In this document: positions 1 to 64,000 of the stretch, in pieces
How positions within the stretch are numbered: position 1 is the stretch's first letter
Layout: the number at the start of each line of letters is the position of its first letter
Origin: Candidatus Omnitrophota bacterium
Lineage (GTDB): Bacteria; Omnitrophota; Omnitrophia; Omnitrophales; Aquincolibacteriaceae
Direction of reading: 5' to 3'
Assembly: GCA_022711115.1 (NCBI GenBank)
Contig: JAKLFP010000007.1
Location: forward strand, 62,001-126,000
DNA: 64,000 bases
Notes under the pieces: generated by a model
Databases searched by the model: none
Told to the model about the DNA's origin: nothing
The model's input: only the letters and a program-made list of their open reading frames with translations
Position numbers and translations under genes: made by a program

Positions 1-1
1 A

Positions 2-112
2 GCGAGCGCCTTGCGAGCTTATCAACAGGAGAGCTCTCTTAAAGCTTCACCGCTCTTTGGATTTGAAGAAAGCATGGTTTTCGAAAATATTTTGAAAGAA
101 CTAACACAATAA
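2..112 (+). CDS. C-terminal fragment of an unidentified protein (cut by window start)
   Basis: A reading frame is open from base 2 and ends in TAA at 110-112, giving 36 residues that end in KELTQ. No stop interrupts it, so it is probably the tail of a gene that begins outside the window. I do not recognise the family. The DNA just downstream holds repeated GGACATTT motifs of the kind found in the ends of some insertion sequences, so a transposase or its helper is one possibility. That link is inference. Confidence 0.45.
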   Translation, partial: ASALRAYQQESSLKASPLFGFEESMVFENILKELTQ

Positions 113-593
113 GCACTTCTTCTAGATACCTAGCTTAATCGGAAGCTTTTCATTTTTAACCATGGTGAGGTCCGATAATCCTTAAATGTCCACCTCTTGG
201 GCCCGGACATTTTGTATCGTATTCAGCAAGAATAAGTTGCAGAAAAATGTCCTTCAAAAAACCGGACAAAACGGACATTTTTGACATCATTTTGTCCTGA
301 TATGTCCGGTTAGATTGGCCTTTATGAAGGTATCTCTGAATTGGGCTGGTAATCGGTAATGCGAGTAAATATAATGGCATCTCAATCGGCCGAAAGGAGA
401 GATGGCTCGTTCATCTCAACCTGATCCGGCAGCCATGATTTTCATTAATTGAAATAATCTATAAGGAAATTATGACAGTCCCACCCAGCCCATTAAAATT
501 AATTATGGTTGGGGCGGCCATCATTTTTCATCCTAAAGAATAATAAAAATTCATAAAATCTCAACAGCAGCATCTAGACTTCGGGCGGATATT
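113..593. other. 480-bp stretch without a convincing gene
   Basis: The left half holds the GGACATTT repeats listed separately. The right half has one tiny frame of 23 codons (472-543) preceded by AAGGAAA at a good distance. It would encode a short hydrophobic peptide, but nothing beyond its ribosome-binding site supports it. No strong promoter was recognised. Confidence 0.5.
184..311. repeat. Cluster of GGACATTT / AAATGTCC repeats, possible insertion-sequence end
   Basis: AAATGTCC occurs at 184-191 and 245-252, and GGACATTT at 205-212 and 273-280. The outer pair AACCGGACA (260-268) and TGTCCGGTT (303-311) is a perfect inverted repeat. Iterated short motifs of this type are typical of transposase-binding ends of IS21/IS481-like elements. 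The call rests on that pattern and the neighbouring cut-off frame only; no target duplication can be seen. Confidence 0.35.
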
Positions 594-1325
594 ATGAAAA
601 TAAAAAGAACAGGTTTTCAATATATTGATTCGCAGGAAATTATATTGCCCGGCATTCGAAAGGTCGTGATATTCGGGGATCCGGGTTGTACCGGATTTTA
701 CGGCGAAAGCAAAAGAGTCCTTGATCAAATTTTGAAGCAAAACGCAGAAGCCTTTTTTGCCTTGGGAGATCTTGCTTTTACCGGCTCGGGGGAAGAACTT
801 CGGGAAGTGATCGATTTTAGCAACGCACGGGCGCAGGTCCCGATTTTTTCGTTATGCGGGAATCATGATCTCCCGCATTATCCGGAATTTTTGGGACGGA
901 GTTCTTACGCGCTTATTTTGGATTATCATGTCTGTTTCTTTTTTGATAATTCCCAAGGTTATTTTTCAGAAAAAGATTTGGATCTTCTCAGGGAAATGCT
1001 TGAAAAATATCCTGACAAGTCTTTTATAGTTTTGATGCATATCCCTCCTCCGCTCGAAATCACCCGGGGAAGTTTGCCGGAACAGGAATGGAAAAAAATA
1101 AAAATCGTACTGGGACCACATGCCGGCCGTATTCTTCGGATTTTTTGCAGTCACCTTCACGGATTTTATGAATATCTTCTCGAGTGCTATCAAATTACCC
1201 TTACCGCAGGCGGGGGTGCTGCCATGATTCATTCCTTGCCGGCGCCGGCTCAAAAAACATATCATGCTGTTTGGATGAACTTTCATGATCATGGTTCCAT
1301 CACTACCCGGTTTATTCCTGTTTAG
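594..1325 (+). CDS. Calcineurin-like metallophosphoesterase
   Basis: A 243-residue protein with the metallophosphoesterase motif series in order: GDPG near residue 29 (usual form GDxH), GDLAFTG near 57, GNHD near 89, HIPP near 149 and SHLHG near 186 (usual form GHxH). These normally bind two metal ions and cleave phosphomonoester or phosphodiester bonds. The changed first motif (Pro where His is expected) may weaken one metal ligand. No signal peptide is visible, so it should be cytoplasmic. It stands alone, followed at once by a perfect palindrome that overlaps its stop codon. The substrate cannot be predicted. Confidence 0.8.
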   Translation: MKIKRTGFQYIDSQEIILPGIRKVVIFGDPGCTGFYGESKRVLDQILKQNAEAFFALGDLAFTGSGEELREVIDFSNARAQVPIFSLCGNHDLPHYPEFLGRSSYALILDYHVCFFFDNSQGYFSEKDLDLLREMLEKYPDKSFIVLMHIPPPLEITRGSLPEQEWKKIKIVLGPHAGRILRIFCSHLHGFYEYLLECYQITLTAGGGAAMIHSLPAPAQKTYHAVWMNFHDHGSITTRFIPV

Positions 1326-1348
1326 AAAGTTAGGCCGGCCTAACTTTC
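1325..1348 (+). terminator. Perfect 24-bp palindrome at the end of the phosphoesterase gene
   Basis: GAAAGTTAGGCC is followed directly by its exact reverse complement, and then by TTAAGATTTT. The first base is the last base of the TAG stop codon. It can fold as a long hairpin at the mRNA 3' end. The T-tract is poor, so it may be a weak terminator or a protein-binding palindrome. Confidence 0.4.
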
Positions 1349-1515
1349 TTAAGATTTTACATCATTGTTCCGAAGGTTAAATAAACACAGCATGGGGTTC
1401 GACGCCGAAACTATTTTCAATTCCATATGCTTTTGCAGTGAAGTAGTTTTTGATGTTGAAACTGCCTAATCCGAACTAAATAACATTTTTAATGGAACAT
1501 TCTTGGAGGCTTTCG

Positions 1516-2322
1516 ATGGGGACTAAGATTCTGATCGTGGATGATGAACCGGATATTATTTTACTTCTAAAAAATCGTTTGGAAGCAATGCAATATCAGG
1601 TTGTGATGGCGCAGAACGGTGCCGAGGCGCTGGAGATATTTCAGAGGGACAAACCTGATCTTATTATCACCGATGTCATGATGCCCGGTCTGACCGGGTA
1701 TGAGTTTTTTGAAGCACTCAGGAAAATGGGAGGGGAAGGGGCCTCCGTCCCTGTCATCGTGACTTCGGCGCGCCGCAGTATGGCCCAATTTTTTGACAAG
1801 TGGGCTATTGATTGCTTTATCCCGAAGCCTTTTGACTTGTCCGCGTTTATGCAGGCCATCGAAAGGGCACTGGCCGCGAAAGACCGTGCGCATGTCTTGA
1901 CGGAAAAGCATTTGGCTGCTCAGCAAAAAAGCGATCTCCAGGATGTTCTCTTGGTGGGAGTCAGCGAATATGAACTTCGGAAAGTAAAAGAATTTCTGGA
2001 ATCCCAGCAATGTTTGGTGCATCAGGGATTGGATGAACAGGATTCTTTGGAGATCGCTCAAAAAATACGGCCGAATTATATTTTTATGGAATTTTGGGAA
2101 GATGCGAGGAGATTCGATACGGTGAAGTTTTTCCGCGATCTTTCCAAGAGCCCGAAAACAGACCGAATTCCCTGTATTGTTTTTTGCAGCCCTTCACTTC
2201 AGATCGAGGCGAGTAAAACATTCTCTCCCAAGCATTTGCTTGTTTTTCGTGATGTCTCGGAACTTTTGAACAAACTTGCCTCTCTAGTCCAAGCCCCGGA
2301 GTTCAGAAAACGGAGTGCTTAG
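1516..2322 (+). CDS. Response regulator with two receiver-like domains
   Basis: The first domain (residues 1-125) is a normal CheY-like receiver: acidic pair D9-D10, phospho-acceptor D53 in ITDVMMPG, and a conserved Lys in PKPFD. The second half (about 145-268) has a receiver-like strand pattern, but the acceptor site reads YIFMEFWED, without the usual Asp-x-x-x-Pro. It is probably a degenerate receiver used for protein contact. There is no DNA-binding or enzyme domain. The start at 1516 is chosen because GGAGG lies six bases upstream; an in-frame ATG at 1492 lacks a site. No partner kinase is adjacent. Confidence 0.8.
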   Translation: MGTKILIVDDEPDIILLLKNRLEAMQYQVVMAQNGAEALEIFQRDKPDLIITDVMMPGLTGYEFFEALRKMGGEGASVPVIVTSARRSMAQFFDKWAIDCFIPKPFDLSAFMQAIERALAAKDRAHVLTEKHLAAQQKSDLQDVLLVGVSEYELRKVKEFLESQQCLVHQGLDEQDSLEIAQKIRPNYIFMEFWEDARRFDTVKFFRDLSKSPKTDRIPCIVFCSPSLQIEASKTFSPKHLLVFRDVSELLNKLASLVQAPEFRKRSA

Positions 2323-2341
2323 CAACTTGTGCTATATCGAC

Positions 2342-2947
2342 TTATACCGCTTCTGGTGAAATGCGGACGGTTGCTCTAGTCGAACGGATGGTGTGACGTT
2401 TTGCATCCGGCATGATGATCTCCACCTGAATCAACTGGTCTCCAAAGGAAGTGTTGAAAGGTTCAGTGGTTACTTCGACGGTATTTTCCGGAATATTGAT
2501 GGATTGGTTGGGCATGACGACATTCGTTTTTTTACCGCCCATTCGATTGGTGGCGGTGATGTACATTTGAACATTGCTATAGTTGGTCGCGTATCCCGGG
2601 CGTAACTTAACGGCAGGCTTTTGTCCTGTCCCTGTGTTTGCCGGAACCGATGAGAAGACATAACGCCCGCCCCAGGAACTAATATATCCTGGATTTCCAT
2701 CATCCGTGATAATCTTAATCCGTATTTCTTGGGGCGGTCCCTCAGGAACGTGTTCGATCCAAAGGACTTTTTGCCGGATGGGGAGGGTCTTTTCAGGTAA
2801 AAGGGTCAAGGACATCATAATGCCACTGGCTGATTTTCCGTTAACTTTTACGGGGCGGTCCCCTTCATTCGTGATACTTGCGGCGAATAAATAAGGTGTG
2901 ACGAAAATAAACAATAAATTAAAACAAATAACTCTCGATAATCTCAT
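2342..2947 (-). CDS. Secreted protein of unknown function
   Basis: The 201-residue product starts with a typical Sec signal peptide: positive MRLSR, a hydrophobic stretch of about 15 residues, and a likely cleavage after LFAA near residue 23. The remainder is rich in beta-prone segments and Thr/Val/Asn, with no cysteines and no motif I recognise. It is probably periplasmic or outer-membrane associated. It faces the response regulator tail-to-tail with a 19-bp gap and is transcribed away from the deaminase gene. GAGG lies about ten bases upstream of its ATG. Confidence 0.6.
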   Translation of the reverse strand: MRLSRVICFNLLFIFVTPYLFAASITNEGDRPVKVNGKSASGIMMSLTLLPEKTLPIRQKVLWIEHVPEGPPQEIRIKIITDDGNPGYISSWGGRYVFSSVPANTGTGQKPAVKLRPGYATNYSNVQMYITATNRMGGKKTNVVMPNQSINIPENTVEVTTEPFNTSFGDQLIQVEIIMPDAKRHTIRSTRATVRISPEAV

Positions 2948-3057
2948 AGACTAGATCCTCACGGTTTTATTATTTTGAAAGTCTAACATAGGCATTTAGG
3001 GAACAGGAAACGCTATTTTTCAGGATCGGGAACTTGCATCATGAAGGGGGCCCAAGG

Positions 3058-3510
3058 ATGGCAAAAAATTCACACACTCAATTTATGAAAGAAGCAATCA
3101 AAGAAGCCAAGAAAGGGTTGCGGGAAGGGGGCATCCCGATCGGTTCTGTGCTCGTCAGGAATGGCAAGATTATCGGGCGGGGGCATAACCGGCGAGTCCA
3201 AAAGAGATCGGCTATTTTGCACGCGGAAATGGATTGTTTGGAGAATGCCGGCCGTCTTAAAGCGAAGGATTATGAAGATTGCATGATCTATTCCACGTTA
3301 TCTCCTTGCGATATGTGTACCGGTGCCATCCTGCTTTACAAAATTCCGATGGTGGTGATTGGTGAAAATAAAACTTTCAAGGGGCCGGAAGCTTATTCCA
3401 AAAAACGCGGCGTCAAACTTATCAATCTCGATCTTGAAGAATGTAAAAAGCTGATGCGGGATTTCATCAAAGCCCGGTCTGTTTTGTGGAACGAAGATAT
3501 TGGGGAATGA
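3058..3510 (+). CDS. Cytosine deaminase, yeast FCY1 type
   Basis: A 150-residue zinc deaminase that converts cytosine to uracil plus ammonia in pyrimidine salvage. The zinc site is clear: HAE (His ligand and catalytic Glu) near residue 61 and SPCDMC (two Cys ligands) near 90. The downstream text, with CTGAILL, IGEN and the ending EDIGE, matches my memory of yeast Fcy1 much better than tRNA adenosine deaminase TadA or guanine deaminase, hence this call. The ATG at 3058 is used because AAGGGGG sits seven bases ahead; an upstream TTG (3034) is less likely. The cupin gene follows closely. Confidence 0.75.
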   Translation: MAKNSHTQFMKEAIKEAKKGLREGGIPIGSVLVRNGKIIGRGHNRRVQKRSAILHAEMDCLENAGRLKAKDYEDCMIYSTLSPCDMCTGAILLYKIPMVVIGENKTFKGPEAYSKKRGVKLINLDLEECKKLMRDFIKARSVLWNEDIGE

Positions 3511-3517
3511 TCTATTC

Positions 3518-3880
3518 ATGCTCATCCGGAAATTGAAAGACTGCCAGGAGATCATTGCCGGAGATTCATGTCACCTCCGGGAGCTTTTGAACGCGAAACA
3601 GGATAGACGCGCCTATCGTTACAGCCTCGCCCATGCGATCGTGAAACCTGGCGAAAAAACCAAACCGCATGCGCTGAAAACTTCCGAGGTTTATTATATC
3701 CTTGAAGGAAGCGGCCGGATGCATGTAGGAGAAGACGTGGCGGATGTTTCACCGGGGTGCGCGATCGATATCCCGCCTCATGCAATTCAGTTTATAGAAA
3801 ATACAGGGTCTTTGGATCTTGTGTTTCTCTGCATCGTGGATCCTGCCTGGTGCGCCGGGGATGAAGAAATATTGAAATAA
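3518..3880 (+). CDS. Small cupin-domain protein
   Basis: A single-domain cupin of 120 residues. The first motif is degenerate (KPGEKTKPHALKTSEVYYIL, with one His and one Glu of the usual metal set) and the second reads IPPHAIQFIENTG. It is probably a metal-binding beta-barrel of unknown substrate. A TTG at 3500 would extend it by six residues into the end of the deaminase gene; the ATG at 3518 has GGGGA upstream. Close spacing suggests one transcript with the deaminase. Confidence 0.65.
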   Translation: MLIRKLKDCQEIIAGDSCHLRELLNAKQDRRAYRYSLAHAIVKPGEKTKPHALKTSEVYYILEGSGRMHVGEDVADVSPGCAIDIPPHAIQFIENTGSLDLVFLCIVDPAWCAGDEEILK

Positions 3881-4026
3881 AATTCTGTAAAAAACTTTCC
3901 GAATCTTTCTAGCGCTTCACAAATCACGCAGTTATCTTTATCCTCAAAGAAAGATTATTTTCCAAAGGAGCATTGTTCAGATATAATCTCACCATCGTTT
4001 TAAATCCTAGAAAAGGAAATCTAATC

Positions 4027-4854
4027 ATGTATCCCATTCTTGCGAAAACTAAGTTGAATCATAACGTAGACGAAATGGTGATCCGCGCGCCGTTTGTCGC
4101 GCGGCGTTGCGAACCCGGACAGTTCATTATTCTTCGTGTCGATCCGGAGGGGGAGCGCATTCCTTTGACGATCGCGGAATATGATGCCAAGGCAGGGACT
4201 GTTACGATCATCTACCAGATCGTGGGATACACCACTCAGAGGCTCAGCGAAAAAAACGTGGGCGATACTCTGGAAGATTTTGTGGGACCGCTTGGCAAAG
4301 CCACGGAAATTCATCCATGCAAACGCGTGATCGGTATCGGGGGCGGCGTTGGGGCGGCACCACTCTATCCCCAGCTTAAAAAATTTCATGAACTTGGTGT
4401 TTCCGTGGATCTTATTCTTGGTGCGCGTAACAAAGACCTGATCATCCTCGAAGAAAAATTTTCCAAATTCTGCAAGAATATTTATATCACAACCGATGAC
4501 GGAAGCTACGGGACCAAGGGGCTTGTGACGGATAAGCTCAAAGAACTTGTGGCCAAAGGAGAGAAATACGACGAAGTGATCGCGATCGGGCCGCTCATCA
4601 TGATGAAATTCGTAAGCCTTCTGACTAAACCATGGAATCTCAAAACTAACGTTTCGCTCAATCCGGTCATGGTTGATGGAACCGGCATGTGCGGGGGATG
4701 CCGCGTGACGGTGGGAGGCGAAACAAAGTTTGTATGCGTCGATGGTCCGGATTTTGATGGACACCAGGTCGATTACGATGAGCTGATGCGCCGGCAGGGG
4801 ATGTATAAGACCGAAGAAGCCCATGTCTGCAAAGTCGGTTTAAGGAGTGCTTGA
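4027..4854 (+). CDS. nfnA: NfnA-type FAD/NAD(H)-binding subunit of a ferredoxin:NADP transhydrogenase
   Basis: A 275-residue PyrK/NfnA-like flavoprotein. It has an N-terminal FAD-binding barrel, the nucleotide-binding loop GIGGGVGAAPLYPQL near residue 101, and a C-terminal [2Fe-2S] site (GMCGGCR plus a later Cys in FVCVDGPDFDG). With NfnB, encoded next, it forms the enzyme that bifurcates electrons between NADH, ferredoxin and NADP. The family also includes sulfide dehydrogenase subunits. The ATG at 4027 follows AAAAGGAAA; an earlier in-frame ATG (3973) would add a non-conserved leader. The link to the hydrogenases downstream is inferred from location. Confidence 0.85.
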   Translation: MYPILAKTKLNHNVDEMVIRAPFVARRCEPGQFIILRVDPEGERIPLTIAEYDAKAGTVTIIYQIVGYTTQRLSEKNVGDTLEDFVGPLGKATEIHPCKRVIGIGGGVGAAPLYPQLKKFHELGVSVDLILGARNKDLIILEEKFSKFCKNIYITTDDGSYGTKGLVTDKLKELVAKGEKYDEVIAIGPLIMMKFVSLLTKPWNLKTNVSLNPVMVDGTGMCGGCRVTVGGETKFVCVDGPDFDGHQVDYDELMRRQGMYKTEEAHVCKVGLRSA

Positions 4855-4887
4855 TATGCCGCCTAAGTCTTCATTTCTTTTCATAAA

Positions 4888-4925
4888 CGGTGACTTGGAC
4901 AGTCATGATCACCGATTCATTTTTT
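4888..4925 (+). terminator. Hairpin plus T-run between nfnA and nfnB
   Basis: CGGTGA (4888-4893) pairs with TCACCG (4909-4914) across a 15-base loop and is followed by ATTCATTTTTT. The stem is short, so at most it would reduce read-through from nfnA into nfnB. Confidence 0.3.
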
Positions 4926-4939
4926 GATTAAGGAAAATT

Positions 4940-6349
4940 ATGGCGCCTAATATGAATCCCAAAAAAGTTCCGATTCCGGAACAGAAACCTGAAGAACGAA
5001 TCAAGAATTTTAATGAAGTCGCGCTCGGATATACTCCCGAACAAGCAAAAGAAGAGGCTATGCGTTGTCTTCAGTGCAAGGCGCGTCCCTGCGTCGCAGG
5101 TTGCCCGGTTAATGTCAAAATTCCGGAATTCATCAAACAAGTCGCCGAAGGCAATTTTGATGAGGCCTATCGGATCCTTGTAAGCGAAAATTGTCTTCCG
5201 GCGATCTGTGGCCGTGTTTGTCCGCAAGAGACCCAATGTGAAATTCTTTGTGTGCGCGGTAAAAAAGGAGAACCCGTGGGGATCGGTCGTTTGGAACGTT
5301 TTGTGGCGGATGTTGCGATGGAAAAAGGATCGCAGGAAATCCCTGAGATCAAGAAGAACGGTGTTCGTGTTGCTATCGCAGGCGGAGGGCCTGCTGGATT
5401 GACTTGTGCGGGGGAACTTGCCCGTCTCGGATATGACGTGACCATTTTTGAAGCCTTGCATGCCCTTGGCGGGGTTTTAATGTATGGCATTCCCGAATTT
5501 CGATTACCCAAAAAGCTTGTTGAAAAGGAAATCGCTGTTGCTTTGAAATTGGGTGTTAAGATCGAAAAGAATGTCATCATCGGGAAATCTATTACCGTGG
5601 ATGAACTTTTTCAAGAAGGATTCCGAGCGATTTTTATCGGCTGCGGTGCCGGACTTCCTTCCTTTATGAAAATCGAAGGTGAAAACCTGAATGGGGTTTA
5701 CTCGGCTAATGAATTTTTGACGCGTACCAATCTGATGAAGGCCTATGATTTCCCAAAGTCGCCGACGCCTATCAAAATCGGGAAACGAGTGGCAGTGATC
5801 GGCGGAGGCAATGTGGCCATGGATGCCGCGCGGACCGCGAAACGCTTGGGGGCTGAGGAAGTTTACATTGTTTACAGGCGGAGTGAAACAGAGCTTCCTG
5901 CCCGCGCCGAGGAAGTCCATCATGCCAAGGAAGAGGGCATTATTTTTAAATTGCTTCGTAATCCCGTCAAGATTTTGGGTAAGGACGGTTGGGTGGTGGG
6001 TATGGAATGTGTGGAAATGGAACTTGGAGAGCCCGATGAATCAGGCCGGAGGCGTCCTGTGGTGAAAAAAGGGAGTAATTTCAATTTTCCGGTGGATACC
6101 GTGATTGTCGCTATCGGCGGGACACCGAACCCATTGATTCGCCAGACCACCCCGGGTCTTCAGGTGCAGAAGTGGGGCGGGATCATTGTGGATGAAGCGA
6201 CGATGAAGACTTCCAAAGAAAATGTCTATGCAGGAGGTGATATTGTCACCGGAGCGGCGACAGTTATTCTCGCCATGGGTGCCGGCAAAAAAGCGGCCCA
6301 TGCAATCCATGAAGCACTTCAAGAAAAAGAACTGTCATCACTTGTTTAA
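4940..6349 (+). CDS. nfnB: NfnB / GltD-type NADPH-binding flavoprotein
   Basis: A 469-residue member of the glutamate synthase small-subunit family. The N-terminal region carries two [4Fe-4S] sites (CLQCKARPCVAGCPV, then CLPAICGRVCPQETQCEILC). The FAD-binding loop is AGGGPAGLTC near residue 148 and the NADPH loop is IGGGNVAMDAA near 288. A C-terminal GDIVTGAATV signature closes the fold. Beside an NfnA-like subunit, the most likely role is the NADPH half of NfnAB; a free-standing GltD for a missing GltB is less likely. It lies 85 bp downstream of nfnA. Confidence 0.85.
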   Translation: MAPNMNPKKVPIPEQKPEERIKNFNEVALGYTPEQAKEEAMRCLQCKARPCVAGCPVNVKIPEFIKQVAEGNFDEAYRILVSENCLPAICGRVCPQETQCEILCVRGKKGEPVGIGRLERFVADVAMEKGSQEIPEIKKNGVRVAIAGGGPAGLTCAGELARLGYDVTIFEALHALGGVLMYGIPEFRLPKKLVEKEIAVALKLGVKIEKNVIIGKSITVDELFQEGFRAIFIGCGAGLPSFMKIEGENLNGVYSANEFLTRTNLMKAYDFPKSPTPIKIGKRVAVIGGGNVAMDAARTAKRLGAEEVYIVYRRSETELPARAEEVHHAKEEGIIFKLLRNPVKILGKDGWVVGMECVEMELGEPDESGRRRPVVKKGSNFNFPVDTVIVAIGGTPNPLIRQTTPGLQVQKWGGIIVDEATMKTSKENVYAGGDIVTGAATVILAMGAGKKAAHAIHEALQEKELSSLV

Positions 6350-6390
6350 AAGACGGGATCATTCTTATCACAACGATAAGGGGCTTTGAG

Positions 6391-6774
6391 ATGAAAAAAA
6401 TCCTAATTATCGACGACGATGAAGATGTGGTGGAAGCCATGCGGTTTGTTCTGGATAAGCGCGGATACAAAGTGATCACTGCGGGGGATGGTAACAAGGG
6501 GCTGACGCACGCTCGGGCGGAGAAACCTGACGCGGTGATTCTTGATGTGATGATGCCGGGATTGGACGGTTTTGAAGTCGCGCGGGAATTAAAAGGAGAC
6601 CCCCAGACGAAGGGTATCCCCATTCTCATGCTGACCGCGATCAAAGACAAAACGGGTTTTGATTTTCAAAAAGATGTCAATGATCCGGATTGGCTTCCGG
6701 TCGAAGATTATTGCAACAAGCCGTTAGATTGCGAAGTGCTTGTCGAAAAGATCGACCGCCTTTTGCTTAAGTAA
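6391..6774 (+). CDS. Single-domain response regulator
   Basis: A 127-residue CheY-like receiver with no output domain. The acidic pair is in IIDDDED, the phospho-acceptor is D52 in ILDVMMPG, and the conserved Lys lies in CNKPLD. It sits between nfnB and a membrane histidine kinase gene 102 bp downstream, its probable partner. Signals likely pass by protein contact rather than DNA binding. Confidence 0.85.
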   Translation: MKKILIIDDDEDVVEAMRFVLDKRGYKVITAGDGNKGLTHARAEKPDAVILDVMMPGLDGFEVARELKGDPQTKGIPILMLTAIKDKTGFDFQKDVNDPDWLPVEDYCNKPLDCEVLVEKIDRLLLK

Positions 6775-6876
6775 AAAAAGCTTATACATCGGTCCATGCG
6801 GTAAGAGTTGCTCGGAACGTTGTTGCATCTTTTACGTTGTGGGTGCAATACCGAACTGGAAAAGGTATCCAGCCTC

Positions 6877-8211
6877 ATGAAAAGCACGCCCAAGGATGAT
6901 GTGATCGAGAAAAAACTGGCTGATCAGGTGTCTTGGCTCATCAGCTTGCGGTGGATCGCAGTCCTTGGCGTCACCGGAACTGTTTTTACGGTAACGCAAT
7001 TTTTTAATATTCCTGTCGAAGTCTGGCCGCTCTACGGTGTGACTGCTTTTCTGGCGATTTATAACGGTCTCTTTGCCTGGGTGATGCCGTTTTTACGGAA
7101 TCGTCAGCTGCACAGTGCTATCAGAGTTTTGGCCAATCTGCAGATCTTTTTGGATCTGACCTGCCTCGCTTTTTTGATTCATTTCTCAGGCGGTGTCGAG
7201 AATCCGTTTTATTTTTATTTTATTTTCCATATCATTATCGCCGGGATCCTCCTTTCCCGCCGTGAAACTTTTGTGCTGGCAACGTACGCCGTGATGATTT
7301 TTCTTCTGATCGTTTTAGGCGAACAATACGGTCTTTTGCCGCATCATCGTTTGCCCGGAGTCTTTGCGGTTTCTCTTCATGAGAATTTCACTTATGTGGT
7401 GGGCGTTTCTTTTGTTTTTGTGAGCGCACTCTACATTGCCGCTTACCTGACGACATCCATCTCGGACCGTTTACATGAACGCGAACGCAGTTTGACGCGT
7501 GCCAATGAATTGTTAGGTGAGAAAGACAAAATCAAAAGCGAATATGTCCTGCGAGTAACCCATGATCTTAAAGAAGATCTTGCAGCGATCCATACTTGTA
7601 TCGAACCCGTCCAAAAGGGGCTCGCGGGGAGGTTGAACGAAGAGCAAACGAATCTCTTGAGCCGGGCCAAAGAACGGAGCAAGCAGCTTATCGTTTATGT
7701 GAATGCGCTTCTTGAAATCACTAGATTGAAACTGACTAAAAAGGCTGAAATGAACAGTTTTTCGGTGATGGAACTCATCCAGGAGATTTCGGATTCGATC
7801 GGGCCGATGGCTCGCCATGAACACAAGCTCTTTGAGGTTCAAGTGGATCCTAAGGTTTCTCTTATGAAAGGGGTTCGGGTTTATGTCCAAGAGGCCTTAT
7901 TGAATATTCTGAAAAATTCTCTAAAATATACGCCGGAAAAAGGGACCATTACCTTGCGGGTTCAAATGGAATGGCCGTGGCTTCGGATGAAGATCATCGA
8001 TACGGGGATCGGCATTCCTGCTGACGAACTGCCAAAGATCGCCACAGAATTCTATCGTGCAACGAATGCGAAGGCGCTCTACAAAAAAGGAACGGGGTTG
8101 GGTCTTTCGATCGCTAAAAAAATCGTGGAAATGCACCGAGGAACGATCGATATAGAATCCAAGGTCGGTGCAGGGACTTGCATCACCCTGGCAATTCCGC
8201 TGACTTTATAA
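6877..8211 (+). CDS. Membrane sensor histidine kinase
   Basis: A 444-residue kinase with about six transmembrane helices in the first 200 residues and almost no extracytoplasmic domain, so it probably senses something in or near the membrane. A short coiled linker (near 200-225) leads to the phosphorylated His229 in VTHDLKED. The ATPase domain has NILKNSLKYTP (N box), DTGIGIP (G1) and GTGLGLSIAKK (G2). The ATG at 6877 with AAAGG upstream is preferred over a TTG at 6808. It pairs with the upstream receiver. Its place between nfnAB and hydrogenase genes hints at a redox or gas signal, which is inference. Confidence 0.85.
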   Translation: MKSTPKDDVIEKKLADQVSWLISLRWIAVLGVTGTVFTVTQFFNIPVEVWPLYGVTAFLAIYNGLFAWVMPFLRNRQLHSAIRVLANLQIFLDLTCLAFLIHFSGGVENPFYFYFIFHIIIAGILLSRRETFVLATYAVMIFLLIVLGEQYGLLPHHRLPGVFAVSLHENFTYVVGVSFVFVSALYIAAYLTTSISDRLHERERSLTRANELLGEKDKIKSEYVLRVTHDLKEDLAAIHTCIEPVQKGLAGRLNEEQTNLLSRAKERSKQLIVYVNALLEITRLKLTKKAEMNSFSVMELIQEISDSIGPMARHEHKLFEVQVDPKVSLMKGVRVYVQEALLNILKNSLKYTPEKGTITLRVQMEWPWLRMKIIDTGIGIPADELPKIATEFYRATNAKALYKKGTGLGLSIAKKIVEMHRGTIDIESKVGAGTCITLAIPLTL

Positions 8212-8290
8212 TCCGAACTCGATATCTGTTTCGATTTGCGGAGAGCCTCAGGGAAATTGACAATTTTTTGAAAAAGATTAAGATATGCCA

Positions 8291-8316
8291 TTAATTGTTC
8301 CTCATTTCACAATTAA
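8291..8316. promoter_or_regulatory. Candidate Rex operator in front of hydrogenase operon 1
   Basis: TTAATTGT and ACAATTAA form perfect 8-bp arms around TCCTCATTTC. The inner 18 bp (8295-8312) follow the Rex pattern TTGT-N10-ACAA, with one perfect half-site TTCACAA. The site lies 12 bp before the hydC start, where a bound repressor could block transcription. A second site with the same unusual GTTC left arm precedes rex at 13853. Binding is inferred. Confidence 0.6.
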
Positions 8317-8328
8317 AATCAGGCGTGA

Positions 8329-8892
8329 ATGGCAGTGAATACGAAAACACCGGAAGCTCAAGATCCTCAGCCTTCCTCCGCGAAGTGCGGCTGTCAGGCC
8401 AATGAGGAAGAAATGCTTCGCAGCCTTGATACGGTGATCGATGGTTTTATCGACACCGATGGCGCTTTGGTCCCTATTCTTCAGACCGCCCAAAACCTCT
8501 TCGGGTATCTTCCCGAAAAAGTCCTCAAACATATCAGCTTACGCCTGAAGATTCCTTACAGCGAAGTGACGGGTGTTGTCAGTTTTTATTCCTTTTTTTC
8601 TACAGTGCCCAGAGGAAAACATGTGGTTCGGGTTTGTCTCGGAACCGCGTGTTATGTCCGTGGCGGAAAGGAAGTCCTTGAGGCGTTCAAAAAGAACCTC
8701 AAGATCAATGTCGGGGAAACAACGCCGGATCGGATGTTTTCACTGGAAGTAGGGCGCTGTTTCGGGGCCTGCGGGTTGGCGCCTGTTGCCATGATTGACG
8801 ACGATGTGCATCAGCGGGTCAAATCGGCCAAGATCCGGGACATCATCAGCCAATATCAGCACGAAGGTGAAGATGTGAAGGAGGCCCGCTAA
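8329..8892 (+). CDS. hydC: HydC, NuoE-like [2Fe-2S] subunit of hydrogenase 1
   Basis: A 187-residue thioredoxin-like ferredoxin subunit. The four cluster cysteines are in CLGTACYV (C-x4-C) and CFGACG (C-x3-C). It passes electrons between the flavin subunit HydB and the hydrogenase. A 30-residue N-terminal tail with a CGC motif is not part of the usual fold. The next gene begins one base after its stop, so hydC, hydB and hydA are one operon. A Rex-type palindrome lies just upstream. Confidence 0.9.
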   Translation: MAVNTKTPEAQDPQPSSAKCGCQANEEEMLRSLDTVIDGFIDTDGALVPILQTAQNLFGYLPEKVLKHISLRLKIPYSEVTGVVSFYSFFSTVPRGKHVVRVCLGTACYVRGGKEVLEAFKKNLKINVGETTPDRMFSLEVGRCFGACGLAPVAMIDDDVHQRVKSAKIRDIISQYQHEGEDVKEAR

Positions 8893-8893
8893 T

Positions 8894-11800
8894 ATGCCGC
8901 TTCAAAAAATCACATCTTCTCAGGAACTGGATAGGATCAAAAAGGCTGTTCTAGATGCGAGAGCAAAAAATGCCGCGCAGAAGAAAATCCTGCTTTGCGC
9001 GGGTGCCGGTTGTATTGCTTCAGGATCCTTACAGCTTAAGAAGGCTCTCGAGAAAAAAATCCAAGAGGAAAACCTTGCGGTGGAGGTGGTGGAAACCGGT
9101 TGCCTGGGGCCTTGTGCTCAGGGGCCTGTGATCGTGATCAGTCCGGATCAGACTTTTTATGAAAATCTTAAGCCCGAAGATGCCTCTGATATTGTCAACG
9201 AGCACCTGAGAAAAGGAAAGCTTGTCGAGAGGCTTGTTCCTCGGAATATCAAAAATGACAAACCTGTCTTGAAACAATCCGATATGGATTTTTTTCAGAA
9301 GCAAATCAAGATTGTCCTGCGGAATTGCGGGAGAATCGATCCCTTAAAGATCGAAGATTATATCGCGGAAGATGGCTACCAGGCGCTTGCCAAAGTGTTG
9401 ACATCCCTGACGCCGGATGAAGTGATCAAGCAGGTGAAGAAATCCGGTCTTCGCGGTCGCGGCGGTGCTGGTTTTTCGACTGGTTTAAAATGGGAATTGA
9501 CCCGTAAGGCTTCGGGTGACGTGAAGTACGCAATTTGCAATGCCGACGAAGGGGATCCCGGAGCTTTTATGGATCGCAGCGTGCTCGAGGGCGATCCTCA
9601 CAGCGTGATTGAAGGGATGGTGATCGCGGCCTATGCGATCGGAGCCTCACGCGGTTTTGTTTATGTGCGTGCCGAATATCCGCTGGCCGTTTCAAGGCTT
9701 ACAAAAGCCATCGAACATGCCAAAGAGTCCGGACTTCTCGGCGAACATATCTTAGGAACTTCCTTTAACTTTGACTTGGAAATCCGCATGGGATCCGGAG
9801 CTTTTGTTTGCGGCGAAGAAACAGCGCTCATGCGTTCTATCGAAGGCAAACGAGGTGAACCGAGGCCTCGTCCGCCTTTCCCGGCACAAAAGGGTTTATG
9901 GGATAAGCCAAGCCTTCTGAATAATGTCGAAACTTATGCGAATATCCCCATGATCCTTTTAAGAGGTGCGGATTGGTATGCGACATACGGAACCGAGCAA
10001 AGCAAAGGGACCAAAGTTTTCGCTTTGGCGGGTGCTGTCCGGAATACCGGGCTTGTGGAAGTGCCGATCGGCACGCCGCTTGGAGAGCTCATCTATGAGA
10101 TCGGCGGCGGCATCAAAGGGGGTAAAAAATATAAAGCAGCACAGATCGGCGGACCCTCAGGTGGGTGTATCCCAAAAGAATTTCTAAATGTTGCGTTGGA
10201 TTACAAGACCCTGGAAGAATTGGGCGCCATCATGGGATCCGGCGGTTTGATCGTGATGGACGAAGATTCCTGCATGGTGGATGTGGCGCGGTTTTTTTTG
10301 GATTTTGTGCAGGATGAATCCTGCGGAAAATGTGTGCCGTGTCGCGTCGGGACCAAACGCATGCTTGAGATCTTGGAAAGAATTTGCGCAGGCGAAGGCG
10401 AAGAAGGGGATGTTGAAAAGCTGATCCGGTTGGGACTTCAGATCAAGGAAACATCCTTGTGCGGGCTCGGGCAGACAGCGCCGAATCCTGTTTTGTCCAC
10501 CATCCGTCATTTCCGTAAGGAATATGATCAGCATATTCGAGAAAAACACTGTGAAGCCGGCGTTTGTCCTTCCTTGGTCCGTGCGCCATGTCAAAGCGCA
10601 TGTCCCGCGGGTGTGGATGTCCCTGGCTTTGTGTCACTTGTGGGTGAAAAACGTTATGCCGAAGCCCTTAAACTTCACCGCGAAAGGAATCCTTTTGCGG
10701 CAGTGTGTGCCCGTGTGTGTTTTCATACCTGTGAAGAAAAATGCCGGCGGGCGACGCTAGATGATTCTGTTTCGATTCGCGGGGTCAAACGTTTTATGGT
10801 GGATCAGGAAGTCATTATTCAGATTCCGGAAGTCCATCATCATGACCAAAATGCCGCTCGGAAAATTGCCATCATCGGAGCAGGACCTGCAGGGCTTTCC
10901 TGCGCCTACTTTTTGGCCCGCTTGGGGTATCGGCCGACCATTTTTGAATCGGAACCCCGTCCGGGAGGCATGCTGGTTCAGACAATTCCGGCATATCGAT
11001 TACCCCGTGAAACATTGGCGCGCGAAATCCGCATGATCGAGCAGTTAGGGGTCACGATTGAGACCAATAAGAAGCTCGGACAGGATTTTTCTTTGCAGGA
11101 TCTTCGGGATAAAAAATATGACGCCATCTTTATCGGTATCGGGGCTCCGGAATCCTTCGGTCTTGGTGTTGCTGGCGAAGATGCGGATGGCGTTGTGATG
11201 GCGCTTCCGTTCCTTAAACAATACAACATTCGCGGGTCCGTGCCTGTCGGGAAAAAAGTGATCGTGGTCGGTGGAGGGAATGCTGCGATCGATGCGGCCA
11301 GGACCGCTCTCCGCCTCGGCGCCGAGCAGGTCACTGTGCTTTACAGGCGCAGTCAGGAAGAAATGCCGGCTTATGAAGAAGAAGTCCGTGAATCTCTTTA
11401 TGAAGGGGTCAAATTGATGCCGCTGACGCATCCTGTGGAAATTCTAAAAACCCAGGACAATAAACTTTCCGGTGTTAGATGCATGACCATGAAACTCGGA
11501 GATTATGATCAGAGCGGACGGCGACGTCCGACCACAGACGGTGCGGATCAGTTTATTCTTGAAGCGGATCAGGTGATTGTGGCAATCGGTCAGACATTGA
11601 ATCCGGGCAGGATTTTTGCGATGAAAGATGCCGAATTGAAGATGACTACTAACGGTTTTATTTATGCGGATTCTGTGACCGGCCAGACATCGGTTCCAGG
11701 AATTTTCGCCGGTGGCGATGTCGCGACAGGACCTTGGTCTGTGGTCGCGGCGATCGGAGCCGGAGAGATCGCGGCGGTGGGTATCGATCAATATTTGACC

Positions 11801-12034
11801 GGAGAAAATCACGCTTTCTGGCGGGAAGAAAAAGTTGTGGATACGGACTATGATCCGGATGTGGATCCTGTGCCTTATCCTCGCGAGCCTGTGCGCTCGA
11901 TTGCTGTTGAAAAAAGAAAGCACAATTTCGATGAAGTGGAACTTTCCTGGAATGAGAATGTGGCGCAACGTCAGGCTAAGCGCTGCTTGCGTTGCGATTA
12001 TGGCAAGTCGGTGAAACGGCGAGGGAATCGGTAA
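8894..12034 (+). CDS. hydB: HydB (NuoF-like) fused to a GltD/NfnB-like flavoprotein
   Basis: A 1046-residue two-part protein. Residues 1-115 are a thioredoxin-like [2Fe-2S] domain (CAGAGC; CLGPC). Residues 130-565 are NuoF/HydB: an NADH/FMN-binding glycine-rich loop (GLRGRGGAGFSTGLKW), the SLBB region, and CGKCVPC for a [4Fe-4S] cluster. From about 570 the protein is GltD-like: two clusters (CQSACPAG and CARVCFHTCEEKC), the FAD loop IGAGPAGLSC near 657, and the NADP(H) loop VGGGNAAIDAA near 792. The usual C-terminal two-cluster ferredoxin domain of HydB is absent, replaced by this module. So one chain may use both NAD(H) and NADP(H). The gene overlaps hydA by one base. Confidence 0.9.
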   Translation: MPLQKITSSQELDRIKKAVLDARAKNAAQKKILLCAGAGCIASGSLQLKKALEKKIQEENLAVEVVETGCLGPCAQGPVIVISPDQTFYENLKPEDASDIVNEHLRKGKLVERLVPRNIKNDKPVLKQSDMDFFQKQIKIVLRNCGRIDPLKIEDYIAEDGYQALAKVLTSLTPDEVIKQVKKSGLRGRGGAGFSTGLKWELTRKASGDVKYAICNADEGDPGAFMDRSVLEGDPHSVIEGMVIAAYAIGASRGFVYVRAEYPLAVSRLTKAIEHAKESGLLGEHILGTSFNFDLEIRMGSGAFVCGEETALMRSIEGKRGEPRPRPPFPAQKGLWDKPSLLNNVETYANIPMILLRGADWYATYGTEQSKGTKVFALAGAVRNTGLVEVPIGTPLGELIYEIGGGIKGGKKYKAAQIGGPSGGCIPKEFLNVALDYKTLEELGAIMGSGGLIVMDEDSCMVDVARFFLDFVQDESCGKCVPCRVGTKRMLEILERICAGEGEEGDVEKLIRLGLQIKETSLCGLGQTAPNPVLSTIRHFRKEYDQHIREKHCEAGVCPSLVRAPCQSACPAGVDVPGFVSLVGEKRYAEALKLHRERNPFAAVCARVCFHTCEEKCRRATLDDSVSIRGVKRFMVDQEVIIQIPEVHHHDQNAARKIAIIGAGPAGLSCAYFLARLGYRPTIFESEPRPGGMLVQTIPAYRLPRETLAREIRMIEQLGVTIETNKKLGQDFSLQDLRDKKYDAIFIGIGAPESFGLGVAGEDADGVVMALPFLKQYNIRGSVPVGKKVIVVGGGNAAIDAARTALRLGAEQVTVLYRRSQEEMPAYEEEVRESLYEGVKLMPLTHPVEILKTQDNKLSGVRCMTMKLGDYDQSGRRRPTTDGADQFILEADQVIVAIGQTLNPGRIFAMKDAELKMTTNGFIYADSVTGQTSVPGIFAGGDVATGPWSVVAAIGAGEIAAVGIDQYLTGENHAFWREEKVVDTDYDPDVDPVPYPREPVRSIAVEKRKHNFDEVELSWNENVAQRQAKRCLRCDYGKSVKRRGNR

Positions 12035-13806
12035 TGCCTAAGATTTTTGTGAATCATAAAGAGGTCGAAGTCAAAGCGGATACCACCATTCTGGAGGCGG
12101 CAAAATCTCTAGGGTTGCACATTCCAACGCTTTGTTACTATGAAGGTAAGCCGCCGATTGGTGCTTGTCGGGTCTGTCTTGTTGAAGTGGAAGGGGCTAA
12201 AACGCTGGTGGCGGCTTGTTCGACCCCTGTTGTGGAAGGCATGAAAATTCATACCAACAATAAAAGAGTGCGCGAGGCGAGACGGACAGTGGTGGAACTT
12301 CTTTTGAGCGAGCATGAAGGCAGTTGCCAGTATTGCGCGCGCAGTCACGATTGTGAATTGAAAGAAATTGCATCACACTTGGGGATTGAAGACATCCATT
12401 ATAAAGGTGAAAAACCTGAAGTGAAAATTGACGCAAGCACGCCTGCCCTCGTTCGGGACTCTGGTAAATGCATCAAATGCCGTCGTTGCGTTACCGTTTG
12501 CCGTGAGGTGCAGGGAGTGGGCTCGCTTTTCCCGCAGAAACGCGGGTATAAAACCATGATTGGTCCGGCGTTTGTATTAGATTTGGATCAGGTGGCTTGC
12601 GTTCAGTGCGGTCAGTGTGCGGCCATCTGTCCTGTCGGTGCGATCCAAGAGAAAAATGACATTGATAAAGTCTGGGAAGCGCTTGAAAACAAGACCAAAC
12701 ATGTGGTGGTGCAGACGGCTCCCGCGATCCGCGCCGCGTTGGGGGAGTGTTTCGGCTATACGCCGGGCACGTTGGTGACAGGAAAAATGATTACAGCCTT
12801 ACGAAGGCTCGGTTTCCACGCGGTTTTTGATACAAATTTTGCCGCGGACCTGACGATTATGGAAGAGGGAACCGAACTGTTAATGCGGCTTAAAAAAGCT
12901 TTGGTAAACAAAGAGCCGGTGGCGCTTCCGATGTTCACAAGTTGTTCGCCGGGTTGGATCAAATTCGCGGAATACTATTATCCCGACTTTCTTCCGAATA
13001 TTTCCACCTGCAAATCCCCTCAGCAAATGTTCGGTGCCGTGGCAAAGACTTATTATGCCTCGAAAAAAGGAGTGAATCCCGCGGATATGGTCGTGGTGTC
13101 CATCATGCCCTGCACGGCAAAAAAGTTTGAAGCCCAGCGCCCTGAAATGAATGCCAGCGGGTTTCAGGATGTGGATTATGTTCTCACCACCCGCGAACTC
13201 GGTTTCATGATCGAATCTGCGGGTATTGATTTCAAAACGCTTGAAGACGGCGAAATGGATTCGCCGCTTGGATTTTCAACAGGGGCGGCGGATATTTTTG
13301 CGAATACCGGGGGTGTGATGGAAGCCGCGTTGCGAACGGTGTATGAGATTGTGACCGGAAAAGAGTTCCCGGCGTCGGATCTCCGGCTTGCGCCCGTGGA
13401 AGGTTTGAAAGGGATCAAGGAAGCATCCCTTGTGATCAAGGGGACGATTCCGGAGTGGAACTTTTTGGAGAATGTGGAAGTGCGCGTGGCTGTCGCTCAT
13501 GGCCTTGAGAATGCGGCACATCTTATTGACAGTATCAAGGCAGGGAAGGCTCATTATCATTTTATTGAAATTATGACATGCCCGGGGGGATGTATCGGCG
13601 GGGGAGGACAGCCCCGCTACACGGATGATGCCGTCAGATTAGCCAGGATCAATGCTATTTATAAGGAAGATGCCGGGAAAAAGCTTCGCAAATCGCACGC
13701 CAATCCGCAAGTCAAAACTCTGTATGATGAGTTCTTGAAAAAACCACTGGGTGAAAAATCTCATCATCTTCTCCACACAAAATACCAAGAACGTCAAAAA
13801 GTCTAA
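12034..13806 (+). CDS. hydA: HydA, catalytic [FeFe] hydrogenase subunit 1
   Basis: A 590-residue M3-type hydrogenase that makes or consumes H2. From the N-terminus: a plant-type [2Fe-2S] domain, the His-ligated cluster HEGSCQYCARSHDC, two [4Fe-4S] sites (CIKCRRCVTVC, CVQCGQCAAIC), then the H-cluster domain. Motif L2 (IMPCTAKKFE) and L3 (MTCPGGC followed by GGGGQP) are canonical. L1 reads TSCSPGW: Ser305 stands where the usual TSCCPxW has the cysteine that ligates the H-cluster [4Fe-4S] part, while Cys304, the proton-transfer position, remains. The start at 12034 overlaps the hydB stop as TAATG. Rex follows. Confidence 0.9.
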   Translation: MPKIFVNHKEVEVKADTTILEAAKSLGLHIPTLCYYEGKPPIGACRVCLVEVEGAKTLVAACSTPVVEGMKIHTNNKRVREARRTVVELLLSEHEGSCQYCARSHDCELKEIASHLGIEDIHYKGEKPEVKIDASTPALVRDSGKCIKCRRCVTVCREVQGVGSLFPQKRGYKTMIGPAFVLDLDQVACVQCGQCAAICPVGAIQEKNDIDKVWEALENKTKHVVVQTAPAIRAALGECFGYTPGTLVTGKMITALRRLGFHAVFDTNFAADLTIMEEGTELLMRLKKALVNKEPVALPMFTSCSPGWIKFAEYYYPDFLPNISTCKSPQQMFGAVAKTYYASKKGVNPADMVVVSIMPCTAKKFEAQRPEMNASGFQDVDYVLTTRELGFMIESAGIDFKTLEDGEMDSPLGFSTGAADIFANTGGVMEAALRTVYEIVTGKEFPASDLRLAPVEGLKGIKEASLVIKGTIPEWNFLENVEVRVAVAHGLENAAHLIDSIKAGKAHYHFIEIMTCPGGCIGGGGQPRYTDDAVRLARINAIYKEDAGKKLRKSHANPQVKTLYDEFLKKPLGEKSHHLLHTKYQERQKV

Positions 13807-13852
13807 GGTATTATTTTTTTGTTGCATCGTAAAACAAAATTTGTTATATTTT

Positions 13853-13874
13853 AATCGTTCATAATTTCACGATT
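13853..13874. promoter_or_regulatory. Candidate Rex operator in front of rex
   Basis: AATCGT and ACGATT flank TCATAATTTC. The core resembles the operator at 8291 base by base, sharing GTTC-N-T-N-ATTTCAC. It ends four bases before the rex start codon, so binding would repress rex itself, a common arrangement for this regulator. An adjacent AACAAAATTTGTT (13833-13845) is a second short palindrome. Confidence 0.55.
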
Positions 13875-13877
13875 GAT

Positions 13878-14495
13878 ATGAAAAAACTCCCCCGGAAAAC
13901 GATTACGAGAGTGTTGCTTTACATCCGGACCCTGGAGGCGCTGGCCAAAGAGAAACGATTTCTTGTTTCTTCGAAACAGCTGTCGGAGATTACGGGGCTT
14001 TCGGATGTCAAGATTCGAAAGGACATCTCGAATTTTAAGAAAATCGGCAAACCGAGGGTAGGTTACAAGACTCTTGATCTGAAGCGCACTTTAGAAAATT
14101 ATCTGCTTCAGAATAATGTGGTTCATTTGGCGCTCTTTGGGGTGGGTAATTTAGGTTCTGCTATTTTGAGTTATCCGGGATTCCACCAGAACAAGATAAA
14201 ATTGGTGGCGGCTTTTGATATCGATCGTCGTAAAATCGGTAAAACCATCAATGGGGTGAAGATCTATCCGGTGGAGCGAGCTCCTGAGATCATCAAGAAG
14301 TATCATGCGGACATCGGAATTATTGCCGTGCCGAAGGAACATTGCCAAGAAGTCGCGGATTATATGGTTTTGTCGGGACTTAGCCGAATCTTGAATTTCG
14401 CGCCTTATTCGGTCAGTGTCCCGGCAAAAGTGCAAGTGCGTAGCATTGATTTCACGATCAAAATTTTATCGCTTTTTTGTGACGCACATAAATAA
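13878..14495 (+). CDS. rex: Rex, NADH/NAD+-sensing transcriptional repressor
   Basis: A 205-residue Rex-family protein. The N-terminal winged helix (residues 1-75) holds the recognition segment GLSDVKIRKDISNF. The Rossmann domain has the NADH loop FGVGNLG near 86, then FDIDRRKIG, and ends in the family text ILNFAPYSVSVP. Rex leaves DNA when NADH rises and commonly controls fermentation and hydrogenase genes. Its gene lies between the two hydrogenase operons, with matching palindromes ahead of operon 1 and of rex. Confidence 0.92.
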   Translation: MKKLPRKTITRVLLYIRTLEALAKEKRFLVSSKQLSEITGLSDVKIRKDISNFKKIGKPRVGYKTLDLKRTLENYLLQNNVVHLALFGVGNLGSAILSYPGFHQNKIKLVAAFDIDRRKIGKTINGVKIYPVERAPEIIKKYHADIGIIAVPKEHCQEVADYMVLSGLSRILNFAPYSVSVPAKVQVRSIDFTIKILSLFCDAHK

Positions 14496-14525
14496 ATAGT
14501 AGTGCCTGAGAATATTTATACCGTC

Positions 14526-14578
14526 TTGATTTTATGGGTTTGCTGGACCATACTGTTAACCCAAAAAGTTAAAATCAA
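14526..14578 (+). promoter_or_regulatory. Two-part inverted repeat ahead of the second hydrogenase operon
   Basis: TTGATTTTA (14526-14534) is the exact reverse complement of TAAAATCAA (14570-14578). Inside it, TGGGTT (14535-14540) pairs with AACCCA (14558-14563). Together they make a 15-bp stem with a six-base bulge and a 17-base loop, ending 21 bp before the AhpD-like gene. No T-run follows, so it is not a plus-strand terminator. It could be a leader hairpin or two operator half-sites. Confidence 0.4.
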
Positions 14579-14599
14579 AGCGGTGCTAAGGAGGTTGCT

Positions 14600-14941
14600 A
14601 TGGAATACAACGCCACACAACTTTTGAAGCAGTTCAATGAAGCCATGGTGGATATTCGTAAGGCCCTTCCGAAGGAATATGAGGCCTTCATGAAGGAAAA
14701 AGAAACTGTGCTGAAATCCGGGAAGATTCCGGAAAAGACGAAGTGGTTGCTTCTTTTGACAGCCAGCGTTACCCAAAAGTGTCCGGTTTGTATTCCGCGT
14801 GCGGTTCAACATTGTTTGGATGCAGGATGGACCAAAGAAGAAATGCTTGAAGCGTGCATGGTGGCAGTGCTGGTGGGTGGATCGAGCGCGATGACTTATG
14901 TCACTTTTGTAGACAAGGCTATTGAGGAATTAAAGAAGTAA
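14600..14941 (+). CDS. AhpD-like carboxymuconolactone decarboxylase family protein
   Basis: A 113-residue all-helical protein. The redox motif CPVC followed by a His seven residues later is the AhpD-type active site, used for thiol-disulfide chemistry and peroxide reduction rather than decarboxylation. It opens the operon of the second hydrogenase, where an oxygen- or peroxide-protective role would make sense (inference). AAGGAGG lies nine bases upstream of its ATG. Confidence 0.8.
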   Translation: MEYNATQLLKQFNEAMVDIRKALPKEYEAFMKEKETVLKSGKIPEKTKWLLLLTASVTQKCPVCIPRAVQHCLDAGWTKEEMLEACMVAVLVGGSSAMTYVTFVDKAIEELKK

Positions 14942-14976
14942 AGGGAAAGAGATCTTTTTTATAGGAGCGGCAGAGT

Positions 14977-15468
14977 ATGAATAAAAAAGTTATTGAGCAA
15001 GAGATCAGAGAAATCGCTGATGCCTGGAAGGGCAAAGAGGGGAATCTGATCATGGTGCTGCATGAAATCCAGAATCGCTATGGTTATGTGCCGAGAGAGG
15101 TCTCTTTAGTGCTTTCCGAGATCTTGGACGTGCCCTTAGCGCGTATTTATGAAGTGATCACGTTCTATCATTTTTTTCGCCTGACGCCCCCGGGCAAACA
15201 TACCATTTCCGTTTGCATGGGAACCGCCTGCTACCTCAAGGGAGGCACGGAACTCCTGGCGGAATTCGAACATCTCCTTTGCGTCAAGCCAGGCCAAACG
15301 ACCAAAGACGGGCAATTCCATCTCGAAGTAGTCCGTTGTCTGGGATGCTGCGGTCTGGCTCCGGTAGTCAAAATTGAAGACAAAGTGTACGGCGGTGTTA
15401 AAAAGAAAGATATCGGTGATATCATCGCTTTTTATTCCAAAGAAGCGGAAGCGAAAGTCGCTGATTGA
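14977..15468 (+). CDS. hndA: HndA, NuoE-like [2Fe-2S] subunit of hydrogenase 2
   Basis: A 163-residue thioredoxin-like ferredoxin with cluster cysteines in CMGTACYL (C-x4-C) and CLGCCG (C-x3-C). It is a paralogue of HydC of operon 1 but lacks that protein's N-terminal tail. The four-gene order that follows (NuoE-like, small [2Fe-2S], NuoF-like, HydA) is that of the Hnd NAD(P)-linked hydrogenase of Desulfovibrio. Confidence 0.88.
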   Translation: MNKKVIEQEIREIADAWKGKEGNLIMVLHEIQNRYGYVPREVSLVLSEILDVPLARIYEVITFYHFFRLTPPGKHTISVCMGTACYLKGGTELLAEFEHLLCVKPGQTTKDGQFHLEVVRCLGCCGLAPVVKIEDKVYGGVKKKDIGDIIAFYSKEAEAKVAD

Positions 15469-15484
15469 ACGAGGGAAAAGCTAA

Positions 15485-15838
15485 ATGAAGGAAAAATTAA
15501 ATAAAGATAATTTAGGGAAGATCAAAGAAAAAATATTGGCATCCGGGAAAAATTGGATCAAAGTCGGGTTCAGTACGTGCGGGATCGCCGCCGGGGCGCA
15601 AGAAGTTTATGATGTGCTTTGTGAGGAGGCCCGCAAACACAATGCCGATGTTGATATCAAAAAATGCGGTTGCGTGGGGATGTGTTCCGTCGAACCGCTG
15701 GTGGAAGTTTGCGTCAAGGGATTGCCGCGTGTTTTTTACGGGAAGGTGGACAGGGAGACCGCAATTAAAATCGTGGAAAAACACGTGTGTGGCCACTTGC
15801 TTGTGAACGATCATATTTGCGACGTCAAAATTACCTGA
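15485..15838 (+). CDS. hndB: HndB-like [2Fe-2S] ferredoxin subunit
   Basis: A 117-residue protein of the thioredoxin-like [2Fe-2S] ferredoxin group. The likely cluster ligands are a Cys in GFSTCG near residue 30 and cysteines in KKCGCVGMC near 61. Its fold corresponds to the N-terminal [2Fe-2S] domain of a full HydB. Here that domain is a separate subunit, while HndC has lost the cysteines. It lies 16 bp after hndA and 18 bp before hndC. Confidence 0.8.
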   Translation: MKEKLNKDNLGKIKEKILASGKNWIKVGFSTCGIAAGAQEVYDVLCEEARKHNADVDIKKCGCVGMCSVEPLVEVCVKGLPRVFYGKVDRETAIKIVEKHVCGHLLVNDHICDVKIT

Positions 15839-15856
15839 GAGGTAAGGGAATTCATT

Positions 15857-17590
15857 ATGGGAAAGACAGTTTTTATTAAGGATACGGCGATTACCGGTAA
15901 AGACAGGACAAGGGATTTTTACGGGATTTTTCTCGGGGTCCTTAGAGAAAAAGGACTTGAAAACGAGGTTCAGCCTGTTCGTGTGGCCGATATTGGTGTT
16001 TATGGCCAGGGGATCACAGTGCATCTCTTGCCGGATGACCTGCTTTACACCAATGTGGAAGAAGCGGATATCACGCCGATCGTGGAAGGTATCAAAGCCG
16101 GCAAACCCTGCCAGGCAAAACTTTCTCAATTCGGTTCCAAACAATTGCGAATCGTGCTCCGCAACTGCGGGAAGATCGATCCTGAGGATATTGAAGACTA
16201 TATCGCGCATGACGGCTATCAGGCTCTTGCAAAGGTGTTGAGCGATGCGCCGGAAAAAGTGATCCAGGAAATGAAAACCAGCGGGTTGCGCGGGCGCGGC
16301 GGGGCCGGATTTCCGACAGGGATGAAATGGGATCTGACCCGCAAAAGTCCGGGAGATCCGAAATATGTCATCTGTAATGGCGATGAAGGTGATCCCGGGG
16401 CTTATATGGACCGCAGTGTTTTGGAGGGGGATCCTCATTCCGTTATTGAAGGTATGATCATCGGAGCGTATGCCATGGGGGCTTCCAAAGGATTTTTCTA
16501 TATTCGTGCGGAATATCCGTTAGCGATCGAAAGGATCGAAAAGGCGATTCGGCAATGTTATGAATACGGTCTTTTAGGAAAGAACATTTTCGGGTCCTCG
16601 TTCTGTTTTGACGTGGAGATTCGTCTTGGGGCCGGCGCTTTTGTTTGCGGTGAGGAAACAGCCTTGATCGCATCGATTGAGGGGAAGCGAGGCTATCCGA
16701 GTCCGCGGCCTCCTTTTCCCTCGGTCAAAGGGCTTTGGGGAAAACCGACATGCATTAATAACGTCGAAACTTTGGCCAATATTCCTGTCATTTTGCTGAA
16801 GGGCGGCAAGTGGTTTGCGGGGATTGGGACGGAAACATCCAAAGGCACCAAGGTTTTTGCAGTAACCGGTAAAGTGAAAAATTCCGGGCTCGTCGAAGTC
16901 CCGATGGGGACCTCTATCGAAGATATCGTCTATGGGATTGCCGGCGGTGCCATGAGCGGGAAAAACGTTAAAGCGATTCAGACCGGGGGGCCTTCGGGCG
17001 GTGTGATCCCTAAAGAATACTTTAAGACGCAGGTGGATTACGAGAGTCTTCAAAAATTGGGTTCGATCATGGGATCCGGCGGTTTGATCGTGATGGATGA
17101 GGATGATTGCATGATCGATATCGCGAAATTCTATCTCGGCTTTTGCGTGGATGAATCCTGCGGGAAATGCGCGCCATGCCGGATCGGCGGGGTCCAGATG
17201 TTGAAGCTGCTTGAGAAGGTCTCGACAGGTCTCGGCACTCAAAAGGATCTGGATCAGCTGCAGATGATCTCAGCGGCCATGCAGAAAGCATCGCTTTGCG
17301 GTCTGGGACAGACGGCGCCGAATCCGGTGCTCTCGACGCTGAACTATTACCGGCCTGAATATAACGCGCATGTGGATCAAAAAAAATGTCCGGCCTGCAA
17401 GTGTGAAAAGCTGATCCGTTTTCTGATTCTGAGTGAAAAATGCGTGAAATGCGGGATGTGCTTCAAGGCCTGTCCGGTCGGTGCTATTTCCGGGAATCGT
17501 GAAAGCGGCTATCTGATCGATCAAACGAAATGCACCCGGTGCGGGCAATGTTTTGAGGTTTGCAAGCCTCATGCGATTAGCAAGAGTTAA
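15857..17590 (+). CDS. hndC: HndC/HydB, NuoF-like NADH- and FMN-binding subunit of hydrogenase 2
   Basis: A 577-residue flavin subunit. The first 90 residues resemble a thioredoxin-like domain but lack cluster cysteines. The NuoF core (about 95-510) has GLRGRGGAGFPTGMKW for NADH/FMN and CGKCAPC for a [4Fe-4S] cluster. The C-terminus is a two-cluster ferredoxin domain (CVKCGMCFKACPVG and CTRCGQCFEVC). This is the standard bifurcating HydB layout, unlike operon 1, where a GltD-like module replaces the ferredoxin domain. Confidence 0.9.
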   Translation: MGKTVFIKDTAITGKDRTRDFYGIFLGVLREKGLENEVQPVRVADIGVYGQGITVHLLPDDLLYTNVEEADITPIVEGIKAGKPCQAKLSQFGSKQLRIVLRNCGKIDPEDIEDYIAHDGYQALAKVLSDAPEKVIQEMKTSGLRGRGGAGFPTGMKWDLTRKSPGDPKYVICNGDEGDPGAYMDRSVLEGDPHSVIEGMIIGAYAMGASKGFFYIRAEYPLAIERIEKAIRQCYEYGLLGKNIFGSSFCFDVEIRLGAGAFVCGEETALIASIEGKRGYPSPRPPFPSVKGLWGKPTCINNVETLANIPVILLKGGKWFAGIGTETSKGTKVFAVTGKVKNSGLVEVPMGTSIEDIVYGIAGGAMSGKNVKAIQTGGPSGGVIPKEYFKTQVDYESLQKLGSIMGSGGLIVMDEDDCMIDIAKFYLGFCVDESCGKCAPCRIGGVQMLKLLEKVSTGLGTQKDLDQLQMISAAMQKASLCGLGQTAPNPVLSTLNYYRPEYNAHVDQKKCPACKCEKLIRFLILSEKCVKCGMCFKACPVGAISGNRESGYLIDQTKCTRCGQCFEVCKPHAISKS

Positions 17591-17628
17591 TACTCGAAAA
17601 GTCTTTATACGAAAGAAGGAGAAGTTTT

Positions 17629-19380
17629 ATGGTGAAGGCCGTTATTAATGGGTTACATGTGGAAGTTCCGGAGCATACAACGATCTTGGAAGCGGCAAGA
17701 AAAGCCCAGGTCAAGATCCCGACACTTTGCAAACATCCTGATTCTTATCTTCATGCTTCGGCAGCTTGCGGGATTTGCCTGGTGAGAGTAAAGGGCACCC
17801 GAAAAATGCTTCGCGCTTGCTCTACGCCGATCGAAGAGGGCATGGATATTATTACCCATGATCCTGAGATCGTGTCAATCCGTCGCACCGTGGTCGAACT
17901 GATTTTGTCCAACCATCCGAATGAATGTCTCACTTGCGGACGCAACAATAATTGTGAATTGCAGTCGTTGATTGCCGATTTCGGGATCCGGGAAGAATTC
18001 TTTGAAAAGATCGTCAAAGATATTCCTCGGGATGATTCCACCGGCAATATTGTCCTGGAGCCCAGGAAATGTATCAACTGCGGCCGCTGTGTGGACGTTT
18101 GCCAGAATGTGCAGGATGTCTGGGCTCTGACTTTTCTTCAGCGCGGTTTCAACACGAGAATGGCTCCGGCGGGGGATATCAGCTTAGCGGATTCTCCATG
18201 CGTCCGTTGCGGCCAATGTTCCGCGCACTGTCCGACGGGCGCGATTGTGGAAAAGGATGACAGCGTACTTGCCTGGAAAGCGCTTCGCGATCCGGAGCAA
18301 TACTGTGTGGTCCAGATCGCTCCCGCTACCCGTGTGGCTCTCGGAGAAGCGTTTGGATTTCCGATCGGCAGCAACGTGACGAAAAAAATGTATTCGGCTC
18401 TCCGGCGTATGGGATTCAAGGCGATCTTTGACACGAATTTCGGCGCGGATGTGACCATCATGGAGGAGGCCACGGAATTTATTGAAAGGTTTGCCAATAA
18501 GAAAGGACCGCTTCCGTTGATCACTACGTGTTGTCCATCCTGGGTGGATTTCATGGAAAAATTCCATACGGACATGATCCCGCATTTTTCGTCGGCCAAA
18601 TCTCCGCATGAAATGCTGGGTGTGTTGGTGAAGACGTATTATGCGGAGAAGAACAAGATCGATCCCGCGAAACTTAAAGTGATTTCTGTCATGCCTTGTA
18701 CCGCGAAGAAGTTCGAGATTTCGCGCAGCCGGGAAATGTCGGCATCGGGTTTCCAGGATGTGGATGTGGTGCTGACGACGCGTGAGCTGGCGCGTATGAT
18801 CAAACAGGCGGGAATTGATTTCACGAATTTACCGGAAGAGGAATGCGATCATATCCTTGGCGACTACAGCGGCGCCGGAACGATCTTCGGTGCGACCGGC
18901 GGGGTTATGGAAGCGGCGCTTCGGACGGCGTATTGTTTTGCGACGGGCAAAAAACTGCCGCGTGTCGAATTTGAGAATGTCCGCGGCCTGAAGGGAGTCA
19001 AGGAAACTTCCGTGGACATCGATGGAACGGAAGTCAAAATTGCGGTAGCGCACGGTCTCGCGAATGTGGAGTATGTCCTCAATGAAGTCCGTCGCGCGAA
19101 AAAGGAAGGCCGGCCGATCCCGTATCACTTTATCGAAGTCATGGCCTGTCCGGGTGGCTGCGTGGGCGGCGGCGGCCAGCCATACGGCGTGACAGATGAA
19201 CTTCGGATGGCGCGCGCGAAGGGACTTTATACGGATGATGAGTCTCAAGTGGTGCGTTGCTCTCATGAAAATCCATATGTGCAGCAACTTTACAAGGAGT
19301 TCCTTGGTAAACCGTTAAGTGAAAAAGCGCATCATTTGCTTCATACCAAATATCAGGTGTTGCCGGTGTACCGGCGCTAG
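17629..19380 (+). CDS. hndD: HndD/HydA, catalytic [FeFe] hydrogenase subunit 2
   Basis: A 583-residue M3-type [FeFe] hydrogenase. The domains are an N-terminal [2Fe-2S], a His-ligated cluster region (HPNECLTCGRNNNC), two [4Fe-4S] sites (CINCGRCVDVC, CVRCGQCSAHC) and the H-cluster domain. All three H-cluster motifs are canonical: TTCCPSW (Cys301-Cys302), VMPCTAKKFE, and MACPGGC before GGGGQP. It therefore has the ligand that HydA1 of operon 1 lacks. It ends with the small-subunit-like tail. A terminator-like hairpin lies about 110 bp downstream. Confidence 0.92.
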   Translation: MVKAVINGLHVEVPEHTTILEAARKAQVKIPTLCKHPDSYLHASAACGICLVRVKGTRKMLRACSTPIEEGMDIITHDPEIVSIRRTVVELILSNHPNECLTCGRNNNCELQSLIADFGIREEFFEKIVKDIPRDDSTGNIVLEPRKCINCGRCVDVCQNVQDVWALTFLQRGFNTRMAPAGDISLADSPCVRCGQCSAHCPTGAIVEKDDSVLAWKALRDPEQYCVVQIAPATRVALGEAFGFPIGSNVTKKMYSALRRMGFKAIFDTNFGADVTIMEEATEFIERFANKKGPLPLITTCCPSWVDFMEKFHTDMIPHFSSAKSPHEMLGVLVKTYYAEKNKIDPAKLKVISVMPCTAKKFEISRSREMSASGFQDVDVVLTTRELARMIKQAGIDFTNLPEEECDHILGDYSGAGTIFGATGGVMEAALRTAYCFATGKKLPRVEFENVRGLKGVKETSVDIDGTEVKIAVAHGLANVEYVLNEVRRAKKEGRPIPYHFIEVMACPGGCVGGGGQPYGVTDELRMARAKGLYTDDESQVVRCSHENPYVQQLYKEFLGKPLSEKAHHLLHTKYQVLPVYRR

Positions 19381-19488
19381 ATTTTAAGCGGCTCATAAAG
19401 TAGAATCAGCATCATTTTATATCCTGAGGAAGAGGGGCGATTCAAACAGCCCTAAGGCTAAGGGAAAAAAACAGGAACAGTTTTTTTG

Positions 19489-19526
19489 ATCCCGGCTTTT
19501 TCCCTGAGGCCGGGATTTTTATTTTT
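19489..19526 (+). terminator. Intrinsic terminator after hydrogenase operon 2
   Basis: ATCCCGGC (19489-19496) pairs exactly with GCCGGGAT (19509-19516) and is followed by TTTTATTTTT. It lies between hndD and the TM1266-type gene, so it separates the structural genes from the regulator and maturases. The 108 bp before it contain no recognised riboswitch. Confidence 0.7.
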
Positions 19527-19545
19527 AAGGTCACTGGGAGGAAAT

Positions 19546-19797
19546 ATGGACAAGAGAGTTGGTTTTGTGGGTATCATCATCGAAGACCGGAAAAAGGCGG
19601 CGCATGAGGTCAATGATTTGCTTTCGGAGCATGGGGACATCATCGTGGCTCGAGTCGGGCTTCCGTACCGGGAGCGGCATTGTTCTGTGATTACTTTGAT
19701 CGTGGACGCAACAACGGATGAACTGGGCGCGCTTACCGGAAAACTGGGTGCTCTTGACGGTGTTTCTGTGAAATCAGCTCTCACAAAGGCCGGATAA
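19546..19797 (+). CDS. TM1266-family putative iron-only hydrogenase regulator
   Basis: An 83-residue ACT/NikR-like small protein starting MDKRVGFVGIIIEDR, a pattern I recognise from the family annotated as iron-only hydrogenase system regulators, usually found beside hydE/hydF/hydG. It is probably a ligand-binding domain; its DNA-binding role has not been shown to my knowledge. GGGAGGAAAT directly precedes the ATG at 19546. hydF starts two bases after its stop. Confidence 0.8.
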   Translation: MDKRVGFVGIIIEDRKKAAHEVNDLLSEHGDIIVARVGLPYRERHCSVITLIVDATTDELGALTGKLGALDGVSVKSALTKAG

Positions 19798-19798
19798 T

Positions 19799-21058
19799 AT
19801 GCAGAGCGCACCTAAATCATTGAGACTTCAAATAGGAATTTTCGGTCGGACCAATGTCGGGAAATCAAGCTTTCTGAATATGGTGGCCGGTCAAGATGTG
19901 GCCATCACTTCACCTGTTCCAGGCACTACCACCGATGTGGTCGAAAAGACCATGGAGCTTTTACCGGTCGGTCCTGTTGTTTTTCTTGATACAGGGGGTC
20001 TGGATGACGATTCCTTGTTGGGAACAAAACGCGTGGAGCGTACGCGCAAGGTTTTTGATCGGGCGGATGTTTCGATTTTGATCGTCGAGGCGGACAAATG
20101 GACGGAATATGAAGAAGAGGTGGTTTGCGAAGCAGAAAAGAGAAAAAGTCCGTTGATCTTGGCTATCAATAAAAGTGATCTTCAATTACCCTCATCGGAT
20201 TTTTTACAAAAGTTGCGCCAAAGAGTTTCGCGAATCATCATTTGCGCAAGTACGGATTTGATACGGCGGGATGCATCAGTGAATCTTCTGAAGCAATACC
20301 TCCTTGAAGTTTGCCCGGAGGACTATTTGACGGCTCCGGCGCTTTTGGGCGATATCATGCCGAAAGGGGGATTGGCGGTTCTCATTATCCCGATCGATTT
20401 TGAAGCTCCCAAAGGTCGGATCATCCTTCCGCAGGTTCAAGCAATCCGGGATGCTTTAGACCATGGTTCCATGACCCTTGTGGTGAAGGAAAGTGAATAT
20501 AAGTCGGCTCTTGCCCGTCTCAAAGCCCCGCCGGATCTTGTGGTTTGCGATTCCCAGGTCGTGGACCGTATGGTGGCCGAAACACCGGCGGGTGTTCGGT
20601 GTACGACGTTTTCAATCCTTTTTTCACGTTTAAAAGGAGATATCGCAGAAATGACCCGAGGGGCAATGTCTGTTGGGAAACTTCAGAAGGGTGACAAGGT
20701 TCTGATCTCGGAGTCCTGCAGCCACCACGCGATTGAAGGGGACATCGGGCGCATTAAGATCCCGAACTGGCTCAAAAAATATCTCGGTCACGAAATCGAG
20801 ATCAAGATTGCCGCCGGACGTGATTTTCCCGAGGATGTTCAGGATTACAAACTCATTATTCAATGCGGTTCCTGTATGCTCACGCGGCGTGAGACGTTAG
20901 CCAGGATCCAAAAGGCAAAACAAAAAGGGGTTCCTATTACCAATTACGGGCTTTGCATCTCCTTTCTTCAAGGTGTTCTGGAACGGGTGATCGAGCCGTT
21001 TCCGGAAGCTTTAGAAGTATATCGAAATACTCCCTGCGATACGTCGCCAAGGAGGTGA
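19799..21058 (+). CDS. hydF: HydF, GTPase and scaffold for H-cluster assembly
   Basis: A 419-residue maturase that carries the 2Fe precursor and delivers it to HydA. The GTPase domain has GRTNVGKSS near 16, DTGG near 67 and NKSD near 122. The C-terminal cluster motif is normally CxH...HCxxC. Here it reads C307-S-H309 and then Q355-C356-G-S-C359, so the histidine just before CxxC is Gln. The three cysteines and the first His remain. The gene is tightly packed between the TM1266-type gene and hydG. Confidence 0.92.
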   Translation: MQSAPKSLRLQIGIFGRTNVGKSSFLNMVAGQDVAITSPVPGTTTDVVEKTMELLPVGPVVFLDTGGLDDDSLLGTKRVERTRKVFDRADVSILIVEADKWTEYEEEVVCEAEKRKSPLILAINKSDLQLPSSDFLQKLRQRVSRIIICASTDLIRRDASVNLLKQYLLEVCPEDYLTAPALLGDIMPKGGLAVLIIPIDFEAPKGRIILPQVQAIRDALDHGSMTLVVKESEYKSALARLKAPPDLVVCDSQVVDRMVAETPAGVRCTTFSILFSRLKGDIAEMTRGAMSVGKLQKGDKVLISESCSHHAIEGDIGRIKIPNWLKKYLGHEIEIKIAAGRDFPEDVQDYKLIIQCGSCMLTRRETLARIQKAKQKGVPITNYGLCISFLQGVLERVIEPFPEALEVYRNTPCDTSPRR

Positions 21059-21063
21059 GAACG

Positions 21064-22548
21064 ATGACGGCTGAAACTGCTTGGATATCTCAAAGGATCA
21101 AAAAAGATCAAATCGAACGCTATCTGGATCGCGGATCCGATTTTATTCCGAACGCCGAGATCTGGCAAAAGATCGAAAATGCCAAAGAACCAAGTCCGGA
21201 ACAGGTGCGAGAAATCCTGGGGCGTTCTTTGGAGATTCAAACACTCAAACCGGACGATCTTGCCTTGCTGATGAGAGTGAACGACCCCGCCCTTTTGCGG
21301 GAAATGCAGAAAATAGCACTCCAAATCAAGAAGAAAGTCTATGACAATCGGATCGTGACCTTTGCGCCGCTTTATATGGGCAATTACTGCGTGAATAATT
21401 GCGCGTATTGCGGATTTCGTCACGACAATCTCGAGGCGAAACGCCGCGTACTTTCCCAGGATGAGATCCGGAAAGAAACAGAAACTCTTACCGGCAAAAT
21501 CGGGCACAAAAGGATCATTGCGGTTTACGGGGAACACCCGATGACGGGGATCGACTACATCCTTGAAAGCATGAAAACGATCTATGACGTTCGAGTCCCA
21601 ACCCGGCATGGTTACGGAAATATCCGGCGCATCAATGTGAATGCCGCGCCGATGTCCGTTGAAGAGCTCACACTGCTCAAAGACGGCGGGTTGGGTACTT
21701 ACCAGGTATTTCAGGAGACTTATCATCGTGAGACTTACGCACATCTTCATCCCAAGGGAACGCTGAAGTCCGATTACCGCTGGAGACTTTACACGATGCA
21801 CCGGGCGCTCGAAGCAGGCATTGATGATGTGGGGATCGGGGTGCTATTCGGGCTTTATGACTGGCGTTTTGAAGTCATGGCACTTCTTTATCACGCGATT
21901 GCTTTGGAATCCAAAATGGGCATTGGCCCCCACACTGTTTCTTTCCCAAGGCTTGAACCCGCCTTAAATTCATCGTGTGCATCCGATTCTCCGTACCGAG
22001 TTTCGGATGATGATTTTAAAAAGGCTATTCTGTTGATCCGTCTCGCCATTCCGTATACGGGAATGATCATCACAGCACGCGAGACTGCGCAAATGCGTCG
22101 CAATGCGATTGATCTCGGAATCACCCAGACCGACGCATCGACTAAAATCGGAATTGGAAGCTATAGTGAGGATATCCAAGTGCAACAGGCCGAGCGCCAG
22201 CAATTTATTCTCGGAGATACGAGGAGCCTTGATGAACTTGTTCGCGATTTTGCCGGGATGGGATATATCACTTCGTTCTGTACGGCCGGATACCGTTGCG
22301 GCCGCACCGGCAAATGTATCATGGAGCTTCTACGGAGCGGTCGGGAAGGGAAGTTTTGTAAACTCAACGCCGTGCTGACCTTTCAGGAATGGCTTGACGA
22401 TTTTGCGACGCCCGAGACAAGAGAACTCGGCCTTCGTGTTCTTGAAAAAGAACTTGAAGAGATCAAACGGAACAATCCTCAAGGATTTCCTGTCTTTTAC
22501 CAATTTCTCGAACGTGTCCGGAAAGGAGAGCGGGACCTGTTTCTTTAA
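21064..22548 (+). CDS. hydG: HydG, radical SAM tyrosine lyase making CO and cyanide ligands
   Basis: A 494-residue ThiH-like maturase that splits tyrosine to supply Fe-CO-CN units. The radical SAM site is CVNNCAYC near residue 110. The C-terminal auxiliary cluster is normally bound by C-x2-C-x22-C. Here Cys406 and Cys432 keep exact spacing, but the middle ligand is Gly409 (CTAGYRC); extra cysteines occur at 412 and 418. Whether one of them substitutes is open. The ATG at 21064 has AAGGAGGTGAG upstream; a longer in-frame start inside hydF is unlikely. Confidence 0.92.
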   Translation: MTAETAWISQRIKKDQIERYLDRGSDFIPNAEIWQKIENAKEPSPEQVREILGRSLEIQTLKPDDLALLMRVNDPALLREMQKIALQIKKKVYDNRIVTFAPLYMGNYCVNNCAYCGFRHDNLEAKRRVLSQDEIRKETETLTGKIGHKRIIAVYGEHPMTGIDYILESMKTIYDVRVPTRHGYGNIRRINVNAAPMSVEELTLLKDGGLGTYQVFQETYHRETYAHLHPKGTLKSDYRWRLYTMHRALEAGIDDVGIGVLFGLYDWRFEVMALLYHAIALESKMGIGPHTVSFPRLEPALNSSCASDSPYRVSDDDFKKAILLIRLAIPYTGMIITARETAQMRRNAIDLGITQTDASTKIGIGSYSEDIQVQQAERQQFILGDTRSLDELVRDFAGMGYITSFCTAGYRCGRTGKCIMELLRSGREGKFCKLNAVLTFQEWLDDFATPETRELGLRVLEKELEEIKRNNPQGFPVFYQFLERVRKGERDLFL

Positions 22549-22557
22549 GAACATGAG

Positions 22558-23631
22558 ATGCTCATGGGAATTCTTATGAATGCATTATCGCGCGAAAAAA
22601 TGCGGGAGTGGTTGTGCGAAAAAGATCCTCAAAAGCTGGAAAATCTTTACCGGCAGGCCCGTGAAGAGAAACTGCGGTGGATCGGGTCAAAGGTGTATTT
22701 TCGCGGGCTCATTGAATTTAGTAATTTCTGTTCAAAAAACTGTCATTATTGCGGGATTCGCCGTGATCATGACATACTGAAGCGTTATTCGATGAGTGAA
22801 GAAGAAATCCTCGAATGCGCGCAAATGGCTTACGCTATGGATTACGGATCGATCGTCCTCCAGTCTGGCGAGCGGCAAGATGACAGCTTTATCCTTTTTA
22901 TTGAAAAAATCATCCAAAAAGTCAAGGATCTGACATCCCAACAACTTGGGATCACCCTGTCGCTCGGAGAGCAGCGTGCAGAAACCTATGAGCGATGGTT
23001 TCATGCAGGAGCTCATCGCTATCTGTTGCGGATGGAAACCAGCAGCCGGGAACTTTATAGAAAGCTTCATCCCGCGGATCATTCATTTGATGCCCGTTTA
23101 AATTGTTTGAAAACGCTTCGTCGGATCGGATATCAGGTCGGGACGGGGGTCATGATTGGACTTCCGTTTCAAACGGAGGATGATCTCGTAGACGATATCT
23201 TTTTCTTTAAAGAAGAAGACGTGGACATGATCGGAATGGGACCCTACATCCCGCATGCCAATACGCCGCTTACCTGGCCGGACGGGGATTATAATGCCGC
23301 GGATCATTTTCGTTTGGGTCTTGTGATGATCGCTTTGACGCGTTTGGTGCTTCAAGATGTGAATATTGCGGCTGCTACCGCACTGCAAACGCTGAACCCT
23401 AAGGGGAGGGAGAGGGGCGTTTGTGCCGGAGCCAATATCATCATGCCCAATATTACACCGACGACTTATCGCAGCCTCTACAAACTTTATGATAACAAAC
23501 CTTGCCTGGATGAGAATGCCGACTTGTGCAAGAGCTGTCTGGAAAAAAGGCTTGCTCATGACGGCATTCAAATAGGCTATGGAGAATGGGGGGATTCACC
23601 GCACTTTTCGAAACGACAAAAAACGACCTGA
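22558..23631 (+). CDS. hydE: HydE, radical SAM maturase for the dithiolate bridge
   Basis: A 357-residue BioB-like radical SAM protein with the cluster motif CSKNCHYCG near residue 58 and family text such as RMETSSRELY. It works after HydG in building the dithiomethylamine-bridged diiron unit. It follows hydG by nine bases, completing hydF-hydG-hydE. The start is uncertain: ATGs at 22558, 22564 and 22576 are in frame, and the last (MNALSREKM) has GGGA upstream. It faces a glycosyltransferase gene tail-to-tail. Confidence 0.9.
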   Translation: MLMGILMNALSREKMREWLCEKDPQKLENLYRQAREEKLRWIGSKVYFRGLIEFSNFCSKNCHYCGIRRDHDILKRYSMSEEEILECAQMAYAMDYGSIVLQSGERQDDSFILFIEKIIQKVKDLTSQQLGITLSLGEQRAETYERWFHAGAHRYLLRMETSSRELYRKLHPADHSFDARLNCLKTLRRIGYQVGTGVMIGLPFQTEDDLVDDIFFFKEEDVDMIGMGPYIPHANTPLTWPDGDYNAADHFRLGLVMIALTRLVLQDVNIAAATALQTLNPKGRERGVCAGANIIMPNITPTTYRSLYKLYDNKPCLDENADLCKSCLEKRLAHDGIQIGYGEWGDSPHFSKRQKTT

Positions 23632-23648
23632 AACGGGAGTGCTGTTGT

Positions 23649-24917
23649 TTATTTCTTTACCGAAATCTGATTCAAATAGAAAAGCACCCCACCCCATAAA
23701 ATAAGAGATCCCCACAGAGGACTTCCCAGATAGCTGAAAACGGGCGGGATGACAAATCCTAAAAACATAAATCCCGCGGCGATCCAGATGCACGTAAGCA
23801 TAACAATGGAATCCCTTGAATGATAAGGATACCGCTGCAACAACGAAAATGCCCCGAGAAAAAGTAAAAACAAGGCCGTGTAATGATGCGCCTGTGAGAC
23901 GGGCGAGGCGAAAAGCATGAGCATCGGGTAGAGGGAGTATTCACATAACAGCGGAACGCAATCCCGGTTTTGGGCGGATTTTGAGGGGAGTCTTTTCAAA
24001 AAAAGGAGGATCAGCAGGATAAACCCGAAAGCTGACGTGATTGACCGGATCAAATTATTCGAGGCACCGATGAATTTTTCTTCCGAAGGCCAGGCTAGGC
24101 GTGTGATCACGGCGTACAGAGACTGGTTTTTTTCTGCAAAGGGCGTAAAAAGTTCACTCCATAAATAATTTTTATACGCCTGGTCCAAACTGCCCGCGGA
24201 CATAAGACTCTTCCAGATTTTAAGTAATGCCCAGTTTTGCTGGATTCCGATCACGAGGGAGGGGAAAATGAACAGAAATAGAATGATTCCCACTAGGGTG
24301 CTTGCAAGAACCCGCCATTCCTTTTTGAAAAGAAAAAAGAAGATCAGGTAAGAGAGCGGGCTGATTTTGAGCGATATGGCAAATCCAAGGAGGAAGCCGG
24401 CTACGAATCGCCAACGATTGAGGTAGGAGTAAAAAATAAGGATCGCGAGAAAAAGCATGATGATGCCCAATTGGCCTCGGGAAAAGGTTTGTAAAAAAAC
24501 GGGGAGGCAAAAGATGGCGGAAATAACAATCTGCCAATCGATATTCTGAGATTTTTCCCGGAAAGATCGGGAGAGAAAAAGGGCGCCGAGCAATGCGGCG
24601 ACAGAAATGATGTAAAAGAAAAAAACACTTACGGCAACGGGGAGACGTTCCAGCGGTGTCAGGAGAATGGCTAAAAAGGGAGAATAAACATAATGAAAGT
24701 GCCGGCTTGTTTCAATGCCATAGAGATGGTTGGCCCGGTCGCTATTGATCATTTCTGCCGCCTTCAGGTAAACAACCAGGTCGGTTCTCTGCTTGGGCCC
24801 GAGCGCCCCTCGGTAGACAGTGGAAATACCGACACCTATGAAAAAAGCGGTGAGGACAAGGCACCCCAGCCATTTTTTACGAAGGACAGATTCTATGATT
24901 TTTTGGATCGTGCGCAT
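23649..24917 (-). CDS. GT87-like polyprenol-phosphate-dependent membrane glycosyltransferase
   Basis: A 422-residue polytopic membrane protein with about ten hydrophobic helices. The first extracytoplasmic loop carries a TDLVVYLKAAEM segment, and YVYSPF follows before the next helix. This is the pattern of the DUF2029/GT87 group, in which an acidic residue in loop one is catalytic. It would transfer a sugar from a lipid-linked donor on the outer face of the membrane. Donor and acceptor are unknown. It is divergent from the sugar-modification cluster that starts at 25054, consistent with a role in the same glycan. Confidence 0.65.
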   Translation of the reverse strand: MRTIQKIIESVLRKKWLGCLVLTAFFIGVGISTVYRGALGPKQRTDLVVYLKAAEMINSDRANHLYGIETSRHFHYVYSPFLAILLTPLERLPVAVSVFFFYIISVAALLGALFLSRSFREKSQNIDWQIVISAIFCLPVFLQTFSRGQLGIIMLFLAILIFYSYLNRWRFVAGFLLGFAISLKISPLSYLIFFFLFKKEWRVLASTLVGIILFLFIFPSLVIGIQQNWALLKIWKSLMSAGSLDQAYKNYLWSELFTPFAEKNQSLYAVITRLAWPSEEKFIGASNNLIRSITSAFGFILLILLFLKRLPSKSAQNRDCVPLLCEYSLYPMLMLFASPVSQAHHYTALFLLFLGAFSLLQRYPYHSRDSIVMLTCIWIAAGFMFLGFVIPPVFSYLGSPLWGSLILWGGVLFYLNQISVKK

Positions 24918-24927
24918 ATTTTATCCG

Positions 24928-24957
24928 TTGAATCTTCTACACTAAACGGGATATAAT
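24928..24957 (+). promoter_or_regulatory. Candidate sigma-70 promoter for the sugar cluster
   Basis: TTGAAT (24928-24933) and TATAAT (24952-24957) are separated by 18 bp. The leader to the GTG at 25054 would be about 90 bases. It is based on sequence match only. Confidence 0.45.
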
Positions 24958-25053
24958 CTCAACTCATTTCTGCTGAAATCACAAATGAATTTAAAGACTT
25001 TTTGCAGTAAAGTGAAACACTTTATCGACTTTTAACAATAAGGAATCTGACCT

Positions 25054-26136
25054 GTGGCCAAATCTAAAAAGAAATCCCGCGAAGATCTTTATGGTTCCAA
25101 AATCATCCAGGAGGATATTGTCCAACTGGCCAAGCATCTCAAAGACCAGCTGAAACACTTTGAAGGAAAAACCTTTCTGGTGACCGGGGCCGGAGGGTTT
25201 TTGGGCAATTATATCGTCCTTCTTTTTCGCTATCTCAATAAATATGTGCTGAAGAAAAAACTCTCAGCCGTCCTGCTCGATAATTTCATCACGGGTTATG
25301 AACAGCATATCCTTTCGGATGAAAATCTGACCTTCCAAAAACATAACGTGATCGAACCTTTTAAGACGGATAAAAAGATCGATTATCTGATCCACGCTGC
25401 CGGTATTGCCTCGCCGGTTTATTACACCAAATTTCCGGTCGAGACGATGGATGTCGGAACTATCGGGACGCGCCATATGCTGGATTTGGCGCGCGAAAAG
25501 AAAGTGAAGAGCTTTCTTTTCACCAGTTCCAGCGAAGTCTATGGAGATCCGGACAGTAAATTTGTGCCGACGCCGGAGACTTATTTCGGAAATGTTTCCA
25601 TTACCGGTCCCCGCGCGTGTTATGACGAATCCAAGCGTTTTGGCGAAACGATGTGCGTCACTTATTGGAATGTTTACAGAGTACCGGTCAAGATGGTGCG
25701 GCCGTTTAATGTGTATGGACCCGGGATTCGGCCGGATGATTATCGGGTGCTGCCGAATTTTATCGAACACGCACTCAGAAAAGAACCATTGCCGATCCAC
25801 GGGGACGGTCGCAACACCCGCTCGTTTTGTTACATCAATGACGCGATTGAGATGATCTTCCGCGTGTTATTCTCGAAAGCTCACGGAGAATCATTCAATA
25901 TTGGGAATCCTGAAAAAGAGATCTCGGTCGAAGAACTGGCCCAATATGTGGTGAAGGCGATGCCGTATCCCGTCAAGATCGTTCATATCGATCCGCCGCA
26001 CGCCGTGTATTCCAAGAGCGATCCCAAACGCCGCTGTCCCGACATTTCCAAAGTACAAAAGGCTATGGGATTCAAACCTCGCTATGGGTTGAAAGATGGG
26101 CTCGCTCGGACGGTGGCCTGGTTCCAGGAAAGTTAA
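25054..26136 (+). CDS. NAD-dependent epimerase/dehydratase, UDP-glucuronate decarboxylase-like
   Basis: A 360-residue extended SDR enzyme. The NAD loop is TGAGGFLGNY near residue 45, the catalytic segment has TSSSEVYGDP, and the Tyr-x3-Lys pair sits in GPRACYDESKRFGE, a text typical of UDP-xylose synthases. Those convert UDP-glucuronate to UDP-xylose through a 4-keto intermediate. A long N-terminal stretch (about 40 residues) precedes the NAD loop. The GTG start has AAGGAA upstream. It is the first gene of a four-gene sugar cluster. Confidence 0.75.
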   Translation: MAKSKKKSREDLYGSKIIQEDIVQLAKHLKDQLKHFEGKTFLVTGAGGFLGNYIVLLFRYLNKYVLKKKLSAVLLDNFITGYEQHILSDENLTFQKHNVIEPFKTDKKIDYLIHAAGIASPVYYTKFPVETMDVGTIGTRHMLDLAREKKVKSFLFTSSSEVYGDPDSKFVPTPETYFGNVSITGPRACYDESKRFGETMCVTYWNVYRVPVKMVRPFNVYGPGIRPDDYRVLPNFIEHALRKEPLPIHGDGRNTRSFCYINDAIEMIFRVLFSKAHGESFNIGNPEKEISVEELAQYVVKAMPYPVKIVHIDPPHAVYSKSDPKRRCPDISKVQKAMGFKPRYGLKDGLARTVAWFQES

Positions 26137-26153
26137 TTTTCAAAACAAGGAGA

Positions 26154-26576
26154 ATGATGCACATGGAATTAGAAACAGTAAAACATATTCAGCCGGCTTT
26201 TGTAGATGCGCGAGGAGAGATTATCAATGTTTTTGAGGGGACAACAGGACATGTTGCTTACATTACTTCCAAAAAGGGGTCTGTGCGCGCGAACCACTAC
26301 CACAAAAAGGATGTTCAATATATGTATCTTATCAGCGGCGCTTATGACAGCTATTGTTGCGATGTAAGCGATCCTTCGAAAAAACAGGTTCTCAAGGTAA
26401 AGCCCGGCGATATCGTGAAAACGCCTCCGTTGGTGGCCCATGCCCAGAAATTCACGGAAGATTCCGTGTTTCTTTCTCTGACGACACGGGAGCGTGAAGA
26501 AGGGAAGTATGAAGAGGACACGATTGCCTATGCGGTGATCGAAGGTTATCTTAACAAAGAACTGAAAGCAAAATAA
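26154..26576 (+). CDS. Cupin-fold protein, sugar epimerase/isomerase-like
   Basis: A 140-residue cupin with the first metal-type motif in RANHYHKKDVQYMYLI and the second in TPPLVAHAQKF. Its location between an NDP-sugar dehydratase and an SDR suggests a sugar epimerase or ketoisomerase, as in WbbJ/FdtA-like or RmlC-like families; the exact reaction is unknown. Three in-frame ATGs (26154, 26157, 26163) lie after AAGGAG. Spacing favours 26157 or 26163. Confidence 0.6.
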   Translation: MMHMELETVKHIQPAFVDARGEIINVFEGTTGHVAYITSKKGSVRANHYHKKDVQYMYLISGAYDSYCCDVSDPSKKQVLKVKPGDIVKTPPLVAHAQKFTEDSVFLSLTTREREEGKYEEDTIAYAVIEGYLNKELKAK

Positions 26577-26612
26577 CCCGAGCCCTTTTCTTTTCTCCTT
26601 TTGAGGTCTATC

Positions 26613-27335
26613 GTGAATCAAATCGTTGTGATGACAGGCGTGTGTGGCGGGTTGGGTGTGGAGCTTGCCAGAAAGTTTCTCCGGTCGGGTGATACGGTTT
26701 TTGGTATCGACATCAGAAAAAATAAGGCGGTACTGGCATCTTTCGGGGTTCCCCGGTTCAAATTTTTAGCGTGTGACCTTACCTCGGAAAAAGAAATAAA
26801 AACTTTGTTTAAAAAAATACAAAAACAGGCCGGGCGGATGGACCTTCTGATCAATAATGCCGGTTATTGCGGTCCGTTGACGCGTGTGGAAGATCTTTCC
26901 CTTAAAGATTTCCGCAAACACATGCAATGCAATCTGCTTTCGGCATTTCTGATGTGTAAATACGCTATTCCCGAGATGCTCAAGCAGAAACAGGCGCTGA
27001 TCATCAACGTCTCGTCGATGGCAGGAACCCGTGCGGTGCCTCGTCTTATGGCATATTCGGCAAGCAAGTTCGGTGTTTTGGCGCTTTCGCAAAGCATCGC
27101 CAAAGAAAATTTGAATACCGGATTGAAGTGTGTGACTGTTTGTCCGGGCGGGATGAATACGGAAATGCGTCGTGATCTTTTTGGTGCCGAAGACGCAGCC
27201 AGACAACAAACGCCGGAATTTATGGCGGATATGATTTCTCAAATTGCAGATGAAAAAATTCAAGTGCTGTCCGGCGGTCACATTGTGATCCGCTATGGCA
27301 AGATTACAGAAATCGCGCCGCCTCCTGCGGCCTGA
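26613..27335 (+). CDS. Short-chain dehydrogenase/reductase
   Basis: A 240-residue classical SDR. The cofactor loop is TGVCGGLG near residue 9, with NNAG near 84, the catalytic Ser in NVSSMAG, and Tyr-x3-Lys in YSASKFG. An acidic residue after the second strand (GIDIRKNK) points to NAD rather than NADP. In this cluster it may reduce a keto-sugar (inference). GTG at 26613 has GAGG six bases upstream; a TTG at 26601 would start inside that site. Confidence 0.75.
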   Translation: MNQIVVMTGVCGGLGVELARKFLRSGDTVFGIDIRKNKAVLASFGVPRFKFLACDLTSEKEIKTLFKKIQKQAGRMDLLINNAGYCGPLTRVEDLSLKDFRKHMQCNLLSAFLMCKYAIPEMLKQKQALIINVSSMAGTRAVPRLMAYSASKFGVLALSQSIAKENLNTGLKCVTVCPGGMNTEMRRDLFGAEDAARQQTPEFMADMISQIADEKIQVLSGGHIVIRYGKITEIAPPPAA

Positions 27336-27341
27336 GGTTTT

Positions 27342-28586
27342 ATGTCCTCTGATCCTTATATCAGAAAAACATGTCGTTACTGTGATACGCCTTTGGGGCA
27401 TCCGTTTCTGGACTTAGGAACCCAACCCCTGGCGAACAATCTTCCCCGAAGCGAAGATTCGGCTAAACCGGAATTTCATTGTCCGTTAGCGGTGGTCAAG
27501 TGTGAAAAATGCCATCTGGTCCAGTTGACCCATTCGGTGCCGGCGCCTCTCATGTTTGATGAGTATCTTTATGTGAGTTCCACGACGCAGACTTTTCGCA
27601 AACATTTTGCCGAGTATGCGGAAAATGTCAAAGCAAGGCTTGTAAAAAAAGACCGCCCGCTCGCGATTGATATCGGCAGCAATGACGGACTGCTTGTTTC
27701 TTGTTATGAAAAAGCAGGGATGCGAGGCGTTGGGATCGAACCCGCCAAAAATTTGGCGGCAGAAGCGAATCGGCAGGGGATTACGACGGTGAACCGTTAC
27801 TTTGACAACGAGGCCGTCACAGAAGTCATTTCAAAGTACGGCAAGGCGGATGCGATCAGCGCGAATAATGTGTTTGCGCATATCGACGATATTCAATCCG
27901 TGTGCCGGAACGTCCACGATTTACTCGCCGATGACGGTTTTTTTGTGATCGAATTTGCCTATCTTGTGACGATGCTCGAAAAAATGTTCTTTGACATGAT
28001 CTATCATGAACATGTCTGCTATATCGGGGTCACGGCTCTCAGTTTTCTTCTTCAAAGGTTTCGGATGGAAATCTTTGATATTCAAGAGATCGAAACGCAT
28101 GGCGGTTCGCTCCGGGTTTTTATTCAAAAGAAAAGCGGGCCGCGTGAGCGCACTGCCATTGTCGATAGACTTCTGCGTGAAGAAAAAGAAAAGGGATGTA
28201 TGGGGAATCAGGCGTACGCGGATTTTGCGGCCCGAGTGTTTGGTTTTAAGCAAAGATTGAATCAAATGTTGGACAAAATCAAAGAGCAGGGAAAAAAGGT
28301 GTCAGGATACGGTGCGCCTGCCAAAGCAACGACCATCATCAATTTTTGTCAGCTGACGCCCGATCAGATCAGTTACATTGTCGATGATAACCCGCTCAAA
28401 CAGGACCGCCTCGTGCCGGGGAGAAAGATTCCGATCGTGACGAGCGCTTACCTGAATGAACATCCTACGGACTATGTTCTTATCTTTGCCTGGAATTTTG
28501 CCAAAGAAATCATTGCCAAAATCGACTACCTGCGCACAAAAAACACCCGCTTCATCATTCCTTTGCCGGAACCAACCATCGTTTAA
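27342..28586 (+). CDS. Sugar C-methyltransferase-like SAM-dependent enzyme
   Basis: A 414-residue three-part protein: an N-terminal zinc-binding domain (CRYCDTPLG with a second C-x2-C in CEKCH), a central SAM-binding domain with motif I DIGSNDGLL near residue 107, and a C-terminal domain containing SGYGAPAKATT. This is the architecture of the TylC3/NovU group that methylates C-3 or C-5 of keto-sugars. It closes the sugar cluster, six bases after the SDR. Confidence 0.8.
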   Translation: MSSDPYIRKTCRYCDTPLGHPFLDLGTQPLANNLPRSEDSAKPEFHCPLAVVKCEKCHLVQLTHSVPAPLMFDEYLYVSSTTQTFRKHFAEYAENVKARLVKKDRPLAIDIGSNDGLLVSCYEKAGMRGVGIEPAKNLAAEANRQGITTVNRYFDNEAVTEVISKYGKADAISANNVFAHIDDIQSVCRNVHDLLADDGFFVIEFAYLVTMLEKMFFDMIYHEHVCYIGVTALSFLLQRFRMEIFDIQEIETHGGSLRVFIQKKSGPRERTAIVDRLLREEKEKGCMGNQAYADFAARVFGFKQRLNQMLDKIKEQGKKVSGYGAPAKATTIINFCQLTPDQISYIVDDNPLKQDRLVPGRKIPIVTSAYLNEHPTDYVLIFAWNFAKEIIAKIDYLRTKNTRFIIPLPEPTIV

Positions 28587-28658
28587 CTAGCTCCTTCGAT
28601 TGACGTTAGGATAACTTCCTGCTGAAGAACTTTGCGTCAAGGCCGATAATTTAAAACG

Positions 28659-30194
28659 ATGAAAAAAACATCTTCAAAACAGCCTCTCAAACCCAAAAAT
28701 AAAAAAAATATTTGTCCTACTGTTGCTGAGACAAAGAAGGCGATACCTGAATTGCATCAAAAATGTGGAAGCTTTTTTGAATGGTCCCACGATATGATCC
28801 AAATCTTTAAGCCGAAGGACAAGATCCTGGAAGTGAATCCCGCGTGGCGGCAAGCGCTTGAATATTCAGAGGACGACCTGGCCGCTCTTTCGGCTTTGCA
28901 GCTCATTCATTCTAGAGACAAAAAAGAATGCCAGGAAGTTTTTAATGCGGTCTTGAATGATGGAAAACCGAGGAAATGGTTTGCCACGTTTCTGTCAAAG
29001 ACTGGGCGGGAAATCATCACGGAAGGCACGGTGGGCAGATGGGTGGATCCCTCGAACGTTCTCTTCGGGATTTTTCACGATGTCACAAAACGTAAAGAAT
29101 ATGAAGCATTGAAGGATGAATTTATCAGTACGGTTTCTCATGAGCTAAGGACCCCTCTGACGGTGATTCGCGAGGGAATCGCGCAGATGCAGGATGGGCT
29201 TTTGGGTGAGATTCCCGGCGAACAGAAAGAACTTCTTCATGTGGTGATTCAGAATGCGGATCGTCTCAGCCGGATCATCGAAGAACTTCTGGATGTTTCC
29301 AAACTGGAGGCCGGACATGTCCGCCTTCACCGGTCACTTTGTAATATGGTGGAAGTGGTTCGGGACGTTGTCGAAGGGTTCAAACCTGTGGCCCAAAGCA
29401 AGCACCTGGATATTCAGACGGAATGCGGCAAGGAAAAGATCGAGATCTATATCGACCGTGAAAAGATCGTTCAGGTATTGGATCATCTGCTCAATAATGC
29501 TTTAAAATTCACCCAGCAGGGAAATGTCAAAGTCGGTATACGGGAAATGAGCGATTTTGTGGAATGTAAAGTGGTGGATACGGGAAAAGGCATACCCCCC
29601 AAAGATCTTACCAGGGCTTTTGACAAATTCAGTCAGTTCGAACGGGAAATGGGGCCTGGCGACAGGGGGACAGGATTAGGGCTTCCCATCTGCAAAAAGC
29701 TTATCGAATTACACCATGGGCGAATGATGATCGACAGCTCTCCGATGAAGGGAACGAGCGTGACTTTCCTGCTTCCGAAATATGTCCAGCGTGATTTTTT
29801 CAGAGATGCGATTGGGCAGGTTATGAAAAAATGCCAGAAAGAGGGACAGTCTCTGTCCATTATCATTTTTGATCTCGTGGATTTTGATACGCTGAAAAAA
29901 AGCCTTGGGCTGAGAAAAGTGGAACGGATCGTCATGCGCATGGAACATCTGATCAATAAATCGCTCAGACGCACCGCGGACATTGCCATCAAAGATACAA
30001 AAGCGATCCTGGTTTTATTGCCGGACACCTACAAAGAAAGCGCTTATGTTGTTCTGGGCCGCCTCTCGCAACTTTTGGAGAGTTATCTTGCCCGGGAGAG
30101 GAAATCACCCAAGATCGAGATCCACAGCAGTGTTGCTTGCTTCCCGGATGAAGTGTCGGATCTGGAGAAGATCCTCAAAAAGATCTATGAATAA
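28659..30194 (+). CDS. PAS histidine kinase with a degenerate GGDEF tail
   Basis: A 511-residue cytoplasmic kinase without membrane helices. A Lys-rich tail precedes a PAS domain (about 40-150). The phosphorylated His161 is in TVSHELRTPL, and the ATPase domain has DHLLNNALKF, DTGKGIP and GTGLGLPICKK. After about residue 385 a further domain shows GGDEF-like strands (SIIIFDLVDFDTLKKSLG, later ILVLLP), but the signature site reads IKDTKAI, so cyclase activity is unlikely. It may bind nucleotide or act as a contact domain. A receiver gene follows by 26 bp. Confidence 0.8.
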   Translation: MKKTSSKQPLKPKNKKNICPTVAETKKAIPELHQKCGSFFEWSHDMIQIFKPKDKILEVNPAWRQALEYSEDDLAALSALQLIHSRDKKECQEVFNAVLNDGKPRKWFATFLSKTGREIITEGTVGRWVDPSNVLFGIFHDVTKRKEYEALKDEFISTVSHELRTPLTVIREGIAQMQDGLLGEIPGEQKELLHVVIQNADRLSRIIEELLDVSKLEAGHVRLHRSLCNMVEVVRDVVEGFKPVAQSKHLDIQTECGKEKIEIYIDREKIVQVLDHLLNNALKFTQQGNVKVGIREMSDFVECKVVDTGKGIPPKDLTRAFDKFSQFEREMGPGDRGTGLGLPICKKLIELHHGRMMIDSSPMKGTSVTFLLPKYVQRDFFRDAIGQVMKKCQKEGQSLSIIIFDLVDFDTLKKSLGLRKVERIVMRMEHLINKSLRRTADIAIKDTKAILVLLPDTYKESAYVVLGRLSQLLESYLARERKSPKIEIHSSVACFPDEVSDLEKILKKIYE

Positions 30195-30220
30195 CGGGAA
30201 AACCGTGAGAGATTGATTCC

Positions 30221-30595
30221 ATGGCAGAAAAAATTCTCGTGGTGGATGATGAACCGCACATTCTTTCGATGGTTTCCAGGCGATTATCGGCCCATGGGTA
30301 TGAAGTGATCGTGGCGTCTTCCGGAGAAGAAGGGATTCGAAAGGCTGAAAAGGATCCGCCCGATCTTATTTTGCTGGATCAGGTAATGCCCGGGATGCAG
30401 GGGGATGAAGTGTTGTCTCTTGTGAAAAAAAATCCCGCGATCAAAAAGATTCCGGTGATCATGTTCACGGCAGATGTCAAAAAAGTAAGAATCGGGGAAT
30501 ATCAGCTTTTGGGGGCTGCGGATTGCCTTTTTAAACCATTTACCCCTGAAGATCTTTTTTCTAAAATGGAAAAGGCTCTTGGCAAAAGCTCCTGA
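30221..30595 (+). CDS. Single-domain response regulator
   Basis: A 124-residue receiver with acidic pair in VVDDEPH, acceptor D53 in LLDQVMPG, and conserved Lys in FKPFTP. There is no output domain. It follows the PAS kinase gene by 26 bp and is probably its direct target. Confidence 0.85.
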   Translation: MAEKILVVDDEPHILSMVSRRLSAHGYEVIVASSGEEGIRKAEKDPPDLILLDQVMPGMQGDEVLSLVKKNPAIKKIPVIMFTADVKKVRIGEYQLLGAADCLFKPFTPEDLFSKMEKALGKSS

Positions 30596-30625
30596 TTTTT
30601 TAAAAGCTTCAAAACCATAAAGTTT

Positions 30626-31339
30626 ATGCCAGGTAAAGTTTGGTTTATTAAAAATATAGCTCACGAAAGGGCAGGATTGTTGGCGTTGCTCCTGGATGAT
30701 TGGCGAATAAGTTATGAGGCCGTAGACCTTGATCAGACAAGTTCTTTCCCGAGGGTGGGGAAGAAAGACGCGGTGGTGGTGCTCGGCGGTCCTGACAGCG
30801 CCAATGACGAAACGCCAAAAATCATAAAAGAAATCCAGGCAATACAAAACTATCTGAAAGAAAATATCCCTTTTTTGGGGATTTGCTTGGGCTTGCAGCT
30901 TTTAGCAAAAGCCGCGGGGGGGCGAGTCTTTAAAAATCCAGTTAAGGAAGTGGGATTTAAAGGCCCGGATCGGAAATGGTTTGAAATTTGTATGACCGCA
31001 GAAGGCTTGCGGGATCCGCTATTTCAGGGGTGGAAGGGCCCCTTCAAGATTTTTCAGTTGCACGGAGAAACCGTGGCATTAGCACCAGGCATGACGTGTT
31101 TGGCAGAGGGCGCTTTTTGTAAAAATCAAATTGTCAAAGTCCGGGAAAAAGCTTACGGTATACAGGGACACGTGGAATTGGACGAAAAAATGTTTGAGGA
31201 TTGGCTTTGCAAGGATGGCGATCTGCAAAAGAAGGACCCTGTTTTATTGCGAAGGGAATTTAAGGAAATAAAAGCTGAGCTGGAAACGAATTGTCGGATG
31301 TTATTCAAAAACTTTCTAGGGTTAAGCGGGCTGATTTAA
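30626..31339 (+). CDS. Class I glutamine amidotransferase-like protein
   Basis: A 237-residue stand-alone amidotransferase domain. The nucleophile elbow is GICLGLQLL with Cys near residue 90, and the catalytic His-x-Glu lies in QGHVELDE. GGPDSAND and QLHGE match GMP synthase-like glutaminases. The partner synthase domain is missing, so the acceptor of the ammonia is unknown. It is three bases upstream of metF, which suggests co-transcription. Confidence 0.75.
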   Translation: MPGKVWFIKNIAHERAGLLALLLDDWRISYEAVDLDQTSSFPRVGKKDAVVVLGGPDSANDETPKIIKEIQAIQNYLKENIPFLGICLGLQLLAKAAGGRVFKNPVKEVGFKGPDRKWFEICMTAEGLRDPLFQGWKGPFKIFQLHGETVALAPGMTCLAEGAFCKNQIVKVREKAYGIQGHVELDEKMFEDWLCKDGDLQKKDPVLLRREFKEIKAELETNCRMLFKNFLGLSGLI

Positions 31340-31342
31340 AAA

Positions 31343-32230
31343 ATGAAAATATCGGAATTTTATAAAAAACAGAGCCATACGATTTCTTTTGAATTCTTTC
31401 CCCCCAAGACCTTGGACGGGGAAACGAAACTTTTTCAGACCATTCGGGAGCTGAAAAAATTATCCCCGTCGTTTGTTTCCGTGACTTACGGTGCTTTGGG
31501 CAATACGCAGGCGAATACGCTTCGTATTGTTGAACAGATTAAAGACGGTATCGGACTTGAAGTCGCGGCTCACCTGACATGTGTGGCGCATCATCGGGGT
31601 GAGATCGAACATATCCTGGAAATGTTGGCTGCTAAAAAAATCGAAAACATCGTAGCGCTTCGGGGGGATCCGCCGCAGGGCGAGGCTCAGTTTAAGGCTC
31701 CGCCCAATGGATTTCATTATGCTGCCGAACTTGTGCGATTTATCAGGCAGCATCCGAAACTCGGGAAATCTTTTGCACTGAGTGTTGCCGGATACCCGGA
31801 GGGGCATCCGGAATGCAGGGATCTCAGGAAAGATCTTGAGCATTTGAAGCAAAAGGTGGAGGAGGGCGCGGACCTGGTGGTGACACAGCTTTTTTTTAGC
31901 AATAAAGTTTATTTCGATTTCGTGGAGCGTGCGCGAAAGATCGGGATTCAAGTTCCGATTGTGCCCGGCATCATGCCGGTGACCCATGGCCCGCAGATCC
32001 AGAAGTTTTCCAAGATGTGCGGGGCCGCGATCCCCCAAAAAATCAGCGAAGCAATCCTCCGCTTTGGCGACGACCAGGAGGCGATCATAAAATTCGGTAT
32101 TGCCTACGCCACGGAGCAATGTCAGGAGTTGTTGAAACAAGGCGCCCCGGGACTTCATTTTTACACTTTGAACCAATCGCTCGCGACGCGCCAGATCTAT
32201 GAGAATCTAAATCTGGCGCATGCGTCGTGA
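31343..32230 (+). CDS. metF: Methylenetetrahydrofolate reductase
   Basis: A 295-residue TIM-barrel flavoenzyme that reduces 5,10-methylene-THF to 5-methyl-THF, used in methionine synthesis and in acetyl-CoA-pathway C1 flow. Characteristic text is SFEFFPPKT (catalytic Glu), ALRGDPP (flavin contact Asp) and VTQLFF. No zinc-binding MetV-like partner lies adjacent, so E. coli-type MetF function is the simplest reading. Confidence 0.9.
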   Translation: MKISEFYKKQSHTISFEFFPPKTLDGETKLFQTIRELKKLSPSFVSVTYGALGNTQANTLRIVEQIKDGIGLEVAAHLTCVAHHRGEIEHILEMLAAKKIENIVALRGDPPQGEAQFKAPPNGFHYAAELVRFIRQHPKLGKSFALSVAGYPEGHPECRDLRKDLEHLKQKVEEGADLVVTQLFFSNKVYFDFVERARKIGIQVPIVPGIMPVTHGPQIQKFSKMCGAAIPQKISEAILRFGDDQEAIIKFGIAYATEQCQELLKQGAPGLHFYTLNQSLATRQIYENLNLAHAS

Positions 32231-32249
32231 AATTCTTGAAGAAGATACG

Positions 32250-32711
32250 ATGATGAAACAATGGCATATCGGTGAAATTCTGATTCAGAAAAAACTTATC
32301 GACTGGCTGCAACTTGAGGATGCTCTGAACGAACAGAAACGGACCAGAGAGTTTGTGGGCGAGGTGTTGGTTCGCAAACAATATGTCCCGCGTTTTCTTT
32401 TGTTTAAGGCGTTGGCGGAGCGGCACGCGATCCCGTTCGTGGATCTTTCCCGTATTTTTATCGATCCTCAATGGATCCGGCTTATCCCGAAGAGTATTTC
32501 GCTGAAGTACGGCATCGTACCTATTGAATCCCAGAATGGGACATTGATTGTCGGGATCAAAGACCCGATGGCCGTTCTGCCGGAAAAAGAGATTGCGGAA
32601 CTCGCGAAAGTGTCGCAGATTAAGACCGTGCTTTGTACCCCGGAAGCGATTGCGACAGCCATTGATGAGAACTACGGCAAACAGAATACGGAGGCAGATG
32701 CCCTTCCATGA
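32250..32711 (+). CDS. Stand-alone MshEN (GspE N-terminal) domain protein
   Basis: About 153 residues that match only the N-terminal domain of PilB/GspE secretion ATPases, with IGEILIQKKLID and a second half-repeat around VPRFLLFKALAERHAIPFVDL. In MshE this domain binds cyclic di-GMP. No ATPase domain follows; the next gene is aspartase. The protein may be a free c-di-GMP sensor for pili, which would fit the pseudopilins 1.5 kb away (inference). The start could also be 32220, inside metF. Confidence 0.7.
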   Translation: MMKQWHIGEILIQKKLIDWLQLEDALNEQKRTREFVGEVLVRKQYVPRFLLFKALAERHAIPFVDLSRIFIDPQWIRLIPKSISLKYGIVPIESQNGTLIVGIKDPMAVLPEKEIAELAKVSQIKTVLCTPEAIATAIDENYGKQNTEADALP

Positions 32712-34105
32712 AAAAAAATAATACCAGGGTTGAAAAAGATTCGCTTGGAATGACAACCGTGCCTGAGGAGGCTTATTACGGTGCCGAAACCGCGAGGGCC
32801 GTGGCAAATTTCCCTATTTCCGGTCTTCGTTTCCATAAAGAATTCATTTGGGCTTTGGCGGTGATCAAAAAAGCTTGTGCGCAGGCGAATTGTTCACTCG
32901 GCAGTCTTGATAGGCGCCGGGGAGGTGCGATCATCCGAGCGTGCGAGGAGATTATGGCCGGGAAATGGCACGACCAGTTTGTGACAGATGCCTTGCAGTC
33001 CGGCGCCGGTGTTTCTATCCACATGAATGCGAATGAGGTGATCACGAACCGCGCGCTTGAGATCTTAGGCCGGAAGAAAGGGGATTATGCTTTTCTTCAT
33101 TCTCATGATCATGTGAATATGGGGCAATCCACGAACGATGTGATCCCCACAGCGCTTCGCCTTGCGGTCTTGAAGATTTCAAAAATTTTTTCCCAAAATT
33201 CTTTGGCCTTGGAAAAAGCATTACACAAAAAAGCAAAACAGTTCGGAAGGGTTATCAAATCCGGCCGGACCCACCTCCAGGATGCAGTGCCGATTACCGT
33301 GGGGCAGGAATTCGGCGGGTGGGCCTACCAACTGGAAAAGGGACGTAAACGTGTCGGTCAGTTAACTCAATGGCTTTTGGAGCTTGGCATCGGCGGTTCT
33401 GCGGTCGGAACGGGTCTGAACACGTCATTGCGCTATCGTGCGAAAGTGATCCGGAATTTGCGGCTCTTGACAGGATTAAATGTCAAAAGCAGCCGCAACC
33501 TTTTTGCGGTGATGCAAAATGACGGGGATTTCGCCGCGGTCTCAGGCGGGCTCCGGGACTATTCACTTTCTCTCATTCAAATTGCGAATGACCTTCGGCT
33601 TTTGAGTTCCGGACCGAATACCGGTTTCGGTGAAATCCGGTTGCCGGCACTGCAACCCGGATCTTCGATTATGCCGGGCAAGGTAAATCCTGTGATACCG
33701 GAAGTGGCCGCTCAAGTCGGATATCAAGTGATTGGGAACGATGTCACCATCGCATTTGCGGCCGCAAGCGGGGAATGTGAATTGAATGTCATGCGTCCCG
33801 TGATTGTTCACAATCTTCTCCAGTCTTTTGAGATACTTAATAATACCCTAAAAATCCTCACAACGCGTTGTGTTGCTGGAATTCAAGTTGATGTTAAGAA
33901 ATGCCGGCAGTATGCCGAAAATAGTTTTGGTATAGCTGCTGCGTTAAATCCATATATCGGCTATTCCAAGGCTGCTGAATGTGTTAAAGAAGCCAAAGAA
34001 AATCAAGAAAAACTGAGTCAAGTCATTATAAATAAAGGACTTATGAATGAAAAAGTGCTAGCAAATGTTCTATCGCCTGATAACTTGACAAAGCCTTATA
34101 GTTAA
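32708..34105 (+). CDS. aspA: Aspartate ammonia-lyase
   Basis: A 465-residue member of the fumarase/aspartase superfamily, converting aspartate to fumarate and ammonia. The signature GSSIMPGKVNPVIPE has the VIPE ending typical of aspartases, whereas class II fumarases usually read TQCE. SGRTHLQDAVPITVGQEF supports this. The start overlaps the preceding stop in ATGA. Fumarase activity cannot be fully excluded from sequence. Confidence 0.82.
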   Translation: MKKNNTRVEKDSLGMTTVPEEAYYGAETARAVANFPISGLRFHKEFIWALAVIKKACAQANCSLGSLDRRRGGAIIRACEEIMAGKWHDQFVTDALQSGAGVSIHMNANEVITNRALEILGRKKGDYAFLHSHDHVNMGQSTNDVIPTALRLAVLKISKIFSQNSLALEKALHKKAKQFGRVIKSGRTHLQDAVPITVGQEFGGWAYQLEKGRKRVGQLTQWLLELGIGGSAVGTGLNTSLRYRAKVIRNLRLLTGLNVKSSRNLFAVMQNDGDFAAVSGGLRDYSLSLIQIANDLRLLSSGPNTGFGEIRLPALQPGSSIMPGKVNPVIPEVAAQVGYQVIGNDVTIAFAAASGECELNVMRPVIVHNLLQSFEILNNTLKILTTRCVAGIQVDVKKCRQYAENSFGIAAALNPYIGYSKAAECVKEAKENQEKLSQVIINKGLMNEKVLANVLSPDNLTKPYS

Positions 34106-34187
34106 ATTAAAATATAATAAGAATTTAGTTTATCACTGATTAGCAATTCTTATCATTGATTAACAAATGGAAAAGGAGAAAATAAGA

Positions 34188-34694
34188 ATGAAAAACTTAT
34201 TAATGAGAAAGAGGGAAAAGGGTTTCACCCTTATAGAAATCCTGATCGTTGTGATTATTCTCGCCATTTTGGCAGCTTTGATATTGCCAAAATTTTTAGG
34301 TCAGACGGAAAATGCGTATGTTTCAGAGGCCAATCAGATGTTGGGAGCGATAGCCCGTGCACAGGAAACCACCATGGCGATGCTCGAGACAGCCACCGGA
34401 GCTCCAGCCACCACAGGTACCGCCATTCCTACGGCGTGCCCGCTTACGGCTGCTTGTACTGCGGCCGAATGGAGTGCCATCGGGATGCAGCCGCCGCCGC
34501 CCAAAAGTCACTTTGATTACTCCTGTACCGATTCAACCTGTACCGCTGAAAGGACGGTCAATGGTGTGTTGAGTACAATTGTTTTTAACTATACGCCGGA
34601 TGTGCATACGTTTACCGCTTGCACTGGCAGCTATACGTTGAACACGTCAGGAACTGCCGGCTCGTCGGATAGAGGTTGTCGGGTCGTAACATAA
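34188..34694 (+). CDS. Type IV pseudopilin 1
   Basis: A 168-residue prepilin. The class III leader ends at KG before FTLIEILIVV, with Glu at +5 and a long hydrophobic helix. The globular part has several cysteines (CPLTAACT, YSCTDSTCT, DRGC) that may form disulfides. It is a near-copy of the next gene. ATG 34188 follows AAGGAG by nine bases. No assembly genes are in the window, so its pilus or secretion machine is elsewhere. Confidence 0.88.
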   Translation: MKNLLMRKREKGFTLIEILIVVIILAILAALILPKFLGQTENAYVSEANQMLGAIARAQETTMAMLETATGAPATTGTAIPTACPLTAACTAAEWSAIGMQPPPPKSHFDYSCTDSTCTAERTVNGVLSTIVFNYTPDVHTFTACTGSYTLNTSGTAGSSDRGCRVVT

Positions 34695-34729
34695 GAAAGT
34701 CTAACTGCCTGAACAATACGGCAGCTTTT

Positions 34730-34758
34730 CCCTTCAGAGTTGGAAAAGCTCTGAAGGG
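34730..34758 (+). repeat. Hairpin downstream of pseudopilin 1
   Basis: CCCTTCAGAG (34730-34739) and CTCTGAAGGG (34749-34758) form a perfect 10-bp stem. A comparable hairpin, CCCCTTGA with TCAAGGGG, lies at 35421-35455 after pseudopilin 2. Confidence 0.6.
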
Positions 34759-34787
34759 AGTCCGGGGCAGAAAGCTGGAATTAAACG

Positions 34788-34826
34788 GGGACAGGCAAAA
34801 AAATGTTTTGCCTGTCCCTTTGCTTC
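34788..34826 (+). terminator. Strong terminator after pseudopilin 1
   Basis: GGGACAGGCAAAA pairs over 13 bp with TTTTGCCTGTCCC around the loop AAATG, followed by TTTGCTTCTCT. A decayed relative with an eight-T run lies after pseudopilin 2 at 35477-35524. Confidence 0.75.
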
Positions 34827-34880
34827 TCTAGTGAAAAATCCTTGGTCCCATGGGGACCTATCCAACGAAAGAGGTTGCAG

Positions 34881-35387
34881 ATGATCGACTGCATGAGCGA
34901 GAAGAGTGATAAAGGATTTACACTAATAGAAATCCTGATTGTTGTGATTATTCTCGCCGTTTTAGCCGCCTTGATCTTGCCGAAGTTTTTGAGCCAGACT
35001 GAAAATGCTTATATTTCAGAGGCCAATCGGATGCTAGCAGCGATAACCCGTGCACAAGAAACTACCATGGCCATTCAAGAACTGGCCACTGGAGCCTCAA
35101 TCACAACAGGGATTGCCATCCCCACGGCTTGCCCGCTTACGGCTTCCTGTGATGCTGATGAATGGAGTGCCATTGGCATGCAACCACCGTCGCCGAAAAG
35201 TCACTTTGATTACTCCTGTACCGATACAACCTGTACTGCTGAAAGGACGGTGAACGGTTTTTTGAGTTCCATAACTTTTAATTACACACCGAATGTTCAC
35301 GCATTTACTGATTGTGACGGCATTTACACGTTGATTACTTCGGGGACTTCAGCTACGTCGGATCGAGGTTGCCGCGTTAGCACCTAA
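34881..35387 (+). CDS. Type IV pseudopilin 2
   Basis: A 168-residue prepilin, the same length as the previous one and alike along its whole length: KGFTLIEILIVV leader, EANRMLAAITRAQETTMA after the helix, and the same cysteine pattern. The two clearly arose by tandem duplication. AAGAGG lies six bases ahead of the ATG at 34881; a second ATG at 34893 is possible. Confidence 0.88.
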   Translation: MIDCMSEKSDKGFTLIEILIVVIILAVLAALILPKFLSQTENAYISEANRMLAAITRAQETTMAIQELATGASITTGIAIPTACPLTASCDADEWSAIGMQPPSPKSHFDYSCTDTTCTAERTVNGFLSSITFNYTPNVHAFTDCDGIYTLITSGTSATSDRGCRVST

Positions 35388-35476
35388 AAGATTTTAAAGG
35401 TCAAAAAAGGCGATGATTGTCCCCTTGAGAAGCTCCGTTAAGAAGTTTCAAGGGGTTGCAGGTATAGAAAATTCAA

Positions 35477-35524
35477 GACAGAAGCAGAGAAAACGGGATT
35501 TTATTTTGCTTGTCCCTTTTTTTT
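35477..35524 (+). terminator. Terminator after pseudopilin 2
   Basis: GACA-GA-AGCA pairs with TGCTTGTC, and the stem is followed by CC and eight T residues. It resembles the terminator after pseudopilin 1, and the duplication probably included it. Confidence 0.5.
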
Positions 35525-35532
35525 AAAAAAGC

Positions 35533-35560
35533 TTGTAGCAAAATGCTTTTTTGGTATAAT
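35533..35560 (+). promoter_or_regulatory. Promoter of the rpsB operon
   Basis: TTGTAG (35533-35538) and a perfect TATAAT (35555-35560) are 16 bp apart, directly downstream of the preceding terminator. The leader to rpsB would be about 115 bases. Confidence 0.65.
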
Positions 35561-35604
35561 AACGCCCCAACTTTAAAGGCCATCAGCTCTTATAGGATCG
35601 TCTC

Positions 35605-35627
35605 GGCGGCTTGAGGCCGCCTTTATT
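35605..35627 (+). promoter_or_regulatory. GC-rich leader hairpin upstream of rpsB
   Basis: GGCGGC and GCCGCC close a TTGAG loop and are followed by TTTATT. It sits inside the rpsB leader between promoter and start codon, so it may act as an attenuator or as an S2 feedback site; either is inference. Confidence 0.45.
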
Positions 35628-35680
35628 CTATCCGCTGTTGCCGTAACGATTTAAAAATATTTAAGGAGGCTTGTTAAACT

Positions 35681-36565
35681 TTGTCTCAGACAACCATCAA
35701 GCAGTTATTAGAAGCAGGTGTCCATTTCGGACATCAGACACAGCGTTGGAACCCCAAGATGAAAAAGTATATTTTCGGGGAGCGCAACGGCATTTATATC
35801 ATCAATCTTGAAATCACCCTCACTTGTCTCGAGAAAGCCCTCCAGTTCCTGAAGCAGACAGCGACCGAAGGTAAGTTCATTCTTTTTGTTGGCACCAAGA
35901 AACAGGCGCAGGAGCCGCTCAAAGCCGCTGCGGAGGCATGCGGCATGCCTTATGTCAATCAACGCTGGCTGGGCGGTATGCTCACCAATTTTGAGACGAT
36001 CCGGAAATCCATCAAAAAGCTTGATTCGATCGATGCGATGGAAAAAGACGGAAGCTTTCAGTTTATTACAAAGAAAGAGATCGGTTCTCTCAAGAAAGAA
36101 CGCGAAAAACTCGTTAAAAATCTCTCGGGAGTTCGTGAGATGCGAAAAGTTCCCGGGGCGATTTTTGTGATCGATTCTGAACTCGAAAAAATCGCAGTCG
36201 CCGAGGCGAAAAAGTTAGGGGTTCCGGTCGTTGCCGTGCTGGACACCAATGGCAATCCTGACGGGATCGATTATCCCTTGCCCGGCAATGACGATGCGAT
36301 CAAGGCGATCAAGCTGTTTTGTGAAACCGCATCCAATGCCATTCTTGAAGGAAAAAAAGTTTTTGAAAAGATTGCTCAGGACAAAGAAGATGCGCTTCAA
36401 GCTGAGAAGGCTGCTGCAGAAGCTGAAGTTGCGGCTGCAGAGGGAATGGATGAAGAAGTGATCGAGGAAAAACTTGCGCCGAAATTCCTGACTGAAGTCG
36501 AAGTGGTTGCGGAAGTAAAGCCGAAAGCCAAAAAGGCTGTCCGGAAAAAAGACGGCGAAATTTAA
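35681..36565 (+). CDS. rpsB: 30S ribosomal protein S2
   Basis: A 294-residue S2 with the conserved start LLEAGVHFGHQTQRWNPKM, the segment FVGTKKQAQ and NQRWLGGMLTNF. It is longer than E. coli S2 (about 240) because of an Ala/Glu-rich coiled and Lys-rich tail from about residue 235. The start is TTG at 35681 with TAAGGAGG about 11 bases upstream; no ATG lies nearby. It heads rpsB-tsf-pyrH-frr. Confidence 0.95.
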   Translation: MSQTTIKQLLEAGVHFGHQTQRWNPKMKKYIFGERNGIYIINLEITLTCLEKALQFLKQTATEGKFILFVGTKKQAQEPLKAAAEACGMPYVNQRWLGGMLTNFETIRKSIKKLDSIDAMEKDGSFQFITKKEIGSLKKEREKLVKNLSGVREMRKVPGAIFVIDSELEKIAVAEAKKLGVPVVAVLDTNGNPDGIDYPLPGNDDAIKAIKLFCETASNAILEGKKVFEKIAQDKEDALQAEKAAAEAEVAAAEGMDEEVIEEKLAPKFLTEVEVVAEVKPKAKKAVRKKDGEI

Positions 36566-36604
36566 TTTTTCAAACACGGATAACGAGAGCAAGGGACTAT
36601 GAAT

Positions 36605-37210
36605 ATGGCAACAAAAGAAGTAAAGATTAATAGCGCGGATTTAACAAAACTGCGTGAATTGACAGGTGCGGGGATGATGGATTGCAAGTCGGCTTTGGTG
36701 GAAGCGGGCGGAGATCTTAAGGCCGCGCAGGATGTGATCCGCAAAAAAGGTCTTGATATCGCGAAGAAGAAGTCCACTCGCGAAGCGCGTGAAGGGCAGA
36801 TCCTTTCTTATATCCATGCGGGCGGGAAATTAGGAGTGCTTGTGGAGATCAATTGCGAGAGCGATTTCGTCGCGAAGAACGAGAATTTTCAGACCTTCGC
36901 ACGCGACATCGCCATGCAGATTGCCGCGGGCCATCCCTTGTATGTGAGTTCCGCGGATATTCCGCCGGCAGATCTGGAAAGGGAAAAATCGGTTTTTCTG
37001 GAACAAGTCAAAGACAAGCCGGAACCGGTGCGCAGCAAGATTATCGATGGCAAGCTGATGAAACGGTATGAAGAGATTTGTCTTTTGAATCAAAAGTTTA
37101 TTAAAGATGACAGCCGGACCGTGCAGGACTTATTAACCGAGTTTATCGCAAAAATCGGGGAAAACATCATCATCCGGCGGTTTGTGCGTTTCGAGGTTGG
37201 CGGCAATTAA
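36605..37210 (+). CDS. tsf: Translation elongation factor Ts
   Basis: A short 201-residue EF-Ts, the nucleotide exchange factor of EF-Tu. It has the N-terminal UBA-like segment with LRELTGAGMMDCKSAL and the core text EINCESDFVAKNENF. The length matches the single-core-domain type (about 200) rather than the 283-residue E. coli form. The ATG at 36605 has AAGGGA eight bases upstream; another ATG at 36599 is in frame. Confidence 0.95.
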   Translation: MATKEVKINSADLTKLRELTGAGMMDCKSALVEAGGDLKAAQDVIRKKGLDIAKKKSTREAREGQILSYIHAGGKLGVLVEINCESDFVAKNENFQTFARDIAMQIAAGHPLYVSSADIPPADLEREKSVFLEQVKDKPEPVRSKIIDGKLMKRYEEICLLNQKFIKDDSRTVQDLLTEFIAKIGENIIIRRFVRFEVGGN

Positions 37211-37220
37211 TCAGACATTA

Positions 37221-37265
37221 GACTTCAGACGACAGACCAAAACTTCAAGTCTGTAGTCTGCGGTC
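37221..37265. repeat. Hairpin of iterated CAGAC units between tsf and pyrH
   Basis: CAGACGACAGAC (37226-37237) pairs with GTCTGTAGTCTG (37249-37260) with one mismatch, and flanking GAC/GTC bases extend the stem. Each arm is built from repeated CAGAC or GTCTG units. A hairpin of similar design follows frr. Confidence 0.5.
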
Positions 37266-37286
37266 GCCATTCTGCAAACTGATCAT

Positions 37287-38000
37287 ATGAAAAAACCTGT
37301 CTATAAAAGAATTGTACTGAAACTTTCCGGGGAGGCTCTCCAGGGCAGAAAAGGTTTTGGTATTGACTCCCAGATTGTTGCCTCCATTGCTCAACAAATC
37401 AAAGATGTTCGTGAACTTGGCGTGGATGTGGTGTGCGTCATCGGCGGCGGGAATTTTTTCCGCGGGGTCGATGGCGAAAAAGGAGGGATCGAACGCGCGG
37501 CCGCGGACTACATCGGAATGCTTGCGACGATCATGAACGGGCTTGTGATGTCTGATGCCTTGGAAAAGATCGATGTCCATACGCGCGTCCAGTCTGCCAT
37601 CGAGATCCGGGCGCTTTGTGAACCGTATATCCGGCGGCGTGCCATCCGGCATCTGGAGAAGGGCCGTGTGATCATTTTTGTCGCGGGAACCGGAAACCCA
37701 TTTTTCACCACGGATACGGCAGCGGCCTTGCGAGCTGTCGAAATGAATGCGGATGTGATCCTTAAAGCCACCAAGGTCAACGGGGTCTATGATAAAGATC
37801 CGATGAAACACAAGACTGCCAAAAAGTTCACAAAGCTTAATTATTTGAATGTGATCCAGAAGCAGCTTCGGGTGATGGATACAACGGCCACTTCGCTTTG
37901 CATGGAAAACAATCTTCCGATCGTGGTTTTCAATCTGACCCAGCCGGGGAATATCCGTCGTGTGGTTCTTGGTGAAAAAATCGGAACAGTGGTTTCATAA
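37287..38000 (+). CDS. pyrH: UMP kinase
   Basis: A 237-residue amino-acid-kinase-fold UMP kinase (UMP plus ATP to UDP). It has KLSGEALQG near the start, [22 protein letters not shown] and [17 protein letters not shown]. It lies between tsf and frr as in many bacteria. Confidence 0.95.
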
Positions 38001-38027
38001 ATTGTCTGCGGAACAAGGGAGGGATCT

Positions 38028-38600
38028 ATGACGGAAATCATCGATGTGAAAAAGCTTGCTGAAGAAATGAAGAAAAAAATGACGAAGGGTGTGGAGTCGA
38101 CCAAAAAGGAATTTCAGAATATCCGGACCGGTCGTGCTTCCATTGCACTGGTCGAAGGAATTCAGGTGAACTATTACAATACGCCGACGCCGATCAAAAA
38201 TCTCGGAACGATCTCCACGCCGGATCCCAAAACCATTCAGATCCAGCCTTGGGATGCAAGCGCTGTCGGGGAGATTGAAAAGGCGATCCTCAAATCCGAT
38301 CTAGGATTGACGCCGATCAATGACGGGAAGATCCTTCGGATACAGATACCGTCTTTGACCGATGAGCGGCGCAACGATCTGACCAAGGTCATTCGTAAAG
38401 TGGCGGAAGAAGGCCGTATTTCGATTCGCAACGCCCGTCATGAAGCGATCGAACAGGTCAAAAAGCTTGAAAAAGCAAAGACGATCCCTGAAGATATGTC
38501 ACATTCATCGCAAAAAGAGATCCAGAAGATCACGGACCAGCTCATCGCACAGATCGATGAGGCCCTGAAACATAAAGAAGCCGAAATCCACGCCATTTAA
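38028..38600 (+). CDS. frr: Ribosome recycling factor
   Basis: A 190-residue RRF that splits post-termination ribosomes together with EF-G. It shows EFQNIRTGRASIALVEGI, the TISTPDPKTIQIQPWD segment and the C-terminal helix with ITDQLIAQIDE. AGGGAGGGAT precedes the ATG. Confidence 0.95.
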   Translation: MTEIIDVKKLAEEMKKKMTKGVESTKKEFQNIRTGRASIALVEGIQVNYYNTPTPIKNLGTISTPDPKTIQIQPWDASAVGEIEKAILKSDLGLTPINDGKILRIQIPSLTDERRNDLTKVIRKVAEEGRISIRNARHEAIEQVKKLEKAKTIPEDMSHSSQKEIQKITDQLIAQIDEALKHKEAEIHAI

Positions 38601-38610
38601 TAAGCCGTAG

Positions 38611-38671
38611 GCCACACGCCACAAAGACACAAGGCCTTTTTCATGTGGCATGTGGCAGTTGATCGTGTGGC
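38611..38671. repeat. Hairpin of iterated GCCACA units between frr and tRNA-Lys
   Basis: GCCACACGCCACA (38611-38623) pairs with TGTGGCATGTGGC (38644-38656) with one mismatch. A further GTGTGGC follows at 38665-38671. The loop contains AAGGCCTTTTT. It may serve as the operon end, but its iterated arms resemble those of the hairpin between tsf and pyrH. Confidence 0.5.
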
Positions 38672-38679
38672 TGGTTCCT

Positions 38680-38752
38680 GGGCCCGTAGCTCAGTTGGTA
38701 GAGCACTGCCCTTTTAAGGCAGGTGTCGATGGTTCGAATCCATCCGGGCTCA
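38680..38752 (+). tRNA. tRNA-Lys (anticodon UUU)
   Basis: A complete cloverleaf of 73 bases. The acceptor arm GGGCCCG pairs with CGGGCTC (one G-T pair), the D arm is AGCTCAGTTGGTAGAGC, the anticodon stem CTGCC/GGCAG encloses CTTTTAA (anticodon TTT), and the T arm contains GGTTCGAATCC. The discriminator base is A and CCA is not encoded. A mobile island begins downstream of it. Confidence 0.95.
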
Positions 38753-38786
38753 CTTCTCATGTCTATCTCTGAATCACAGAGATACA

Positions 38787-38817
38787 ATCCCCCGACGGTG
38801 TCGGGGGATTTTCATTT
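38787..38817 (+). terminator. Terminator downstream of tRNA-Lys
   Basis: ATCCCCCGAC and GTCGGGGGAT are perfect 10-bp arms around GGT, followed by TTTCATTTT. A smaller hairpin (ATCTCTG / CAGAGAT, 38765-38783) lies between it and the tRNA. Confidence 0.8.
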
Positions 38818-38880
38818 TCTACCCCATTCGATCTGCCCAATTTCTAGCCTGAATCTCGCATCTATCTCTAAAACGGCCTT

Positions 38881-38996
38881 TGGTTTCAGCGAACTGGTTT
38901 CACCCCATGTAGGGGTGCTAAGCAATTTCGGCGATCGGCGAATTCGAGCTGAAACCACAATTATGTCAATATTTCGCATCTTATCTCTGGTTTCAG
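38881..38996. repeat. TGGTTTCA repeats between tRNA-Lys and the serine recombinase
   Basis: TGGTTTCAG occurs at 38881-38889 and 38988-38996, TGGTTTCA at 38895-38902, and the inverted copy CTGAAACCA at 38949-38957. TATCTCT precedes two of them. The last copy overlaps the recombinase stop codon. The cluster may mark a recombination or recombinase-binding site at the island edge; no matching right-hand site is in view. Confidence 0.4.
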
Positions 38997-40606
38997 GAGG
39001 GACTAACGTACTGGGAAGGGAGGATGGCTTTCCAGGAGACCGCTTGCCGGGCCCAGTCCGGCTCGGCTGCTAGCGGCCTAAGCGTTCGTTCGGTCATATC
39101 GCATAAATGGACAGAATTACCGAAAATGATCGCTTCTTGTACCGCAGGTGATAGAAACAGCAGATTTGTGACTTGTTCCAGTCGTTGCTTGCTAAGATTG
39201 AGCCACGCGGCGATTTGCTGGAGATCTTTTGCTTTGCCATCCGCGAGCATTCCTCGGATTTGATGAGCGAGAAGGAGTTGCCTACGAATGAGAGGTTCGT
39301 GATCGTAGGCCATGCGTGGAATGTTGGGGACTATCTTTTTTAATGCATCTACCGGAAGGTCAAACTCATGTTTTTTGAAGTTATTGTGCATCTCGACCCA
39401 TAGCTTTCCCTTAAGCCCGTCATATTCGATACCTTTGACAAGTTCTTTCAGGATCGCGGATTGCTTCTCGAGGGGCAGCTTGGGCCAATCTTCAGAGGTC
39501 AATCGGTTGTCCCTTGTAAGCTGGATCAAAAATTCCAGGCATTTGTTCTCGATCACCGGAGCGATGACGGATTTTGTAGGGCAGCCTTTCCATTCATGCT
39601 TGATGGAATAGAGGCACACGTAGTAACGGTAATTGAAGTTCTTATTTCGTCCGCGGGCGTAAGTGTGGCCAAAGCTGCATTTGCAGGCCGTGCACCGGAA
39701 TAGACCCGTTAGAAGCCCGGGGAACTTTCGATGCGTCGTAGTGCCCGGTTCCCGCCAGTTTGCCTTCATTTTTTCTTGAACTTGTCTGAAGATTTCTGGA
39801 CTGACAATGGGCTCATGAAGCCCATCGTAAAGTTTGTCCTCATACCGTATTTTGCCCATATAAGTGGGATTCTTGAGAATGAGTTGAATGTTCGTATTCC
39901 TAAAGATGACTCCGCCCTGATTTCGTTTTCGGCAAGGATATTTCTTGGTTCGATATCCTTCAGCGGTCAATATGAGCGCGATCTTGCGATAAGAATTGCC
40001 TTCAAGATAAAGCTGAAACATTCTGCGGATGAGTTCCGCTTCTTTCGGATTAATGATCAGTTTCTTAGTGGGCTTGTCAATCTCATAGCCCAGTCCAGGC
40101 AGTCCTCCGACCCATTTGCCTTTCTTCCGAGCCGCACCCATCTTGTCCTTAGTTCGTTCGCTGATCATCTCGCGTTCGAATTGGGCGAATGAAAGAAGGA
40201 TATTGAGGGTGAGACGACCCATAGAAGTGTTTGTATTAAAATGCTGAGTGATGGAAACAAAGGTGACCTGTTGTTCCTCGAAGAATTGAAGGACCTTCAC
40301 AAAATCCGAAAGGGAGCGTGATAGGCGATCTACTTTATATACAACCACACAATCGATCTTCTTGTCCCTAATGTCTTGTAGCAGTTTTTGAAGGGCAGGG
40401 CGGTCTGTGTGCGCTCCGCTAAAACCGCCGTCATCGTAGGTTTCTTTCAGGAGTACCCAGCCCTGATGCTGTTGGCTCTTGATGTAACTTTCGGCCGATT
40501 CCCTTTGAGCGTCAAGGGATGTAAAGTCACTTTGCATATTTTCTGTTGTGGATTTGCGCGTATAGATCGCGCATCGAACGATTTTCACCTCACCATTTTC
40601 TGCCAT
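38993..40606 (-). CDS. Large serine recombinase (site-specific integrase)
   Basis: A 537-residue large serine recombinase. The catalytic domain (about 8-155) has the nucleophile Ser19 in IYTRKS and the segments YKVDRLSRSLSDF and SFAQFEREMISERT. The recombinase domain (about 170-290) follows, then a zinc ribbon (CTACKCSFGH and two later cysteines) and a C-terminal helical region. It probably inserted this island beside tRNA-Lys. It overlaps the DUF2924 gene start-to-end by 17 bp, so both are on one transcript. GGAG precedes the ATG. Confidence 0.9.
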   Translation of the reverse strand: MAENGEVKIVRCAIYTRKSTTENMQSDFTSLDAQRESAESYIKSQQHQGWVLLKETYDDGGFSGAHTDRPALQKLLQDIRDKKIDCVVVYKVDRLSRSLSDFVKVLQFFEEQQVTFVSITQHFNTNTSMGRLTLNILLSFAQFEREMISERTKDKMGAARKKGKWVGGLPGLGYEIDKPTKKLIINPKEAELIRRMFQLYLEGNSYRKIALILTAEGYRTKKYPCRKRNQGGVIFRNTNIQLILKNPTYMGKIRYEDKLYDGLHEPIVSPEIFRQVQEKMKANWREPGTTTHRKFPGLLTGLFRCTACKCSFGHTYARGRNKNFNYRYYVCLYSIKHEWKGCPTKSVIAPVIENKCLEFLIQLTRDNRLTSEDWPKLPLEKQSAILKELVKGIEYDGLKGKLWVEMHNNFKKHEFDLPVDALKKIVPNIPRMAYDHEPLIRRQLLLAHQIRGMLADGKAKDLQQIAAWLNLSKQRLEQVTNLLFLSPAVQEAIIFGNSVHLCDMTERTLRPLAAEPDWARQAVSWKAILPSQYVSPS

Positions 40607-41057
40607 TGTTTTTTACTCCAAAGAATGTGAATCCGTTCCAGTGGGCGCCTGTTATTGCCTTGGCCACGGCGCTCAGATTGTTATAAACCGTGCCTTGATA
40701 TTCAAATCCCTTTTCTAAAATCTTCACATCAAGACGCTTACCCTTGTAAACTTTGGTAATGAAGGACCCCGGTGTTGGTAGGCGAATATCCCGGCCCGCT
40801 TCTGTGGTTCCGGTAGAGGACCGGATAACGGTCCGGTTAATCGGGTCATAGCAGCGGATCAATTCCTGGATCTTATCTTTGGCCGCAGGGGAGAGTTCTC
40901 CGGATGCTTTCTCCTGGATCCGGTAAGCCAGCTGCCGGATCAAAAAAGTCCGGTTCCCGGGAACAGCCTTATCACTGTAAACCTGCCGGTAAAGTGCTGA
41001 TAACTGCGCCGTTTCGGTCGTCTTCAAAGCCTCGATTTTCTCTGCAATATCTCCCAT
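40590..41057 (-). CDS. DUF2924 family protein
   Basis: A 155-residue protein that I place in DUF2924 from text such as RLPTPGSFITKVYKGK, YNNLSAVAKAITG and HWNGFTFFG. The C-terminal half looks like a small DNA-associated domain also seen in other nuclease and recombinase neighbours. It commonly lies directly upstream of large serine recombinases, as here, and may assist them; its function is unknown. ATG 41057 has GGGAG six bases upstream. A longer frame runs through the leader element at 41071-41115 but is unlikely to be translated. Confidence 0.75.
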   Translation of the reverse strand: MGDIAEKIEALKTTETAQLSALYRQVYSDKAVPGNRTFLIRQLAYRIQEKASGELSPAAKDKIQELIRCYDPINRTVIRSSTGTTEAGRDIRLPTPGSFITKVYKGKRLDVKILEKGFEYQGTVYNNLSAVAKAITGAHWNGFTFFGVKNNGRKW

Positions 41058-41070
41058 AATGATCTCCCAA

Positions 41071-41115
41071 TTGACCTGACACATACATGCTATACAACCC
41101 GGGATATAGCAAGTC
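41071..41115 (-). repeat. Leader element A, left copy
   Basis: Read on the minus strand it begins GACTTGCTATATCCCG and contains ATGTATGT. GCTATA and TATAGC form arms of a 22-bp imperfect palindrome (41089-41110) around CCCGGG. A related sequence in opposite orientation lies at 62818-62852, matching 15 of the first 16 bases. It probably contains promoter or operator sequence for the DUF2924-recombinase operon. Confidence 0.55.
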
Positions 41116-41137
41116 ATATAAAGGGGTATTTTGTTCG

Positions 41138-41155
41138 GCGTCACGATGCTGTCGC
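41138..41155. promoter_or_regulatory. Operator-like element B, left copy
   Basis: GCGTCACGATGCTGTCGC matches 14 of 18 bases of the palindromic element at 63158-63175. It lies in the divergent region between DUF2924 and the CoiA-like gene, 76 bp before the latter. It may be bound by one of the WYL-type regulators at the other end of the island (inference). Confidence 0.4.
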
Positions 41156-41231
41156 GTGCATATAGTACAAGAGACAGTCGCTACTAATTCGAGTGCAGTT
41201 GGAGTTCTAACAAAAATACAAAGGACAGAAT

Positions 41232-42005
41232 ATGAAATTCGCTCTAGTAAACGGAGTTAAGACGGAAGCTCAACCGGGGCTGAAGGGTATTTGCCTATAT
41301 TGCGAAAAAGACCGCGATATGATTGCCAAGTGTGGGAAAGTGAAAATTTGGCACTGGGCGCATAAAAGCAATGTTTCGTGTGATCCGTGGTGGGAGAATG
41401 AAAGAGAATGGCACAGAGCATGGAAAAATCGTTTTCCAGTGGAATGGCAGGAAAACAGACATGTCGATTCTACAACCGGAGAAAAACATATTGCAGACAT
41501 AAAAACGGCCGCTGGACTTGTAATCGAATTTCAGCATTCTGCGATCCAACCTGCAGAAGTGCAGTCCCGTGAAGCTTTCTATAAAAACATGGTGTGGGTT
41601 ATTGACGGTACGCGCTTAAAGGGGGACTTTCCATCTTTTTGTAAAGGATTCAGGGAACTTAGCCCTTTGAAAATAATGCCAGGGGTTTTTCTTTCATTAT
41701 CTCCTAACAAATGTTTTCCCGCGAGCTGGCTTAACAGTTCAGTGCCCATTTATTTCGATTTTCAGGGCGTCAATCCTATTAATCAGACGGATAGGCTGCG
41801 AGATCCTCTTTGGTGTCTCTTTCCAGGGCGCGCGGAAGGATTCGCCGTTGTCGCTGGAGTTCCCCGCGAAGATTTCATAAAGTTTTCCGCTCAAAATACT
41901 CACCTGCTTTTTGCTCGAGAAATGCTTAGCAATATTTCTCAAGTTTTTCGGGAGAAGGGGATATCCGCAAGTCGTGGATACCCGAAAGTCGCACCTTGTC
42001 GGTAA
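41232..42005 (+). CDS. CoiA-like competence/nuclease domain protein
   Basis: A 257-residue protein. The N-terminal part has a C-x2-C pair (CLYCEKD) and HWAHK. A PD-(D/E)xK-type core follows, with EWHRAWKNRFP, the Asp of HIADIKT and the Glu-x-Gln of VIEFQHS near residue 100, matching CoiA-like nucleases. Those are linked to DNA uptake and also found on mobile elements. Here it is the first cargo gene after the recombinase. AAAGGACAGA precedes the ATG. Confidence 0.7.
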   Translation: MKFALVNGVKTEAQPGLKGICLYCEKDRDMIAKCGKVKIWHWAHKSNVSCDPWWENEREWHRAWKNRFPVEWQENRHVDSTTGEKHIADIKTAAGLVIEFQHSAIQPAEVQSREAFYKNMVWVIDGTRLKGDFPSFCKGFRELSPLKIMPGVFLSLSPNKCFPASWLNSSVPIYFDFQGVNPINQTDRLRDPLWCLFPGRAEGFAVVAGVPREDFIKFSAQNTHLLFAREMLSNISQVFREKGISASRGYPKVAPCR

Positions 42006-42033
42006 CACTGATGAAGACATGGTAGGCGTGGCC

Positions 42034-42945
42034 TTACTTCGAAAGAGTGCTTGGGAATTTCTTGAGAATTTGGCTAATGATTTTTCCGGCTGTTTGGGAA
42101 AGGTCGGGTAGGTTTTTTCTGTAAATCAAGAAGAGTTCTCTAATGGCTGACTTGAACGGAGCAGGGATGCAGGTGTCTAAAATGTTCGCATCGGTAGGCG
42201 TAAAACAATATTGTGGAATATACGAGACGCCCATTCCTGCGGCTACATACGTTTTTACTGCAGCAAATGATGGTGCTTCTAATACCAGCTTGGGATTCTG
42301 TTTCCCGAAGGTTGATAAGATCGTTTGTCGGTATGATCCCTTGCCGGACAATAGAACCGTGGGGTTTTCCGAAAGAAGCTTAATGTTGTCACCCGTATAA
42401 AACTTTTTAGGGTATTTTTTTGAAGTGATCAAAACGGTGTTTGACCTGATTAAGCGGACGCAAATGATTCTTTTGTCTTTTATGCTTCTGCCGACTATGG
42501 CGAGGTCAGACTTGTAACTCAAAATATCTTCAAGAGATTCTGGGCTTGTTCGGTCGATGAGGGTGATTGAATGAGACATTTTTTGAATGTCTTCGTCGAG
42601 TAGGGAAGGGATAACGTAATTGATTACTGATTCTCCTGCTGAAATTGAAAGTGGAATAGATTGCGTTTCGGTTTTGGTAAGAAGTCGTTCGAGTTCCGCT
42701 AGATAGTTTGAAGCAGTTAGATATAGAGCCTTTCCGTTTGGGCTGAGTGTGATGCTTCTTCCTTTCCGAACGAATAGGGAAAAGCCAAAGTATTTTTCTA
42801 GGTCGGCTACCTGCTTGCTGAATTGAGCTTGTCGATAGGGGTGTTTACCGGCAGCTTTGTTAAACCCGCCTTGCTCTGCTACGAGGCAAAAGCTGCGTAA
42901 GCGTTCTAGCGAAAGACCGGTTTTTTCGAATAGTTTTTCATACAT
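42034..42945 (-). CDS. LysR-family transcriptional regulator
   Basis: A 303-residue LysR-type protein. The N-terminal winged helix reads LERLRSFCLVAEQGGFNKAA, with a basic second helix QAQFSKQVADLEKYFG. The rest is a periplasmic-binding-like effector domain with SISAGESV and GMGVSYIP. Ligand and targets are unknown. The ATG at 42945 gives a normal family length; a TTG at 42987 would add 14 aromatic residues. It is divergent from the 43016 gene, so it may control the rmuC-hsd operon. Confidence 0.8.
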   Translation of the reverse strand: MYEKLFEKTGLSLERLRSFCLVAEQGGFNKAAGKHPYRQAQFSKQVADLEKYFGFSLFVRKGRSITLSPNGKALYLTASNYLAELERLLTKTETQSIPLSISAGESVINYVIPSLLDEDIQKMSHSITLIDRTSPESLEDILSYKSDLAIVGRSIKDKRIICVRLIRSNTVLITSKKYPKKFYTGDNIKLLSENPTVLLSGKGSYRQTILSTFGKQNPKLVLEAPSFAAVKTYVAAGMGVSYIPQYCFTPTDANILDTCIPAPFKSAIRELFLIYRKNLPDLSQTAGKIISQILKKFPSTLSK

Positions 42946-43015
42946 GGCTATTTGATAATAGTATATTATTCTAAAAGTATTATTCAAGCATAATTATTTA
43001 TGCAATACTTCGACT

Positions 43016-43264
43016 ATGAAAAAGAAAACGGTAACGGTTAAAGGGGTGGACATGAAAAGCGCGGAAGTCCGTTTTGTCGAGTTTGATCACAACCAGGGTA
43101 ATGGCATGTGTGAAATGAGGCTTCGGAGCTCAGTAGGAAAAATGCTTGGCCGCATTCATATCCCCATAAGCGTTTTTAAACCAGCGGTGGGATGGCTTCT
43201 GAATGGTAACCTTCCCGACCTTTCATCGCGATTAGGAGGATTGAACAATGATGAGTCTAAGTAA
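43016..43264 (+). CDS. Small protein of unknown function
   Basis: An 82-residue protein with a basic N-terminus (MKKKTVTVKG), predicted beta strands and no recognised motif. An internal ATG at 43052 has AAAGGGG at good distance and may be the real start, giving 70 residues. The end overlaps rmuC by 17 bp, so it is in the same operon. It diverges from the LysR gene. Confidence 0.5.
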   Translation: MKKKTVTVKGVDMKSAEVRFVEFDHNQGNGMCEMRLRSSVGKMLGRIHIPISVFKPAVGWLLNGNLPDLSSRLGGLNNDESK

Positions 43265-44657
43265 TATCGTCGCACTATTTCTTTTGAGTGTTTTGAGCTT
43301 TTTTGTTTTTATGCTTTGGAAACGGGCTAAGCCAGCCCATGTTTCCACAGCTGAACTTCAAGAGCTTAAAGCAAAGTCCCAGTTTTTGGAGGAGGAGGGG
43401 CTAAAAAAAGATTCTGTGATTTCTGAGCTTCGAGTTACTGTATCCGAAGAAACTAAGGCGAAGGTCGAAGCTCAAACTTTACTGAGCACGGAAAGGAAAA
43501 ATCTAGAAGAACAGAAACAACTGCTAGACCAAGCTAAAGAAAATATGGAAAAAGCATTTCAGGCATTATCCGGGGAAGCTCTGCGAAACAACAATCAGGC
43601 TTTTATAGCTCTTGCACAGAGTAGCCTTCAAGGGGTTTTGAATAGTGCTACTGGCGCAATTGGTCAAAAGCAGGAAGCTTTAAAACATCTGGTTGAACCG
43701 CTTGAGAAGACTCTCGAACAATTTCAGCGGCAAGTCCAAAGCTTGGAGAATAAACGGGAGACAGCTTATGGGAGCCTTTCTGAGCAGGTTAAATTACTCC
43801 ATGCTTCTCAAGAGGGGTTAAAAAAAGAGACCGGTAATTTGGTGACGGCATTACGCAAACCTCAAGTGCGCGGGAAGTGGGGACAAATGTCCCTACAACG
43901 ATTGGTTGAGTTATCTGGTATGTCTGAACACTGTGATTATATGGAGCAAGTGGCTGTCAAAACCGATGATGGCCGTTTACAACCTGACATGGTCGTCCAC
44001 TTGCCAGGGGGAAGACAACTAGTAATCGATAGCAAGGTTGCTTTGGAGGCCTACTTGGATGGCATTGAAGCGACTGATGAAGAGGTCAAACAAGATTGCC
44101 TGGTCCGTCATGCCCAGCAGGTTCGAAAGCATATGAATGATCTCTCATCGAAAGCCTATTGGAGTCAATTCAAAGACGCCCCTGATTATGTTATCATGTT
44201 CATTCCTGGCGAGCCGTTTGTCAGTGCTGCGTTAGAAGAAGACAGGACTCTTTTGGAAGATGGGGTTGCCAATAAGGTGATTATTGCTTCGCCAACAGCA
44301 TTGATATCGTTATTGCATGCTATAGCGCACGGTTGGCGCCAGGAGCAAATGGCGAAAAGTGCCCAGATTGTTGCAGATCTTGGAAAGCAGACATACGAAC
44401 GCTTTGCAGCTTTTCTGGGGCATTTACACAAGGTTCGGAACTCTTTAGAGCAAAGTATTTATAATTTTAATCGCATGGTGGGTTCTTTGGAAGGGCGTGT
44501 CTTACCCAGCCTTAGAAAGTTCAAAGAACTTGGAGCAACGGGAGGGGAAGAGCTTCCTGTTGTCGAAGAAATTGAACAAGTGCCAAGACATATTAATCAA
44601 AAGGAAAATCAAGAGCCTCTGGGTATTACAGACGAAAAGGTGGGGAAAGATACGTGA
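43248..44657 (+). CDS. rmuC: RmuC-family DNA recombination protein
   Basis: A 469-residue RmuC-like protein. An N-terminal membrane anchor (about residues 5-24) is followed by a long coiled coil (about 30-200). The RmuC domain starts at KWGQMSLQRLVE and includes the restriction-nuclease-like core QPDMVVHLPGG followed by LVIDSKV. RmuC proteins limit inversions and often travel with defence genes. It overlaps hsdR by four bases, which suggests translational coupling to the restriction system. Confidence 0.85.
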   Translation: MMSLSNIVALFLLSVLSFFVFMLWKRAKPAHVSTAELQELKAKSQFLEEEGLKKDSVISELRVTVSEETKAKVEAQTLLSTERKNLEEQKQLLDQAKENMEKAFQALSGEALRNNNQAFIALAQSSLQGVLNSATGAIGQKQEALKHLVEPLEKTLEQFQRQVQSLENKRETAYGSLSEQVKLLHASQEGLKKETGNLVTALRKPQVRGKWGQMSLQRLVELSGMSEHCDYMEQVAVKTDDGRLQPDMVVHLPGGRQLVIDSKVALEAYLDGIEATDEEVKQDCLVRHAQQVRKHMNDLSSKAYWSQFKDAPDYVIMFIPGEPFVSAALEEDRTLLEDGVANKVIIASPTALISLLHAIAHGWRQEQMAKSAQIVADLGKQTYERFAAFLGHLHKVRNSLEQSIYNFNRMVGSLEGRVLPSLRKFKELGATGGEELPVVEEIEQVPRHINQKENQEPLGITDEKVGKDT

Positions 44658-46915
44658 ACAACGAAGCTGACAGCCGAATTATTGTCGATGATTTTTTGAG
44701 ACAGGCTCACTGGGATCCCCGGGATAAATCGCAGGTGCTCACGGAGTACTATGTAAAAAAGGAAACCTCAAAAAGGGGAAGACATCGCAATGAAATCATA
44801 TCGGAGCCAGCCACAGAAGAATACCATGCTGGACGTGCGGATTATGTGTTGCTTGACAGCCATGGCCGCCCACTAGCCATTATCGAAGCAAAGAAATCTG
44901 CAATAGAGCCCTATACAGCGAAGCAACAAGCCCTTCCATACGCCAAAAGCATTGGTGCGCCTTTCATTTTTCTTACTAATGGCGAATTAATCTACTTCTG
45001 GGACTATCAGAATGATGACGCTCGGATGGTGAATTCACTCTATTCTCGTCGCGATCTCGAACGAATCGTCCATCAGCGCAAAGAACGCAAGCCTCTTGCC
45101 ACGATCAGCATTCCTGACTATTACCTTCGTCAGGGAGAACAGCGAAAAGTCCGTGATTACCAGCAGGAAGCGATGCGTGCTCTTGATCATGCTTTAGAGC
45201 TCGGGAAGCGCCGGTTTTTAATTGAACTTCCAACCGGTACCGGAAAAACGGATGTGGTTGCTCTTTATTTGAAACGACTTTTCGACTCAGGGAGGGCAGA
45301 GCGGGTGCTTTTCCTTGTCGACCGGGAGCAATTGGCGAAACAAGCCCTTGAGGCGCTTCAAGATGTTCTCAGTGAGCATAGCAGCTATTGGCTGAAGCCT
45401 GGAGTGGTGAAGGAAGAAAAAGAGATCACGGTTTGTTTGTTGCAAACGATGATTGGGCGCTACCAAGAATTTACTAGCGGCTATTTTGATGTTGTCATAG
45501 CAGATGAATGCCACCGGTCCATTTATGGTGCATGGCAAACCGCTTTAACCCATTTTGATGCTGTACATATCGGATTGACTGCAACGCCTGCCGCTTATAT
45601 CGAACGTAATACCTTCGAATTCTATAACTGCAAAAATGGCCAGCCCGATTTTACTTATCCTCTCCTTGAAGCTTTCAAAAAAGATTATTTGGTTCCCTAT
45701 AAATTCGCATCAGGCATCACGGTCCTGATTGCGGAAGGTACGGACGAATACGATCCCGAGAAGTTTGAGCGAGAATGGACGAATGCGGATACTAATCGAA
45801 AGTTCGTTGAAGAATTTGAACGTTTAGCCTGGCAAACCTACAAGGACCAAGCGCCCAAGCAGCGGGTTGGGCCAGGGAAGACCATTGTATTTGCAATCAC
45901 CAAACGGCATGCGGCAAGGTTGGCAAAAATATTTAATGAGATGCATCCGGAGCTCAATGGGCGTTACGCGGAAGTCATTACTTCGGATGTTATGAATGCT
46001 GATGAATTAATCCGAAAATTTAAGCGCGAAGACTATCCTCAAGTGGCGGTCAGCGTAGGTATGTTAGATACGGGTTTTGATTGTCGAGAAGTCCTCCACT
46101 TACTGCTTTGTCGCAAGGTGCTGAGCCCAATTTTATACCAGCAAATGCGTGGCCGCGGTACGAGGACAGCTCCTCATATCGGTAAAAAATATTTTGTGAT
46201 ATATGACTTTTTCGGGAATCACAAATATTTTAATGATAGCGATGCGGATATTTTTGCCGGACATGGTGGAGGCCATGGTGCGACGCCGGGCGGTACTTTG
46301 CCCAAACCGATTTCAGAAAAAGAACTAATCGAATTGGGTCTGAAAGATGAATGGCTCGAAGCGGTTAATTATATCGAAGTAGGTCCGGAAGGGGAGCGTG
46401 TTGATAAGAAGCAGTATGTTACCAATTGGGAACAAGTTATTCGGGAGAGAGTGAATGATGACCATCTGTTGAGGAAGGTCAGGGATATCAAGGATCCCGA
46501 AAAGGATGGGCTGACATCAAAGGAAGAAGAAACCTTAGCTAAAAATCTTAATCAGCCAGAAATGTATTTCAATGAAGATAATCTTCGGCGTGCTTATAAA
46601 GAACCTGGTGGAACCCTTATTGACTTTATTCGTAGAGCGCTTGGCATGATCAAAACCAAGTCGAAGGAGGAAGTCATTATTGAAAATTTCCATGCTTGGC
46701 TTGTTACAAAAAAATTCACGCCTGAACAAGCCCAGTATCTGAATCTGCTGAAGAATCGCGGTATTGTGAGAGGCGAGCTTAAAGTAGCTGATCTATTTGA
46801 GCCGCCCCTTTCAATACTAAATGCTGCATCGTTGGGCACAGAGCTGTTCGGGGAGCAGGGACTAAAAGATGTTATTGAAGAAATGAATAATGCTGTCTTT
46901 GCGAAGGCAGGATAA
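44654..46915 (+). CDS. hsdR: Type I restriction enzyme, R (motor/nuclease) subunit
   Basis: A 753-residue HsdR of the shorter EcoEI-like type. The nuclease domain has ADYVLLDSHGRPLAIIEAKK near 75 (Asp...Glu-x-Lys). The helicase has GTGKTD near 198, IADECHRS near 284 and LTATPA, then the second RecA-like half with MRGRGTRTAP. The C-terminal domain contacts the methylase. The start is GTG. It cleaves unmodified DNA after translocation with HsdM and HsdS, encoded next. Confidence 0.92.
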   Translation: MNNEADSRIIVDDFLRQAHWDPRDKSQVLTEYYVKKETSKRGRHRNEIISEPATEEYHAGRADYVLLDSHGRPLAIIEAKKSAIEPYTAKQQALPYAKSIGAPFIFLTNGELIYFWDYQNDDARMVNSLYSRRDLERIVHQRKERKPLATISIPDYYLRQGEQRKVRDYQQEAMRALDHALELGKRRFLIELPTGTGKTDVVALYLKRLFDSGRAERVLFLVDREQLAKQALEALQDVLSEHSSYWLKPGVVKEEKEITVCLLQTMIGRYQEFTSGYFDVVIADECHRSIYGAWQTALTHFDAVHIGLTATPAAYIERNTFEFYNCKNGQPDFTYPLLEAFKKDYLVPYKFASGITVLIAEGTDEYDPEKFEREWTNADTNRKFVEEFERLAWQTYKDQAPKQRVGPGKTIVFAITKRHAARLAKIFNEMHPELNGRYAEVITSDVMNADELIRKFKREDYPQVAVSVGMLDTGFDCREVLHLLLCRKVLSPILYQQMRGRGTRTAPHIGKKYFVIYDFFGNHKYFNDSDADIFAGHGGGHGATPGGTLPKPISEKELIELGLKDEWLEAVNYIEVGPEGERVDKKQYVTNWEQVIRERVNDDHLLRKVRDIKDPEKDGLTSKEEETLAKNLNQPEMYFNEDNLRRAYKEPGGTLIDFIRRALGMIKTKSKEEVIIENFHAWLVTKKFTPEQAQYLNLLKNRGIVRGELKVADLFEPPLSILNAASLGTELFGEQGLKDVIEEMNNAVFAKAG

Positions 46916-46928
46916 GGAGCTTTTTTAT

Positions 46929-48578
46929 ATGAAACAGGAATTGCGTCAAAAATTACGTCGTATTACAGATATTCTTTGGGCCGGGGGAGTGGTAAATCCG
47001 GTGACTTACATCGAACAGTTATCCTATCTTATCTATCTCAAGCTTCTTGATGAGCAAGAATCCGAAATCGAATTGCGTAAACGAATGTTAGATCAACCCA
47101 AAAACCAAAATGGCAGCCTTTTCCCAGATCAAGCGCAACGATATCGTTGGTCTAATTGGAAGTTTGATAGTGGGGAAAAGCTCAGGAATTTTGTTCGTGA
47201 TGAGGTTTTTCCTTATATGGGTTCCTTGGTTAAGGAACAACCGCAGATCGCAGAATATTTCCGTGATGCCATTTTGGAAATAGTTGATCCCCATGTTTTG
47301 AAGCAGGTTGTTGATGAACTTGATAGTATCGAATTTAGGAAACTAGGTACTGATGTTAAAGGGGATATTTTTGAGTATTTGCTGACCCACCTTGGGCAGT
47401 CATCGCTGAACGGCCAATTTCGGACACCCCTCCAGATTCGAAAAATGATGGTTGAGATGGTTGATCCTGACTTGGGGGATACGGTTTATGACCCCGCGTG
47501 CGGAACGGGTGGTTTTTTAATTGATGCAGTTGAATACATGATGGCGAAATACTCTGCTGATCCGATCGAAATCCCCATTTATGGCGAAGAATGGCTGGAA
47601 TCCAAAGATTTAACTCTAGAGAAAGCTAAAAAGCAAATTCCTAATCTTCAAAGTTATAAAAAAGGTCGAGGAGAAAAAATAGTAGATTGGGATCTGCTCG
47701 AAAAAGCGATTTATGGGAACGACGTTTCTAGGCAGATGATGCGTATTTCAGTCATGAATCTAGTGCTCCACGGGATTCGTAATGCACACGTAAAACGTGC
47801 TAATACGCTTTCTGAAGTAGGAGGGCTGTCTGAGGAAGATCTCAAGCGTAAATATAAGGTTATTCTTTCCAATCCACCATTTGCTGGTCAACTTCCTAAA
47901 GATTCGATTCGCCAAGATCTGCCAACGCATTCAAAAAAAAGCGAATTGCTTTTTCTTTCTGTGATGATGGAGGCCTTAGCACCAGGTGGCCGATGCGCTG
48001 TTGTAGTGCCTGAAGGGCTTCTTTTTGGTTCTACTGCTGCGCATGTAGATCTTCGGAAAAAATTAATTGAAGATTTTAACCTCCTAGCGGTTATTTCTTT
48101 ACCTTCCGGTGTTTTTAAGCCATATGCAGGTGTAAAAACTGGTATTTTGGTTTTTCGGAAGCCACTAAATGATGAAAACAAGTTTAGGCGAAATAATAAA
48201 GTCTGGTTTTATGAAATCCAAAATGATGGATATGATCCCGATAAGATTTCGGGTGGCGTTCGTCCTGAAACGCCTGAAACGAATGATATCCCAAGGGTTT
48301 TACTTGAATGGCAGGAATACAAAAAATCTGGTTTCAAAAATCTACCTGGACGTGAAGCGGGAACGATGCTTGATGCCGGACAAGAAGAGCCTAAATCTTG
48401 GTGGGCTAGCTACGATCTGATAATTGAAAATGATTATAATCTTGCGGCTGGACGCTATAAACCACAAATCATGTCGCCAGTTCCGACAGGTGATCCTGTT
48501 AAAACCATCAAAGAACTTATACAACTTGAAAATAAAACACTAGAAGATTTAGAAACTCTTTTAAAGGATGTAATGTGA
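46929..48578 (+). CDS. hsdM: Type I restriction enzyme, M (methyltransferase) subunit
   Basis: A 549-residue N6-adenine methyltransferase. A helical N-terminal domain precedes motif I DPACGTGGFLIDA near 196 and the catalytic NPPF in LSNPPFAGQ near 315. ATG 46929 has AAGGAG upstream. The stop overlaps the GTG of hsdS by four bases. Confidence 0.93.
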   Translation: MKQELRQKLRRITDILWAGGVVNPVTYIEQLSYLIYLKLLDEQESEIELRKRMLDQPKNQNGSLFPDQAQRYRWSNWKFDSGEKLRNFVRDEVFPYMGSLVKEQPQIAEYFRDAILEIVDPHVLKQVVDELDSIEFRKLGTDVKGDIFEYLLTHLGQSSLNGQFRTPLQIRKMMVEMVDPDLGDTVYDPACGTGGFLIDAVEYMMAKYSADPIEIPIYGEEWLESKDLTLEKAKKQIPNLQSYKKGRGEKIVDWDLLEKAIYGNDVSRQMMRISVMNLVLHGIRNAHVKRANTLSEVGGLSEEDLKRKYKVILSNPPFAGQLPKDSIRQDLPTHSKKSELLFLSVMMEALAPGGRCAVVVPEGLLFGSTAAHVDLRKKLIEDFNLLAVISLPSGVFKPYAGVKTGILVFRKPLNDENKFRRNNKVWFYEIQNDGYDPDKISGGVRPETPETNDIPRVLLEWQEYKKSGFKNLPGREAGTMLDAGQEEPKSWWASYDLIIENDYNLAAGRYKPQIMSPVPTGDPVKTIKELIQLENKTLEDLETLLKDVM

Positions 48579-49870
48579 TTAGCACTTATAAGGTTGTTCC
48601 TCTAGAAAAACTAGCAAATAGTGAGCGATCGGCTATAAAAATCGGTCCCTTTGGTAGCCAGTTAAAAAAAGAAGATCTAACAACCTCGGGGATACATGTT
48701 GTTGGGATTGAAAATATTTTGAATGATCAATTTGATGGGTTGGGAAATCGCTATATCAGTCAGGAGAAATTTTCGACATTAAAAAGCTTTGAAATCAGGC
48801 CGGGCGATATTCTCATTACAATGATGGGAACAATTGGCGAGGTGGGTATTGTTCCTGATGGAATTAAGACATCGATAATGGATTCTCATTTATTGAGATT
48901 TCGACCAAATACAAAAATTTGTACTCCAGAATATGTTAAATGGCTTATCAAAGAAAGCGCAGCGACCAAACAGGTTCTTCATGGCAAAGCGCATGGGGCC
49001 ATCATGAAGGGTTTGAATTCAAGTATTGTAAAAAAACTCCCAGCGCCTCTCCCCATTGTCTCAGAACAAAAACATATCGTGAGCATTCTGAATAAAATCG
49101 ATTCCATCAGAATAAAACGCGATGAATATAATGTAAAATTCGACGAATTGCTCTCAGCAATTTTTTACAAATTTTTCGGTGATCCGGCTACAAATCCAAT
49201 GGCTTGGACCTATAAGCCTTTGGGAGAGGTCTGTATTCAAAAACCGCAGTATGGGGCCAATGCAAGCTCTAAGAACTTTAGCAAGGGTGAGCCTCGGTAT
49301 GTACGAATTACTGATATCAATGAGCAAGGTAGACTCCGGCAGGATGAAAAGAGGGGTATAGATCTGGCGGATTGGGATGAATATAAATTAATAGATGGTG
49401 ATTTGCTTTTTGCTAGGAGTGGCGCTACTGTTGGAAAGACATATCTTTATCGAAATGTAGATGGGTTATGCGTTTACGCGGGGTATTTAATACGATTTAG
49501 AACTGATCCCAATAAAATTTTGCCCCGATTTCTTTTTGCGCTGACAAGAACACCTTACTATAAGGCGTGGGTTACTTCGAAAAAAAGAGTTGCTGCGCAG
49601 CCCAATATTAATGGCCAAGAATATTCTTCCTTTAGGATTCCCGTACCACCGATTGATTTGCAAAAGAAATTTACAGTAATCTATAAAGTATTGGAAAATA
49701 TTGAAATTTGCAAAGAAACAAAAGATGAAAAAATAAAAGATCTGTTTTTGAATGTTGTTTATAAGGCTTTCTCTGGCGAGTTAACATCAAAATGGCGTAC
49801 AGAACATGCCAAGGAGCTTTTAGCGGAAACGCGCGAACAAGAGATGCTGCTTAATTGCGGAAAGGATTGA
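48575..49870 (+). CDS. hsdS: Type I restriction enzyme, S (specificity) subunit
   Basis: A 431-residue specificity subunit with two target-recognition halves (about 1-190 and 205-395), each closed by a helix and the usual proline-rich text (LPIVSEQKHIVSIL; IPVPPIDLQKKF). It sets the bipartite DNA target. Its coding sequence is clearly more AT-rich than that of the core genes. The next ATPase gene starts one base after its stop, so it extends the restriction operon. Confidence 0.9.
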   Translation: MISTYKVVPLEKLANSERSAIKIGPFGSQLKKEDLTTSGIHVVGIENILNDQFDGLGNRYISQEKFSTLKSFEIRPGDILITMMGTIGEVGIVPDGIKTSIMDSHLLRFRPNTKICTPEYVKWLIKESAATKQVLHGKAHGAIMKGLNSSIVKKLPAPLPIVSEQKHIVSILNKIDSIRIKRDEYNVKFDELLSAIFYKFFGDPATNPMAWTYKPLGEVCIQKPQYGANASSKNFSKGEPRYVRITDINEQGRLRQDEKRGIDLADWDEYKLIDGDLLFARSGATVGKTYLYRNVDGLCVYAGYLIRFRTDPNKILPRFLFALTRTPYYKAWVTSKKRVAAQPNINGQEYSSFRIPVPPIDLQKKFTVIYKVLENIEICKETKDEKIKDLFLNVVYKAFSGELTSKWRTEHAKELLAETREQEMLLNCGKD

Positions 49871-49871
49871 T

Positions 49872-51677
49872 ATGCTGACTGGACTAATGGTCGGAAATTT
49901 TAAAGCTTTTGCTGATACGCAAAAAATTAAGATCAAACCTATTACGTTGATTTTCGGGGCTAATAGCGCAGGAAAGTCTAGCTTATTGCATGCATTGTTA
50001 CTTTTAAATCATGCTTCGCAGCGGCGTGACAGCTCCATGCCCTCTCAGTTTGATATCACAAAAATGGATATAGGTGGTGAATCTGTCGATTTAGGGGGTT
50101 TTAACCAATATGTACATCGGCGGGATGTGGCACGCAAAACCGAGTTTGGAGTTTCTGTTAAAGCTCAGGATTTAAAAGGCGGATATCAAAGTCTTTTGAA
50201 ATCCTCGAAGGAAATCACTGCCATCATTCGAGTCGGAGTCGAACAAGAAGAAATAAAAATAAAGCAATCATGGGCAGAGTCTAAAGGAATATCTTTAGAA
50301 GATATTAAAGATCCTTCAAAAAAAGCACCGGGTGTGCAGAAAACCGTAGAGTTTCCTACAGGAGTTTTGCGTGCAATAAGTGATCCTCGGTTGGAAGCCT
50401 ATGATGTTTCAATTGATGATGAAGTGATTGCCAAGATGAGCCTTCGAAAAGGCGGTATTTTTCGTTTGGATCGTGTGTCGGTCAATCATCCCTTCATCCG
50501 TGGCCTTGTCGAAAATATGCTTTTGGCATGCTCGAGCACAGAGAAAATCACGAATGAAGATTTCGATATTGCACAAGATGAAATTAACAATCTTCTTACC
50601 TTATTAGAAGTAAAAGCAGATGTTTTGCTGCCTTACGCAATTGCTTTATCTAAAAAAGAGGGTGCAGGAGCAGGCGAGCCAAGCGAAATTCAACCCGAAT
50701 ATCAGACTAAGCAGTTTATGTTTATTAGTAAAGAGAATAGAAGTGAAGATTTGCGAAAAGCTGTTCGCCTTCTTTTTCCAACAGCATTACAAAGCTTCTT
50801 AAAGGATCTGAGTCAAAAAGCAGAGAATATCTTAAGCAAAGTTATTTATCTGGGCCCTTTACGCTCATATCCGCCACGCCATTTGGCATTTGTGTCTGAA
50901 AGTGATCCAAACTGGAAAGCCGGCGGTGGATATCTTTGGAATGTGATTAAACGAGATGCTTCGGTTCGAGATCGTGTTAATGAATGGTTGTCGGACAAAA
51001 AGAAACTCTCCTCACCATATTCATTCCGAATTAATAATTTAGTTACCACGGAAGATGCATCTCTACGGGTATCAAAATTGATCGAAGGAATCGTGGAGGG
51101 TGAGGCCGGAGTTATGGATGAGTCTCCGGTGTCTCTATTTGATCTTGTCATGCAAGATCCTTCATATTTGACAGATAAAACGGATGAAGCATTGACAAGC
51201 ATGCGTGGAGTGCCAGACCCCGTGTTGGTGGACGTTCGGTCGGGGACAGAAGTTTCTCATCGCGACGTTGGGATTGGAATAAGTCAGGTTTTGCCCGTAT
51301 TGGTAGCTGCGTATTCTTCTAAAGGTAAAATATTAGCTATGGAACAACCAGAGATACATCTTCATCCGGGGCTTCAAGCGGAACTTGGAGATGTGTTTAT
51401 TCAGTCGACAGTAGGGGACAATAAAAATAGTTTCATTCTCGAAACACACAGTGAACATCTCGTGCTGCGAATTATGCGACGCATTCGTGAAACATATGAA
51501 AATAAACTACCGCCAGGCATGCCGCCTATTAAGCCCGAAGATGTTTCTATTTTATATGTTGAACCCGATGGCGCTAGGAGTATTGTTCGCGAAATGGAAT
51601 TAAATGAGCGCGGTGATTTTGTAAAGGCCTGGCCTGGCGGTTTTTTTGAAGAAAGCTTAAGGGAAGTAATTCCATAA
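49872..51677 (+). CDS. DUF3696-type AAA ATPase
   Basis: A 601-residue SMC/ABC-like ATPase. It has Walker A GANSAGKSS near 30, a long insert, the signature GIGISQVLPV near 475, Walker B LAMEQPEIHLHPG near 493 and a switch His in ETHSEHLVLR. The C-terminal part matches the DUF3696 pattern (SILYVEPDGAR). Such ATPases are frequent in defence islands. It abuts hsdS and overlaps the next gene by one base, so it forms a unit with the next two genes. Confidence 0.8.
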   Translation: MLTGLMVGNFKAFADTQKIKIKPITLIFGANSAGKSSLLHALLLLNHASQRRDSSMPSQFDITKMDIGGESVDLGGFNQYVHRRDVARKTEFGVSVKAQDLKGGYQSLLKSSKEITAIIRVGVEQEEIKIKQSWAESKGISLEDIKDPSKKAPGVQKTVEFPTGVLRAISDPRLEAYDVSIDDEVIAKMSLRKGGIFRLDRVSVNHPFIRGLVENMLLACSSTEKITNEDFDIAQDEINNLLTLLEVKADVLLPYAIALSKKEGAGAGEPSEIQPEYQTKQFMFISKENRSEDLRKAVRLLFPTALQSFLKDLSQKAENILSKVIYLGPLRSYPPRHLAFVSESDPNWKAGGGYLWNVIKRDASVRDRVNEWLSDKKKLSSPYSFRINNLVTTEDASLRVSKLIEGIVEGEAGVMDESPVSLFDLVMQDPSYLTDKTDEALTSMRGVPDPVLVDVRSGTEVSHRDVGIGISQVLPVLVAAYSSKGKILAMEQPEIHLHPGLQAELGDVFIQSTVGDNKNSFILETHSEHLVLRIMRRIRETYENKLPPGMPPIKPEDVSILYVEPDGARSIVREMELNERGDFVKAWPGGFFEESLREVIP

Positions 51678-52603
51678 TGTTATTAAATCTTGCACTTAAC
51701 CCCTGCATCTTTGATCCCACCCAGTATTCTAATAACAGTTTATGTGATCCGTTGCTCGGTAATCTCAAAAATGTATTGTTAGAAGAAGCCCTCGTTCGGG
51801 ATTTGCGAAATGGTGATTGGATGAAATACATTGGTGATAATTCCAGCATTTGGCATTCGCGCGCAAAGGAGCTTATAAAAAAAATAATTAGACAAAACCG
51901 CACTTATAAAGCCGAATCAGTAGGCGCTCAAAATCCAAACAGCTATTCTGAATGGTGTAAAGAGGCAATCTTGTCTCACGAAACAAAAAATTTGAACGGC
52001 ATTATTGCTGCCACTGGTACTGTTACATCTTTTTCATCCTCTCCTGTCGTGACATGTATTGAGAAATTGCATAATGCCGCGTGGTGGACAGCTAGAAGTA
52101 ATTCTGTTCGACTTCAGAAGAAAATAACCGACTATCTAAAACATTTAGATCTTTTATTGAAACACGCCAATTCCTTTATGTTTATAGATCCTTTTTTTGA
52201 TCCTTCGGAGGCGAATTACCAGGATTTTCAACAATTATTGCAAGTAATTGCCAGGCGTGAGATTAAACCCAAGGTCGAATTCCATAGAAAAGAAAGCCTT
52301 GTTGTTGCTGGCGTTCGAAAGGTTTTGACTCCGAAAGAATGGGAAAATCGATTTCTTCCCTTTAAGCCTATATTAGCCTCGAACGGAATGGCCGCCGAAG
52401 TATTTATTTGGGATGATTTCCATGACAGATATATTATCAGCGATATTGCTGGAATTTTAGTTCCTCATGGTCTTGATGTCAGTAATCGTGCTAGTGCAGA
52501 AACGACATGGTCCCGAATTTCAAGAAGCGATAGAGATGATGTTCAAAAAGAATTTCATCCTGCTGCTGGTAGGCACATCTTGAAAGGATCCTTTTTTATA
52601 TAA
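51677..52603 (+). CDS. Unknown protein of the ATPase cassette, possible PLD-like C-terminus
   Basis: A 308-residue protein that I do not recognise. The C-terminal half has FMFIDPFFDPSEANY and FHDRYIISDIAG. The latter resembles the H-x-K/R-x4-D motif of the phospholipase D superfamily with Arg in place of Lys, so a degenerate or variant PLD fold is possible. The N-terminal half is helical without motif. It overlaps the DUF3696 ATPase by one base, and the OLD-family gene starts two bases after it. That spacing argues for an obligate partner. Confidence 0.6.
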   Translation: MLLNLALNPCIFDPTQYSNNSLCDPLLGNLKNVLLEEALVRDLRNGDWMKYIGDNSSIWHSRAKELIKKIIRQNRTYKAESVGAQNPNSYSEWCKEAILSHETKNLNGIIAATGTVTSFSSSPVVTCIEKLHNAAWWTARSNSVRLQKKITDYLKHLDLLLKHANSFMFIDPFFDPSEANYQDFQQLLQVIARREIKPKVEFHRKESLVVAGVRKVLTPKEWENRFLPFKPILASNGMAAEVFIWDDFHDRYIISDIAGILVPHGLDVSNRASAETTWSRISRSDRDDVQKEFHPAAGRHILKGSFFI

Positions 52604-52604
52604 C

Positions 52605-54209
52605 GTGAAAATTACAAAATTAGAAATTAAAAATTTTAGATCAATCAAAGATTTAACTTTAAATCCGTCATATCTTTGCGCTTTGGTTGGTGAGAATAAT
52701 TCAGGCAAATCAAATATTCTTCAAGCCATTAACCTTGTCTTGGGAGAATCTTGGCCGTCCGGCCGCCAGATTAATGATGATGACGTTTATAATCGCGAAA
52801 TTGATAAAGATATAGAAATCAAAATATGGTTTGATGAAGGATCCACGATCACGGACGCCACGGGCAGAGACTATGTAATAAAAGGGTTTTTGCTTCGGTA
52901 CACTCACTATAAAAGAAAATCCGGCTCTCACTTTAAAGGTGATCCGAAATTTGACTTTGTTTGCATTGATGACAATGGAAATGAGATCAAAATTATTCGT
53001 AGGCTACCAAAAGCGGGAAGTGGTCAGCGACCTATTCCTGAAACGGTTTATGTTACTTCGGAAATACGAGATCGTTTTCCCGTGGTTTTTATTGGTGTGA
53101 ATCGTGATCTGAAATATCATTTATCTGGTTCTCAATGGACTTTGTTTGGCAAGCTTCTTAAGGAAATAGAACGTGAATTTTTGTCTGAACAGTCTAGAAA
53201 AGATGAATATGCGAAAAAAATGAGCGAAGTTTCTTCCCTGCTTCGCATACCTTTATTCGAGCAAATGGAAAAGATGATTGAGGATAATGTTAAAAAACAA
53301 ACTGGATTTAAACAGGCAAGCCTTGCATTCAAAGAACCTCCAGTCTTATCTCACTACAAAAGTCTCGAATTGACTGTTAAAGAATCTGACCTTTATTCTG
53401 ATGCTCCGGCTCTTGAAATGGGGTCAGGAGTGCAGAGCGCGATAGTCATTGCTTTAATCCAAGCGTATCGAGAGCTTCAAAAATCCGGTGGGATCTTAAT
53501 GATAGAGGAACCTGAAGTTTATCTTCATCCGCACACGCGACGGTTCTTTTATCAGCTTTTACATGGTTTATCTGAACAAGCAAATCAGGTTTTTTATACA
53601 ACGCATTCCGTGGAATTTTTAGATCTGTCTGATTATTCAACGATTGCTGTTGTTCGTAAATTGCCAGCTGAAGGGACTAAAGCATACCAGCCGTCTGGCT
53701 TATCTATCCAACCAGGAACAAAAAAAGAATTAAAATTGTTAACAGAATTTGATGCGCGCAGGAACGAGCTTTTTTTTGCTAAAAAAGTTTTGCTTGTTGA
53801 AGGCGCTACTGAAAAACATTCTATCCCGTTTGCTTTCAAATTATTGGGGCATGATGTTAATGAGCAAGGGATATCAATAATTGATGTTGGTGGTAAGGAA
53901 AATCTCGAATTTTTTATAATAATTCTGAATGCATTTAAGATTCCTTATTGTGTATTGCATGATGAAGACCGAAATGCAAAAAATTATTTAACATATCATG
54001 ATGGTTCCGAAGGCATTAATAAGAAAATTGAAGCCGCTGTAAGTGCGACAGATAGAATATTCCGAATGGACCCTGATTTTGAAGGTGTTCTTAGTCTTCC
54101 AATGGGCGACAAGGTAAAAAATGCACGCGACAAACTAAGCCGAATGGCGGACAAGAACGATCTTCCTGGTATTTTGATTGATTGTGTTAATAAAGTAACA
54201 TCCATTTAA
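52605..54209 (+). CDS. OLD-family ATP-dependent endonuclease (AAA plus TOPRIM)
   Basis: A 534-residue protein. The ATPase half has Walker A GENNSGKSN near 29, MGSGVQSA, Walker B LMIEEPEVYLHP and TTHSVEF. The C-terminal TOPRIM nuclease domain starts at LLVEGATEK near residue 398, with a metal-binding DED in VLHDEDRN. OLD nucleases are known from P2 phage and from Gabija and PARIS-like defence. The GTG start lies one base after the previous stop. Whether it acts with the DUF3696 ATPase is unknown. Confidence 0.85.
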   Translation: MKITKLEIKNFRSIKDLTLNPSYLCALVGENNSGKSNILQAINLVLGESWPSGRQINDDDVYNREIDKDIEIKIWFDEGSTITDATGRDYVIKGFLLRYTHYKRKSGSHFKGDPKFDFVCIDDNGNEIKIIRRLPKAGSGQRPIPETVYVTSEIRDRFPVVFIGVNRDLKYHLSGSQWTLFGKLLKEIEREFLSEQSRKDEYAKKMSEVSSLLRIPLFEQMEKMIEDNVKKQTGFKQASLAFKEPPVLSHYKSLELTVKESDLYSDAPALEMGSGVQSAIVIALIQAYRELQKSGGILMIEEPEVYLHPHTRRFFYQLLHGLSEQANQVFYTTHSVEFLDLSDYSTIAVVRKLPAEGTKAYQPSGLSIQPGTKKELKLLTEFDARRNELFFAKKVLLVEGATEKHSIPFAFKLLGHDVNEQGISIIDVGGKENLEFFIIILNAFKIPYCVLHDEDRNAKNYLTYHDGSEGINKKIEAAVSATDRIFRMDPDFEGVLSLPMGDKVKNARDKLSRMADKNDLPGILIDCVNKVTSI

Positions 54210-54287
54210 TACTTAATATTCAATAATCTGTAGATTGATTCCAGCCATCCGAAAAATAAATTGTAATTCTCAATAAAAAGGAAACGA

Positions 54288-54743
54288 ATGGTATTGTTTG
54301 AAACTATAGTTGCTCAGATGCCAGCCTTAATGAAAAAGCTAAGTGCGTCTCCTTTTCAAACGAGAAGTGAAACGAAGAATTTACCTGAAAAAGGCATCTA
54401 TGTGTTTTATGAGGATGGAAAACCTATTTATGTTGGCCGCTCCCGTAATTTAAGGCAGCGAATCCTAAATCATAGCCGTCCCTCATCACCACACAATTCC
54501 GCGTCCTTTGCTTTTTTGCTTACCCGGGAAAAGACGGGCTGCCTTCGCCATAAAGACAGCCGTTTTCGGGCCTGCCTTGAAAAAGATCCTCAATTCGCAA
54601 AGGTCTTTAAAGAACAAAAGGCGAGAATCTCAAGGATGAAAATAAAAGCGGTTGAGATCGAAGACCCCAATACGCAGGCGATTTTCGAGATTTATTGTTC
54701 AGAAAAGCTTCGGACTCCTTATAACGATTTTGATACGCACTGA
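54288..54743 (+). CDS. GIY-YIG nuclease domain protein
   Basis: A 151-residue stand-alone GIY-YIG protein: KGIYVFYEDGKPIYVGRSRNLR gives the GIY...YVG pair and catalytic Arg within about 22 residues, and Glu in IFEIYCSEKL is the likely metal ligand. It probably nicks or cuts DNA. It starts a new unit 78 bp after the OLD-family gene, and the next gene follows its stop by five bases. AAAAAGGAAA precedes the ATG. Confidence 0.82.
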   Translation: MVLFETIVAQMPALMKKLSASPFQTRSETKNLPEKGIYVFYEDGKPIYVGRSRNLRQRILNHSRPSSPHNSASFAFLLTREKTGCLRHKDSRFRACLEKDPQFAKVFKEQKARISRMKIKAVEIEDPNTQAIFEIYCSEKLRTPYNDFDTH

Positions 54744-54748
54744 TTTTG

Positions 54749-56398
54749 ATGAAAATCCAATGGACGAAATATAAAAAAGATGTCAGAGGTCGTGATCCCT
54801 TAGGTGTTCAGGCTATTGGTATTCATCTTTACGGTTTACTCGTCCCCGGCATCACCAACGTAACCGATCGTTTTCGATATTATTCCTTCTACCCCTGGCT
54901 GCTAAAGATGATCGAGCAAGAAGGGGGCGTCGATAATTTCCTCCTATATCTTCGCCGAGCGGAGTTCCTCTTCGGGCTCATTTCCCATGTCCATGACGAT
55001 GAAGTGCAAAAACGTTCTGCCCACGTTGTCGGGACGATGGTCATGGGGAAAGCAGTTTCAGAGCTTGAAAATAAAGGGTCGATCAGTCTCTCCAAATACA
55101 CGGATCTGGATTCTGACCTCGAGTATCGCTATTTCAAGAATCCTTTGGGTGGATTCGGCCAATATTATCTAGGCCCTCTTGGAGAATTAGGCATCCTAAG
55201 CAGGGAGGAAAAGAAGTTTTCACTGTATCCCCGGGGCCAGGTACTTGCTCAGGCCTTTGAACCCGGTCCCTATCGGGAAATGTTTTGGAAATGCGTTCAA
55301 TCCGATAAATTACCCGCCCAAACCCTGCAAGAACTTCGAAAATTCTTCCCCGCCTCATCGTTAGGGCCCAGTTCTGCAGAATACAAGCTATTAAAGGATT
55401 ATCTCTTTTCTGAGGACTCACCCGAAGTTCAGGAAGGGGACAGAACTTACAGGAGGCGCGACACCCTGCGATTACTTCTTCTTTTGCTGCAGGAGGTGCA
55501 GACGGAGTACGTTGATTGGTGGGAGCCTTTGAATATTTTATTTTATGGTCTCAACAGCAAAGGAAAGAAGTTTGTCGAGCCGCCCGAGTTGAAGGATGTT
55601 GCTGATCTGTGGCGCTATTATCTAAAGCACGAGCATTTTTCGATCGGATTAAGCGCTATTTTTGTTTGCCTTCAGGAACTCATCCAAAAACAAAATATCC
55701 CCGAGCGATCGATCGCTTCCGTGTGTTGGGATAGCTTCATCAAGCAGGCTCCGGCAGCAGGGCTGCCTAAGCGACTTATCGATTGCTATAAGTTCATGAG
55801 AAAGGACCCTTCTTTTGAATCGTTCCTGAATTATCTGAAAGAAAATTATTCGAGAAGTTCACCCTGGGGCGAAGATGCTTTGAGTGAATTTTCACTGTGG
55901 AAAATTATTCGCCAGGGCGAGCCTAGTGGCGCGGATTTACTCGGCGTCGGCATAATCCTGATTCTGATGCAGATGGTAAATAATAAGTTTTCCCCTGAAA
56001 AAATCATCGGGCAGCAGCATTTTGAGCGGCTGATTGGAGTCTATCCGGTCAATCTTCGTTTATTAGAGAAGGATGTCTCGTCCAGGTGGAAGAAGTTGCC
56101 TCTTCAGCAAGTCGTTGTGGATATTATTCGGCGTTATGTCATCCAGAGACATCTCGAAGTCGCTACCATGAAGCATTTTTCTCATGGTCTCTCCACGTTT
56201 CGTTTTATTAGGGAGCAAGGGATGTTGTTACCTACAGGTCTTGAGATCGATTACATCGCGGGTACAAGCCCTCGTTTGAATCAGTCTCTCCAGTATTTAT
56301 CTGATCTCGGCTTTGTCGTAGAAGCAAAGCAAGGTTTTAAGCCCGGTGACGCCAAGAGAATTCAAAGCGTGCTCGGAGGGTTGAAGCATGGAGCTTGA
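54749..56398 (+). CDS. Unknown 549-residue protein coupled to an HKD nuclease
   Basis: No motif I can assign with confidence. The N-terminus (DPLGVQAIGIHLYGLLVPG, then RYYSFYPWLL) recalls the start of DUF6361-type proteins found near phospholipase D-like nucleases, from memory only. The rest is mostly helical, with possible winged-helix segments near the end (LGILSREEKKFSL; YLSDLGFVVEAK). There are no membrane helices. It overlaps the following nuclease gene by 11 bp, which suggests strict co-expression. A DNA-recognition or scaffold role is inference. Confidence 0.6.
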   Translation: MKIQWTKYKKDVRGRDPLGVQAIGIHLYGLLVPGITNVTDRFRYYSFYPWLLKMIEQEGGVDNFLLYLRRAEFLFGLISHVHDDEVQKRSAHVVGTMVMGKAVSELENKGSISLSKYTDLDSDLEYRYFKNPLGGFGQYYLGPLGELGILSREEKKFSLYPRGQVLAQAFEPGPYREMFWKCVQSDKLPAQTLQELRKFFPASSLGPSSAEYKLLKDYLFSEDSPEVQEGDRTYRRRDTLRLLLLLLQEVQTEYVDWWEPLNILFYGLNSKGKKFVEPPELKDVADLWRYYLKHEHFSIGLSAIFVCLQELIQKQNIPERSIASVCWDSFIKQAPAAGLPKRLIDCYKFMRKDPSFESFLNYLKENYSRSSPWGEDALSEFSLWKIIRQGEPSGADLLGVGIILILMQMVNNKFSPEKIIGQQHFERLIGVYPVNLRLLEKDVSSRWKKLPLQQVVVDIIRRYVIQRHLEVATMKHFSHGLSTFRFIREQGMLLPTGLEIDYIAGTSPRLNQSLQYLSDLGFVVEAKQGFKPGDAKRIQSVLGGLKHGA

Positions 56399-58883
56399 TA
56401 TTCTCGAAAGGGTGAAGAAGTTCGCGCCGACCGAGTCGTATATTACGACCTTCGGCGTGGACCTTCTTTTTTATGAAAAATATTTTCTTCCGACGCTTCA
56501 ACGAAGTGGTTGTTACAAGAACGTCATCTTTGTCGACGCATATCAATACGATAAAACGATGTCGGAGGGAACTGCATTGGGCTTTTCGGGTGTTGGAACA
56601 GAGTATCTTCTTCTGCCGTTCCGCGCCAATCTTGCTTTCCATCCCAAAGTCTATTTTTTTGTAAGAGAAAAAAAGGACACGTTCCAATATCTTTGTCTTC
56701 TTGGAAGCGGCAACCTGACGCATTCCGGGCTTACGCGTAATAAAGAGCTTTTTGTTGAAATTGAAGCTGAGTCGAGCCGGAAGCCAGGGGTCATTTGGCG
56801 CGACATTATTCAATATTTCAATAAACTGTTTCTTTCTCAGGAGGGGCAACCGGTAAGGCTTGCCCAAGACTGGTTCTCCAAGAATCTTCCGCAGGAGTTT
56901 GGAAGCGATAAGGAGTCGCAGCAGCTCCGTTTTATCAGTGCCCCGGATAAGAAGAGCATCCTTTCTCAATTCAAAGAGATGGTTCCCGAAGAAAAGGTGG
57001 AAAAAATTCTTATGTTTGCCCCTTTTTTTGATGGCGGGCTTCACGCTTTGGATGCCATTGAAAAGATGTTCCTACCCAGAGAGATCGAGATCATGTTTCA
57101 GCCGCACTTGGCGCGGCTACCTAAGGATTTGTTGAGAGATTGGATTCGAAAACGGAAGCATGTTCGGCTGTTGCAGTATCGTGAAAAAGACGAGCGGCGA
57201 TATCTTCACGCGAAATCGATATTAATCTCTACAAAGAAGCAGGATTACCTTTTGATAGGCAGCGCCAATTTAACGAGCGCCGCTCTTTTGACTCACGAAG
57301 CCCAGGAAGGCAATTTCGAGGCGTGTTTTTGTGTCACGCTTCCCAAGGATTCCGAGACAACGGTGCTTGATATCGCTTCTATTTCGGAGTCTGCCAAGAT
57401 CGACGATCTGGATATCTTGCCGGAACTTGTCCTGGAGCAAAAGGAAAGCGTGTATTCAGATTTGCGGTTTACTTCGGCCGTCTGTACCGGGCAACGGTAT
57501 GAATTCTTTTTGGATCCTGAAACTCCTAAGGCGAAAGCAACGCTGGAGGCCATCAGGTTTGACGGTGCGATTATAGAGAACTTTCTCGACGCGCAGCTTA
57601 GTGTTGGGGACCAACCCCGGATAAGCTTCCTGGATAAGAACCAAGCGCTGCTCAATGCGGTTTCTGTTCGTCTCAGGGATGCAAAGGGCAAGCCCGGGTT
57701 GTGGACCCCGATCACGCGTTTTGAGAATCTAAGGCGAATCTTGCAGTCATCCCGCGGCAAAGTAGATCAGATCAGAGATCAATTCTTGAGCGCTGTGACG
57801 GAGGAGGGTGAAGAGCACTATTTGAATTTGATGATGGAATACCTGATCGACCAAACCGTAGAAGAACAAAAAAACCGGATAGCCTCGAAGTCGAAGGGGC
57901 AAAAGGATGCCACAGGAGGTTCCGAGGACTCATCGGGTTATCAGATAGGAGATGCCAAACTGCCGGAAAGGCATCGGCGAGAAGAATCATGGGATCTCGG
58001 GGATCTTGGTTTTGTGAGCGGGTTCGATTATTTGATTCACGCGATCAAACAAAAAAAAACAAGCAAGTATCGTGATGCCGATGCAAAGGAGCTCCGGGTT
58101 GAAGGGGAGGGCGAAGAAGACCAATATGACAAGGCGATCAATGAGAAACTGGGTGAAGAGCAGAAAATCAAACGCGATCTTTATTCCCTTGCAAAGCAAT
58201 TGGCTTATTACAGACGAAAATTCAAATCAGTCGCGCAATCTAATGATCCCGCTTTTGGTAACGGGTTTTCTTTGGTTTGTTTCTTTTTATTAACGGCTCT
58301 GCCCCATGTCCCACATCTGAGTAAGAGATTTCCGAAGGGGCAAGCAATGAGTAATGAAGTCTGGGAAGAGTTCATTATGAACGCAGCTTTTGAGATCGGC
58401 CGACGGATCTACTCGGGGGATGGTAAGGCGAAACTATCGGTCGGCTATGTCAGTGAGGAAGTGCTCGAGGTATCCCTTTCGGCTTTAAGTTATGTTATCT
58501 CGACGATATTTATTTTTATCAAGCGCAGCGCGGAGCAATATGGGGACGACCAATTTTTTTACGCCTTGGTTCTAACGAGAATTATGATGATCTTGACTGC
58601 GATGCTTGAGGCAATGCCCGGCAGCACTCAGACGAAGATTGAAGCGCTTCGGGCAAAGCTGGTTGACGTTACCGAGAATTTCCCTTGCGGATGGCTTCAT
58701 GTCCAGAAATACCAAGAAGATTTTTTGATATGCGTAGCGGATTTTGTTGATCGAGTGCCTAAAAAGGAAACGACAATTGGCCCCATAAAGATCGTTTCGG
58801 GGTCTAAAGGAGAGCTGGAGTTTTCATGTCGGGGCAGGAGGATATCGCTCTGGTCCAACGACCTGGCAGAGCTTAAATATTGA
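56388..58883 (+). CDS. Large HKD-family (phospholipase D-like) nuclease
   Basis: An 831-residue protein with two HKD half-sites: His85 and Lys87 in FHPKVYF with GSGNLTHSG at 106-114, and His274 and Lys276 in YLHAKSIL with GSANLTSAA at 291-299. Together they form one PLD-type active site, which cuts nucleic acid without metal in this family. The 500-residue C-terminal part has a charged linker (about 500-600) and a helical domain without recognised motif. It ends the cassette with GIY-YIG and the 549-residue protein. Confidence 0.8.
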   Translation: MELDILERVKKFAPTESYITTFGVDLLFYEKYFLPTLQRSGCYKNVIFVDAYQYDKTMSEGTALGFSGVGTEYLLLPFRANLAFHPKVYFFVREKKDTFQYLCLLGSGNLTHSGLTRNKELFVEIEAESSRKPGVIWRDIIQYFNKLFLSQEGQPVRLAQDWFSKNLPQEFGSDKESQQLRFISAPDKKSILSQFKEMVPEEKVEKILMFAPFFDGGLHALDAIEKMFLPREIEIMFQPHLARLPKDLLRDWIRKRKHVRLLQYREKDERRYLHAKSILISTKKQDYLLIGSANLTSAALLTHEAQEGNFEACFCVTLPKDSETTVLDIASISESAKIDDLDILPELVLEQKESVYSDLRFTSAVCTGQRYEFFLDPETPKAKATLEAIRFDGAIIENFLDAQLSVGDQPRISFLDKNQALLNAVSVRLRDAKGKPGLWTPITRFENLRRILQSSRGKVDQIRDQFLSAVTEEGEEHYLNLMMEYLIDQTVEEQKNRIASKSKGQKDATGGSEDSSGYQIGDAKLPERHRREESWDLGDLGFVSGFDYLIHAIKQKKTSKYRDADAKELRVEGEGEEDQYDKAINEKLGEEQKIKRDLYSLAKQLAYYRRKFKSVAQSNDPAFGNGFSLVCFFLLTALPHVPHLSKRFPKGQAMSNEVWEEFIMNAAFEIGRRIYSGDGKAKLSVGYVSEEVLEVSLSALSYVISTIFIFIKRSAEQYGDDQFFYALVLTRIMMILTAMLEAMPGSTQTKIEALRAKLVDVTENFPCGWLHVQKYQEDFLICVADFVDRVPKKETTIGPIKIVSGSKGELEFSCRGRRISLWSNDLAELKY

Positions 58884-59051
58884 TATAAATATTTTGATAT
58901 TTTCATTTGATTTTAAATGTCACTTTACTTGACGTCTATTCCGGGCGGTGTTAAGCTTCCGTCCGAAGAGCAAAATTTATGAGGATGAAGTTTTTCTGAT
59001 GATAGAGCATCACGGACGTTCTGCCAGTGATGCTGTTTTAAACTAGTAAGC

Positions 59052-59118
59052 TGCTGTTGTAGCTGTCAGGGCTACAGCACGAACCGAAGATGAATGAGGA
59101 TGGTTCTGTGCTGTGGCC
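59052..59118 (+). ncRNA. Structured gene-free region with two competing hairpins
   Basis: This lies in the 368-bp gap 58884-59251, where I see no gene. Hairpin one pairs TGCTGTTGTAGC (59052-59063) with GCTACAGCA (59071-59079). Hairpin two pairs GGGCTACAGCACGAACC (59069-59085) with GGTTCTGTGCTGTGGCC (59102-59118), with small mismatches. Both use the GCTACAGCA segment, so they exclude each other, as in attenuators and riboswitches. A terminator-like hairpin follows. The strand is assumed from the downstream genes. Confidence 0.45.
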
Positions 59119-59165
59119 TATTTTGTTTTTGGGCAGGTTGGATTTCTCCCTGCTCAGTTAACTGA

Positions 59166-59212
59166 GGCCGCGTACGCGAACATGAGGATAGGGGCGCGTA
59201 GGCGGCCTTTTT
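59166..59212 (+). terminator. Long GC hairpin plus T-run upstream of the ParB-methyltransferase gene
   Basis: GGCCGCGTACGCG (59166-59178) pairs with CGCGTAGGCGGCC (59195-59207) with one mismatch and is followed by TTTTT. A perfect palindrome CTCAGTTAACTGAG (59153-59166) touches its 5' arm, and AGTTAACTGAG recurs at 59225-59235. It could end the transcript from the nuclease cassette or serve as a switchable terminator for the packaging genes. Confidence 0.6.
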
Positions 59213-59251
59213 GCGTCTACAGGAAGTTAACTGAGAAAAGGAGACTCAAAA

Positions 59252-60514
59252 ATGAAGATTCCAGAAAATGTGATTAAAAGAATCAAAATCTCAAGTATTA
59301 AAGGAGCAGACTATAACCCACGAGCTGATCTTCAGCCCGGTGATCCTCGGTATGAAAAAATAAAAAACTTCACTGCCAAATATGGAGATGCCGGGGTCCT
59401 TGTGTGGAATAAGCGAACAAAGACATTAATTTCGGGGCATCAGAGGCTTAAGATTTTCAAAGAACTTGGGCTTACGGAAGTCTATGCCCGTGTGGTTAAT
59501 GTGTCCGTTCATGACGAAAAGATTATGAATATTGCCTTGAACCAGCTTGGGGGCATGTGGATCGAGGAAATGCTCAAGCCGATGTTGGTGGAGCTTGGTC
59601 AATTGCCGGAGGTTGATTTGACGCTGACCGGTTTTGATTTGCCCGATATCGATAGCATTTTGGACAAATATGCAGATGACCAGGAAATTATTCAAGAAAT
59701 GCCTGAGTCCGTCGAGCCTCACAAAGAACCAATCACTCGGATTGGCGAAGTTATTGCTCTTGGAGAACACAGGGTTATGTGCGGAGACTCGACTGATTTT
59801 AAATCTGTCGAGGCTCTTATGGGTGGCGAGCGCGCTGGTTTGGTGCTGACTGATCCGCCTTATTGTGCCAATTATTCTGCAGAGCAGAGACCTACCAACA
59901 AACGTGAAACTCCACGGTGGGCGCCGATTTTGAATGATGATCTTTCGGAAAGTGAGTACGCATCGTTCCTTGAGAAGTCATTCAGTAATATGCGGCAGTT
60001 TCTCGCACCTGGGGCAGTGTCGTACATTTTTAACGGGTTTGCCCAATTCGGGAAAATGTACGATCTGCTTACCGCGCTCGATTTTCATGTCGGCGGTGTA
60101 ATCGTGTGGGAAAAACCAAATTTTTCACCATCCTTTGCAGACTATCAATGGCAATGCGAATTTCTGCTCTACTCCTGGTTGAACGGAAATGGCGCGCATC
60201 GATGGTATGGACCGCCGGACGAGACAAATATTTGGAAAATTTCTCGTTCTTCAAAAATCTCCCACCCCACAACCAAGCCTGTGGAACTTGCGATGCGCGC
60301 GTTGCGAAATAGCAGTCAGCGCGGAGATGTGGTTCTCGATCTGTTCTTAGGTAGTGGTTCGACTCTGTTTGCCGCAGAACGACTAAAGCGAAGATGCTTT
60401 GGACTTGAGCTAGATGCCCGATATGTCGACGGGATCGCGACGAACTTCATAAAAAACTTCGGGCGTGAAAGCGTTAGCCCAGAAATCTTCGAGCGTTACG
60501 GAAAGGAGGTGTGA
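59252..60514 (+). CDS. ParB-domain DNA methyltransferase
   Basis: A 420-residue phage-type protein. Residues 1-110 are ParB/Srx-like, with LISGHQRLK as the nucleotide-binding segment. The methyltransferase (about 165-410) has the catalytic motif TDPPY near 200 before the SAM motif LDLFLGSGSTL near 365, an order typical of beta-class N4/N6 methylases. It is widespread in prophages, where it modifies phage DNA. AAAAGGAGA precedes the ATG. The small terminase follows. Confidence 0.88.
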   Translation: MKIPENVIKRIKISSIKGADYNPRADLQPGDPRYEKIKNFTAKYGDAGVLVWNKRTKTLISGHQRLKIFKELGLTEVYARVVNVSVHDEKIMNIALNQLGGMWIEEMLKPMLVELGQLPEVDLTLTGFDLPDIDSILDKYADDQEIIQEMPESVEPHKEPITRIGEVIALGEHRVMCGDSTDFKSVEALMGGERAGLVLTDPPYCANYSAEQRPTNKRETPRWAPILNDDLSESEYASFLEKSFSNMRQFLAPGAVSYIFNGFAQFGKMYDLLTALDFHVGGVIVWEKPNFSPSFADYQWQCEFLLYSWLNGNGAHRWYGPPDETNIWKISRSSKISHPTTKPVELAMRALRNSSQRGDVVLDLFLGSGSTLFAAERLKRRCFGLELDARYVDGIATNFIKNFGRESVSPEIFERYGKEV

Positions 60515-60515
60515 T

Positions 60516-61172
60516 ATGGCTTCAGAGAAACCAGAAATAAGCGCTCTTCAGATTCTCGAAGATATCCGTTCCGGGAAAGAAGACCCGAAGCTTTTTGACC
60601 GCGAAAAGCGTTTGGCGTGCGGGGCGTGGCTGAAAGGGCAGGGCTACTCAACAGCTCACATCGCGCAAATCCTGAAAATGTCGGATCGACAAGCCCGTCG
60701 GGATTTCGAAATCATTAGAGCTCGAATGGTGCTGGCTTTCGACGAGAAATTCATCAAAGAAATGGTCAGCGAATTCGTCCACGAGCTCTATGACCACCAC
60801 GGATCCATGAAGCGGCATGCCCGCGGCAAGGATTTGAGCAACCAAGAGAAGATCGTTGCCGAGGCCCAGGCATGGAAAATCCTAAACGAGGGGATTGCTC
60901 GCTTGCAGGCATTGGGTGTGCTACCGGCCCAAAATTCGCAGGTCGGCCCCGGATTGGGTCTTGACGGCAATGCCGGCGAGGCCACTCCTGAAAAAATGCG
61001 TGAAATGCTTGTGGAGTATGAAAATGCAGCTCAGGCAGCCGGGTCTTTGGACAAAGAGACGCAGGCGAAAATCGTAGAGTTCAATAAGCGGATCGACGCC
61101 TTGGCGATTGTCCGCGATATTAAAAAACTGGAAGGCGAATCACTGAAAGAAAAGGAGACGGAAAATGAGTGA
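60516..61172 (+). CDS. Probable terminase small subunit
   Basis: A 218-residue protein with an N-terminal helix-turn-helix (YSTAHIAQILKMSDRQARRD) followed by long helices. It lies directly before the terminase large subunit and overlaps it by eight bases, the standard position of a DNA-binding small terminase. No sequence signature proves it. ATG 60516 follows AAAGGAGGTG. Confidence 0.65.
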   Translation: MASEKPEISALQILEDIRSGKEDPKLFDREKRLACGAWLKGQGYSTAHIAQILKMSDRQARRDFEIIRARMVLAFDEKFIKEMVSEFVHELYDHHGSMKRHARGKDLSNQEKIVAEAQAWKILNEGIARLQALGVLPAQNSQVGPGLGLDGNAGEATPEKMREMLVEYENAAQAAGSLDKETQAKIVEFNKRIDALAIVRDIKKLEGESLKEKETENE

Positions 61173-62817
61173 CAATATTTTTGATGATATGGAGAATTCA
61201 AAAAAAGAAAAAGCCAGTAAGGACTTGTTGTTTTTCGCGACCACGTATTTTCCAAAATACTGCACCCTCTCGTTTTCTATGATGCATAAAGAGATGGCCG
61301 CATCGCTTCAGGAAATGACGTTTTCGCGGAAAAAACGCTATGCCTTTGCAGCGCCTCGCGGCTATGCAAAAAGTACCTTTGTGACCTTGATCTATGTTTT
61401 GTGGTGCATTTGCTACAAGTACGAGACTTGTATCGTGATTGCATCAAGCACGAAGGATCAATCGCGGAGACTCCTTTCTCATATTCGCAAGGAGCTCGAA
61501 TCCAACCCGCTTTTGCGGAGAGCATTCCCGGAAGTCATCTTGCGCCCGTTGGCGAGATGGAGCCAGGAGGAGATTATCTGCAAAAACGGCGTTTCCGTAT
61601 CTATTTCCAGCCCGCAGCATAGGAGCCGCGGTTTGCGTAATGCGGAAGCGAAACCCGGGTTGATTATTTTGGACGATGCGGATAGCGATGACAGTGTCCG
61701 CAAGCCTGAACAGCGCGAAAAGACTTTCGAGTGGTTCTCAAAAGTCGTGATGTACTTGGGATCTGATATCGCGAATATAGTCGCGGTCGGCACGATCATG
61801 CATCATGACTCCTTGCTTGCCAAAATGATCCGGAAAGAAGATGAATTTTCGAGATGGGTTTCCAAGAAATATAGGGCGATCATCGCGGATGCTAATCATT
61901 CGGATCTCTGGGAGCAGTGGCGCCGGATTCTACATAACCGAAATCTCGCCTGGGATCAAAACAGCGCGGAAGCGGCTATGAGGTTCTATGAGGAAAATAA
62001 AACGCAGATGCTCCTTGGCGCGGAGGTTCTTTGGAAGGAAAAGGAAGATTACCTGAGTCTCATGCTTCTCCAGGAGCAGGGAAGCGCTTCCTTTTATTCC
62101 GAGAAAATGAACGAACCTCTTACGGAGGCCAGCGTACGCAAGGAGGAGATCGCCTTTTATGACGAAGGGCTTTTTGCGGATGTGGGAAGCATTTTCCAGC
62201 AGCTGTCTGCCAAGGGTATAAAAACGACCTCAGTCGGCGCGTGCGATCCTTCCTCCGGAAGACCTCGCGGGGATTATTCCGCGATCGTCACAGCCTATGT
62301 GACGACAGATAAAGAAATATACGTCGTAGACGCCGAGCAGGTTCGCTGTGATTTTTCTACGCTGATGGACAAAATCTATCAGTATCACAAGCTGCGAAAA
62401 TTCCAATCTTTTTTCTATGAAGAAAATGGAATGCAGTATTGGCTCGGAGGTGAACTGCAAAAGAAGTATAAGGACTTGCCCGTGAAGCCTGTGAAAAACA
62501 CGGACCCGAAGGATGCGAGGATTCAGAAGCTTCTCTTCTACATTCGCAGCGGTCGGGTGAAGCTGTCGAAGCGCCTTACGGATCTTATCCGTCAGGTAAC
62601 GACTTATCCGTATTGCGATCACGACGATTTGTTGGACGCGCTGTCTATGATCCTGGATGCTCCGGACGGTCCGGATTGGGAATTTCGTCTTAAAGTTCTC
62701 AAGATGTTTGCTCCAGGGCCAGGTTCTGATAAATATCGATCCTGGAAAAAGACCTACCTAGCCAATGGTACCATCATTGAAGGGCCTGGTGATTTTGTGG
62801 GTGGGGTTCTCCGTTAG
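61165..62817 (+). CDS. terL: Phage terminase large subunit
   Basis: A 550-residue packaging motor. The ATPase half has the Walker A variant APRGYAKST near 63 and Walker B LIILDDADSDD near 167. The RNase H-like nuclease half begins at GACDPSSGRPRGDYSA near 358 and has a later acidic cluster in DHDDLLDALSM. No portal or capsid gene follows within the window, so the element is either an incomplete prophage, a satellite, or its head genes are beyond the edge. The stop codon is followed directly by leader element A. Confidence 0.9.
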   Translation: MSDNIFDDMENSKKEKASKDLLFFATTYFPKYCTLSFSMMHKEMAASLQEMTFSRKKRYAFAAPRGYAKSTFVTLIYVLWCICYKYETCIVIASSTKDQSRRLLSHIRKELESNPLLRRAFPEVILRPLARWSQEEIICKNGVSVSISSPQHRSRGLRNAEAKPGLIILDDADSDDSVRKPEQREKTFEWFSKVVMYLGSDIANIVAVGTIMHHDSLLAKMIRKEDEFSRWVSKKYRAIIADANHSDLWEQWRRILHNRNLAWDQNSAEAAMRFYEENKTQMLLGAEVLWKEKEDYLSLMLLQEQGSASFYSEKMNEPLTEASVRKEEIAFYDEGLFADVGSIFQQLSAKGIKTTSVGACDPSSGRPRGDYSAIVTAYVTTDKEIYVVDAEQVRCDFSTLMDKIYQYHKLRKFQSFFYEENGMQYWLGGELQKKYKDLPVKPVKNTDPKDARIQKLLFYIRSGRVKLSKRLTDLIRQVTTYPYCDHDDLLDALSMILDAPDGPDWEFRLKVLKMFAPGPGSDKYRSWKKTYLANGTIIEGPGDFVGGVLR

Positions 62818-62852
62818 GACTTGCTATAACCCGCGGCGTATGGATGTATGTC
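62818..62852 (+). repeat. Leader element A, right copy
   Basis: It starts GACTTGCTATAACCCG and contains ATGTATGT, like the minus-strand sequence at 41071-41115. It begins at the base after the terL stop and leads into the small HTH gene. The two copies are in opposite orientation and 21.7 kb apart. Confidence 0.55.
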
Positions 62853-62859
62853 ATGCGCC

Positions 62860-63156
62860 ATGAAAAAGAAAGAGTACGACAGAAAGTTCCTGCGGCTGGT
62901 CGTGATCATCTACCGTCTGGCCACGACCGGCCGCATCCGAACCACCGATCTTGCCCGAGCTGGTGGCGTTACCATCCGCACCGTCCAGAGAGACCTTGCC
63001 CTTATTGAAAGGGGAGGTTTTCCCTTAGTCCGTACCCCCGCCGGGTGGCAGTTTGTAGAGGGGTTCCGCCTTAATCTCCCGTCTTTTCCCAATAGAAGGA
63101 AGTTTTTTAAACCCGGTGCCGGGGTGTCTAAAAAAATATATACGAGGCGGCGATAA
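62860..63156 (+). CDS. Stand-alone HTH protein, related to WYL regulators
   Basis: A 98-residue protein with a DeoR-type winged helix (RIRTTDLARAGGVTIRTVQRD) and the short beta extension GWQFVEGF. It matches the N-terminus of the WYL regulator that starts at 63393, but ends in a basic tail where the WYL ligand domain would follow. It may be a natural solo repressor or a truncated paralogue. An ATG at 62848 would add four residues. No clear ribosome-binding site is visible. Confidence 0.7.
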   Translation: MKKKEYDRKFLRLVVIIYRLATTGRIRTTDLARAGGVTIRTVQRDLALIERGGFPLVRTPAGWQFVEGFRLNLPSFPNRRKFFKPGAGVSKKIYTRRR

Positions 63157-63157
63157 A

Positions 63158-63175
63158 GCGACATAATGTTGTCGC
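63158..63175. promoter_or_regulatory. Operator-like palindrome (element B, right copy)
   Basis: GCGACA (63158-63163) and TGTCGC (63170-63175) flank TAATGT. It overlaps the end of the HTH gene region and lies 25 bp before the small membrane protein gene. A 14-of-18 match occurs at 41138-41155. A WYL/HTH regulator is the natural candidate to bind it. Confidence 0.5.
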
Positions 63176-63199
63176 GATGGCCTGTTAGGATCTCATTAT

Positions 63200-63406
63200 A
63201 TGGAAAGTCGAATTGGGTGGTTTCTTTTAGGAATCGTTGCTGCAGTGGGCACCGGTTTGGGGATTCTGTCAGGCTTTTTATTTATCCAGAACAGACGAAT
63301 GAAGCGGCGGTTTTGCGAACTTATGCACGACAAGGGAGCCCTTACCGCGCAGGTTTCAATTTTGGAGGACGCGCTCAAAGCGAAGGAGAGTTATGACCAA
63401 AAATAA
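63200..63406 (+). CDS. Small single-pass membrane protein
   Basis: A 68-residue protein with one hydrophobic helix (about residues 7-29, WFLLGIVAAVGTGLGILSGF) followed by a positively charged, coiled-coil-like tail. There is no signal cleavage motif. Small proteins of this shape in phage-derived islands include lysis accessory proteins, but nothing proves that here. The gene overlaps the next one by 14 bp. AGGA lies upstream of the ATG. Confidence 0.55.
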   Translation: MESRIGWFLLGIVAAVGTGLGILSGFLFIQNRRMKRRFCELMHDKGALTAQVSILEDALKAKESYDQK

Positions 63407-64000
63407 ATCATATGACAAAAAAATATTCAGGCTGATGACGATTCTCAATAAACTCAATGGCGGCGGGCAGGTCCGAACCAGCGAGATCGCCAAGGAATTT
63501 AACGTTTCGATCCGGAGCGTTCAGCGCGATATCGAACTTTTAAATCAAACGCAGTTTCCCGTCGTGTCCCTCGAAAAGGGGGTTTATTCCTTCATGGAAG
63601 GTTTTTCACTCAAGAAGATGATGCTCACAAACGAAGAGGCGTCACTTCTTGCGTTTTTTCATGAGATCGCGGACTCCCTCGGGAAGAGTTTCTCCGAGTC
63701 CTTTCGTAGCCTCGAAAGCAAGGTGCTCGCTTCGGAAGAAGATTCTCCTTTTTATGTAAAGCTTCCGGAAACGAACGCTCACATGAAGAACTTTCCTTTT
63801 CTTAAAGAGCTTGAGAAAGCGGTATCAGATTCTCAAAAAGTTGTTATCAAATATGAAACCGAAAAGGGGATTGAAGAGTTCAAGCTGTGTCCCTTGAAGA
63901 TCATTAATTTTGAGGGTTTTTGGTATCTTCTCGCCATGCCGGACGGAAAACGCGCTTTCTGGAAATTTCGATCCGAGAAGATCAAAGGATTGGAGATGCT
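63393..64000 (+). CDS. WYL-domain transcriptional regulator (cut by window end)
   Basis: At least 202 residues, open at the window edge. The winged helix (QVRTSEIAKEFNVSIRSVQRD) is at residues 24-44, and a ligand-binding region ends with the family signature FWYLLAM. WYL regulators such as BrxR and CapW control phage-defence genes and respond to nucleic acid or second messengers. GAAGGAGAG lies ahead of the ATG. It may control this island through the nearby palindrome; that is inference. Confidence 0.82.
   Translation, partial: MTKNKSYDKKIFRLMTILNKLNGGGQVRTSEIAKEFNVSIRSVQRDIELLNQTQFPVVSLEKGVYSFMEGFSLKKMMLTNEEASLLAFFHEIADSLGKSFSESFRSLESKVLASEEDSPFYVKLPETNAHMKNFPFLKELEKAVSDSQKVVIKYETEKGIEEFKLCPLKIINFEGFWYLLAMPDGKRAFWKFRSEKIKGLEM

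Follow-up and report, generated by a model that had tools for sequence, protein, structure and literature searches.

Here, we show that two genes, A and B, at 54749-58883 of the window (the whole stretch of 64,000 nucleotides that was analysed) are a strictly paired, co-evolving two-gene unit that is widespread. We read this pair, with a probability of about 0.6, as a self-contained nuclease module that is related to one half, ZacA-ZacB, of the Azaca defence system. DNA would be the substrate of B and A its regulator, and the genomic associations of the pair suggest an antiphage function. The original prediction had joined both genes to a preceding GIY-YIG gene in one functional antiviral unit. 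A real two-gene unit is supported for A and B, which co-evolve, are tied to restriction and methylation genes and lie in a mobile island, but membership of the GIY-YIG gene is not supported.

Gene layout and conservation of the pair

The three open reading frames all lie on the forward strand. The GIY-YIG gene (54288-54743, 151 aa; PF01541, E=3.7e-5, above the Pfam cut-off) has its stop at 54743, 5 bp before the ATG of A at 54749. This ATG is the likely start and gives the ZacA-like protein A 549 aa (54749-56398); the list of reading frames also offers a TTG at 54746 (54746-56398, 550 aa). B (56388-58883, 831 aa), a ZacB-like HKD protein of the PLD/TDP1 superfamily, overlaps A by 11 bp (56388-56398), which suggests translational coupling of the two. 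The reading frames, the 5-bp spacing and the 11-bp overlap had been predicted and are confirmed in the list, and Pfam bears out both nuclease domains, with PF01541 in the first protein and PLDc_2 and RE_NgoFVII in the large one.

B lies directly 3' of A in 88 of the 96 loci carrying A, which comprise 80 loci from a scan of one genome per species, plasmid loci, viral loci and the window; this collection scan used a 5-row subset of the alignment of A, the full 11-row alignment being too diverse. Since the pair recurs in so many loci, the pairing is more than chance. The other eight loci have either a B called with an upstream-extended start (three) or a truncated A (five). The two genes overlap in nearly all paired loci, most commonly by 4, 8 or 11 bp (37, 14 and 9 loci, respectively), and their tree distances correlate at r=0.947, the maximum of 500 permutations being 0.097.

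According to record titles, the carriers found by the scan belong to Pseudomonadota, Acidobacteria, Myxococcota, Gemmatimonadaceae and Nitrospirae; plasmids add Bacteroidota, Actinomycetota and haloarchaea. The distribution is patchy: A is absent from all 192 other related genomes searched, so the copy in the window was probably acquired horizontally. Scans of viral sequences with B alone and with the GIY-YIG protein alone gave no useful loci. We found no published account of the pair in the open-access literature, most subscription papers lying outside this search, which also returned no text on DUF6361 or PDC-M27.

Protein B

B is a remote homologue of ZacB. It matches PLDc_2 (PF13091, E=7e-10) and RE_NgoFVII (E=6e-6) in Pfam and, among defence profiles, ZacB (E=1.3e-16), PDC-M27B (4e-14) and then, weakly, DrmC (5e-8). 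The ZacB profile is matched by 11 of 11 members of the B family, and the hhalign alignment of this family with ZacB (E=1.3e-11) spans both HxK motifs, H85/K87 and H274/K276. No variation is seen among 83 B proteins at H85, N109, E120, H274, K276, N294 or E311, and K87 is kept in 82 of them, the last one having K87R. Two HxK motifs with downstream N/E residues and a PLD fold place B in the PLD/HKD phosphodiesterase superfamily. The predicted model is confident for residues 1-455, with a beta domain at about 360-455, and of low confidence in the helical C-terminal half. Its closest structural relative is TDP1 (E=3e-10), followed by SauUSI (2.4e-6), NgoAVII R (2.2e-5), polyphosphate kinase and BfiI. 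Taken together, sequence and model suggest that B is a nuclease acting on DNA.

TDP1 cleaves 3'-phosphotyrosyl bonds. One might thus speculate that B is no restriction nuclease and instead frees DNA ends of bound proteins or repairs such ends, e.g. in phage or plasmid replication. The fold would fit, TDP1 being the nearest one and likewise having two HKD motifs in a single chain, but this is at odds with the profiles of B, which point to PLD proteins of restriction and defence (RE_NgoFVII, ZacB, DrmC), and with the setting of the pair in defence islands. We regard such an end-processing role as improbable.

Protein A

The 549-aa protein had been described as unassigned, yet it can be assigned tentatively as a remote relative of ZacA. 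It matches the PADLOC profile of ZacA with E=1.2e-4, over residues 15-98 only, and in hhalign the family profile of A aligns with the real ZacA of locus L108 with E=2.3e-4, over only 42 residues (12-53). The ZacA profile is matched by 7 of the 11 A members, which match no other PADLOC model. The N-terminal signature of A reads LDxLGxQ...PGIxNVTxRxRYY, and the motif common to A and ZacA is LDxLG...PG...V..RaRYY. With confident similarity over only some 42 residues, A would be a homologue of ZacA less clearly than B is one of ZacB.

The profile and structure searches that the original prediction called for thus yielded the ZacA match and no fold match in the PDB, the best E-value for the model of A being 0.17. 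In the Pfam scan no family scored above its cut-off (DUF6361, at 0.04, is below). The AlphaFold2 model (pLDDT 87.6, pTM 0.89) consists mainly of helices, besides strand pairs at 151-160, 487-496 and 524-533, and points to a new predicted fold. Single relatives of A weakly match the winged-helix families HTH_45, Mrr_N and CggR_N, and these matches fit the presence of winged-helix-like segments in A.

Relation to known systems

We found no named system with exactly the gene set of the window, as had been supposed. Azaca comes closest to the pair, and one genome carrying A-B also has a real Azaca locus (L108), with ZacA of 431 aa, ZacB of 610 aa and ZacC of 1104 aa, overlapping by 7 bp (ZacA/ZacB) and 4 bp (ZacB/ZacC). 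A, an apparent remote homologue of ZacA, and B, a remote homologue of ZacB, occur in the same order in overlapping genes and share with ZacA and ZacB the motif LDxLG...PG.xxVxxRaRYY and the two HxK motifs. Yet, both exceed their L108 counterparts in length, A by about 120 aa and B by about 220 aa, the extra part of B being its C-terminal half, and no ZacC accompanies the pair. A strong ZacC match on the A-B contig was found in none of the 33 A-B genomes; two of the 33 have one, on other contigs. In the window, the PLD protein expected downstream of ZacA is in place (ZacB, 1.3e-16), whereas the operon lacks the ZacC helicase: the match of HsdR, which lies 7.8 kb upstream, to ZacC reaches only 0.0028. 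According to a 2026 review (PMC12926258), the mechanism of Azaca is unknown.

The PADLOC candidate PDC-M27 shares a component with the pair, PDC-M27B being matched by B (E=4e-14), but A matches no PDC-M27 model, and no helicase like PDC-M27C lies next to the A-B of the window. The likeness to DISARM consists of the weak match between B and DrmC (5e-8) and of DrmMI-type methylases near 10 A-B loci. The A-B of the window is however without DrmA and DrmB, A and its relatives match no DISARM model, and the set of DrmA, DrmB, DrmC and methylase is incomplete, with no DrmB among the matches listed for ten proteins of the defence region. The restriction enzymes NgoAVII, CglI and SauUSI have the PLD nuclease fold in common with B. 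They carry a target-recognition domain (B3 in NgoAVII and CglI) and an ATPase (PMC7913695, PMC5737866), and the active site of SauUSI is built from the HxK motifs of two protomers (PMC7913695). In contrast, each chain of B carries two HxK motifs, and none of these enzymes is known to have a partner such as A.

Restriction genes and the mobile island

The pair was predicted to follow a restriction operon and an OLD-family gene, which is correct, though two further genes intervene. The type I restriction-modification operon (44654-49870, forward strand) consists of HsdR (44654-46915), HsdM (46890-48578) and HsdS (48575-49870). An RmuC gene (43248-44657) overlaps HsdR by 4 bp, as if it were the first gene of this operon. 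HsdM and HsdS match mad2 and mad5 of MADS, but far below the NCBI cut-offs, and we rejected this assignment. The intervening genes (49872-52603, forward strand) encode a DUF3696-type (AAA_15) ATPase of 601 aa and a 308-aa protein, with an NsnB/PDC-M55A-like and a weak NsnC match; we regard them as a separate neighbouring module. They are possibly a Menshen-related pair; Menshen itself was set aside, as the NsnB-like match is good, the NsnC match is weak and no DUF262 gene was seen. DUF3696-type ATPases also occur near A-B in L021, L034 and L040. The neighbouring OLD-family ATPase/TOPRIM nuclease (52605-54209, forward strand) matches Old (E=1.7e-62) and OLD-like_TOPRIM (1e-20).

The type I operon is a recurrent neighbour of A-B, outside its core. 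The HsdM and HsdS groups each occur at 13 A-B loci, and related HsdR or HsdM genes lie beside the pair in L029, L034, L089, L051 and L064. Gene orders vary: HsdM-HsdS-A-B-HsdR in L006, HsdM-HsdS-GIY-PIN-A-B-HsdR in L028 and L030, HsdR-HsdM-HsdS-A-B in L051 and L064, and HsdR-HsdM-HsdS-GIY-A-B in L089. N6-methylase genes are found near A-B more often than expected, within 10 kb in 8 of 33 genomes where 0.30 would be expected (P=2.6e-10) and within 20 kb in 10 of 33 (0.56 expected, P=4e-11), in a test that counts related genomes as independent and uses 33 hand-picked loci, mostly with long flanks. A-B is thus strongly linked to N6-methylase and type I restriction genes, a link that could reflect mere residence in defence islands. 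Besides the DrmMI-type methylases, its neighbours include DrmD, DpdE, SoFic, further defence families and annotated Zorya genes. In L005, a 587-aa protein (7083-8846) with no Pfam or PADLOC match is encoded between a DrmD helicase and A.

These neighbours raise the question of whether the pair needs an ATP-driven helicase or translocase in trans, supplied by HsdR, by DrmD/DpdE or, in Azaca, by ZacC, and is thus an add-on nuclease to restriction systems, comparable to R.NgoAVII and R.CglI, which have helicase subunits. ZacC does follow ZacB in Azaca, HsdR comes directly after B in L006, L028, L030, L046 and L050, and HsdR-HsdM-HsdS directly precede A in L051 and L064. Furthermore, the PLD nucleases of SauUSI (PMC7913695) and CglI (PMC5737866) work with helicase-like ATPases. 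However, the HsdR neighbours come from different families, and among 50 A-B loci with sufficient flanking sequence, 33 lack a large helicase-like ORF within 9 kb and only three have one adjacent on the same strand (a crude motif test, in which six positive controls passed). We therefore find dependence on a helicase in trans rather unlikely, although it is the alternative that we take most seriously.

The surroundings of the pair support its location in a defence-rich mobile island. On the left lies a tRNA-Lys (38680-38753), and after it come a large serine recombinase (38993-40606, reverse strand) and a DUF2924 gene (reverse strand); this stretch (38680-41144) is likely the left edge of the island. 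Downstream of B, a fusion of ParB-like and DNA methyltransferase domains, starting 368 bp after B, a small gene and a terminase large subunit (together 59252-62817) may be a remnant or the edge of a phage-like element. A search for a second attachment site or right edge of the island found none. The GC content of A and B is 0.47, a step up from the 0.37 of the OLD gene, which is weak evidence fitting separate origins of these blocks. Promoter-like sites at the locus are no more frequent than expected by chance.

The GIY-YIG gene

The survey of co-occurrence proposed in the original prediction upheld the A-B pair but not the trio, as a homologue of the GIY-YIG protein of the window was found at no other A-B locus. 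Were the three genes one system, the GIY-YIG protein would be a second effector nuclease. The 5 bp separating it from A are suggestive, and so are unrelated GIY-YIG genes beside A-B in six other loci (L004, L005, L026, L028, L030 and L089), one of which, in L089, is placed like the gene of the window, after HsdS and before A. Against this, relatives of the GIY-YIG protein on the five plasmids examined all occur without A-B, and GIY-YIG domains near the pair are not clearly enriched: any such domain is found within 20 kb in 2 of 33 genomes (0.57 expected, P=0.11; within 10 kb, P=0.04), and the two matches lie in similar Pseudomonas loci. We thus rejected the gene as a core member, given the lack of a conserved homologue at A-B loci and the weak enrichment, and consider a three-gene system very unlikely. 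The GIY-YIG gene is most likely only a neighbour, possibly encoding an accessory nuclease, and the unrelated GIY-YIG genes at the six loci may indicate a looser functional link with A-B. The gene of L089 (9227-9781, in Sorangium cellulosum), non-homologous though in the order of the window, was recognised by its motif only and has no Pfam match.

A model for the A-B module

PLD nucleases act through a phospho-histidine intermediate. In the two-gene module that we favour, B would be a phosphodiesterase of the PLD/TDP1 superfamily in which both HxK motifs of one chain form a single active site, and would cut the DNA backbone through such an intermediate, without metal. A would be its obligate partner and control the time or place of B's action; as it has a helical body and winged-helix-like segments, we propose that it binds DNA, B, or both. 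Invading DNA would be the target of the pair, working alongside restriction systems based on methylation; these may provide it with marked self DNA or with DNA ends. The pair would need no helicase gene of its own. A point against the module is that the closest PLD restriction enzymes (SauUSI, NgoAVII and CglI) depend on an ATPase, which A-B itself lacks. Either A replaces ATPase control or a neighbour supplies the ATPase. The former seems to us the better supposition, the latter a rather doubtful one. More tentatively, and at somewhat less than even odds, A-B might be an independent, widespread antiviral system: a TDP1-fold nuclease under a partner of new fold, with no ATPase of its own, serving as an exchangeable effector with many systems based on methylation, among them type I restriction, the DrmMI/DrmD type and, for Azaca, its dedicated helicase.

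Common in both bacteria and archaea, the A-B pair is a two-gene unit that catalogues of defence systems now capture only marginally, through weak matches to ZacA and ZacB. It would give Azaca a simpler two-part relative for study, and A is a candidate regulator, of new predicted fold, of a TDP1-like nuclease. That a single nuclease pair may serve beside different restriction systems is an idea that can be tested.
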